A DNA stretch of 39,702 nt from Cytophagaceae bacterium (GCA_947441055.1 CANETC010000007.1:1-39702), one strand, 5' to 3'; counted from the stretch's first letter, positions 1 through 39,702 are shown. Program-made: numbers and translations. The notes: generated from the letters alone by a model not told the origin.

Positions 1-389
1 TACTCCCCCACCCCACAGATTTACATTTGATGCTGTTGCGCTTTGTGCCGCCATTTTAAGGGTCTTATAATTCAGGTGCGAATAAAAGGCTTTATCGCCT
101 TACCAACAAGAGAAGGAATTAGAATATTTAATAAAGTTCAGGTTTTTCGGATTTTATCAAACAAAATTCTGATTTCTGATTTTGTCTTTTACTTCTTGAT
201 GATGGCGGTTTTCCTGATTCTGCCATGAACATCGCTGAGCAAAGGAAATAAAACCTAGCTTTTGAATTGCTTAAGTTCAGCAAGCCATTTTCAATATAGA
301 CAACCGATTACATCAAAAAGAATGAAATTTCAGTTTGTGAACTTGTCATGTTTGGATAGAAGAATGCAGGATTGTTCCTTTGAAACCGG
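1..389. other. Left-edge region without a recognised gene
   Basis: No coding region here has convincing protein features. A plus-strand frame of about 60 codons exists near 43-228, but it begins at TTG and shows no family resemblance. On the minus strand an ATG at 54 opens a frame that runs leftward off the window for 18 codons (MAAQSATASN...), so a leftward gene could begin here; this cannot be tested in the window. The last 40 bp hold a weak promoter candidate for the flippase gene. Confidence 0.5.
351..382 (+). promoter_or_regulatory. Weak Bacteroidota-type promoter candidate before the flippase gene
   Basis: A TTTG at 351-354 is followed after 20 bp by TTCCTTTG at 375-382, which differs from the Bacteroidota -7 consensus TAnnTTTG only at the second base. 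The box ends 7 bp before the ATG at 390, so a transcript from it would have almost no leader. This is pattern matching only. Confidence 0.25.
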
Positions 390-1832
390 ATGCTAAAGAA
401 ACTTGCCGGCCAAACCGCCACTTATGGACTGAGCAGCATTATTGCCAGATTGATTGGGAATTTGCTCCTTCCCTTGCAAACAGGAAAGCTTAGCCTCCAT
501 GATTTTTCGGTTCTCTCGGAAGCATTGAGCTATGCAGCCTTGCTTTCAGTGCTTTTTCCGCTCGGTCTTGAAACCGCCCTGTTTCGATTCAGCAATGAAA
601 TTCCAGAACAAAAGACCGAAACTGAAAACCGCATCATCAGTTTTCAAATGCTGACAGCCGTTTTGCTTTGCCCGCTTTCTTTTTTCTTTCTCCATTGGCG
701 GATGCCCAGCCTTTCCAGCAGCGACATTCTGGTGCTCACTTCAACTTTGGTACTCGACAGCATTCTGGGCATTTTCCTGGCATCTCTGCGCAACAGTCAG
801 AAAAGCCTCCAATTCTTAAAGGTGCGAATCGTTTCCATCGCATTGAATATCGCGCTTAACCTGTTTTTCCTTTCAGGTTGGGAATCCGCCTCGGCAATCA
901 ATCCACTTGGAATCAATTACCAGCTAATCCTCTGGATCAACTTCGCTTGTTCTCTTTTATCCTTTTTGCCCCTCACCAAACTCATTTACGGATACCAATG
1001 GGCCATCAATTCTGTGCTGAACAAAAAAGTACTTGCCTTCTCAATTCCATTTGTTGGCATAGGTCTGGTGGGCGTAAGCAACGACATCCTCGGTAGAATT
1101 TGGCTGGAAAAACTTTGTCCACCCGGATTTTATCCGGGAATCAGCAATGAAAACCTCATTGGGATTTATTCAGGTGCGGCCAAAATTGCCGTTTTTATCA
1201 ACCTTGGAATACAAGCCTACCGATATGCTGCAGATCCTTTCTTTTTTTCTTTCAAGGATAGAAAAGACACTGCTTTTTATATGGCATCGTCCTTCACCTG
1301 GTTTGTGGCAGCAGGCCTGCTCACGCTTGTAGCCATAAAAGCCAACCTTGGATTGATTCTCAGCATTTTCCTTCGGAAGCCTGAGTTTGCGCTTGGCATG
1401 GACGCAATCTTTATCCTCCTACTCGCGAATTTTCTTTTTGGGGTTTATTACAATCTGTCGTTCTGGTATAAATTTTCAGGCCGGACCTGGTGGGGCACTA
1501 TTATTTCCATTTCCGGACTGGCAATCAATGCAGTCATGAATTACCTGCTTGTACCCAAATTGGGCATGACCGGTGCGGCACTTTCCCTTTTGATTTGCTA
1601 CAGTTTCATGTGTCTTGCCTCCTGGTTTCTGGGTAAAACTGCTTTCCCGGTGGCCTGGGCCTATGGCAAAACCGGCATCCTATTTTTCACAGCGCTCTTT
1701 CTTTGCTGGATTCCAGAAATGGTACCGGTTTCCGGAATGTACTCCCTGCTTGTTGGGATTGCAATTCCATTGGTTTATGGTGGAATAATTTTCCTTGTTC
1801 AAAAAGATCAATTCAGGCGACATGCGGTTTAG
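390..1832 (+). CDS. Polysaccharide/oligosaccharide flippase (Wzx-like, MOP superfamily)
   Basis: This 480-residue integral membrane protein has hydrophobic segments along its whole length. Its N-terminus (MLKKLAGQTATYGLSSIIAR) is typical of the Bacteroidota 'lipopolysaccharide/polysaccharide biosynthesis protein' branch of the MATE/MOP flippases. Such proteins move lipid-linked oligosaccharides across the inner membrane. Length and the even spread of membrane segments fit the 12-14 helix family architecture. The ATG at 390 is well placed. The 3' end overlaps the next gene by 11 bp, so the two are probably co-translated and act on the same envelope polysaccharide. The substrate cannot be deduced. 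Confidence 0.85.
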   Translation: MLKKLAGQTATYGLSSIIARLIGNLLLPLQTGKLSLHDFSVLSEALSYAALLSVLFPLGLETALFRFSNEIPEQKTETENRIISFQMLTAVLLCPLSFFFLHWRMPSLSSSDILVLTSTLVLDSILGIFLASLRNSQKSLQFLKVRIVSIALNIALNLFFLSGWESASAINPLGINYQLILWINFACSLLSFLPLTKLIYGYQWAINSVLNKKVLAFSIPFVGIGLVGVSNDILGRIWLEKLCPPGFYPGISNENLIGIYSGAAKIAVFINLGIQAYRYAADPFFFSFKDRKDTAFYMASSFTWFVAAGLLTLVAIKANLGLILSIFLRKPEFALGMDAIFILLLANFLFGVYYNLSFWYKFSGRTWWGTIISISGLAINAVMNYLLVPKLGMTGAALSLLICYSFMCLASWFLGKTAFPVAWAYGKTGILFFTALFLCWIPEMVPVSGMYSLLVGIAIPLVYGGIIFLVQKDQFRRHAV

Positions 1833-2484
1833 TTTTCCGGCTCGAACTCCGGGCTTTCTTCGGAAACTTTTACCCGGAATGCACTTCTCAATTGAAACCA
1901 TTGAGCCAATCGTTTACCTGACTTTTGATGATGGTCCTGTAAACCTCCATTGCCAATGGATTCTTGAATGTCTGAGACAGCATAATGCCAAGGCAAGTTT
2001 TTTTCTGGTTGGGGATAATGTGCTGAAGCATCCTGAACTTGTAAGGAGCATTCTGGAAGATGGACATACCATTGGCAACCATACCCAGAATCACCTCAAT
2101 GGCTTTCAAACGCCTACGCCCGATTACCTTAAAAATGTAGAAAGATGTCAGGAGGCACTCTCCGCTTTTTTGCCAGAGGACATGCCAAAAATGTTCCGAC
2201 CTCCTTATGGTAAATTACTACCAGCTCAGTTCAAAGCAATCAAACGGCTTGGATATGAAATTGTGATGTGGGATGTTTTAAGCAAAGATTACGACCAAAG
2301 TCTAGAAGCAGAGGATGTTTGTAACAATGTAATTCCCAATACAAATCCCGGATCTATCCTTGTATTTCATGACAACCTAAAAGCTGAAAAAAGTCTCAAG
2401 GACGCCTTACCCAAAATCCTAAGTGAACTTGCGGCAAAAGGCTACCGGTTTGAAGCGCTAAAATTTCCAGAAAGGAAGTCATAA
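1822..2484 (+). CDS. NodB-type polysaccharide deacetylase
   Basis: This 220-residue protein removes acetyl groups from N-acetylglucosamine-type polymers (family knowledge). The family motifs are present in order: TFDDGP at residues 34-39, HTIGNHTQNH at 82-91 (D37, H87 and H91 would bind the metal), RPPYG at 126-130 and VFHDN at 181-185. The upstream in-frame TTG at 1795 would add nine residues. I prefer the ATG at 1822 because it overlaps the flippase stop by 11 bp, a normal coupled arrangement. No clear signal peptide is visible, although the first residues are basic and hydrophobic. The substrate could be peptidoglycan, a capsule or a lipid-linked glycan; the flippase neighbour favours an envelope glycan. 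Confidence 0.88.
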   Translation: MRFSFPARTPGFLRKLLPGMHFSIETIEPIVYLTFDDGPVNLHCQWILECLRQHNAKASFFLVGDNVLKHPELVRSILEDGHTIGNHTQNHLNGFQTPTPDYLKNVERCQEALSAFLPEDMPKMFRPPYGKLLPAQFKAIKRLGYEIVMWDVLSKDYDQSLEAEDVCNNVIPNTNPGSILVFHDNLKAEKSLKDALPKILSELAAKGYRFEALKFPERKS

Positions 2485-2515
2485 AAAATGCCCGGCCTCC
2501 AATGGAAACCGGGCA
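2483..2515 (-). terminator. Rho-independent terminator of the giant adhesin gene
   Basis: Arms TGCCCGG (2489-2495) and CCGGGCA (2509-2515) enclose a 13-nt stretch that can itself pair partly. Read on the minus strand, the hairpin is followed by a run of six T (2483-2488). It lies 24 bp past the adhesin stop codon and just beyond the stop of the convergent deacetylase gene. No T-run follows on the plus strand, so it acts for the minus strand. Confidence 0.85.
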
Positions 2516-2538
2516 ATTCTAAAAAACCAATTCTTGTT

Positions 2539-5500
2539 CTAATCCCTTTCTCTCTTAATTTCAATCCAGCCCTGAGTAGCAAAATTCTTCAGCTTTGCAT
2601 TGAATTTATAAAAATACAAACCGTCCTGAAGTTCACCCCCATTCCAAGGATTTGCATTGCTGTAATTTTTCTGGCTTAAAACTTCCTGGCCCCAACGGTT
2701 GGTAATCACCAATTCATTTTCTGGATACAGATCAAGGTTTTTGATCACGAAGCCATCATTTGCATTGTCACCATTTGGTGTAATCAGGTTGTAGAAATCA
2801 AGTTTGTTTTCAAAATCCAGCTTCACTTTGTTGGAGTATGAAAATTGGCCATCCCAATTAAGTGCCACAATCCGGTACCACTGAACAAAGGCATCACCCG
2901 CATTTTTAAACTTGGCATTTGGAAGTGGAGAAGCCTCAATGCCTGTTTCGTAATCGGAAAGGCTATTCTCATCAAATCCCCTTAAAACCGTATATATCGG
3001 TTCACGCACCCATCCAATGTATGGGTTCCAGACGAGGTTGCTGGTTTCTGAGGCATTGTCTGCAGAGCCAAAAAGTCGGATTGTATTGTGGAAATCACTT
3101 TCAATTCCACGCTGACAAAGATTGGTTCCAGAAACTTTGTATTGCCAGATTTTGCCTGAAGTCTCGCCCGGTTGATCGGTATAAGAAGTAGCATCTTTTG
3201 CCAATCCATTCTGAATCTGATTCCAAGTATTGGTTCCAAATTCTCTTCTCCAAAGTGTGATGTCAGATGGATTGCTTGCCTGACTTGCCATTGAAAACTG
3301 AATGTCCACTTTGGTTTCATCGTCCTCCTGCAAGCTTACAAGATTGATACCAAGCGAAGAAGGATCATACTGAAGTGGCAAGGTGGTATCCTTAGAGCAA
3401 CCCTGAGAACTTGTTTCCGTCAGCACCAAACCATAAATTCCTGAATTGTCCCAATTAACACCCAGCAATTTCTCATTGGTTGGGGTGCTGGCTGTTCCAC
3501 CAGTGATTGACCATGAAAAAGTAGAGTTTTCAAATCCAATTGCAGGCTGAGCAATGTATCCTCTTGAAAGATCATTCGGACAAATGTTGAGTGTAGTCAA
3601 GGAAGAAATTCCCGGACTAGGAAGAGGATTCACCACAATATTCTTTGTCCTTGGAATTCCCACACAACCTTTGTTTGAAGTCTCTAAAACGGAAAGCTGG
3701 TAATTGCCGTTCGCAACCCAATTGAGCTGCAGTGAATCTGTTCCTTGTCCACCGAGTATGGCAACCACATTCGGACTTACTTCCCACTGGTAACTCGAAC
3801 CAGCAAATCCGGCGAGGCTGTAAAACTCTGGCCTTCCTGACGGCGTAGCGCAAACAGCAGAGATACCAGAGATGTTGAGGGTAGAATCCGGACTTGGATT
3901 GATCCGAACAGAAAGTGTATCAGATTCACCAAAGCACTGAACCGGGGTTCCGGTAATTGGGTCAACTGTAGAACTCTTCTCACGGATCCAGATTTGAGCA
4001 AGGCCATCGTTTATGTTCCAATCCACAGAAACCTGACCTGTTGTAGTGGTATCTGTAGAAATCGTTGCGCCATTCAAATTCCAGATATAAGTGGAACCTT
4101 GGGTAAAGGCGGTGTTGTAAATTCTTCCGGTCTTATTGAAAGAGCAAAGCACCGTATCACCAAATGGCATTACAGGTGTCAAATTTGTGTTTATGGCAAT
4201 TGCCAAAGAATCAGCAGTGCCTACGCAACCATACTGGTTGGTAACCTGCACCTTTACTTCCGCATTTGGATTTGTGTCACCCCAGTTCACCGAAATTCCG
4301 AAAGAACTATCGCCACTGGCTTGTGTACCTCCGGAGATTGTCCACTGATATACGCCCTGAATTTCAGGATTGGTAATTTGATAAGAAATACCAGGGCTGA
4401 ACGGACAAATGGTTGGACTGAACACAGCAAACTGAACAGGTCCTGGTCTTGGGTTCGTGGTAATGATCACAGAATCACGCTTGAGACACTGGGTTTTGCT
4501 GTTCGTCATCAACACAACAAGCGTATCATTCCTCACAGTACTCAGTGGGGTACTCATGCTGAAACCAGGATCAGAAATGGTTTGTGAACCAAGTCCTGAA
4601 TTGGCCGACCAATTGTATTGGTAACCTGTCTGACTGGCCTGACCCACTTGGGTATTTTCACCCGAACAAATGCTGCGGTCTGCACCGGCATTTACTGCAG
4701 GCAAGGGATTAACCCGAACATTCAGATTGGAAGAATCTCGGCAACCAGTCACAATGTTGCTTACAATTAGTTTGTACGTCTGGTTTTGAACCGTATCGCT
4801 GCTGTTAACGAGCGTCAGAAGCGGATTGGCAGAATTTGGTCCTATGCTTAAACCGCTTCCAATCCATTGATAATCATTTGGTACCTGAATAGATCCCGGC
4901 CCAATCTGAATTGTATCTCCTGAGCAAAGTGAATCCAGCAGACCGGTATTCACAATTGGCAATGGATTCACATTAATATTAACCGAATCCGAGCGCTTAC
5001 ATGTGCTGAGTGGATTGGTGACGGTTAGAACATAAAGTTGCGCAGCGCTTCCGGGAGAAGTAGCCGAGCTGAAAATTGGATTTGCAACTGAATCAAAATT
5101 CAAATTAACAGCCGGAGACCAGCTGTATTCCAGATTGATATCGCCTGTAATTCCAAGTTGTGCGCTTAAAGTGGCACAAACAGCCAAACTGTCCTGTGAA
5201 TAAGCAATGGCAACTGGAGAAGGTTTCACAGTGAGTTCCACCACATCAGAGCTGTCGCAACCTGTGTAGCGGGTGCTGTCCCAAACCTGAACCGAATACT
5301 GCACAACAATATTGCTGCTGGCATCATTCACCAAAGCGACTTTGGGATTGGCAATGAATGGGTTTGAAAGTCCGGTGGATGGAGTCCAGAGATAACGCAT
5401 ACCGACAACAGGTGCCGAACCAATTTGAACTGAATCTCTGGAACAAATAATCTGGTCTGCACCAGCATTTGCATCTGGAAGTGGATTTACCGCCACTGTC

Positions 5501-8500
5501 AAGCTGCGGTTGTCTTTACAACCCGTGGTTGAATTGGTAGACAATAGCGTGTATTGGTAGAGACTTACCGTATCCGCGTTGTTTACTGCTGTGAAACCTG
5601 TGAAGGCCAGACTTGAATCCACCAAAGAGATTGAAGGAGACCATGCATATTGAATTCCATTTTCAGAATTGCCTCCAAGGAAAAGGGTATCGCGTGTACA
5701 TACTGCGGTATCCGCGTAGGCCAAAGGAACAAGTGGCAATGGATTAACTTGAACTAAGACAGAATCTTCATTGCGACAAGTGCTCACAGTATTGTTGACT
5801 TTTACCTTGTAAGTGAAATAGGCAACAGATTGTGTAGGATTGTTGATGTTTAAAACCGGATTGCTCAAGTTTGATGAACTTAAAGCGGAATCAGGAACCC
5901 ATGCATACACATGGTTTGCCAAAGTAGTATCACCAAGGGCCAGATCAGTGCGGGAACAAACTACCAAGGTATCAGCACCAGCTGCTATGGCAATCGGCAA
6001 TGGCTTGACAGTCACAGTCAATGAATCATAATTCTTGCAACCAGTTATGTTGTTTGTTTTTGTAACCTTATACGGAACAGAGATGCTGATTCCTCCAGTG
6101 TTCGGATTTTGAAGGCCCAGATTTGGATTACCGACAATCGAATCTTCAAGGCCTGCGCTTGGAAACCAGGAATAAGCAAAACCGTCCTGAGAATTTTCTC
6201 CAATCTGAATGCTGTCACCCGAACAAAGCGCAGTATCAAGACCAGCGCTTACGATTGGAAGCGGATTTACAAGCACCTGAACGGTGTCACTTTTCTTGCA
6301 ACCGGTAGCTTGGATCGTGGCCGTTAGTACATAAGCATTTCCTGCTGGAGAAGTAGAAAGATTAGAGGTGAATACTGGATTGGAAATAATGGCAGAACTT
6401 AGACTGTCGGCAGGAATCCAGTTGTAACCAAGACCTGTTTCAGCAGAAATTCCAAGTGAAAGTGGAAAGCCAGAACAAATTTCTAAAGTATCCTGATCGG
6501 AAGCCACAACATTTGGCAAAGGCTTAATTGTGACGGTTACAGCATCAGAGCTGTCGCAACGCGTAATCAATGTAGTGTCGTAAACAGTTACGGTGTACAC
6601 CACATTCACTTCAAAACTACTATCGTTTACAAGGCTCAAGAAAGGATTGGAAATATTCGGGTTGGAAAGGCCATCAACAGGCGACCAGCTATACCGCTTT
6701 CCAGCTTGTGGGTCCGAACCAATCTGAATGGAATCACGAGAGCAAACAACTTTGTCAACACCTGCATTGGCATCTGGAAGTGGGTTTACCTGAACCTTAA
6801 CGCCTGCATTATTGCGACATCCAGTTTCCTCAATGGTAACCAATAAATTGTAGTCATAATTCACAGGAAGGTCGGTGTTGTTTACAGCCGAAAAACCGGT
6901 TAAAGCCAGAGTTGAATCTGTGAGATTCAGGTTTGGTGTCCATGCATACTCATATCCAGAATCGGACAATCCTCCAATGAAAATTGTATCACGACTGCAA
7001 ACCATTGTATCGGCATAAGCCAAAGGCACAATCGGCAAAGGATTAACCTGAACCACTACAGAATCAGAATTCCGGCATTTGGTAAAACTGTTCTGTACAT
7101 TCACGGTATAGGTAAAATACTGCGCCTGCTGACTTGGGTTGTTGATATTCAAAATCGGGTTTGAAACTTCAGCGGAAGTAATCGCTGAATCTGGAACCCA
7201 GGCATAAGTGTGGGCAGTTAGACTATCAACTCCTAATTGTAAATCCTGCAAAGAACAAACCGCCAAAGTATCAGAAGCCGATGCTATGGCAATCGGCAAT
7301 GGTTTCACCACCACGATAAGGGAATCATAATTCCGGCATTTTGTCTGCAGATTGGTTTTGGTGACTTTATATAACAATGTTTCGATTGAACCACCTGTAT
7401 TTGGGTTGATCAGGGTAATTTCCGGATCAGAAGATGAATCTGTAATCAGGCCTGTGGATGGAGTCCATGCATATGAGTATCCGGTTTCCTTAACCTCACC
7501 GATGCGAATTGTATCACCTGAACAGAAATTGGTATCTAAACCAGCTTCAACAATCGGCAACGGATTAACCCGAATGGCAATTTGTTTTTCCCTAGAACAA
7601 GCCGTAAACTGATTGCTTACAAGTAAGGTATAAAGCGTATCACCCGGATTTTGACCCAGATTTTCAAGACTAACAATGGTGGATGCCGAATCGCCATTTG
7701 CCAAACCTCTTGTTGGTGTCCATGCATAATTAAATCCGCTCTGAGCTACAGTACCTATGTTGATTGAGAACCCGGAACAAATGGAATCTTTATCAGCCAG
7801 TTCAAAGAATGGAAGCGGATTGATTTTGAGTACAATGGAATCGGTGTTGGAACAAGTTGGTTCGCCCGGTAATGGGAATCCCAAAGTTTCCGTCTTGGAA
7901 AGAAAATACTTCTGGAATTGCACCTCAACAGAATCTGGATTCAAACTCACCGAACTGGTATCTGAATTTGGATTTAGCAAACCATTCGAAGGAGTCCAGC
8001 TATAAATGGCTGTAACTGTATCAATCGTGCCAATCAAAGTTTTTCCACCTGAACAAATTGTAAGTGAATCAGGACCTGCATTCACAACTGGCAATGGTTT
8101 TACAAAAAGCCGAACTGTATCGGTGGACCGGCAATTGCTCGCGCGGTGGGTAGCAGTCTGAACAAAAGTTGCCGTTTGATTCCCCTGACCAGAATTGCTT
8201 ACTGTGGCAATTGTCTGGAAACTGGTATCAGAATTAACACCAATTGCAGGCGACCATTGATACGAATATTGCGAATATGCGGTTGGTTGAACTGTACCAA
8301 TTCCACGGGTAGATCCAGAACAAAGTATGGAATCAAGTCCAGCATTGGCGACTTCAGGAATCCAGTTTACGGTAATTGTATCTTTTGCCACACAACCCCC
8401 TGGACCATTACTGGTTACAACGAAAGTGGAGGTATCAGCCAGAGTAGCAAGTGGGTTTCGAACAGAAGCAGAACTGAGGCCTGTAGACGGCGCCCAGGAA

Positions 8501-10161
8501 ACGGCAGCATAACCACCAGCCGCATTCAACCTGATGCTGGAATCCTGACAAATAAAATTAGATGGTGCAGTAGCTAGAACAGGTACAAATTGGTACTTCT
8601 TTACTTTTAAGAAACTAGAATCTTTGCAACCAAGTCCACTTGTAACCACCAGTCGGATATTAGCAGTATCTCCAGGGATAGAAAGTGAAATTGAACTTGA
8701 GGTATCAATTCCAGAAATATTTCCTCCAAATACCTTCCACTTCCTGCCGGTTCCGGATGGCGCCGAATAAGTAAGCAAACCATCAGTGGAGCAAATGGAA
8801 TCACGGCCTGTAATCTTTGGAGCTTTAAATGGATTTACAATAATGGTATAAACCACATTGTTCGTCTTTGGCGGACATCCTTCATCGGTATATTTAACCA
8901 CCACAGAATAGTTCCGCACAATTCCACCCGTAACTCCACAATCAATTTTCCAGCGGAAAGTGGTTGAAACAGTATCTGTTCCCGACACAGATGGGCAAAT
9001 GGCAACCTGTCCAGTTTCATTGGCCGGGTCAAAGAGTTCGGACTGGGCAACAATCGTGGTTGTATTCTGGTCATAAGAACTAATCTTGAAAACCACACTG
9101 TCGCCTTCATTCTTAATGAAGGTAGTTCCTGCACTGGTTCCACCATCAATAATCGGACTTGGGGGTGGATTTGGATCGCAGTTTTTCACCACCACCAGAA
9201 ATTCCCTGCGGGTGGTGGAAAGCAAAATTTCTGTGCCGTTGGAAAGGGTTCTATATTCCTGAATATCAATGGCAACTGCAAAGTTTCCATTGGTGTTGGA
9301 AAAGTATTTTGTAAGCCCTGTACTTGGATTGATGTAAGCGTAACCAGTAGGCCCAAATGGAGCCGATTGCGAATAGCCAGGTGCAAAAGACGCATTTAAT
9401 GGTTCTATATATGTATTAGAAGGTTGAATATCCCCACTGTAGGGAGTTGCAAAGGAATAAATCAGTCGATCACCGTCCGGATCAAAGGCGTTATTTGAAA
9501 TAACTGCGGTATCTCCGTTGCAAAAAAATGGAACAGCATCTCCAATAAACTGAGGCGAACTATTCACATAAATGGGGGAAGGAATTGTAGCCAGCCAGCT
9601 ATTCCCTGGATTACTATTGCCTCCGCCACCTCCAGTGAAAAGCAGATTGGTGGTATTCTCGGTACGGCAACAGTTTTCGTATTTAATCTTGTATCCCGAA
9701 AATGAAAGTGGAAGCTGAACTTCAAAAATCGTATCGGTGATGGCAATATTAAGGTCTGATGCCCCAGGAACTATGCAGCCGGGAGGAATAGGCAAAACAA
9801 GCGGCCTGATTCCACCATAATATGGGTTAATCGCACATGGACCCTGAATCTGATCTCCATGCGTTGGAAGACTCCAGCCTTCTTCAAATGGTGATTTTGT
9901 AATCTGCTGATTATTAGAAGCATCAAATACAAACAAAGTTGGGTTGCCACCAAGATTGCCACAACCCCAGTTACTTGCTTGGCCGGGAGTTCCAACACGG
10001 TCAACATAACCTACAAAATGGATTAAATAACGAAAGGGCCTGTCAACAGGCCCATCGCTACCAATATATTTATATGTCAACTCCCCACCTAAAATGTGTG
10101 TCCCGAAAGTAGGAAGACACAATGCGAGCATGACCAGCAAAATGCCGGAGAACTTTTTCAT
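2539..10161 (-). CDS. Giant secreted Ig-like repeat adhesin with type B T9SS sorting domain
   Basis: This protein has about 2,540 residues. The ATG at 10161 is chosen because it starts a clean signal peptide (MKKFSGILLVMLALCLPTFG); an in-frame start 18 bp upstream is possible. The mature N-terminus has the HILGGELTYKYIG motif, a CCR segment, DPDGDRLIYS and REFLVVVK, a pattern common in large Bacteroidota surface proteins. An Ig/PKD-like region follows, then fifteen ~86-residue units each starting with PLP or a variant and carrying a C-S-x-D...IG...Y-x-W-x-P core, then several longer PKD-like units. The C-terminus (TPNGDNANDGF, then NRWGQEVLSQ, WNGGELQDGLYFYKF) is a gliding-motility-type (type B) sorting domain. 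T9SS exports such proteins to the cell surface. The gene lies 30 bp downstream of another T9SS cargo gene, so the two are probably cotranscribed. The ligand is unknown. Confidence 0.9.
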   Translation of the reverse strand: MKKFSGILLVMLALCLPTFGTHILGGELTYKYIGSDGPVDRPFRYLIHFVGYVDRVGTPGQASNWGCGNLGGNPTLFVFDASNNQQITKSPFEEGWSLPTHGDQIQGPCAINPYYGGIRPLVLPIPPGCIVPGASDLNIAITDTIFEVQLPLSFSGYKIKYENCCRTENTTNLLFTGGGGGNSNPGNSWLATIPSPIYVNSSPQFIGDAVPFFCNGDTAVISNNAFDPDGDRLIYSFATPYSGDIQPSNTYIEPLNASFAPGYSQSAPFGPTGYAYINPSTGLTKYFSNTNGNFAVAIDIQEYRTLSNGTEILLSTTRREFLVVVKNCDPNPPPSPIIDGGTSAGTTFIKNEGDSVVFKISSYDQNTTTIVAQSELFDPANETGQVAICPSVSGTDTVSTTFRWKIDCGVTGGIVRNYSVVVKYTDEGCPPKTNNVVYTIIVNPFKAPKITGRDSICSTDGLLTYSAPSGTGRKWKVFGGNISGIDTSSSISLSIPGDTANIRLVVTSGLGCKDSSFLKVKKYQFVPVLATAPSNFICQDSSIRLNAAGGYAAVSWAPSTGLSSASVRNPLATLADTSTFVVTSNGPGGCVAKDTITVNWIPEVANAGLDSILCSGSTRGIGTVQPTAYSQYSYQWSPAIGVNSDTSFQTIATVSNSGQGNQTATFVQTATHRASNCRSTDTVRLFVKPLPVVNAGPDSLTICSGGKTLIGTIDTVTAIYSWTPSNGLLNPNSDTSSVSLNPDSVEVQFQKYFLSKTETLGFPLPGEPTCSNTDSIVLKINPLPFFELADKDSICSGFSINIGTVAQSGFNYAWTPTRGLANGDSASTIVSLENLGQNPGDTLYTLLVSNQFTACSREKQIAIRVNPLPIVEAGLDTNFCSGDTIRIGEVKETGYSYAWTPSTGLITDSSSDPEITLINPNTGGSIETLLYKVTKTNLQTKCRNYDSLIVVVKPLPIAIASASDTLAVCSLQDLQLGVDSLTAHTYAWVPDSAITSAEVSNPILNINNPSQQAQYFTYTVNVQNSFTKCRNSDSVVVQVNPLPIVPLAYADTMVCSRDTIFIGGLSDSGYEYAWTPNLNLTDSTLALTGFSAVNNTDLPVNYDYNLLVTIEETGCRNNAGVKVQVNPLPDANAGVDKVVCSRDSIQIGSDPQAGKRYSWSPVDGLSNPNISNPFLSLVNDSSFEVNVVYTVTVYDTTLITRCDSSDAVTVTIKPLPNVVASDQDTLEICSGFPLSLGISAETGLGYNWIPADSLSSAIISNPVFTSNLSTSPAGNAYVLTATIQATGCKKSDTVQVLVNPLPIVSAGLDTALCSGDSIQIGENSQDGFAYSWFPSAGLEDSIVGNPNLGLQNPNTGGISISVPYKVTKTNNITGCKNYDSLTVTVKPLPIAIAAGADTLVVCSRTDLALGDTTLANHVYAWVPDSALSSSNLSNPVLNINNPTQSVAYFTYKVKVNNTVSTCRNEDSVLVQVNPLPLVPLAYADTAVCTRDTLFLGGNSENGIQYAWSPSISLVDSSLAFTGFTAVNNADTVSLYQYTLLSTNSTTGCKDNRSLTVAVNPLPDANAGADQIICSRDSVQIGSAPVVGMRYLWTPSTGLSNPFIANPKVALVNDASSNIVVQYSVQVWDSTRYTGCDSSDVVELTVKPSPVAIAYSQDSLAVCATLSAQLGITGDINLEYSWSPAVNLNFDSVANPIFSSATSPGSAAQLYVLTVTNPLSTCKRSDSVNINVNPLPIVNTGLLDSLCSGDTIQIGPGSIQVPNDYQWIGSGLSIGPNSANPLLTLVNSSDTVQNQTYKLIVSNIVTGCRDSSNLNVRVNPLPAVNAGADRSICSGENTQVGQASQTGYQYNWSANSGLGSQTISDPGFSMSTPLSTVRNDTLVVLMTNSKTQCLKRDSVIITTNPRPGPVQFAVFSPTICPFSPGISYQITNPEIQGVYQWTISGGTQASGDSSFGISVNWGDTNPNAEVKVQVTNQYGCVGTADSLAIAINTNLTPVMPFGDTVLCSFNKTGRIYNTAFTQGSTYIWNLNGATISTDTTTTGQVSVDWNINDGLAQIWIREKSSTVDPITGTPVQCFGESDTLSVRINPSPDSTLNISGISAVCATPSGRPEFYSLAGFAGSSYQWEVSPNVVAILGGQGTDSLQLNWVANGNYQLSVLETSNKGCVGIPRTKNIVVNPLPSPGISSLTTLNICPNDLSRGYIAQPAIGFENSTFSWSITGGTASTPTNEKLLGVNWDNSGIYGLVLTETSSQGCSKDTTLPLQYDPSSLGINLVSLQEDDETKVDIQFSMASQASNPSDITLWRREFGTNTWNQIQNGLAKDATSYTDQPGETSGKIWQYKVSGTNLCQRGIESDFHNTIRLFGSADNASETSNLVWNPYIGWVREPIYTVLRGFDENSLSDYETGIEASPLPNAKFKNAGDAFVQWYRIVALNWDGQFSYSNKVKLDFENKLDFYNLITPNGDNANDGFVIKNLDLYPENELVITNRWGQEVLSQKNYSNANPWNGGELQDGLYFYKFNAKLKNFATQGWIEIKRERD
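4966..6264 (-). repeat. Five-unit super-repeat, copy 2 (433 codons)
   Basis: This follows copy 1 directly and has the same length (1,299 bp) and the same unit lengths in the same order. The unit-specific motifs recur: NPNTGG and YKVTKTN in A, YAWVPDSA and NINNP in B, PLAYADT and AVNN in C, PLPDANAG and CDSSD in D, and a matching E unit with VANPIF and LYVLT. The copies have diverged at many positions, so the duplication is not recent. Confidence 0.85.
6265..7563 (-). repeat. Five-unit super-repeat, copy 1 (433 codons)
   Basis: Five distinct Ig-like units, called A-E here, of 87, 87, 86, 87 and 86 codons. Diagnostic pieces are NPNTGG plus YKVTKTN in A, YAWVPDSA plus NINNP in B, PLAYADT plus AVNN in C, PLPDANAG plus CDSSD in D, and ISNPVF plus AYVLT in E. 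All recur in the same order in the adjacent copy. Confidence 0.85.
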
Positions 10162-10191
10162 AATAATTTGATTGAACAAAACTGGTAGATT

Positions 10192-13100
10192 CTATTTCTG
10201 AACTGATATCCTTTTTACAACAGGACCTGATTGAGTAATTACCTTAACCTGATACAAGCCAGCAGGCAAATCACGGAGGTCAAGTTGGCGGTCTGAAGAA
10301 ATATTCTCTTCAACACCAGAGGCAACTTTCCGACCACTTATGTCGCAAACTTCCCAATCCATGCGTCCATTTCCAAATCCAGAAATGTTGAATATTCCTG
10401 TTGATGGGTTTGGATACACAAGAATTGAAGGCAAATTTTTAACACTCGCAGTTGAAGCCGGATTGGTAATTTTTACAGAATAATCTTCAACTTGTCCTTG
10501 AGCAGGATTGTAGCAAGAGTTGTAAATCTGATTAAAACGATTGTCTGTGATTACACGCATGCGGACAGGAACACCAAGGCATTGGAATACTGATGGAGTA
10601 ACAAGCGCCGTATGAACCGTACTATTCGTACTGTTCAACACCTGCTCAAAGTCTTCCATTATTCCGTCGTTGTTGTAGTCGATATACACCTTACAATTTT
10701 CTGCAGTGTTTGCATTACCACTGTTGACGGTCAGGTTAATTCCCTGAAATCCTGAAATGGTTACAACCGCAGAATCGGTGCAGGAATAGTCCACATAACC
10801 ACCATCAACCGAAGCCAAAGCTGAAGTCTTATCAAGATTTCCAAAACGAACGCGGGTAGTTCCATTGTTTGGTGAAGGCGTCGCAACATTTGGGTAACAA
10901 CTTGGGGCAATAATTCCAGCGATTCCCGAAACAGAAATATAATTGGTTCTCGTAATTGAGTCTGCACCAATGGTGTTGCTTACTTTTAGCTTAACTGTAT
11001 AAGTTCCGGAAGCAGCGTACTGGTGCAGCGGGTTCTTCAGACTGGAAGTTTGACCATCACCAAAATTCCACATCCAGGTTTCAGGCTGGAACCTGGAGCT
11101 ATCGCGGAATTGAATCACACCATTGCAAGTTGTAGTTTGAGCAGCAGAAATTCTGGCAACCGGAGCAACTGTGGCAGGAGCCGCCCAAACCAAACGAACC
11201 CTGTAGTCTTCTTGCTGACCAGCCTGAATAAAGGAACAAGCATTAAATAACTGGTTGTTTGGATTGTCGGTCATCACACGCATACGAACCGGAACCCCAA
11301 GGCATTGGGCAGCTGTGAGGCTAACAACCGCGCGGTGAAGTGTATTGTTTGTGGTGGAAAGAACCCGCTCAGCCGTGGTGAAAATTCCATCATTGTTAAA
11401 ATCAATGAATACCCTGCAATTCTCTCGAACCTGACCGGCAGAAGTTCTTACAATGATAGAATCAACCTGACCGGCATTGGAAACAACCACAAGAGAAGAA
11501 TCAGTACATGTGTAATCTACATATCCGCCATCTTCAAAGGAAAGTCCGTTTGTAACATTCAGGCTACCAAAACGAACATTGGTGGTTCCATTTTGCTGAC
11601 CTGGATTTTGCACAATACTGCGGCAAGTTGCCGGAATAATTCCACTGAGGTCATTAACTGTAATCATGTTGGGAATTTCCAGCGAGTCGGCACCAAAGGC
11701 GTTGGTAACTTTAAGCTTAACCGTGAAAACTCCTGTTTGAGTGTACTGGTGAAGCGGATTGCGGCTGGAAGAAAAAGTACCATCGCCGAAGCTCCACTTC
11801 CAAGAACTTGGCTCAAAAAGTGAGCTGTCTGAAAATTGCACATAACCACTGCAGGTAAGATCGGTACTTGCGGAGAAACTCGCCTGTGGTGGATTTGTAT
11901 TAAAGTAATTCCATACAAGCCTAACGGAATAATCTTCAACCTGACCAGCCTGCGGATTGTAGCAAGCCGAAGTAATCTGGGCGAAGCGATTTTCAGACAT
12001 AACACGCATACGAACTGGCACGCCAAGACATTGCGCAGGAGTCAGGGTAATGTTGGCTATATGGACATTGTTGTTTTGACCATTAAGCACAGATTCGGCA
12101 TTGGTAAAAATCCCGTCATTATTGAAATCAATAAAAACCCTGCAGTTTTCACGGGTCTGGCCAGAGGAAGTATTTACGATTAAGGCCTCAACTTGATTTG
12201 GCTGGTTAATGATCACAATTGCTGTATCCGAACAGGTTTTATCGAGGTATCCACCTTCCGCTGCAGCAAGGCCACTGCTTGCATTCAAGGAACCAAATTG
12301 AACCTGAACAACTCCATTGGTTGCACCCGGAGTCGCAACGGTGTTTACACATGCAGGTGGAATTGGTCCATTGTTTCCGGTAATGTTTGCATAGTTTACA
12401 CGAATCAGTGAATCTGCACCATATGCGTTGGAAACCTTTAATTTAACAGTATAAGATCCGTTGGCGGCATATTGGTGAATCGGATTTTTCTGGGTGGAAG
12501 TAAGTCCATCTCCGAACTGCCAGTACCAGGAAGTGGGTAAAAACTGGGAACTATCCGCAAACTGAATAAACCCAGAACAACTTGTAGTATTTAGTGCTCC
12601 GAAATTTGCTACTGGTGGAATGGTGTTCGGAATTACTATTACCGCATAATCTTCGCACTGCCCAAAATTTGGATTACTGCAAGGTGCAATGTTTCCGCCG
12701 CCACCGCCGCCGCCGCCTTGGGCAGCATCAGAAATAACACGCATTCTGAGCGCGGTATCTTTTACTGCTGTGGCAGGAATGTTTATATTGGCTGTGAATG
12801 TATTTCCGTTAGCTCCATTAAGAATACGCTCAGCCGGATCTTCAAATGTTCCATTGTTGTTCCAGTCAATCCATGCACGGCAATTTTCATTAAAATTACC
12901 ACTGGTTTGAACAGATATTGTGTAGGGTTGACCAGCGAAAAGGCTGGTCCTAATTGCACATGAATTGTCTACATAAGATTCCTGAGGGGCTGTACCACTT
13001 TGATTCGAAATGGTATTGAGGGTAACATTTGTAATCCCAACACCCGGGTTATTTTGAAGGTTGAGGGTTTGAGGCGTGCAAGGTGCTGGCTTAAGAAATT

Positions 13101-15996
13101 TATTATCAATGATGGTGATATAAGAAGCCTTTTTCAGCGAGTCAGTTCCATTTGCGTTTCCGGCAATAAGTGTCACCGTGTAAACACCAGCTGCAGTATA
13201 TTGGTGAAATGGATTGCGAATGTTGGATGTTTGTCCATCGCCAAACTTCCAAAGCCAGGTGGTTGGGGCGTTAAAGGATGTATCGGTAAACTGTATTCCT
13301 GAAGCGCAAGTAATCGTTTCACTTGCGGTGAATAATGTTTGAGGTGCAAGATTGTTGCCCGTTAGCACCATTTGATAATCCTCTACCTGACCGAAAGTCA
13401 TATCCTCACAGGCCCCACCAATTGGTTGGTCGCCAATCGCAGATTTAACCCGCATACGAAGTCCGAGACCGGCAGGAGCATTTCCAGGAATAAGGATGTT
13501 TCCCCCGTGCGTAGTAGATCCGGTAGAAGTGAAAACCAATTCATCGTCTGCAAATGCACCGTCGTTGTTCCAGTCAATCCAAACGGCCACATTTTCATTG
13601 TTTGTGCCTGAATTAAGAATGGTAATCGGAAGGCTGCTGCCAATTTGAGCACTGCCAATGGTATTGCAGGTAAAGTCCTTGTACCCTTCAGTTGCATTTT
13701 GTGAAGATTGATCGATTCCAGCAAAGACAACTTTGGCAATTCCATACTGGCAACAATTTCCGAATGAAATTGGATAACATTCAGCTGCCACCATTCCAGT
13801 TGTCTGAGAAACAGTCACATAATTATTTTTCGTTAATGTATCAGAACCAAAAGCATTTGAAACAATCAGCTTGACAGTATAAGTTCCTGTGGCGGCATAC
13901 ACATGCAAAGGAGATTGATCGGAGGAAGTATTTCCATCCCCGAAATCCCAGGCCCAAGTTTCAGGTAAATTCTGGGAGCTGTCGGTAAATTGAACAATTC
14001 CTGTGCAGGAATTTGGTTTGTCGGCTCGGAAAATAGCAGTCGGTTTGCTTGTGTTGGCTTTTACAATTACACCATAATCTTCAGCCTGACCGCCTAAAAC
14101 ATTGCCACAGGAATTTGGAGCTTGATTGACCTGCTGAAGAAGAGTAACCACACGCATGCGAAGTGTAGTATCATTTACTGCTGTTAATGGCAAAGTTACA
14201 ATTGTAGTATGAACAGTATCATTCTGGGAAAACATTACCTGCTCGTTGGTTTCAAAAGTTCCGCTGTTGTCCCAGTCAATCCAGGCACTAACTTTACTAG
14301 GCTGATCCACTGAATTGCGAACTGTGAGTGTAATTCCTTGGCCACCAAGTCCAGATGTCTGATCGGTACAGGTAAAATCTTGATAGCCTTCCTGAAAACT
14401 ACCAGAGCGCTTGAAAATGGTTCCGAATTTAACTTCGGCTATACCGGTTCCAAAACCTCCACCTCCGCCACCAAAATTCTGGGTGGGTGCAACGCAGGTT
14501 GCTTTTGGTGCTCCGAGGTAATTTACTGCTTTGGCTTTGGTAATTGAATCAGAACCAAATTGGCCTACCACCAAAAGCTTTACATCATAGGTTCCAAAGT
14601 TTGAATAGGTATGGCCAACCTGCGAAGAAGTTGTAAGAGTATCTGTTCCATCTCCAAAATACCAATGATAAAATTGAACTGAGTTGGTTGAAGTACTTGT
14701 GAATTGAAAATTTGGCTGGCAATAACCATCTACTGCAGTAACTACAAAAGAAGCAGAGGGAGGATTTGTATTGGCCTTAATATAAATGGTATAATCCTCG
14801 CACTGACCTTTGTCCAGATTGGTGCAGATAGAAAATGGACCACCCGTAAACTCACTCATTACGCGAACACGAAGCGCCCGATTGATCTTCACCGAAGTAT
14901 CTGAGGATACCTGAATTGTTCCACTTGGATTCTTGGAGTTGAGTGATTCAAAAACCAATTCACTTCCCTCAAAAATTCCGTTTCCATTGTAATCAATCCA
15001 AACTCGGGTATCCTGATTCTGATTTGGATTGGTTCCAACCTGAATCGGATAACTTAGACCTTGCAGCAAAGTTGTGCGCTGTGTACAGGTAAATGACTCA
15101 TAAGAACCCAGGGCGGAAGAATTGTCGATGGTATTCAGTGCAAAGCGACTGATTCCATATCCGCAACACTGATTGATTGTAATCGGCTGACAAACAGTTG
15201 CAACAGGAACTGAATCGTTGTAACGAACGAAATTGTTCTTTAAAATTGAATCCGAACCATTGGCACTGTTCACCAAAAGTTTTACCGAATAAAGTCCTGG
15301 CTGCACATATTGGTGACTTGGATTCTGAAGGCTCGAAGTTTGTCCATCACCAAAATTCCAAAGCCAAGAAGTCGGACTATTCAAAGATTGATCCGTAAAC
15401 ACAACAGATCCAGAACAAGTAAGGGTATCCGAAACAGTGAAACGAGCCACTGGAGGATTTGCATTTTGACCCAGAAGAACGGCATAATCCTCAACCTGAG
15501 AATATTCTGGTGTGGTGCAAGCACCTGGCAAAACTGCCGATACCACTGCATCGGAAGTGATTCGCAATTTTATTTGCTGGCCAGCGGTTCCGGATGAAAT
15601 ATTGATATTGCCAGTATGAACCTTGGCATTGGTAGAATTAAAAACCAATTCATCCGTGGTAAAAGAGCCGCTGTTGTCCTTGTCTAGGAAAATTTTAAGG
15701 TTCTCAGAAATATTGTTTCCCGTCTTGATGTAAACAGCAACATTGGTTCCCAATGCGATGTTGATAGGCCCAAGACTGCAATAATCCTGATAGCCTTCAG
15801 ATGCACCTCCAGTGTTGTTGATAAAAGTGTCCCCAATCTTCACCTGAAGGATTCCGCCTCCAAACAAATTGGCCTGAGGATTGGACGCCGCACCTGGGGT
15901 ACAAGTATTTGATATCGGGCATTGCGCCGACACATTACCCGAAACAAAAAGGCTTGTGAAGGCTGATAGCAAGACCAGGAATCTGAATTTTTTCAC
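10192..15996 (-). CDS. Secreted GEVED/PKD repeat protein with type A T9SS sorting domain
   Basis: This protein has 1,934 residues. The start is a GTG at 15996, chosen because it begins a clear signal peptide (MKKFRFLVLLSAFTSLFVSG, cleavage near SAQ). Eight GEVED domains alternate with seven PKD domains. Each GEVED has a D-x-N-N-D-G-type loop (for example FIDFNNDGIF) and ends with a GQVEDY-like motif. Each PKD has a W-x-FGDG-x-T core and an H-x-Y turn. The last ~89 residues (LVYPNPSTGIFNISG, DLPAGLYQVKV, ending KRISVQK) form a type A T9SS sorting domain, normally cleaved when the protein is anchored or released. The protein is probably a surface adhesin or matrix component. The D/N-rich loops resemble calcium-binding loops, which is inference. 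It is first in a probable two-gene transcript with the adhesin downstream. Confidence 0.9.
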   Translation of the reverse strand: MKKFRFLVLLSAFTSLFVSGNVSAQCPISNTCTPGAASNPQANLFGGGILQVKIGDTFINNTGGASEGYQDYCSLGPINIALGTNVAVYIKTGNNISENLKIFLDKDNSGSFTTDELVFNSTNAKVHTGNINISSGTAGQQIKLRITSDAVVSAVLPGACTTPEYSQVEDYAVLLGQNANPPVARFTVSDTLTCSGSVVFTDQSLNSPTSWLWNFGDGQTSSLQNPSHQYVQPGLYSVKLLVNSANGSDSILKNNFVRYNDSVPVATVCQPITINQCCGYGISRFALNTIDNSSALGSYESFTCTQRTTLLQGLSYPIQVGTNPNQNQDTRVWIDYNGNGIFEGSELVFESLNSKNPSGTIQVSSDTSVKINRALRVRVMSEFTGGPFSICTNLDKGQCEDYTIYIKANTNPPSASFVVTAVDGYCQPNFQFTSTSTNSVQFYHWYFGDGTDTLTTSSQVGHTYSNFGTYDVKLLVVGQFGSDSITKAKAVNYLGAPKATCVAPTQNFGGGGGGFGTGIAEVKFGTIFKRSGSFQEGYQDFTCTDQTSGLGGQGITLTVRNSVDQPSKVSAWIDWDNSGTFETNEQVMFSQNDTVHTTIVTLPLTAVNDTTLRMRVVTLLQQVNQAPNSCGNVLGGQAEDYGVIVKANTSKPTAIFRADKPNSCTGIVQFTDSSQNLPETWAWDFGDGNTSSDQSPLHVYAATGTYTVKLIVSNAFGSDTLTKNNYVTVSQTTGMVAAECYPISFGNCCQYGIAKVVFAGIDQSSQNATEGYKDFTCNTIGSAQIGSSLPITILNSGTNNENVAVWIDWNNDGAFADDELVFTSTGSTTHGGNILIPGNAPAGLGLRMRVKSAIGDQPIGGACEDMTFGQVEDYQMVLTGNNLAPQTLFTASETITCASGIQFTDTSFNAPTTWLWKFGDGQTSNIRNPFHQYTAAGVYTVTLIAGNANGTDSLKKASYITIIDNKFLKPAPCTPQTLNLQNNPGVGITNVTLNTISNQSGTAPQESYVDNSCAIRTSLFAGQPYTISVQTSGNFNENCRAWIDWNNNGTFEDPAERILNGANGNTFTANINIPATAVKDTALRMRVISDAAQGGGGGGGGNIAPCSNPNFGQCEDYAVIVIPNTIPPVANFGALNTTSCSGFIQFADSSQFLPTSWYWQFGDGLTSTQKNPIHQYAANGSYTVKLKVSNAYGADSLIRVNYANITGNNGPIPPACVNTVATPGATNGVVQVQFGSLNASSGLAAAEGGYLDKTCSDTAIVIINQPNQVEALIVNTSSGQTRENCRVFIDFNNDGIFTNAESVLNGQNNNVHIANITLTPAQCLGVPVRMRVMSENRFAQITSACYNPQAGQVEDYSVRLVWNYFNTNPPQASFSASTDLTCSGYVQFSDSSLFEPSSWKWSFGDGTFSSSRNPLHQYTQTGVFTVKLKVTNAFGADSLEIPNMITVNDLSGIIPATCRSIVQNPGQQNGTTNVRFGSLNVTNGLSFEDGGYVDYTCTDSSLVVVSNAGQVDSIIVRTSAGQVRENCRVFIDFNNDGIFTTAERVLSTTNNTLHRAVVSLTAAQCLGVPVRMRVMTDNPNNQLFNACSFIQAGQQEDYRVRLVWAAPATVAPVARISAAQTTTCNGVIQFRDSSRFQPETWMWNFGDGQTSSLKNPLHQYAASGTYTVKLKVSNTIGADSITRTNYISVSGIAGIIAPSCYPNVATPSPNNGTTRVRFGNLDKTSALASVDGGYVDYSCTDSAVVTISGFQGINLTVNSGNANTAENCKVYIDYNNDGIMEDFEQVLNSTNSTVHTALVTPSVFQCLGVPVRMRVITDNRFNQIYNSCYNPAQGQVEDYSVKITNPASTASVKNLPSILVYPNPSTGIFNISGFGNGRMDWEVCDISGRKVASGVEENISSDRQLDLRDLPAGLYQVKVITQSGPVVKRISVQK
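10462..15918 (-). repeat. Alternating GEVED-PKD domain array (8 GEVED, 7 PKD)
   Basis: The PKD FGDG cores fall near 15353, 14650, 13935, 13240, 12515, 11790 and 11060, a period of about 695-730 bp. GEVED modules fill the gaps, and an eighth GEVED follows the last PKD before the sorting domain. The last three GEVED units (nearest the C-terminus) share phrases such as CLGVPVRMRV and VFIDFNNDGIF or close variants, so they look like the most recent duplications. Confidence 0.85.
12694..12717 (-). repeat. Glycine-codon microsatellite in the fifth GEVED domain
   Basis: Eight consecutive glycine codons, mostly GGC with one GGT and one GGA, sit in a loop between AAQ and NIAPC. The near-pure GCC/GGC tract could expand or contract by slippage in whole codons, which would change only loop length. 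A second Gly6 tract in the third GEVED domain uses mixed codons and is not a microsatellite. Confidence 0.7.
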
Positions 15997-16043
15997 TTTT
16001 AAAGTAATTAACGATTGATTGGCAAAGTAAACAAGGACTATCC

Positions 16044-16068
16044 ATTAGTTTGATTGATAAAAACTAAT
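16044..16068. promoter_or_regulatory. 8-bp inverted repeat upstream of the T9SS cargo operon
   Basis: ATTAGTTT (16044-16051) and AAACTAAT (16061-16068) are perfect inverted arms separated by 9 bp, 48-72 bp before the GTG start at 15996. No T-run follows on the minus strand, so it does not look like a terminator for the upstream PLP enzyme gene. A protein-binding operator is possible. A TTACTTTG sequence resembling a -7 box lies between the repeat and the start (near 16023-16030). Confidence 0.35.
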
Positions 16069-16121
16069 TATTGGGATAAGACTTACAAGTTCAAGACAAA
16101 ACCTAATTCGAAAAGGTTCAA

Positions 16122-17291
16122 TCAGGAAACCAATTTAAATGCAGATTCCAGATCGGCAATCATGGTAGAACTTTCCTCAAGTCCACAGTAGAGCCGAATC
16201 AGATTGAAAGGATAGGGCCCATTTGCATAATTGGATGAATCCTGAGCCGCAATCGCTGGATAGCAAAGAGACTCGTAACTTCCCCAGGAGCAGGCCAAAA
16301 GGAATACCTTCAGTGAGTTAACAAAGGCTTCCACTTTTTCAGGACTTTCCGTTTTGATGGTAAAACTGAGCAATCCACCACAACCTTTCATCTGCCTTTT
16401 GGCAATCTGGTGCCCAGGGTGAGATTCCAACCAAGGGAACCAGACCCTTTCCACAAGTGGATGGGCCTCCAGAAAACGGGCGACTGCCAATCCGTTGGCC
16501 GCACTTTTTTCAAGCCTGAGGGGCAAGGTTCTAAGTCCTCGCAAAATCAGCCAGGCGTTCATGGGCGCCATTACCCCACCCAAAGTCATATATTCACCTG
16601 AGAAGATTTTTTCACGGTCTTCAAGGCTGCAAATCAAAGCGCCGCCCAAAGCATCGCTATGTCCGGCAAGGTATTTTGTGGCAGTATGCACCACAATATC
16701 AGCGCCGAGTTTGATTGGATTTTGATAGAGGGGTGTGGCAAAACTGTTGTCTATTATCACTTTGATTGACAATGGTTTTACCAGTTTACAAAGGGCTTCA
16801 ATATCCTGAATTTCAAATGTAAAAGAGTTCGGCGTTTCAAGGAAAAGGACTTTGGTGTTGGGTTTCAGTGCTGCGCGCACTGCTGTTTCATCTCCCTCAA
16901 CAAAATCCGTTTCCACCCCGAAACGGGAAAGGTAGATATGAAGTAATTTGGAGGTCCAGCTGTATGGCTTTTTCACACAAACCACATGGTCTCCAGCTTT
17001 TACCTGCGAACAAACCGCCGCTGCAATGGCGGCAGAACCGGATGCAAAAAGCAAACATGACTCCCCACCTTCCAGTGCAGCCAACTTTTTTTCAAGCAGA
17101 CTCAAACCCGGATTCGTACCACGCGAATAAAAAGGCACGCTCGATTCCTTGCTGATGGCCTCTTTCATGGATTTCAAATCCGGATAAATAAAAATGCTGC
17201 TTAGAAAAACCGGCGGTGAAGCCGATTGCATCCAATTGCTTCTGTCTTCTCCCAGATGGTTGAGGATATAATCTGTTTCAAAATTCTCCAT
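16122..17291 (-). CDS. Cys/Met metabolism PLP-dependent enzyme (cystathionine synthase/lyase family)
   Basis: This 389-residue protein is the usual length for fold-type I trans-sulfuration enzymes. Family features are the YSRGTNPGLSLLE segment (Y55 and R57), LEGGESCLLFASGSAA (phosphate-binding region), VIIDNSFATP (D181, pyridine-nitrogen ligand) and VHTATKYLAGHSDALGGAL, where K206 would form the Schiff base with PLP. The reaction could be that of cystathionine gamma-synthase, beta- or gamma-lyase, methionine gamma-lyase or O-acyl-homoserine sulfhydrylase; the sequence does not decide. The protein has no signal peptide and is cytosolic. It is divergent from the SprT-like gene with only a few tens of bp between starts, and its stop lies about 125 bp before the GEVED/PKD gene. 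Confidence 0.9.
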   Translation of the reverse strand: MENFETDYILNHLGEDRSNWMQSASPPVFLSSIFIYPDLKSMKEAISKESSVPFYSRGTNPGLSLLEKKLAALEGGESCLLFASGSAAIAAAVCSQVKAGDHVVCVKKPYSWTSKLLHIYLSRFGVETDFVEGDETAVRAALKPNTKVLFLETPNSFTFEIQDIEALCKLVKPLSIKVIIDNSFATPLYQNPIKLGADIVVHTATKYLAGHSDALGGALICSLEDREKIFSGEYMTLGGVMAPMNAWLILRGLRTLPLRLEKSAANGLAVARFLEAHPLVERVWFPWLESHPGHQIAKRQMKGCGGLLSFTIKTESPEKVEAFVNSLKVFLLACSWGSYESLCYPAIAAQDSSNYANGPYPFNLIRLYCGLEESSTMIADLESAFKLVS

Positions 17292-17323
17292 TTGGTTTGC
17301 GCTTCCTTTGGTTACTTTGTTGT

Positions 17324-18118
17324 GTGGCTGCGAAGGAAATAGAAATTCTCGGCAAATACCTGCCCGAAAATAGCATTCAATATTGTTATGCGCTTTGGCA
17401 TGAACATTCCATTCAGTTTAAAATTACCAGACCGCGTAAAACAATTTACGGCAATTATTTTTACAAAGATGGCGCTCATCATGTTAGCGTCAATGGCAAT
17501 CTTGGCAGAGAGGCATTTTTAGTAACTTATATCCACGAGGTTGCCCATTTGCTGGTTCGAAAAAAATTCCGCAAAAGGCTGAAGCCCCATGGCAAAGAAT
17601 GGCAATCTGAATTCTCCTCGCTGATGCAACCTTTGCTGAAGGAGGAAATTTTTAGTTCCGGCACGCTGGAAGCTTTGATCAAACACATGCGAAGCCCGGC
17701 AGCAAGTTCTTGTTCAGACCCAATTCTGCATGAACTTCTTTCCGGAAAAGAGGAATCTGAAAACCAGAAAAAAGTATCCTCACTTCGGCCGGGACAAGGA
17801 TTTAGGTTTCAGGGTAGAGATTTTATCTGGCTAAAAAACCTTAGAACCAGAATTGAATGCCGCTGTTTGGAAAGCGGAAGAATTTTTAGAATTTCAGGTT
17901 CCGCATTTGTTGAAATAGGAATGGAACTGAGTGTTTCTAAATCTTCTGAAAACAGCCTCAATCTTTCTGCCCTTCCAATTGGCAAAACCTTCAGCATCGA
18001 CAACAAGAAATTCAGGAAACTGGAAATGAAAAGGACCCGTGTACTTTGCCTTGAAATAAAATCAGGCATAAAATTCCTGATTCACGGTTCCAGAGAAATA
18101 ATCCCTGTAGAGCTTTAA
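17324..18118 (+). CDS. SprT-like zinc-metalloprotease-fold protein
   Basis: The protein has 264 residues from the GTG at 17324. An in-frame TTG at 17297 would add nine residues, but the GTG gives an N-terminus (VAAKEIEILGKYLPENSIQY) that fits family members. The HEVAH zinc motif (H71, E72, H75) and a later KPHGKEW (H89) match SprT-like proteins. The PAASSCSDPILHELL segment is also familiar from this branch. The C-terminus carries two copies of a ~45-residue beta-rich module instead of one. SprT/Spartan relatives elsewhere act on proteins crosslinked to DNA, but the role of the Bacteroidota branch is unknown. The gene converges on the YcxB-like gene, with the stop codons sharing 4 bp. Confidence 0.8.
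   Translation: MAAKEIEILGKYLPENSIQYCYALWHEHSIQFKITRPRKTIYGNYFYKDGAHHVSVNGNLGREAFLVTYIHEVAHLLVRKKFRKRLKPHGKEWQSEFSSLMQPLLKEEIFSSGTLEALIKHMRSPAASSCSDPILHELLSGKEESENQKKVSSLRPGQGFRFQGRDFIWLKNLRTRIECRCLESGRIFRISGSAFVEIGMELSVSKSSENSLNLSALPIGKTFSIDNKKFRKLEMKRTRVLCLEIKSGIKFLIHGSREIIPVEL
17783..18106 (+). repeat. Tandem C-terminal module in the SprT-like protein
   Basis: Residues 154-198 (LRPGQGFRFQGRDFIWL..., then TRIECRCLESGRIFRISG) and 217-261 (LPIGKTFSIDNKKFRKLE..., then TRVLCLEIKSGIKFLIHG) align along their length. Shared features are a leading P-x-G-x-x-F, a central RTR, a Cys, a SGxxF turn and a closing I-x-G. They are separated by an 18-residue Ser/Asn-rich linker. Confidence 0.65.
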
Positions 18119-18597
18119 AGGAGTCCTTTTTGCTTGAACAGCCTTTCGGTAAACTTCAAATCGTTTTCAGTCTGAAAAATGCTGAAAGGCAAATGAATGA
18201 ACTGCACCACCGACAGCTTTAAAGTATAAGCATCCTTGGTTTTGACAACTGTTTTGATGTTTTCCCAAGGCATCATCATTCCTTCCTTTTGGCTCTTCAT
18301 GATTTTGATTTGCTTTTGCTCAAACTCATAGCTGAGTTTATCAAAAAGCACTTTTCCCTGTGGAACCTGACTCAAACCATAAAATTGTGCAGCCCAGAAA
18401 AGTAAATAAACAACGGTAACCACGATGGCTGTGATGCCCAATCCCCAGGCCCAGCCGCCACCGATAATTGCACCCAAAACGAGAAGGGCTACCGGCACTA
18501 AAAAAGCCCACCACCATTGCTTGATAATGTTGTTGAGCCCGATTTTTACATATGTATTTACAGGTACCTGGTACTTCTTCGTTTTTCCGCTTAGCAT
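18115..18597 (-). CDS. YcxB-like small membrane protein
   Basis: This 160-residue protein has two close hydrophobic segments (about residues 29-47 and 50-70). A soluble C-terminal part follows, in which MPWENIKTVVKTKDAYTLKL and the following hydrophobic strands resemble the YcxB-like domain. Function is unknown. The ATG at 18597 lies 11 bp after the stop of the upstream lipoprotein gene, so the two are likely one transcript. Its stop interlocks with that of the convergent SprT-like gene. Confidence 0.65.
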   Translation of the reverse strand: MLSGKTKKYQVPVNTYVKIGLNNIIKQWWWAFLVPVALLVLGAIIGGGWAWGLGITAIVVTVVYLLFWAAQFYGLSQVPQGKVLFDKLSYEFEQKQIKIMKSQKEGMMMPWENIKTVVKTKDAYTLKLSVVQFIHLPFSIFQTENDLKFTERLFKQKGLL

Positions 18598-18608
18598 TAT
18601 TTGTTGAC

Positions 18609-19655
18609 TTATTTTATCAGTTTCATTTCCGGAAAACGCACCTGCAAAGTGTCGATTACCTGCCGGTCCAGGGAAATGGTATAGGTCCTTTTGTTGCGTC
18701 CGCAGAAAATACCCAAACCTCCATTGCTCACATTGGTAAAAATTGGCTGACTCTGGGTAATTGGATTGTAATTCCCATTCACAACCCTGTAATTGTCATA
18801 ATCACGGTTTCCCGCAAACACTTCCATTTGGCTTGGAACAAATTTGCGACTAACCACATTTTCATTCCCCCGAGTGTTGAGTTCACCCCGGATAAATGAC
18901 CAAAGAGCACCAGCACCGAAGTCAATGATTTTTTCATCTCCCACAATGTCATTCTCAAGTTGACTGCTCAACTTCCATGTTTCCAGAACAGTATCTCCAT
19001 TGTTTTTAATTACCCTGAGTTTCCAATTCAAAGACAATTGAACAACCGCGGTATTTACAGATTTGTTGATGTTGATGGATGTCTTTTTCCTCGAACCAAA
19101 ATCGAGTGAGAATGGTCCTTTATCATTTGGTCCGATGGCAGCCCAGTTTCTGATGGTCAGCTCTTTCCCTGGAAAATTTGTAATCGCTTCGGAAACATTT
19201 CCGCTGATTTTATTTTTCACCCGGATTAAATACTTCAGCAAATCGGCCCGTGTATTGGTATCCAATTGAACTGGCGGCGTTCGAAAAACCAACTGATCTG
19301 GAGAGTAAAAATCTCCGTTGTCATCTTTGCCTGTAAGGGTGGTATCGTACAACAAGATGCGCTTTGTGGTATCGAAGCGCCCGGATGTTGAAAGTTTTAG
19401 CTCAAACAATCGAACTTCCAGATTGTCGGGATTGAAAAGACTTGAATCCGGACTGTTTTGGGCAATGTCGTATGCAGAACGGCCTTCACTCAAAAACCCC
19501 TTCCCAACACGAACCGTTTGATACGGAAGAGTTGGATCTAAAATACCATAAAGGACCTTGGTCTCACGATATGGCGCATTTACATCCAGGTCGGTTGAGC
19601 AAGAATGAAGGGCAAAAGCCAGTGATAAAAAGAGAAGTTGGCGAAAGATTTTCAA
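18609..19655 (-). CDS. Hypothetical lipoprotein
   Basis: This 348-residue protein starts with a short lipoprotein signal (MKIFRQLLFLSLAFALHSC), with Cys19 as probable lipidation site. I chose the TTG at 19655. The alternative TTG at 19682 lies inside a perfect -7 promoter box (TAGTTTTG) and so is unlikely to be translated from that promoter. The mature part begins STDLDVNAPYRETKVLYGIL and is rich in beta-strand pattern. It resembles the extracytoplasmic DUF4249-like lipoproteins only loosely, so I do not assign a family. The YcxB-like gene follows after 11 bp. Location is probably the periplasmic or surface side of a membrane. Confidence 0.7.
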   Translation of the reverse strand: MKIFRQLLFLSLAFALHSCSTDLDVNAPYRETKVLYGILDPTLPYQTVRVGKGFLSEGRSAYDIAQNSPDSSLFNPDNLEVRLFELKLSTSGRFDTTKRILLYDTTLTGKDDNGDFYSPDQLVFRTPPVQLDTNTRADLLKYLIRVKNKISGNVSEAITNFPGKELTIRNWAAIGPNDKGPFSLDFGSRKKTSININKSVNTAVVQLSLNWKLRVIKNNGDTVLETWKLSSQLENDIVGDEKIIDFGAGALWSFIRGELNTRGNENVVSRKFVPSQMEVFAGNRDYDNYRVVNGNYNPITQSQPIFTNVSNGGLGIFCGRNKRTYTISLDRQVIDTLQVRFPEMKLIK

Positions 19656-19679
19656 AATCCAGGATTTTTGAAAGAGGCG

Positions 19680-19710
19680 CAAAACTAATTGCTTAACATT
19701 GCTTTCGCAA
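19680..19710 (-). promoter_or_regulatory. Bacteroidota-type promoter for the lipoprotein/YcxB-like pair
   Basis: Read on the minus strand, TTG (19710-19708) is followed after 20 bp by TAGTTTTG (19687-19680), an exact match to the TAnnTTTG -7 consensus with the expected spacing. The upstream TTG overlaps the ATG of the divergent gene at 19710. Transcription would begin a few bases left of 19680, giving a short leader to the TTG start at 19655. Confidence 0.55.
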
Positions 19711-20969
19711 TGAATGGCTCGTCTATATTTTTCAGAGCTACTTTTCGCAGCAACCGTCTCGAATACATATTAGACGAAGTGCTGGAAAGAAGACTTGGCT
19801 TGAAATACCGGCTTGTGTTGAATGAAGAGCCTGTACCACAAGGTTCAGTTTGCCTGCATTATGGAATTTCAGGTGGAAATATCCATTTTCCCGACTCCGG
19901 TATTCTGAAGGATGAGGCTCAAAATCTCTGGCAATTTACCCCCGGCTTCGAACAGCATTCCCTTTTTAATGGCAAAACGGAAATCCAAAATGACCTCTTT
20001 GGGGCGGCCTTTTTCCTTTTGAGCAGGTACCAAGAACATAACCAGCCCATACAACCAGATGCCCATGGTCGTTTATCTGATGAATTGCATTTCAATGAAA
20101 TCGAATTCCGCGAAACTCCATTGATCGAATATTGGGTGGAAGGTCTGAGGCAGAAACTCAATTCTCTTGGGCTTACCTGCAAAAAAACCGATGCCTGTCC
20201 CCAATTCAGTTTGGATTGGGACAATCCCACGGCCTACCTGAACAAGGGTCTTTGGAGACAAACCGCGGCAATGGCAGGCGATTTTGCTTCGGGGAACTGG
20301 TCGAAGCTTAGAGAACGGTATCAAGTACTTTCAGGCCAAAATCCTGATCCATACGACAATCTGGGAACCCGCATTCCGATGGAGCTTTTGAAAGGAAGGC
20401 ACATTTTTTTCTGGCTGGGAAATTACGGGAAGCACGACAAAGGACTGTCTTTTAAGAATCAATGGTATAGAAATCAAATCCGGAATTTGAGCAAGGAAAT
20501 GAGGCCGGGTCTACACCCCTCGTACGCAAGTTTTACAAAGCCTGAATTGATCCTTGAAGAGAAAAAAAGGCTGGAAGAAATTCTGGACAAAGAAATCATT
20601 GCAAGCCGCTTTCATTTTCTGCGCTTCCGCATCCCGCAATCCTATAGAACTTTAGAAGAAGTCGGATTTACAGAAGATTACTCCATGGGATTTTCTGGTT
20701 TTCCAGGATTTCGGGCTGGTACTGCCCTTTCCTTTAAATGGTTTGATTTAGAAAATAACAGAATTAGCGGCCTGACAATTCATCCATTCAGCCTGATGGA
20801 CAGCAGCGCTGCCTTCCGAGGAAATTCCAGCAAAGTGTTCCTCGAATCAGCAAAAGCACAATTTAAAAAAGGACAAGAGCTCGGATTTCCCGTGCACGCG
20901 ATTTTCCACAATGAGCACCCAAACTGGGCAGGTTGGGAGAATGCCATTCCACAGTTTGCAGGACTCTGA
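19710..20969 (+). CDS. DUF7033/polysaccharide-deacetylase-like protein
   Basis: The protein has 419 residues from the ATG at 19710; an in-frame TTG at 19689 is less likely. The N-terminal RATFRSNRLEYILDEVLERR and the NDLFGAAFFLLSRYQE segment resemble the DUF7033 domain. The C-terminal half resembles the deacetylase-like domain found with it: SLDWDNPTAYL in place of the usual F-D-x-D-N, HPSYAS, SRFHFLRFRIPQSY, DYSMGFSGFPGFRAGT and HPFSLMDS. A carbohydrate-active role is inferred from the family. Whether the catalytic metal site is complete is uncertain, because the leading motif reads DWDN. The gene converges on the anti-sigma-like gene with only 2 bp between stops. Confidence 0.72.
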   Translation: MNGSSIFFRATFRSNRLEYILDEVLERRLGLKYRLVLNEEPVPQGSVCLHYGISGGNIHFPDSGILKDEAQNLWQFTPGFEQHSLFNGKTEIQNDLFGAAFFLLSRYQEHNQPIQPDAHGRLSDELHFNEIEFRETPLIEYWVEGLRQKLNSLGLTCKKTDACPQFSLDWDNPTAYLNKGLWRQTAAMAGDFASGNWSKLRERYQVLSGQNPDPYDNLGTRIPMELLKGRHIFFWLGNYGKHDKGLSFKNQWYRNQIRNLSKEMRPGLHPSYASFTKPELILEEKKRLEEILDKEIIASRFHFLRFRIPQSYRTLEEVGFTEDYSMGFSGFPGFRAGTALSFKWFDLENNRISGLTIHPFSLMDSSAAFRGNSSKVFLESAKAQFKKGQELGFPVHAIFHNEHPNWAGWENAIPQFAGL

Positions 20970-20971
20970 AA

Positions 20972-22285
20972 TCAGAATGACTGCCTGAAAGACAATCCCA
21001 AAAGGCCTGTTCTAAATGATATTCCCGGGGTGGAATCTGTCAGCTTTTCAGAAAAGCCAGAATAGGTAAATTCGACCTGTGAAAATGGTCCAGATTGCCA
21101 CCAGGTCCCAATTCTGAATCCCGGAGCAATTGAAGAACTGCTTTTTACAAAAGCTGCGCCTTGATTATTCGTGGTGGTAGATTTGCTTCCCAGCCTTCCC
21201 CATCCTTGCACAGATGCCAGAATGCCAGAATGCCGGGTAATGGCAGCGCGAACACCGAGTTCAGCTCTGGAAAAAGCCATTAAGCTCGTTCTAACTTCTT
21301 TGCCCCCTTCCATTTGCGGACTCACAGAAAATCGGCCATCGCCCATGGAAGAAATCTCATAAGATTCCGGCAATTTGGAAACAGCAGTCAAAGTAGAGCT
21401 CCGGATGAAAGTGCCGATTTCAAGACCATAAAAACAGGAAAATTGTCGCTTAATTGGCTGTTCAAGTCTGACTCCAATGCTTGCAAAACCAGCTTGTGTA
21501 AAGGAAGGATCAGACATGGAATACTTCCATTTTTCAGACATTGCCGAATTAAGTTCAACGCTTGAAACGGCATATCCTGTTTGAATCGAAATAGAACGCA
21601 AAAATCCGGGTTTTGCTTTGGAAGGAATGGACGAGACAGGCTTTTCAGATAATTGAGGTATTGCTTGTGTTTCGAAAATGAATGTTGAAAATGAAGCTTC
21701 CTTTGGATTCAAATACGCGAGTTCTTCAATTGAAGAATTCGATGGTAAAGTTGTAGTCGGGTCAACACTTCCAGCCAGTAAAGGTTGATTTTCTGATTCT
21801 GTAATTAGATTTTCTGATTCTTGAATGGCAACGGCATTAGCCAAATCTGTGTCTAAAACAGCAAGTTCAGGTTTTGGTGTTGCGCTGTTTTGCAACAAGT
21901 TCTGGCGCTGCCTTATCTCTTGGTTTTCATTTTGAATGGAAGCGACTTTAGAATTGTCTGAAGCAGGATTTTCTCCCTGATTCATTTGAATTTTATCGGC
22001 AGCAGCCCCTTTTGAAATGAAGGCATTTCCAGACTGCAGGCCTTGTTGAACCACCTCGTTTTTGGCGATTGATGCTTTCTCCACCTTAGGCTCAAATGGG
22101 TTTTTAAAATAGGAAACGGAAAACGAAACCAGCAAAATCAAAGGCAAAACAGCCAAAGCCAATCTACGCCTTATTGTCTCTGATCTTAGTTTGCGCTCGA
22201 TGCCATTCCATCCATTTGGAATTGGCTCTCCCGACCAGTCATCAAACCGGTCCGAAAGGAAACCCCTTTCATCTTCCTGTTTCAT
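20972..22285 (-). CDS. Anti-sigma-like membrane protein with beta-rich C-terminus
   Basis: This 437-residue protein begins with a short acidic cytoplasmic part (W-x-G-I-E-R-K-L near residues 26-33). One membrane segment follows (about 41-60), then a long Ser/Asn/Gln-rich linker. The C-terminal ~200 residues have alternating aromatic/hydrophobic strands ending in Phe (GLSFRQSF), like an outer-membrane beta-barrel. The ATG lies inside the sigma factor gene, with 17 bp overlap, so the two are translationally coupled. The arrangement, sigma factor followed by a single-pass membrane protein, suggests that the N-terminus holds the sigma factor. No characterised anti-sigma domain is obvious, so this role rests on context. 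Confidence 0.65.
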   Translation of the reverse strand: MKQEDERGFLSDRFDDWSGEPIPNGWNGIERKLRSETIRRRLALAVLPLILLVSFSVSYFKNPFEPKVEKASIAKNEVVQQGLQSGNAFISKGAAADKIQMNQGENPASDNSKVASIQNENQEIRQRQNLLQNSATPKPELAVLDTDLANAVAIQESENLITESENQPLLAGSVDPTTTLPSNSSIEELAYLNPKEASFSTFIFETQAIPQLSEKPVSSIPSKAKPGFLRSISIQTGYAVSSVELNSAMSEKWKYSMSDPSFTQAGFASIGVRLEQPIKRQFSCFYGLEIGTFIRSSTLTAVSKLPESYEISSMGDGRFSVSPQMEGGKEVRTSLMAFSRAELGVRAAITRHSGILASVQGWGRLGSKSTTTNNQGAAFVKSSSSIAPGFRIGTWWQSGPFSQVEFTYSGFSEKLTDSTPGISFRTGLLGLSFRQSF

Positions 22286-22826
22286 AGAGATGGTTTTTGA
22301 GTTGTTGTTTCAGAAGTTGTCTTGCCCTGGAATACTGTGATTTGGAAGTTCCAACACTGATTCCAAGCATTTCTCCAATTTCAGCGTGGGTGTATCCCTC
22401 GATGGCAAAAAGTGTAAAAACAATCCGCGAACCTTCGGAAATACGAGCCAGCATTTTCAATATCTCCTGGGTACTTAGATTCGAAATTGCCTCAATAAAA
22501 CCATCCGAATGATTGAAAATTGCGGCAGAATTATCCTCCACAAAATCGAGTGGACGCCTTCTTCGGTGGTGGTACTGGTTGATGGATTCCCGGATAAAAA
22601 TCCGCTTCATCCAGCCTTCAAAACTTCCCCCCTGAAAAGTAGAAATTGATTTAAAAACCTTAATAAAACCCAATTGAAGAACATCCTCTGCCTCCATCCT
22701 ATCGGCAGCATACCGAAGACAAATTCCAAGCATTGGCTTGGCAAAAGACTCATAAAGGGCGCGCTGTTGCCGGGCATCTTCTTCGATGCAACCCTTGAGG
22801 ATTTTTTGAAGGATTTCCGGCTTCAT
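22269..22826 (-). CDS. ECF-type RNA polymerase sigma factor
   Basis: The protein has 185 residues from the ATG at 22826. An upstream in-frame start would add a hydrophobic, unrelated tail and is not favoured. Region 2 is seen in AEDVLQLGFIKVFKSISTFQ and EGWMKRIFIRESINQYHH. Region 4 is the helix-turn-helix at the C-terminus (GYTHAEIGEMLGISVGTSKS, then QYSRARQLLKQQL). Length and the absence of regions 1 and 3 mark the extracytoplasmic-function group. The next gene overlaps by 17 bp and is the likely regulator. A TATATTTG box ends 5 bp before the start codon. Confidence 0.92.
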   Translation of the reverse strand: MKPEILQKILKGCIEEDARQQRALYESFAKPMLGICLRYAADRMEAEDVLQLGFIKVFKSISTFQGGSFEGWMKRIFIRESINQYHHRRRRPLDFVEDNSAAIFNHSDGFIEAISNLSTQEILKMLARISEGSRIVFTLFAIEGYTHAEIGEMLGISVGTSKSQYSRARQLLKQQLKNHLYETGR

Positions 22827-22831
22827 TTGTG

Positions 22832-22839
22832 CAAATATA
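22832..22839 (-). promoter_or_regulatory. -7 promoter box before the sigma factor gene
   Basis: TATATTTG on the minus strand matches TAnnTTTG exactly and is followed by CACAA and the ATG at 22826. The nearest upstream TTG (22858-22856) is 16 bp away, shorter than usual. A start site at the normal distance would fall on or next to the ATG, giving a leaderless mRNA. Confidence 0.4.
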
Positions 22840-22873
22840 AAAAGAAAGGGCAGACCAAAACAGTCCGCCCTTT
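22835..22873 (-). terminator. Rho-independent terminator of the Ig-like lipoprotein gene
   Basis: Arms AAAGGGCAGAC (22845-22855) and GTCCGCCCTTT (22863-22873) pair over 11 bp with one G-U/A-C position and a 7-nt loop. On the minus strand a T-rich stretch follows (CTTTTTATATTT). It lies about 50 bp after the lipoprotein stop at 22926 and directly before the sigma factor gene, so it separates the two transcripts. Confidence 0.8.
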
Positions 22874-22925
22874 CCAATTGATTTACCCTTTAACTAACTG
22901 TTCAATCTAACCTTAAAATATTTCC

Positions 22926-23918
22926 TTATTGGTGTACATAAATTCTCAAAAATCCACTGTCTGTTATACCCCTAATGTTGCGATAACGGTAAGACAAATA
23001 CCCTGGACCAATCGAAGAATTCTTTTTTGATATTACTTTAAACTCATTTCCAAATGGAATGATTTTCAAATTTGACGTGGCAGAAAGTACAAAATATTCC
23101 GGATCAAGGTCTCCCTCACAGGAGTTAACACTGGATTTAAAGGTAAAATAGTTCACCCTCAGTGTATCATCTTTATTGAGATGATACGGGTCCTCTCTAT
23201 TTTCTACACTAAAAAAATCATCGCAATAATTGCTGTCAGGAAGAAGTGACAATTTTATAAAACGGGTTTTGCTTTGAGACTTCGAATCCTTATTGGAATA
23301 GGCAAGCAGCAGATTTCGTCTTTGATTCCTTGAAAAAGTAATTCTCAAGCGGATCGAATCCGAAAGTGTCACATTGCTTAAACCGGAAGGAACCGCTGCC
23401 AGCTGGCGAACATCATCCGGACAATAAACATCCCCTGATAGAAATGGCAACACAATGTTTTTTGGTCCGGAACTCAGGATAACCTTGTGCGTGTCGATTG
23501 GGCTATAAACCGGACTGCAGACATTTTGGTTGATTCTGATATCAATAAGAACCCGACTTTCCTTGCAAATATCTGGCCTGCATAATTTATACTGAACGGT
23601 ATCCGTGCCCGAGAAACCAGGTTCGGCTTTGTAGATAAAACTGCGGCCATCTTTCTTTGGATAAATATTTCCGTGGGCTGGCTTGGAAAATTCAACGGTA
23701 ACCGGATAGTTAATTCCATTCGCGGCCATTACATTGATTTCAACAGAATCGCCAGTTACAGCGAGCTTGATAAGCTCCAATTCATTTTGAATGAAAAAAT
23801 CGGGTTCCGGGCTTTCCTTAACCCTGTTACAAGACAGGGCAAGGAAGCACAGAAAGAGTAGTGAAAGTCGTATGGAAAAAAGTTTCAAAGTAAAAAGTGA
23901 TGATTGCGCTTTGGACAC
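22926..23918 (-). CDS. Lipoprotein with bacterial Ig-like segment
   Basis: The protein has about 330 residues from a GTG at 23918. A TTG at 23888, giving MKLFSIRLSLLFLCFLALSC, is an equally good lipoprotein start, and a TTG at 23921 also exists. The lipobox LALSC puts the lipidated Cys at residue 30 (GTG start). After a linker, the segment VEFSKPAHGNIYPKKDGRSF followed by PGFSGTDTVQYKLC fits the bacterial cadherin/Ig-like fold (G-x-x-x...Y-x-P-x-x-G-F-x-G-x-D). The rest is beta-rich and unrecognised. Function is unknown; location is probably the cell envelope. It precedes a clear terminator. Confidence 0.7.
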   Translation of the reverse strand: MSKAQSSLFTLKLFSIRLSLLFLCFLALSCNRVKESPEPDFFIQNELELIKLAVTGDSVEINVMAANGINYPVTVEFSKPAHGNIYPKKDGRSFIYKAEPGFSGTDTVQYKLCRPDICKESRVLIDIRINQNVCSPVYSPIDTHKVILSSGPKNIVLPFLSGDVYCPDDVRQLAAVPSGLSNVTLSDSIRLRITFSRNQRRNLLLAYSNKDSKSQSKTRFIKLSLLPDSNYCDDFFSVENREDPYHLNKDDTLRVNYFTFKSSVNSCEGDLDPEYFVLSATSNLKIIPFGNEFKVISKKNSSIGPGYLSYRYRNIRGITDSGFLRIYVHQ

Positions 23919-23977
23919 CAAGAAGACATTGTATCAGTCCTATTGGTTGGAACGGAACAGAGAATTTCAGAAAAAGT

Positions 23978-24478
23978 TCAACTAAGCTGCTCCGAAATAA
24001 TAAGCCACCGTCCTTTAATTTTTCGCATTAAAACAGTAAAAAACCCTCCCTGGAATTTCTTATCGTTTTTTCTAAGCCATTTTCCAGTAATCATGGCATC
24101 CATTTCTCCGATTAATTCGATTTGAATGACATCATAATCGAGATGACCCATGGAAACTGAATCCGGATAATTTTTTAACAATTTCTTTTCAAGCCGGTCA
24201 TAGCCGTATTGAAGACCTCTTACCGAAAGTGAGCGAAGTGTATCTGAATTCCAGTAAGCAGACAGAAAGCCTTTTAAATTTCCTTTGTTCCAGTCCGTCT
24301 CCTGTTTTTCCAGTATGAAAATAAGCATTTTCTTTTTTTCATGAGCCAGATTGGGGGCTGGCCGGACTATTTCCTTTTCACGGGAACTGCCAGGGGACTT
24401 TCCGACTTGCGCCAAAACAGAAAAATGACTTGCGAAAGCGGCCAACAGAATCAAAACCAAACTTTGAATCTTCTTCAT
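23978..24478 (-). CDS. Secreted DUF4440/SnoaL-like (NTF2-fold) protein
   Basis: The protein has 166 residues from the ATG at 24478; an in-frame TTG at 24487 is less likely. The signal peptide (MKKIQSLVLILLAAFASHFS, cleavage near LAQ) sends it to the periplasm or beyond. The mature part has the DUF4440 pattern: EKQETDWNKGNLKGFLSAYW, LSVRGLQYGYD, MGHLDYDVIQIE, GKWLRKNDKKFQGGFFTVL and GRWLIISEQLS, where the usual ending is D-H-T/S. NTF2-fold proteins of this type are small-ligand binders or enzymes of unknown substrate. It lies between the DUF4861 gene and the lipoprotein gene on the same strand. Confidence 0.8.
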   Translation of the reverse strand: MKKIQSLVLILLAAFASHFSVLAQVGKSPGSSREKEIVRPAPNLAHEKKKMLIFILEKQETDWNKGNLKGFLSAYWNSDTLRSLSVRGLQYGYDRLEKKLLKNYPDSVSMGHLDYDVIQIELIGEMDAMITGKWLRKNDKKFQGGFFTVLMRKIKGRWLIISEQLS

Positions 24479-24491
24479 TCGCTTCAAATAA

Positions 24492-24515
24492 AAGGAATCA
24501 AGGTGAAAATTCCTT
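24492..24515 (-). terminator. Weak hairpin between the DUF4861 and DUF4440 genes
   Basis: AAGGAAT (24492-24498) and ATTCCTT (24509-24515) form a 7-bp A/T-rich stem with a 10-nt loop, followed on the minus strand by TTATTTG. It could be a weak terminator or an mRNA processing site after the DUF4861 stop at 24552. An alternative pairing of TCAAGG with CCTTGA overlaps it. Confidence 0.3.
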
Positions 24516-24551
24516 GAAAGTCACTCAAATCATGCTACTGAATCAGGAAAA

Positions 24552-25826
24552 TTATTTCTTTCCTATTTTCAATGCTTGCTCCAGCCGATCTGCTTCTTCC
24601 TGTATAATACCATTGAAATTAAAAGCGTTGGCAAACCGATCGTCTGGTTTTTCCCAGGCTGCAAAGTTCATTACACTAAGGGTTTGGCCGCTTCGGATTT
24701 TGAACCGCACAAAAGAGGAAGTTGAGAGCGAATCCGGGCTGGAACTTTTAGCCAAAATCTTTCCCTGTCCAAGAAAATCATTGGTCGGAAACAGCAAACC
24801 AAAACCAAAATGGCCATTTCCTTCTTTACCCTGATTGACATGAACAGAGATGGCCGAATGGCTTGAATTTGATTTAGAAAATTCTGACTGCTGACTTCCC
24901 GGTGGAAGTGAAAACCCGAAAACAAGTTCTTTCTGCCCTAAAAAACCAGTAAAAAGCAAATCACTTTTGTACCAGTTTTTTCCAGCCCAAATACTGATTC
25001 TGTGCCTTACATTGATGGAATTACCGCCCACATTATAATCTTCATAAACCAAATCAAACATTGCCCTCACCGGGCCGCTGCTAATAAACTTGTATAAAAC
25101 TGAACCAGGTTTTCGAAGTGGAATGAGTTTCCCTTTTTCCACCATCGCATAACCACCTAGTCCAAATCCAGAATCCGGGGAAAGCAATTCGGATCCCCAA
25201 TTGTACTTTCGATTGGTTCCGCTTTGGAAAGAAACAATCGAATCCAACAACAGACCAGACTTGATTTTACCCAGCACTCCATTAAAATTACTGTTGTCAA
25301 AACAATGCCGGAAGGCAATTTTTTCAGATTCCCAAACCGGACCACCTAGGCAATATCGGGAAGACAACCTGTTGGCACTAAGCGAATCCGGCCTTATTTC
25401 TGAAGACACATTCTGGTATTTTCCATTTTCCAAATCACTTACCTTAAAACATGCTGAAACCTTAGCCGGGTAAGTGGGTGCATCAGACTTGTCCATCCAT
25501 TTCAACTTAATTTCCAGACTTGAATTTCTTTCCATATCAACTTGAAAAGCAAGTTCATCCCAAATTCCGTCCCCGGTTAAATCATCCGTTTGAGATGGAA
25601 GAACCAAATCATTTTGGAATAAAACAGGGATTTTGTCTTCAGGAATGTCCATCAATGCGAGCAGGTTTTCTCTGGTAATAAGCACCGGATCTCCTTGCCT
25701 TGCAACGCCCGACATATTGGAAATGATAAACTTCCGAGTTTGCGCAAAGCCAGTCTGCACAAGCAGAATCAGGCTAAAAATCAGCCGAAATACCAGAAAA
25801 ACCGAAGTAGATTTTTTGATGAACAA
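24552..25826 (-). CDS. Secreted DUF4861 protein
   Basis: This 424-residue protein has a signal peptide ending near TGFAQ (residues 1-28). The start is a TTG; between it and the preceding in-frame stop there is no ATG or GTG. The family pattern is clear: early PVLITRENL, then DLTGDGIWDELAFQVDM, GGPVWESEKIAFRHCFD, a central DLVYEDYNVGGNSINVRHRI and a C-terminal WEKPDDRFANAF. DUF4861 proteins are often found near carbohydrate-degrading enzymes, but no such gene is next to this one, so I assign no substrate. It follows tryptophan dioxygenase by 50 bp on the same strand and could be cotranscribed with it. Confidence 0.85.
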   Translation of the reverse strand: MFIKKSTSVFLVFRLIFSLILLVQTGFAQTRKFIISNMSGVARQGDPVLITRENLLALMDIPEDKIPVLFQNDLVLPSQTDDLTGDGIWDELAFQVDMERNSSLEIKLKWMDKSDAPTYPAKVSACFKVSDLENGKYQNVSSEIRPDSLSANRLSSRYCLGGPVWESEKIAFRHCFDNSNFNGVLGKIKSGLLLDSIVSFQSGTNRKYNWGSELLSPDSGFGLGGYAMVEKGKLIPLRKPGSVLYKFISSGPVRAMFDLVYEDYNVGGNSINVRHRISIWAGKNWYKSDLLFTGFLGQKELVFGFSLPPGSQQSEFSKSNSSHSAISVHVNQGKEGNGHFGFGLLFPTNDFLGQGKILAKSSSPDSLSTSSFVRFKIRSGQTLSVMNFAAWEKPDDRFANAFNFNGIIQEEADRLEQALKIGKK

Positions 25827-25876
25827 AGTCTTAAATGTTTTGCAATCAGCGAAAAAACAAGAACTTTACTTTCTCC

Positions 25877-26830
25877 TTAAAAAGGCTTTACAGTGGAATT
25901 AAATTCACCCGGTTTGCCCCAGTTGGCGAGTTCCTCCGGAGACCAGAGGAATGGAAAGAACACAAGCTTTTGAAATCTTGGAGGAAGGTAACGCTGCCAA
26001 TCTGTACCACCCGTTGCATTTACTGCGGAATCTGGCTTTTTAAGATATTTTGAAGCCGAATGAAGATGTGCCATTCTCCAAGCAATGTTTGCATTGTTAT
26101 CCAACTGCCTGAGCAACAATCTGATTGGCTGGTTCACATCCAGGTTCCAGTCGAGATCCCGGAATCTATCATAAAGGTTTAAATCCTTATGGCGATTTGC
26201 AAAATCAAGTAAGGTGATGTCGTACTTTTCCTCAAACCGGGTCAGTGTGAGTGTTTTTTTTCCACTTACCGCATCTGTAGAACCGGAACGCCAGTAGAGA
26301 AAAGGCATTTTCTCCTCAATCGAACCACCTGCAATTCGACTTCTGTGTCCTTGGTCGAGAAGATTGTCAACCGAAGTACATGAAAGTTCAATCAATCGGT
26401 ATTGAACAGACTGAAATCCGGATGCAGGCAAAAGTGCCATTCTAAATTTCATAAACTGAGCAGCATCCATTCCCTCCGACATCACCGTGAAAGAATGAAC
26501 CAAAATATCAAAGTACCGGTTTACTCGGCTGAGCCTGGTTTCAAGAAAATGAATTTCCATTTCCGGTGATTTACATATCTGCTCCAATTCCACTAAAATT
26601 AAGCGAAAGTAGAGTTCCGTTACCTGATGATAAATGATAAAAATCTCCTCATCTGGCAAGGTTGTTCTTTTGGTTTGCAGACTTAAAAGTGTGTCGATGT
26701 GGATGTAATCCCAGTAATTGAGGAAGTCTGCTTCGTAAAGCCCATCCAGGTAAGATTCGAGATTTTGACCCGAGGCTTCATACTTCGACTCTAATTTCCT
26801 GAGTTTTTCCAGCAGGATTTGCTCGTTCAT
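25877..26830 (-). CDS. kynA: Tryptophan 2,3-dioxygenase
   Basis: This 317-residue haem enzyme opens the indole ring of L-tryptophan with O2 to give N-formylkynurenine, the first step of the kynurenine pathway. Family landmarks are NYWDYIHIDTLLSLQ, IIYHQVTELYFRLILVELEQ (H68, the distal His), FMKFRMALLPASGFQSVQYR (R130 region, which binds the substrate carboxylate), WRMAHLHSASKYL (H265, the proximal haem ligand) and NATGGTDW near the C-terminus. It is somewhat longer than the ~280-residue proteobacterial enzymes. No other kynurenine gene is in the window, but the divergent neighbour resembles glutaryl-CoA dehydrogenase, an enzyme late in the same catabolic route. Confidence 0.92.
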   Translation of the reverse strand: MNEQILLEKLRKLESKYEASGQNLESYLDGLYEADFLNYWDYIHIDTLLSLQTKRTTLPDEEIFIIYHQVTELYFRLILVELEQICKSPEMEIHFLETRLSRVNRYFDILVHSFTVMSEGMDAAQFMKFRMALLPASGFQSVQYRLIELSCTSVDNLLDQGHRSRIAGGSIEEKMPFLYWRSGSTDAVSGKKTLTLTRFEEKYDITLLDFANRHKDLNLYDRFRDLDWNLDVNQPIRLLLRQLDNNANIAWRMAHLHSASKYLKKPDSAVNATGGTDWQRYLPPRFQKLVFFPFLWSPEELANWGKPGEFNSTVKPF

Positions 26831-26856
26831 TTGGCTATAGATTTTTAACTTTTGAA

Positions 26857-26880
26857 AACACCTTTGTAAAATCCGGTGTT
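26857..26880. promoter_or_regulatory. Small inverted repeat between dioxygenase and acyl-CoA dehydrogenase genes
   Basis: AACACC (26857-26862) and GGTGTT (26875-26880) flank 12 bp in the 225-bp divergent intergenic region. It could be an operator for coordinated control, but arms of six bases arise by chance easily. No convincing -7 box was found in this region on either strand. Confidence 0.2.
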
Positions 26881-27055
26881 ATAGGATTGGCAATGCACAA
26901 ACTGCAAATAATTGCAGAGGAAATAACTTTCTTGAAGATTCGAAGATACAAGGACTTCGAAACTCCAGAGTCTGAAATTTAATTGCATGCCAATATTCCG
27001 GTCAGAATATCCGGTTCATGTTCTAAATTGCGTCGCCATTAATATAGAAAACACC

Positions 27056-28267
27056 ATGCATCATACTGAAGATGATATTGTAAGGAAAACACAGGCAGAT
27101 GCCTTCGTTGGATGTGATTTTTACGACCTCGATGAGCTCCTGACCGAAGAACACAAACTCATCCGCGATTCCGTTCGGGAATTTGTCCGCAAAGAAATTA
27201 GCCCAATTATCGAAGATTGCTGTCAGAAGAACATTTTCCCAAGCTATCTTTTGCCAAAGTTTGGCGAACTGGGTGCATTTGGACCAACCATTCCGGCAAA
27301 ATACGGAGGCGGAGAAATGGATTACATTTCATATGGTTTGATTATGCAGGAAATTGAACGCGGTGACTCAGGAATGCGATCAACTGTTTCTGTGCAAAGT
27401 TCACTTGTTATGTATCCGATTTATGCATTCGGAACAGTGGAGCAAAGAAATAAATACCTGCCTGGTCTTGCGGCAGGAACGCTGTTAGGTTGCTTCGGAC
27501 TGACCGAGCCAGATTTTGGTTCTAATCCATCTGGCATGGTAACCAACTTCAAAGATATGGGCGACCACTACTTGCTTAATGGGGCCAAAATGTGGATTTC
27601 CAATTCTCCGCAGGCAGACTTAGCGGTTGTTTGGGCCAAAAACGAAGCGGGCAGAATTCATGGCCTTATTGTTGAAAGAGGCATGGAAGGATTTTCCACC
27701 CCGGAAACCCACAACAAATGGTCACTCCGTGCAAGTTGTACAGGGGAGCTGGTTTTCGACAATGTAAAAGTTCCAAAAGAGAACTTGTTGCCGAATAAAA
27801 CTGGGCTTGGTGCGCCGATGATGTGTCTCGACTCAGCACGATATGGAATCGCATGGGGTGCGATTGGTGCAGCCATGGATTGTTATGATTCTGCGAGGCG
27901 GTATGCCATGGAGAGAATTCAATTCGACAAACCGATTGCATCATTTCAGTTGATTCAAAAGAAACTTTCTGAAATGCTGACTGAAATTACAAAAGCACAA
28001 TTGCTCACCTTTAGACTTGGCCAGCTTAAAAACGCAGGCAAAGCAACAACGGCGCAGATTTCCATGGCTAAAAGAAATAATGTTGACATGGCACTTCACA
28101 TCGCCAGAGAAGCGCGACAAATTCACGGTGGCATGGGCATTACCGGAGAATATCCAATTATGCGCCATATGATGAACCTTGAATCTGTGATTACCTATGA
28201 AGGTACACATGACATTCATCTCTTAATTTTAGGAAACGAGATTACAGGAATATCGGCCTTTAAATAG
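27056..28267 (+). CDS. Acyl-CoA dehydrogenase, glutaryl-CoA dehydrogenase-like
   Basis: The protein has 403 residues from the ATG at 27056; an earlier in-frame ATG at 26987 would add 23 residues not typical of the family. This FAD enzyme family oxidises acyl-CoA thioesters. Landmarks are LTEEHKLIRDSVREFV at the N-terminus, DSGMRSTVSVQSSLVMYPI, GCFGLTEPDFGSNPSGM (FAD/substrate region), KMWISNSPQADLAVVWAK and the C-terminal TYEGTHDIHLLILGNEITG, where E382 is the catalytic base. The SVQSSLVM and YEGTHDIH...ILG...ITG segments match the glutaryl-CoA dehydrogenase branch best, whose members oxidise and decarboxylate glutaryl-CoA to crotonyl-CoA. The exact substrate is inferred. A strong terminator follows. 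Confidence 0.88.
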   Translation: MHHTEDDIVRKTQADAFVGCDFYDLDELLTEEHKLIRDSVREFVRKEISPIIEDCCQKNIFPSYLLPKFGELGAFGPTIPAKYGGGEMDYISYGLIMQEIERGDSGMRSTVSVQSSLVMYPIYAFGTVEQRNKYLPGLAAGTLLGCFGLTEPDFGSNPSGMVTNFKDMGDHYLLNGAKMWISNSPQADLAVVWAKNEAGRIHGLIVERGMEGFSTPETHNKWSLRASCTGELVFDNVKVPKENLLPNKTGLGAPMMCLDSARYGIAWGAIGAAMDCYDSARRYAMERIQFDKPIASFQLIQKKLSEMLTEITKAQLLTFRLGQLKNAGKATTAQISMAKRNNVDMALHIAREARQIHGGMGITGEYPIMRHMMNLESVITYEGTHDIHLLILGNEITGISAFK

Positions 28268-28359
28268 CAGCACCTTCGGACATACAAGAATTCAGAATCA
28301 GGCGGCTAGCCGCAAGAAAACCTGAGTTCCAATTGACCTTAAGGAAAAAAACTTACCCT

Positions 28360-28397
28360 TACCCCTTTCTGAAAATATCAGGAAGGGGTATTTTTTT
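28360..28397 (+). terminator. Strong rho-independent terminator after the acyl-CoA dehydrogenase gene
   Basis: Arms TACCCCTTTCTGA (28360-28372) and TCAGGAAGGGGTA (28378-28390) pair over 13 positions with one imperfect pair and a 5-nt loop. Seven T follow (28391-28397). It lies about 95 bp after the stop codon. Confidence 0.92.
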
Positions 28398-28494
28398 GAT
28401 CCTTTTATCCTACCAAAAAACCTTTGGTTAAGCGACTGTCAAATCCAAAAATCATAAACTGAAATTAATTTATAAATTATTCAATTTCAATGTA

Positions 28495-28680
28495 ATGAGA
28501 CTAAATCATACGACAATTTTAAACCTAAAAGAGAAAAATTTAATAACCAAGCAGACAGATGGAGAAGTGCTGAAAATTATAAGCTCCAAAAAACTGAACA
28601 GTGTTTTTTATGCAGTTTTTAATGAAAAACTGATTTGTAAGTTCAAGCCTTTTGATGAATCAGGCGTTATCGATTTATAG
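28495..28680 (+). CDS. Possible small protein of 61 residues
   Basis: An ATG-initiated frame encodes a basic, Lys-rich protein beginning MRLNHTTILNLKEKNLITKQ and ending FDESGVIDL. It has no signal peptide, membrane segment or recognisable family. It lies alone between a terminator and the giant PKD gene, where no larger gene competes for the space. The start is preceded by A/T-rich sequence without a clear promoter. It may be a chance frame. Confidence 0.3.
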   Translation: MRLNHTTILNLKEKNLITKQTDGEVLKIISSKKLNSVFYAVFNEKLICKFKPFDESGVIDL

Positions 28681-28775
28681 CGAATATTTGAAATTCGGAT
28701 CCATGTTGGTTAGGAATAAGAATCAGCCATTCATTTCAAACATCATCCGGCCAATTTTTGAAAGAACCTATACAA

Positions 28776-31700
28776 ATGACAAAACTTCTACGAAATAATT
28801 CTGGCTTAAAAGGGCTGATGCTTTTGTGGATTTTGGAAGGCTTTTTAAGCTTCATTCCATTACAAAATGCAGAGGCACAATGTGTCAGAATCAGAGACAG
28901 AAGACGAAACAATGCCTGGACTTTTACACCAAAAAAGGATTTCAAGTGTCTGGCCAACAACCAGTCGCCAATCACCACTTTCACCCTAACATTTGAGTTT
29001 CCGGTAAGCAATGTAAACATCAATTGGGGCGATACTATTGCAACTTATGAAGGTCCGCTCACCACGGTTTCAAGGACTTATAAAGACACAGGCACATTTG
29101 CGTATACCATTACAGAAGAAAATTGTCCGACCCCAATAAGCGGTTATTTTGTAAACAACTACAACAAAACCTGTCCGGGTGTCGGCTGGATTGCGCCCCC
29201 GAATGATTCTACAAGATGTATGCCCGCCACGATTCAGCTGAGCAATTTTTCACCCCGGCAAAATGGTTTTACCGAATGGGTGATCAATTGGGGAGACAAC
29301 AAGAGAGATACTGCAGATTATCCCAGTTATGGAAAAGTATTTTCCCATGTTTACAAAGCGGGTAGTAAGATATGCAATGCAGTCATCTCAATTGGGTACA
29401 GAAATTCTTGCAATGTAATTCCCTGCGGTCAGGCTTTAAGCGGGGTATTTGGTCCTTACCGATTTATGGAAAGAGACTCTGCCATTGTAAGCCCGTCTTC
29501 TGTCCTGATTTGTAGTCCAACAGCCATTACCATCAACGATATTTCCAAGTTGAATTGTCTGGATACCGCAAACAGGCTTGTAAGCTGGACAGCTATGGAT
29601 GGATTTGGGCAACCCCTACCTAATCCAGGAAATAACATATGGAGACCAAGGGGACCCGCTAAGAACAAAACGATTACAATTCCTGCGGACATGTTTTCGG
29701 TGGTACCACCTGACAGCCTATTTAAAATCCGGATGAGGATTCAAAACAAATGCGGTGCAGATACAGCCGAAACCATTGTCAGAATAATCCCTTCTGTAGC
29801 ACCTAAATTTTCAATTTTAACTCAAAATGGTTGTGCTGGTTCTCCAATCCCGTTTGCAAACAACTCTGTAGTAACTTTTGGCACGGTTCGATATGTGTGG
29901 AATTTTGGAGATGGAAAAATTGACTCCTCGTTTACAACCAATGTAAACCATACTTACACCAATAGTGGAACCTATACGGTAAAGCTCAAGGCTAGGACAA
30001 TCGGATACAACAACCAGATTTGCGACAGGGAAATTAGTGATACAGTTCGTGTTCGACCGGCTGTACTTCCAATCGTAACCTCCAGCATTGATAAGGGATG
30101 CGACTCTTTGATTGTCACCCTAAAAAACAAATCAAAATTCACCAACAATGTGAAATGGCAAGGCTGGGAATTTGGTGGAACACCGTCCATAAACGGCGAT
30201 ACAAACTATTACCCAGGTCCCGTAAGCTCGAATCCAGGGATTGTAAGTATATTGTCTACCAACCCTTTGGATTCATCTGCACAAGTTAAATTTCGAAAAT
30301 ACGGCGCCTACATTGTCAAACTAAAAGCCACCACCAGCGGCTGTGCCCTAAATACGGGTTTAGATACCATTACCATTTTACCCAGACCCAAACTTCGTTT
30401 CAGGCTTTCATCCACGAATCTTTGTCAGGGCGAAACATTCTTTCTTTATGACTCAAGCCGGGTTCTTGAAACCGATCCCCGAGGTTTGCCTTCAAATTTC
30501 AACAACATAGCCTGGTCGGTAAAAGTTGGGAACGACACCATCATAAACTCAGCATTCCCCATTACCGGCAATTTTAATACCAGAAGAACTACAGCTCTAA
30601 AATTCAAAAGCAATGGCACATTTTGGATAAGGCTCACTGTTTCAGCAGGGGGAGGTTGCCCTACAGCAGACAGCATACAGGTAATTGTGAAACCCAGTGC
30701 TATTCCAAAATTGGCAATCACGAGAGCCAATTGTGCAAGTTCAGAGATAATTCTAAAAAACACCACGGTTGAAAATGCCAATAAGTACATCTTCAAAATT
30801 TATAAGGGAAATGGATTACTTATTGGTCAACAGTTACTTGAGTATGTCAAAACCAATAAAACAGATCAGCCGATATTCCTTTCCTATGTACCACCGGGTG
30901 ATTCTTCTTATTACTTTGTTACAATTACCGCGGTAACCTATTCAGGCAACGATTCTTGTGTGGCAACAAGCAGCCCCAGAGTTATAAAAGTTGGGCCAAC
31001 TCCGGTTGCAGGAATCAACATTACACCATTGGACGGATGTACACCGCTCAACAATGTTTCAGTTCAAAATACTTCATTTAACCTACCCTTTGATGGCTCG
31101 GCAACATTCAGTTGGAAGCTCGGATCCCTTGGAAACTTTTCAGGAAACACTCCGCCACCACTTACTTTCACAAATGAAGGAAACACCAACAAACGCGATA
31201 CAATCAAGCTTTGCATCAATACCATTAATGGATGCAGCTACTGCAAAGAGGCAGTTGTGCTTACCTACCCAGCGCCCAAGGGAGTAATTTCAGCACCAGA
31301 CAGCATTTGCTCTGGAGATGAAATCAGCCTTTCTGCCAGTGCAGTTGGTGCAGTTTCCTATAACTGGGAATTCACGGATTATGATGGTTCATCCTCCACG
31401 CAAACAAGTCTTTCGAAGGTTTTCAACAATGCCACCGGTGTTCCACAGTTTTATACAATCCGTCTAATCCTGCGCTCTGCAGCGGATTGTCCATCAATTT
31501 TCGAAAAAACTCTTAAAGTAAATCCCAAGCCAGAATTTGAATTTCAAAGCACCACTTCACAAGATGAAAATTGTGGCTTACTCAGGGCCAAATTCTATTA
31601 CCTGAATTCTGACAATGCAGTTAGCTACAAATGGAAGTTCGGTGCTTCAGACAGTCTCATTACGAGCGCATTAGATACGATTTACAAAAGCTTTGGCAAT

Positions 31701-34235
31701 GAAACATCAGCGCAAATTCAACTGCCAGTCACATTAACTGCAACTTCCAAACGAGGCTGCAAAACCACCAAACAAAACTTTTTGGCTGTAAATCCTTTGG
31801 TAAAAGCGCGGTTCAAGGTATCAGCAGATTCCGGATGCGCCCCGATGGCAATTACCTTAACCGATAGTTCCACACTGGCATCGAATGTGAGGCGATGGCT
31901 TGTGAATGGCATGGCAGTCCAAAGCCAGACCGACATCCTAAATTATGTTTTGAACAATCCCCTTCTTCAGGATACGGTGTATACCATACAACTCGCAGTT
32001 AGGAACGATATCGGATTTAATTGTGTGGATACCGCCACAAAAAAAATAAAGGTTTTTTCTAAGCCTCGCTCCAACGACCTGATTGTAAGTCCAGCCTCAG
32101 GATGTAGCCCCTTGCTGGTAACCTTTACGGGCTATGCCGAAAATGCAATTCAGTATTTATGGAAATTCGGGGATGGGGTGGATAGCCTGACCAACAGCCA
32201 GGTAATCAGCCATTCATTCTTCAATTTCAGTCCTACTGCCAACCAGGTTTTCAATGTAACGCGAATTGCCAGTTCTGTAAAGGGTTGCACGGATACCACC
32301 ACAAGACAGATAACCGCGAAACCCAGAACCGAAGCCATCATTTCAGCGCTCACAACCAGCGGATGTTCTCCGCTATCCGTACAATTTTCTGCAGCAAATT
32401 CTGTAAACTACACTTCGGTTGAATGGAATTTTGACGACAATACCGTTAACAGTTCTTCGATTAACCCATTGCATATTTTCAATAACAATTCTGATTCGGT
32501 TCAGATTCGGAGGGTACGACTGGTGGCTAGAAAAATCCAGACAAATTCTTGTCCGGATACCTCCTATATCGACATCACTGTAAACCCAACACCGGTGGCA
32601 GGATTCTCAATGAGCAACAGCATCGGTTGCGGGCCATTGCCGGTAATTTTCACAGACTTGTCAGTTGGAGGAATCAGCAGTTATTGGACATTAAATGCAG
32701 GTGGAGTAAGCACCATTTTATTGCCAGACACCGGCGGACTGGCCGATACCCTGATTGACAATCCAAACTTTGTTTCCAAAAATATTCAGGTAATACAGAC
32801 TGTAACATCGACAGGTGGATGCACCAGCACCAAAACACAAAACATTCAGATCTTTCCAAACCTGACTGCCGAATTCAATTTCGACTCTAGTGGTTGTCAT
32901 CCTCATCTGGTAAAATTCCTCAATACCAGCGAAAACTTTTTAGGCTCCTATACTTGGAATTTTGGTGATGGTAGCTCAAGCTCAGAAAAGAATCCTTTGC
33001 ACCTTTATGAGAACTTTACCGACAAAGACACCATTTATAATGTAACACTCACTTCCATATCACCTGTTGGGAACTGTGAAAAAACCCGTACAGCAAAAGC
33101 CAAAGTATACGCAAGTCCAAGAGCTGATTTCATTTTCCAATCGGATTCCAGCATTCAATTGCCTGTAAACTCCATTACCATTCGAAACAAAACGCGCTTT
33201 TTGGGCGCCTGGAATTACAAATGGACATTTGACGATGGATCAGGTGTTTTTACAGGCAATGATGCGGTATTCACCCACCAGTTTCCCCTCGGAGATGATT
33301 ATTTCACCGATACAAATTTCGTGATCAGTCTGGTTGCCATTAGCCCAAGAGGATGTACCGATACTTTGAAAAAAACTATGGTAATCATTCCCGGAAAACC
33401 TGTGCCAGCATTTGAAGTAACACCAAGAATCATTTGTGCTGGAAATCAGGTTCAGTTTACAAACCTTTCCTCCTTTTCCAGCGAATCAGAATGGACCTAT
33501 CAGGATACCGAAGGCTCGCCTAACATCACCATAAAAGGCGGTAATCCAGTGGTTTACTTTGGAAGTCCGGGCCGTAAAACAATTAAGCTTAAAGTAAAAG
33601 GCCTTGGAGGCAGAGATTCCCTCACCAAGTATGATTACATATTTGTGTATGCCAAACCTTCCAGCTACTTTGAAACCATTCCGCTCAACAAAGAAGTTGT
33701 GGCGCCTGAGGAAGATGCCATTTTTATTGAAATCCCACCTTGCGATGATTCTCTGGGCTGCACCTACCGCTGGGATTTTGGAGATGGAACTGGAGATACC
33801 TTGTATGACAACCAACCAGTCAGACACCGTTATCAGGGACCAGGAAAATATAAAATTAGTTTGCTGGTAACCAATAGCCTGGGCTGCAGCTCGGTACTTA
33901 ACCAAGACAGCATCAGGGCAGTTGCAGCAAGGGACATTGCTGTACCCAATGGCTTTATTCCCTTAAACACACCGGGAGGTTGCCCGATTGACAATTTCAA
34001 AAAGCTACCCACCTGCATTTTTTACCCACTCACAAGCGGAATGGTGGCCATGAATATGCTCATTTTCAATCGCTGGGGACAATTGCTGTTTGAAAGCAAT
34101 GAACTTGGAAAAGGTTGGGATGGATTCTACTTAGGCAAAGCCCTTCCTGGTGGAACTTATATTTATAGAATTGTGGCTGATTTCTCAAACGGCGACAAAC
34201 AGACTATAACAGGGGATGTTACAATTTTAAGGTAA
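28776..34235 (+). CDS. Giant secreted PKD-repeat protein with type B-like T9SS sorting domain
   Basis: The protein has 1,819 residues from the ATG at 28776; an in-frame TTG at 28758 is less likely. A long signal peptide ends near NAEAQ (residue 35). The body is a series of a dozen or so PKD-type units. Several open with a GC-x-P motif (DGCTPLNNVSVQNTS, DSGCAPMAITLTDSS, ASGCSPLLVTFTGYA, SSGCHPHLVKFLNTS) and carry W-x-FGDG cores such as YVWNFGDG, YTWNFGDG and YRWDFGDG. The C-terminus (MLIFNRWGQLLFES, then GWDGFYLGKALPGGTYIYRI, ending GDVTILR) is a gliding-motility-type sorting domain. The PorP/SprF gene starts 7 bp after the stop. By family knowledge, type B cargo needs a PorP/SprF partner for export and anchoring. 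The protein is probably a surface adhesin; its ligand is unknown. Confidence 0.9.
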   Translation: MTKLLRNNSGLKGLMLLWILEGFLSFIPLQNAEAQCVRIRDRRRNNAWTFTPKKDFKCLANNQSPITTFTLTFEFPVSNVNINWGDTIATYEGPLTTVSRTYKDTGTFAYTITEENCPTPISGYFVNNYNKTCPGVGWIAPPNDSTRCMPATIQLSNFSPRQNGFTEWVINWGDNKRDTADYPSYGKVFSHVYKAGSKICNAVISIGYRNSCNVIPCGQALSGVFGPYRFMERDSAIVSPSSVLICSPTAITINDISKLNCLDTANRLVSWTAMDGFGQPLPNPGNNIWRPRGPAKNKTITIPADMFSVVPPDSLFKIRMRIQNKCGADTAETIVRIIPSVAPKFSILTQNGCAGSPIPFANNSVVTFGTVRYVWNFGDGKIDSSFTTNVNHTYTNSGTYTVKLKARTIGYNNQICDREISDTVRVRPAVLPIVTSSIDKGCDSLIVTLKNKSKFTNNVKWQGWEFGGTPSINGDTNYYPGPVSSNPGIVSILSTNPLDSSAQVKFRKYGAYIVKLKATTSGCALNTGLDTITILPRPKLRFRLSSTNLCQGETFFLYDSSRVLETDPRGLPSNFNNIAWSVKVGNDTIINSAFPITGNFNTRRTTALKFKSNGTFWIRLTVSAGGGCPTADSIQVIVKPSAIPKLAITRANCASSEIILKNTTVENANKYIFKIYKGNGLLIGQQLLEYVKTNKTDQPIFLSYVPPGDSSYYFVTITAVTYSGNDSCVATSSPRVIKVGPTPVAGINITPLDGCTPLNNVSVQNTSFNLPFDGSATFSWKLGSLGNFSGNTPPPLTFTNEGNTNKRDTIKLCINTINGCSYCKEAVVLTYPAPKGVISAPDSICSGDEISLSASAVGAVSYNWEFTDYDGSSSTQTSLSKVFNNATGVPQFYTIRLILRSAADCPSIFEKTLKVNPKPEFEFQSTTSQDENCGLLRAKFYYLNSDNAVSYKWKFGASDSLITSALDTIYKSFGNETSAQIQLPVTLTATSKRGCKTTKQNFLAVNPLVKARFKVSADSGCAPMAITLTDSSTLASNVRRWLVNGMAVQSQTDILNYVLNNPLLQDTVYTIQLAVRNDIGFNCVDTATKKIKVFSKPRSNDLIVSPASGCSPLLVTFTGYAENAIQYLWKFGDGVDSLTNSQVISHSFFNFSPTANQVFNVTRIASSVKGCTDTTTRQITAKPRTEAIISALTTSGCSPLSVQFSAANSVNYTSVEWNFDDNTVNSSSINPLHIFNNNSDSVQIRRVRLVARKIQTNSCPDTSYIDITVNPTPVAGFSMSNSIGCGPLPVIFTDLSVGGISSYWTLNAGGVSTILLPDTGGLADTLIDNPNFVSKNIQVIQTVTSTGGCTSTKTQNIQIFPNLTAEFNFDSSGCHPHLVKFLNTSENFLGSYTWNFGDGSSSSEKNPLHLYENFTDKDTIYNVTLTSISPVGNCEKTRTAKAKVYASPRADFIFQSDSSIQLPVNSITIRNKTRFLGAWNYKWTFDDGSGVFTGNDAVFTHQFPLGDDYFTDTNFVISLVAISPRGCTDTLKKTMVIIPGKPVPAFEVTPRIICAGNQVQFTNLSSFSSESEWTYQDTEGSPNITIKGGNPVVYFGSPGRKTIKLKVKGLGGRDSLTKYDYIFVYAKPSSYFETIPLNKEVVAPEEDAIFIEIPPCDDSLGCTYRWDFGDGTGDTLYDNQPVRHRYQGPGKYKISLLVTNSLGCSSVLNQDSIRAVAARDIAVPNGFIPLNTPGGCPIDNFKKLPTCIFYPLTSGMVAMNMLIFNRWGQLLFESNELGKGWDGFYLGKALPGGTYIYRIVADFSNGDKQTITGDVTILR

Positions 34236-34242
34236 TAAGAAC

Positions 34243-35295
34243 ATGAAAAAACTAAGCGCACTTCTACTTCTATTGACTCTCTTTGGAGAGCTCCAGGCTC
34301 AGGACCCTCAGTTCTCGCAGTTTTATGCGGCACCTATTTATCACAATCCTGCTTTTACAGGCGCTGCTCAAAAAGGAAGGCTTGTGGCCAATTACAGGAA
34401 CCAATGGCCGGTGCCTGGTTCTTTTGTAACCTCCTCCTTTTCGGCGGACAGTTATCTGAAAAAATACAATTCGGGTTTTGGGCTAATTGCCACAATTGAC
34501 CAACAAGGAAGCGCAGGCCTTTATACGCTTTATAGTTCTTTCAACTATGCGTACGAAATAAACCTTTCAAACAATTGGATTGCCAGGGGCGGTTTGGCAT
34601 TTGGTTTCGTAAACAGAGGAATCAACAGGAACAAGCTCCTGCTAGGCGATCAGTTAAACCTGAATGGAACACCCGGTCCGCAAAGCGATGCCATTGGATT
34701 TGTTAACACCAGTCCCGTATTGAAATTTGATGTTTCTTCAGGATTTCTGATTTACAACAAATATTTCTGGCTTGGCGGAAGCGCAATGCACATGAGTCAG
34801 CCCAACCTTGCGATTTTCGACGATCCAAGATTGTCGGCGGCTGATAAAAATATTGACAGTGACAAACTCCCAATGCGGGTTTCAATCATGGCAGGTGCTA
34901 AAATTCCCTTGGTGAAACGAATGTATGGCTCCAATTACGGAAACCGTGATATTGAAAAAACCTTCACCCCTACCATCATTTATAAGCGTCAGGGAGATTT
35001 CCAGCAATTTGACCTTGGAGGATACATCACGATCAAGCCAATTGTTTTTGGGGTTTATTACCGAGACATACCATTCAACCGCGATGTAGAAAGAGGTGGA
35101 TTCAATAGGGATGCCTTAATATTTTTGCTCGGTTTCAAGCATGACTATTTTAGTGCAGGTTACAGTTATGACCTGACTGTTTCCAGATTATCCGGAAGTT
35201 CTGGCGGAGCCCACGAAATTTCGATTTCCTATGAATTCGACAATCCAAAGCGAAGAAAGCGCAGAGCACCTCCTATTCCTTGTCCGAAATTCTAA
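34243..35295 (+). CDS. PorP/SprF-family type IX secretion membrane protein
   Basis: The 350-residue protein has a signal peptide (MKKLSALLLLLTLFGELQA) followed by the family hallmark QDPQFSQFYAAPIYHNPAFT. The rest is a beta-barrel pattern of alternating strands (SYLKKYNSGFGLIATIDQQ, NNWIARGGLAFGFVNRGINR, DYFSAGYSYDLTVSRLSG), ending in a basic tail rather than an aromatic residue. In Flavobacterium johnsoniae, SprF is needed to deliver the adhesin SprB to the surface. By position, 7 bp after the PKD gene, this protein is probably the dedicated partner of that cargo. Confidence 0.9.
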   Translation: MKKLSALLLLLTLFGELQAQDPQFSQFYAAPIYHNPAFTGAAQKGRLVANYRNQWPVPGSFVTSSFSADSYLKKYNSGFGLIATIDQQGSAGLYTLYSSFNYAYEINLSNNWIARGGLAFGFVNRGINRNKLLLGDQLNLNGTPGPQSDAIGFVNTSPVLKFDVSSGFLIYNKYFWLGGSAMHMSQPNLAIFDDPRLSAADKNIDSDKLPMRVSIMAGAKIPLVKRMYGSNYGNRDIEKTFTPTIIYKRQGDFQQFDLGGYITIKPIVFGVYYRDIPFNRDVERGGFNRDALIFLLGFKHDYFSAGYSYDLTVSRLSGSSGGAHEISISYEFDNPKRRKRRAPPIPCPKF

Positions 35296-35325
35296 ATGAT
35301 AAATTAAACCTAGTTTACCTGGAGA

Positions 35326-36234
35326 TCAGGCATTCCAGATGTCAATCTCCCGGTAAAATTCCGGATTGAATTTAACCTTACCGGCTTGCTTATATGCCCG
35401 GTAAATGTTGATGAAAAATTCAGGCAGAATACTTTTAATAAACTTTCTTGAGTTTGAAATGCTGTAACCAGACTGGACAGAATCGTTGTCTCTGGCAATC
35501 TTGGAATAGTAATTCTCGCGCCCTTCCCATGCATCTTCATAATCACTCTGATAGGGCGAGCGCTGAAGAACAGGAATCTCTTTGAGTCTCCGCGCCCTTA
35601 GGCACAGGTATGTGGCAGAACTGTTCATCAACTCAACGCGGCAACGAACCTTTTTTGGATCCTCAACCTGATACCATTTCTCTTCAGGAGAATATTCAAA
35701 TATGAGCATTTGCTCAATGATAAAACCGTTGGCCTCATTCAGCACACGATAAAAAACCTCAGGGCTGAACTGATAAAATCCATGGCCCATGATGTTGTTT
35801 ACAGGCGTTATGATAAGTAAATGCCCGCCTTCAGCAACCATTTCCATACAATTGGCCATTGCCGTTGGGAAATTGAAAATATGCTCCAGCGATCCGCTTT
35901 CCAGTACAGTAGAAAATTTACCTTTCAACTCTTCTGGAATTCCAAGGTTCATATCCTGAAGCAGATTTGCTCCTTCATAATCACTGTAATCCAAAGAATC
36001 AATTTTCTGAGCACCAAGAAAGCGCAAAAATTCTTCACCGTATCCACGAGAGGCAGTGAGAAAACCTTCCACCTGGTCGTCAGACTTGTACAAGCCGAAA
36101 CCCTGAAGATTTTCCTTCAGTTCTTTAAAATCCAAATTTAGGATTTGCCTTCCTACCATAAGGGTATTCTCAAAGGAGACACCTTTTTTTCGGGAGGATA
36201 AAAGAAACTTAATACCGTTGGTATCTAAACCCAT
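35326..36234 (-). CDS. SAM-dependent methyltransferase-like protein
   Basis: This 302-residue cytosolic protein has a class I methyltransferase-like core. IDSLDYSDYEGANLLQDMN fits the region after motif I, VLESGSLEHIFNFPTAMANC fits motif II (acidic-loop replacement of the usual D-x-x-x-x-EH), and MVAEGGHLLIITPVNNIMGH fits motif III. The usual G-x-G-x-G loop is not obvious; the preceding segment reads EEFLRFLGAQKIDSLDYS. The C-terminal ~100 residues are basic and specific to this protein. Substrate is unknown; such proteins often sit in surface polysaccharide clusters. It converges on the PorP/SprF gene and has a 200-bp upstream region shared with the divergent hydrolase. Confidence 0.65.
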   Translation of the reverse strand: MGLDTNGIKFLLSSRKKGVSFENTLMVGRQILNLDFKELKENLQGFGLYKSDDQVEGFLTASRGYGEEFLRFLGAQKIDSLDYSDYEGANLLQDMNLGIPEELKGKFSTVLESGSLEHIFNFPTAMANCMEMVAEGGHLLIITPVNNIMGHGFYQFSPEVFYRVLNEANGFIIEQMLIFEYSPEEKWYQVEDPKKVRCRVELMNSSATYLCLRARRLKEIPVLQRSPYQSDYEDAWEGRENYYSKIARDNDSVQSGYSISNSRKFIKSILPEFFINIYRAYKQAGKVKFNPEFYREIDIWNA

Positions 36235-36327
36235 TGCTAGATTGAAATATCAGAAAAAAGTGACCCGGTAAGGGAAATTCTGGTGGGGTAAAGTTTTTTG
36301 CAACGGCACAATCCGATTAGTGGGCGG

Positions 36328-36356
36328 TAAAGCTAAGAAAAAAAAATCCCTATCAA
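36328..36356 (-). promoter_or_regulatory. Promoter candidate for the methyltransferase-like gene
   Basis: On the minus strand, TTG (36356-36354) is followed after 18 bp by TAGCTTTA (36335-36328), one base off the TAnnTTTG consensus. A run of nine T lies between them. The leader to the ATG at 36234 would be about 85-90 nt. Confidence 0.25.
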
Positions 36357-36435
36357 TCCCGCACAACAAAAAATCAGAAAATCAATCCACCTTTAAGTAG
36401 TTTTTGTTTGATTTACCTGAATCTAAAAATAACCA

Positions 36436-37077
36436 ATGATTGAGATAAAGTCCTTTTCATTTAACCCCTTTCAGGAAAACACATGGCTGGTCTGGAATGA
36501 GAATAAAGATTGTGTGATTATCGACCCAGGTTGTGAATCGACACAGGAAGAAAAAAAGTTGCTCGATTTCATTTCCATTTCAAACCTGAAACCAATTGCG
36601 ATTTGGCTTACGCATTGCCACATTGACCATGTTTTGGGTTTGAATTTTTGTCTTCAGCAATGGCAAATACCATACTTTTTACACCAAAAAGAGATTTCGC
36701 AATTAAGGGCGGTTCAAGCATATGCGCCTTCGTATGGATTCCACGGGTTTCAAATGCCAGAACTTCAGGGAAAAGAAATTTGCGAAGGCGAAATTCTACT
36801 GGGCATTGAAAAGTTCAGAATACTGGATGTTCCGGGCCACTCTCCTGGCCATGTTGCTTTTTTCCATGAGGAATCTGGCATACTTATTTCGGGAGATGTG
36901 CTTTTCAGAGAGAGCATTGGAAGAACCGATTTGCCTGGGGGCGATTTTTCAATCCTTGAACAATCCATCCGGCAAAAAATTTACACTCTACCTTCCAATA
37001 CCCGAATTTTACCGGGACATGGGCCTGAAACCACGGTCGGACATGAGATGAAATTCAATCCATTCATTCCGGCATAA
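36436..37077 (+). CDS. Metallo-beta-lactamase-fold hydrolase (glyoxalase II/YcbL-like)
   Basis: This 213-residue protein has the complete binuclear metal site of the family: THCHIDH (H60, H62, D64, H65), PGHSPGH (H135), ISGD (D154) and LPGHGP (H205). Residues 1-35, NTWLVWNENKDCVIIDPG, give the typical first strands. Length matches the short YcbL/glyoxalase II-like branch, which lacks the C-terminal glutathione-binding domain of true glyoxalase II. It probably hydrolyses a thioester or a similar bond in the cytosol; the substrate is unknown. The ATG at 36436 fits the family start. The last codons sit next to a terminator that serves the opposite strand. Confidence 0.88.
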   Translation: MIEIKSFSFNPFQENTWLVWNENKDCVIIDPGCESTQEEKKLLDFISISNLKPIAIWLTHCHIDHVLGLNFCLQQWQIPYFLHQKEISQLRAVQAYAPSYGFHGFQMPELQGKEICEGEILLGIEKFRILDVPGHSPGHVAFFHEESGILISGDVLFRESIGRTDLPGGDFSILEQSIRQKIYTLPSNTRILPGHGPETTVGHEMKFNPFIPA

Positions 37078-37105
37078 AAAAACCCTTCCGGGTTAAGGAA
37101 GGGTT
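37074..37105 (-). terminator. Rho-independent terminator of the DUF1573 gene
   Basis: Arms AACCCTTCC (37081-37089) and GGAAGGGTT (37097-37105) with a 7-nt loop are followed on the minus strand by seven T (37080-37074). The T-run overlaps the stop codon of the convergent hydrolase gene. A second small hairpin (AGTCC...GGACT) lies nearby between it and the DUF1573 stop. Confidence 0.85.
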
Positions 37106-37154
37106 CATATCACGAAGTCCCCCGGACTCCGATCAGCTTTCGCGTTGTTGCAAA

Positions 37155-37589
37155 TTAATGGGTGGCATCTGGAGCCGAAACCTCACCTTTTAGAATCAGG
37201 TAGGTTGAACCGCCTTCTACATTGGCAGTTACAGTAACACTCTTATTGAAAACACCGACAGCTGCAGCATTGAAAGTAGCTTTTACACTACCTGTCTTGC
37301 CTGGAGCAACAGGCTCTTTTGAATAGTCTGGAGTTGTACATCCGCAACCAGCCTGAGCCTGAGAAATTACGAGAGGAGTTTTTCCTACATTGGTAAATTT
37401 ATATTCAAATGTTACCGGCTTGCCTTGAGGAATTTTTCCAAAATCATGAGTGGTTTCAACCCATTTGAAAGCGGCCATGTTACCTGGCTGCGCTGCCAGA
37501 GCTGGAGCTGGTTTTGCAGGCTTATCCTGAGCAGTAGCTGAGAATGCAAATGCAGCACAAACAATAGCGGATAAAATAATTTTTTTCAT
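37155..37589 (-). CDS. Secreted DUF1573 protein
   Basis: The protein has 144 residues from the ATG at 37589. An upstream in-frame start would add 20 residues before the signal peptide and is not favoured. The signal peptide (MKKIILSAIVCAAFAFSATA) is followed by a Lys/Pro/Ala-rich linker (KPAKPAPALAAQPG). Then comes a single DUF1573 domain: THDFGKIPQGKPVTFEYKFT, NVGKTPLVIS, the GCGCTTPDYSKEPVAPG motif (residues 81-97) and a closing SVTVTANVEGG strand. The fold is Ig-like and extracytoplasmic; the function is not established. It is common as a single-gene unit in Bacteroidota. Its terminator is clear; no exact -7 box was seen. Confidence 0.9.
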   Translation of the reverse strand: MKKIILSAIVCAAFAFSATAQDKPAKPAPALAAQPGNMAAFKWVETTHDFGKIPQGKPVTFEYKFTNVGKTPLVISQAQAGCGCTTPDYSKEPVAPGKTGSVKATFNAAAVGVFNKSVTVTANVEGGSTYLILKGEVSAPDATH

Positions 37590-37785
37590 AACGGACTCGA
37601 TTAGTTCTTGAATGTTTTCGTTGATGCAAAGGTGGTCAGCAATGCACAAAGGGGAAACAGGCTTAACAATTATTAACCTGAAAAAGTCTGATCATTTTTT
37701 CTGCACAAAAACTAATTTGTGAAAATGCTGGTTTCGATTTTCTATGAAGCGATTTTGCCTTTTATTGTGAGGCGATTTTGGCACA

Positions 37786-38946
37786 ATGGCTCCCTCTAAT
37801 TTTGTTAATAAATCCCCGAGACTGATTTCCATTGACATGGTCCGAGGACTCGTCATGGTATTTATGGCACTGGACCATTGCCGGGATTTTTTTTATGTCG
37901 GCAACTCAGTGAATCCTCTGGATCCAAACCAAAGCAATACTCTACTTTATCTGACTAGGTGGATTACACATACCTGCGCACCTTCATTTGTTTTTTTGGC
38001 TGGAATTTCAATTTTTTTCCAAAAGGAAAGACAAAACAACAATCTGGTCTGGAAACTTTTCAGCCGTGGGTTATGGCTTATTTTTCTTGAAGTCACTCTA
38101 ATTAACTTCAGTTGGACATTTCATGGCCTGTTTCAGAATGTCTTCCTACAGATCATCTGGGCGCTTGGGGCTGGATTTATTTGCATGTCAATGCTGCACA
38201 AACTTCCTCCAAGAATTGCATTGATTTTGGGCATTTCAATAATTACACTTCAGAGCAACTTGAATGGCATCAAACTAAATGGAGAGGGCGTTTTAGGTGT
38301 TATTTGGTCGTTTGCCTATGAAATGGTCTATTTCAAAACCCAGGGTGGCTGCAACATTAGCGTCCCTTACCCATTTCTTCCCTGGCTGGGAATTTTGCTT
38401 GCAGGTTTTGGCTGCGGCCCCTATTTTAATTCTACTTTTTCACCAGAAAAAAGACAAAAGGGCTTTCTCCTGATTGCCATTCTGCTGGCAATTTCCTTCG
38501 CTATTATCCGAAGTTTTAATGGGTATGGCAACCCTTCACAATGGCATGGCATCCCAGGTTCAAAGGAGTTTTTTTACACCTTTTTCGATGTTGAAAAATA
38601 CCCGCCATCCATGCTCTATTGCATGGCAACGCTTTCTTTTCTAGCAATATTCCTTTGGTTGTCAGAAAAATCACTTTTGCCAATAAAATCGGTCCTGCTC
38701 ACTTTTGGCAGGGTTCCCTTGTTTTTTTATTTTTTCCATCTGCCCCTAATCCATGGTTCTTCCATGCTCTGCTTTCATTTGGTAAAAGTGCTAAAATTGG
38801 CCCCAGCAAGTGAACATCCAGGTTTCGAACTGCCCGGACTTTACATTGCTTGGATTCTGGTTTTGCTTACTTTACTACCTTTTTGCCGCTGGTTTGAGGG
38901 CCTTAAAGCCAGAAACAGAGGAGCATGGTGGACTGCCTATTCCTGA
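37786..38946 (+). CDS. DUF1624 membrane protein (HGSNAT-like acetyltransferase family)
   Basis: This 386-residue polytopic membrane protein begins with RLISIDMVRGLVMVFMALDH, the hallmark of the DUF1624/HGSNAT catalytic family, in which the early His-containing helix is conserved. The following segments (THTCAPSFVFLAGISIFFQK, LWLIFLEVTLINFSW, LGAGFICMSMLHKLPPRIAL) are regular membrane helices. Family members move acetyl groups across a membrane onto amino sugars, or are related acyltransferases; the substrate here is unknown. The ATG at 37786 is preceded by two direct copies of GCGATTTTG 23 bp apart (37749-37757 and 37772-37780). The 3' end overlaps the Dabb gene by 10 bp on the opposite strand. 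Confidence 0.85.
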   Translation: MAPSNFVNKSPRLISIDMVRGLVMVFMALDHCRDFFYVGNSVNPLDPNQSNTLLYLTRWITHTCAPSFVFLAGISIFFQKERQNNNLVWKLFSRGLWLIFLEVTLINFSWTFHGLFQNVFLQIIWALGAGFICMSMLHKLPPRIALILGISIITLQSNLNGIKLNGEGVLGVIWSFAYEMVYFKTQGGCNISVPYPFLPWLGILLAGFGCGPYFNSTFSPEKRQKGFLLIAILLAISFAIIRSFNGYGNPSQWHGIPGSKEFFYTFFDVEKYPPSMLYCMATLSFLAIFLWLSEKSLLPIKSVLLTFGRVPLFFYFFHLPLIHGSSMLCFHLVKVLKLAPASEHPGFELPGLYIAWILVLLTLLPFCRWFEGLKARNRGAWWTAYS

Positions 38947-39317
38947 ACCTTTCCAGCTGAAGCCCAGAAATCAGCGATCATCCAGTCGGCGATTTCCTTC
39001 CAAGCAGTAGCAGCAGCCTTATGGGCAGGATGCTCTAAATATGCCTGAAGCGCTTTGTCGTTGGCCACCAACACCATCAATCCATAATCTGCCGCAATTG
39101 GTCGTTCAGAAAAATTTCCTCCTGCTCTCAAATCTATGATTTGAGGAATTTCTTTTGGAAGCTCCTGCAACAAAACAATAGCGGCACGAAAGCGCTCATC
39201 CGTTTTTTCTATGCCAGGCTTTAGTTTGAAAAGAACCAGATGGTGCACTCCTTCTTGTGCATATGAAGAAAAAGAAAACGCGAAGGCTACTAAGAGAAAA
39301 AATGTTGCTTTTTTCAT
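38937..39317 (-). CDS. Secreted Dabb (stress-responsive A/B barrel) protein
   Basis: The 126-residue protein has a signal peptide (MKKATFFLLVAFAFSFSSYA) followed by one Dabb domain: GVHHLVLFKLKPGI, IDLRAGGNFSERPIAADYGL, MVLVANDKALQAYLEHPAHK and a C-terminal helix. Dabb proteins form dimeric alpha-beta barrels, and many are cytosolic; the signal peptide makes this one extracytoplasmic. The central H-P-x-H segment is the conserved family feature. Function is unknown. Its upstream region is shared with the divergent YitT-family gene at the right edge. Confidence 0.85.
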   Translation of the reverse strand: MKKATFFLLVAFAFSFSSYAQEGVHHLVLFKLKPGIEKTDERFRAAIVLLQELPKEIPQIIDLRAGGNFSERPIAADYGLMVLVANDKALQAYLEHPAHKAAATAWKEIADWMIADFWASAGKVQE

Positions 39318-39385
39318 GACTTACAAAATTGAATTAAAGGCCTGCATGGCTTGATTGCAGACCGATTCAAATTAAGCAATCAGAC

Positions 39386-39702
39386 ATGAAACGAATTTGG
39401 AAAAATATCCTTGGGGCTGGCATCTGGGCTTACATCATGCAAATACCTTCCCTTGCATCGCCTGAGAAAAGTTTTAGCCACGGTAAGGGCTTACTTCGTC
39501 TTGGGGTTCTGATCCGCCGGGGAATTCGCGATATTTTTCTGCTCCTACTGGGAATTTTTGCTGCAGGTTTTGGCTTAAAAGGCTTCCTTCTTCCAAGCGG
39601 ATTTATTGATGGTGGCACAATGGGAATTTCCCTTTTGATGGCTGGGACCATGAAACTTTCCCTGCCTGTTCTTTTGGTGCTCATCAATATTCCTTTTGTC
39701 TA
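39386..39702 (+). CDS. YitT-family membrane protein, 5' part (cut by the window edge)
   Basis: From the ATG at 39386 an open frame of 105 codons runs off the right edge. After a basic, partly hydrophobic N-terminus of about 50 residues, the sequence DIFLLLLGIFAAGFGLKGFL, then LPSGFIDGGTMGISLL and LVLINIPFV, matches the first two membrane helices and the G-F-x-x-P...GG-x-x-G motif of the YitT/DUF161 family. These are multi-pass inner-membrane proteins of unclear function. An internal ATG at 39437 is an alternative start and would shorten the N-terminus. The 3' part, including the usual C-terminal DUF2179 domain, is not in the window. Confidence 0.85.
   Translation, partial: MKRIWKNILGAGIWAYIMQIPSLASPEKSFSHGKGLLRLGVLIRRGIRDIFLLLLGIFAAGFGLKGFLLPSGFIDGGTMGISLLMAGTMKLSLPVLLVLINIPFV

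Follow-up and report, generated by a model that had tools for sequence, protein, structure and literature searches.

A tandem copy of a five-domain block in the Ig-like stalk of a predicted type IX-secreted protein from a Cytophagaceae bacterium

The locus described here raises the question of how a long array of Ig-like domains in a bacterial protein has grown, by single domains or by blocks of several, and whether the spacing of such a block is itself kept by selection. It lies in a 39,702-nucleotide stretch of DNA from Cytophagaceae bacterium (GCA_947441055.1 CANETC010000007.1:1-39702), the whole of which was analysed and which we refer to as the window. The original prediction was that five neighbouring units of the array, termed A-B-C-D-E, occur as an ordered set twice in succession, that this array grew by copying of the block rather than of single domains, and that the preserved unit lengths point to the spacing within a rod segment of five domains being under selection. 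We compared the two copies with each other, with the orthologous genes of congeners and other genera of the family, and with known domain families and solved structures.

The array protein and its predicted export

The array is encoded in one open reading frame on the minus strand (Table 1). The frame is open from a TTG, but the likelier start is the ATG at position 10161 (MKKFSGILLVMLALCLPTFG...), six codons further in, which gives a protein of 2,540 aa; this is taken as the likely true start because a signal-peptide-like stretch, as read from the sequence, follows directly after it. Exactly two cysteines are found at matching places in 15/15 units, and a disulfide is probable within each Ig-like unit. 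For the N-terminal head of the window protein no Pfam family was found, nor any convincing match to a solved structure, GhpA included, and no ligand-binding domain was identified in the array protein.

Table 1 Features of the array gene (positions counted from the first letter of the window).
Feature	Position	Strand	Remarks
Array open reading frame	2539..10179	-	2,546 aa from TTG
N-terminal head (THILGGELTYKYIG...)	8830..10107	-	conserved among the orthologues of the family
Array of 15 Ig-like units (1-15)	4453..8364	-	two Cys each
Units 2-3	7564..8097	-	single in the window; with A, the three-unit block doubled in G001/G002
Cassette 1 (A1-B1-C1-D1-E1)	6265..7563	-	433 aa, residues 873-1305, 1,299 bp
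Unit E1	6265..6522	-	closes cassette 1, next to the junction between the two blocks; 40% identity with E2
Cassette 2 (A2-B2-C2-D2-E2)	4966..6264	-	433 aa, residues 1306-1738, 1,299 bp
Unit E2	4966..5223	-	partner of E1
CHU_C type IX secretion signal domain (type B CTD)	2557..2799	-	

The C-terminus matched the CHU_C family (PF13585) at 65.6 bits (cut-off 27), and the stricter model TIGR04131 scored 33.1 bits on the same protein, just below its cut-off of 35. The type IX secretion system (T9SS) is represented in the window genome (2.9 Mb, 249 contigs) by SprA_N at 91.2 bits, with 22 CHU_C domains and eight PorP-family genes also over cut-off. On this evidence we read the protein as a long T9SS substrate, either secreted or held at the surface, with a stalk of Ig-like domains of about 86 residues each. 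Its export via the type IX system by the type B C-terminal signal, and its display at the surface, are predicted. The label of adhesin is plausible for such a predicted surface protein. Several other giant repeat proteins are encoded in the same genome, with open frames of up to 4,441 aa.

A neighbouring PorP/SprF-like partner is typical of type B substrates, without being obligatory. No PorP/SprF gene was found beside the array gene, the sole one in the 39.7-kb contig being at 34243-35295, approximately 24 kb away. The usual pair of a type B substrate and a PorP/SprF gene was observed elsewhere in the window, at 28758-35295 on the plus strand, where a second CHU_C protein (1,825 aa, with PKD repeats) has a PorP/SprF-family gene directly after it. 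By description, the array protein can be likened to the SprB-type proteins of Flavobacterium johnsoniae, which are likewise very long and carry a type B C-terminal signal; it differs from them in that its gene has no adjoining PorP/SprF gene. Type B CTD proteins are anchored through PorP-like partners, and SprB is held at the surface via SprF (PMC9143113).

Two cassettes of five units

The two cassettes occupy positions 4966-7563 exactly as originally predicted, on the minus strand, with unit lengths of 87, 87, 86, 87 and 86 aa in each. The flanking units are 93, 85, 86 and 85 aa long, as had been claimed, and every unit-specific motif quoted in support of the repeat was found again at the same positions in both cassettes. 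The cassettes align without gaps at 55.7% protein identity and 58.0% DNA identity, the latter being 65% at first, 70% at second and 40% at third codon positions. The identity at third positions compares with 29% expected from composition. Where the residue is conserved, four-fold sites carry the same base in both cassettes in 36 out of 98 cases, again against 29% expected. Both classes of site are therefore close to saturated, indicating that the copies are old and have not been homogenised recently.

The strongest self-match offset in the repeat region was 433 residues (23%), followed by an offset of 260 (16%). Units five positions apart are 57% (A), 63% (B), 58% (C), 60% (D) and 40% (E) identical, while the remaining unit pairs mostly fall between 25 and 43%, with a background of about 33%. 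All of the lag-5 pairs are reciprocal best hits (5/5), and a run of five such hits was matched in 0 of 20,000 shuffles of the unit order. The twofold occurrence of the ordered A-B-C-D-E set is thus upheld by both the offset and the lag-5 pairing.

It had also been predicted that all five units would pair with their counterparts as sisters in a tree of the array. This held in the 15-unit tree for B, C and D (support 95/99, 98/97 and 98/99) and for E (81/80). The two A units did not come out as sisters in this small tree, in which long branches disturb placement. At the level of identity the pairing is clear for A to D (57-63%), and for E it is weaker than the prediction implied. The weak pairing of E1 with E2 can be explained by E being the fastest-evolving unit type in the genus, with a mean identity of 49% versus 58-62% for A-D. 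A hybrid origin of E1, from E and unit 3 with a junction inside the domain, was considered by eye only and was rejected, as E1 looks E-like along its whole length.

The array in congeners and in other genera

Four congeners (G001, G002, G003 and G004) were compared with the window. The orthologue in G002 is complete (2,388 aa) and that in G001 ends at the end of its contig. In both, the units run in the order 1, 2, 3, A, 2', 3', A', B, C, D, E, 14, 15: B-C-D-E is present once, preceded by one A, and it is instead the block 2-3-A which is doubled. A check of related genomes for the number of cassettes, as the original prediction proposed, therefore found A-B-C-D-E once in these two species and a different block doubled. 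This single set in two congeners, together with the significant lag-5 pairing, supports the claim that the array grew by the block and not by single domains. G003, an independent assembly which is 93% identical to the window, shows C2, D2, E2, 14 and 15; contig breaks within the array hide the first cassette from view. A scan of genome contigs for further relatives gave a single locus, on the G003 contig. The G004 orthologue is cut off in unit 3. A MAFFT alignment of both window cassettes with the one cassette each of G001 and G002 filled 433 columns with zero gaps.

Each window cassette is 55-60% identical to the single cassette of G001/G002, and the G001 and G002 cassettes are 63.5% identical to each other. 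The similarity between the two window cassettes (55.7%) is thus like that between the window and its orthologues, which dates the duplication to about the time of the split from G001/G002. In a quartet analysis of units A-D, the grouping of the two window cassettes against G001 and G002 had support of 94/95, and the alternatives had AU p values of 0.04 and 0.03. With E included the support was 87/90 and the alternatives were not rejected (AU p = 0.11 and 0.08). In the unit tree for the genus B, C and D each group both window copies, E1 falls outside a group of E2 and the E units of G001 and G002, and the A units are intermixed. Together these results lend modest support to a duplication which probably took place in the window lineage, just after the G001/G002 split.

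It should also be noted that unit 2 of G004, at the first position, shares a 91-residue form and the motif TEGIVLPGEP with the second copy of this unit (2b) in G001/G002. This likeness is a hint of recombination between copies.

Orthologues in other genera of the family were recognised by the N-terminal head and have complete frames of 2,111-4,669 aa. The G006 orthologue (L058, G006:C47) is 4,669 aa long with 39 detected units; at residues 902-1927 and 3341-4214 it carries a block of three units four times over and a separate five-unit block twice. The two five-unit copies are 65.8% identical, with two small length changes. Matching of units outside the genus to the types A-E gave no reliable assignment, and the G006 five-unit block is therefore not demonstrable as the same cassette; as far as the two arrays can be read, its doubling is independent of that in the window. 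In G008 (L059, G008:C3) four neighbouring single units at residues 1458-1797 are 74-88% identical, which appears to be the youngest single-unit expansion seen. Judged from these sequences, the arrays are turned over by the copying of blocks of differing sizes.

The proposal that selection acts on the five-domain spacing did not survive these comparisons and was rejected, as single-copy unit types keep their length as well and both block size and array length vary among relatives. The argument from length on which it was based compared lengths across different unit types, and so says nothing on indels within a type. When members of one type were compared across the genus, at approximately 50-70% identity, a single length was seen for each of 1, 3, A, B, C, D, E and 14, the exceptions being unit 2 (91/93) and unit 15 (84/85). 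Length-variable types thus number 0 of 5 in the cassette and 2 of 5 in the flanks, which is not a meaningful difference, and units 1 and 14, which are doubled in none of these arrays, have kept their length as well. The doubled block is of five units in the window, of three in the sister species and of three and five in G006, and the arrays comprise 15 units (window), 13, 13 and at least 39. Given that blocks and arrays vary in this way, nothing points to a ruler of five domains. A single block size across the family, as in a nebulin-like super-repeat, was not found in the orthologues compared. The 433 residues are best read as the sum of five domains which each resist indels.

Explanations for the doubling and relation to known systems

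We consider it very probable that the array is the stalk of a T9SS protein in which one five-domain block was copied at about the G001/G002 split, followed by conservation of length domain by domain. A single event of unequal recombination or slippage within the array would have copied five neighbouring domains head to tail, at about the split from G001/G002 and probably just after it, so that a stalk of ten unit types grew to 15 units. The two copies would then have diverged at an orthologue-like pace, with indels in the compact Ig-like fold presumably removed in each domain separately, so that per-domain length was kept. The length of the stalk may serve to extend or display the N-terminal head, with attachment as the probable role.

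The alternative with most weight, although an unlikely one, is that the duplication preceded the G001/G002 split, so that the ancestor had two sets and one was lost by recombination in G001/G002. It would fit the grouping of E2, and not E1, with the E units of the sister species, and the all-unit quartet leaves other topologies standing (AU p 0.08-0.11), the history of the 2-3-A block being undecided too. However, E is the fastest-evolving type and its placement the least reliable, B, C and D each join the window copies, the combined A-D units do so at 94/95 (AU p 0.03-0.04 for the alternatives), and an older duplication needs an extra loss. That the five-domain length was itself selected, as a structural ruler or super-repeat of the kind argued for the seven-domain blocks of nebulin, is very improbable. 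The 433 residues which align ungapped across the two window copies, G001 and G002, and the doubling of five units in another genus (G006), would agree with it, but nearly every unit type keeps its length, single-copy ones included, and the G006 five-unit block is not assignable to A-E. In addition, three units were doubled in the sister species, a three-unit block is present four times in G006, and the arrays have between 13 units and, in the longest, at least 39.

Stepwise copying of one or two domains, with the lag-5 similarity arising later by convergence or gene conversion, is hardly credible: five lag-5 reciprocal best hits are consecutive and in order (0/20,000 shuffles), and synonymous sites near saturation argue against recent conversion. 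The weaker peaks at offsets of 260 and 173, to which this explanation could appeal, reflect older relatedness among the units. There is also a negligible chance that the repeat was falsely doubled in a draft assembly. The source assembly is fragmented into 249 contigs, but copies which are only 58% identical in DNA are far too different to confuse an assembler, the gene lies well inside its contig, and the divergent second copy is also present in G003, which was assembled separately.

The copying of one block, which we prefer, has precedents. Domain repeats commonly grow by duplication of several domains, as in the seven-domain blocks of nebulin, and bacterial Ig-like domains have been named as an example of internal duplication in prokaryotes (PMC1553488). 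The array resembles nebulin-type repeats in that neighbouring domains were copied together inside the array and in its off-diagonal similarity peak, and differs in that block size is not fixed among the relatives of the window protein. A literature search for changes in repeat number in such adhesins found nothing. Block doubling is an ordinary route of length change in rod-like proteins, and the locus shows known processes in a new protein, revealing no new kind of system. It does provide a clean and roughly dated bacterial case of length change in very long surface stalks, in which the blocks of several domains that were copied in an orthologous gene differ between sister species.

For structure prediction, overlapping three-unit windows gave an alignment which was out of register, and these were replaced by non-overlapping pairs. 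The two-unit model of E1-A2, which spans the block junction, had a mean pLDDT of 97.4 and consists of two tandem beta-strand domains. Its best matches among solved structures are Ig-like, and of the aligned chains the top eight were all GhpA of Aureispira sp. CCB-QB1 (PDB 9flp, 9fls, 9flu-9fly and 9g8b; Z 8.8-10.0), the next match being at 8.7. An AlphaFold prediction for all five units together, based on four sequences, reached a pLDDT of only 66 and was left unused. The units are predicted from the model to be Ig-like in fold. Among Pfam families, Ig_7 (PF19081, Ig-like domain CHU_C associated) matched the whole protein at 28.7 bits (cut-off 27.3) and E1-A2 alone at 38.7 bits; this family is matched by some units only. 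Of the orthologue segments, 23/66 matched the PKD-like family PF22352 and 18/66 matched Ig_7.

GhpA is the nearest solved relative of the array protein. The two proteins share homologous Ig-like repeats (profile E 7.8e-237, 43 stretches) and a homologous C-terminal domain (GhpA 5812-5898), and differ in length, GhpA having 5,898 aa versus 2,546 aa here. The phmmer matches to GhpA start at its residue 1178, and a profile of the N-terminal head found no match in GhpA even at E 10. Orthology with GhpA, which the E-value suggested, was rejected given this lack of any match to the head. The resemblance is at the level of the domain family, which is also found in other giant proteins of the window genome. 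In the predator Aureispira, GhpA assembles as a heptamer and catches prey flagella (PMC11205867). It is improbable, though conceivable, that the window protein is a shorter functional counterpart of this grappling hook, with the same type of stalk and a different head, which would catch cells or surfaces and whose reach would have been re-tooled by block copying; it is in this relation that the analysis leaves the most scope for an unexpected result. The link to the solved GhpA structures in any case allows experimental fold and geometry to be transferred to domains of a family of giant T9SS proteins which has no name as yet.

We also observed that the upstream neighbour of the array gene (10192-15996, minus strand) encodes a protein of 1,934 aa with alternating GEVED and PKD domains and a T9SS signal of type A. 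This protein matches itself best at an offset of 242 residues, approximately one GEVED-PKD pair, and a neighbour of the same type adjoins the array gene in G002, G003 and G004.
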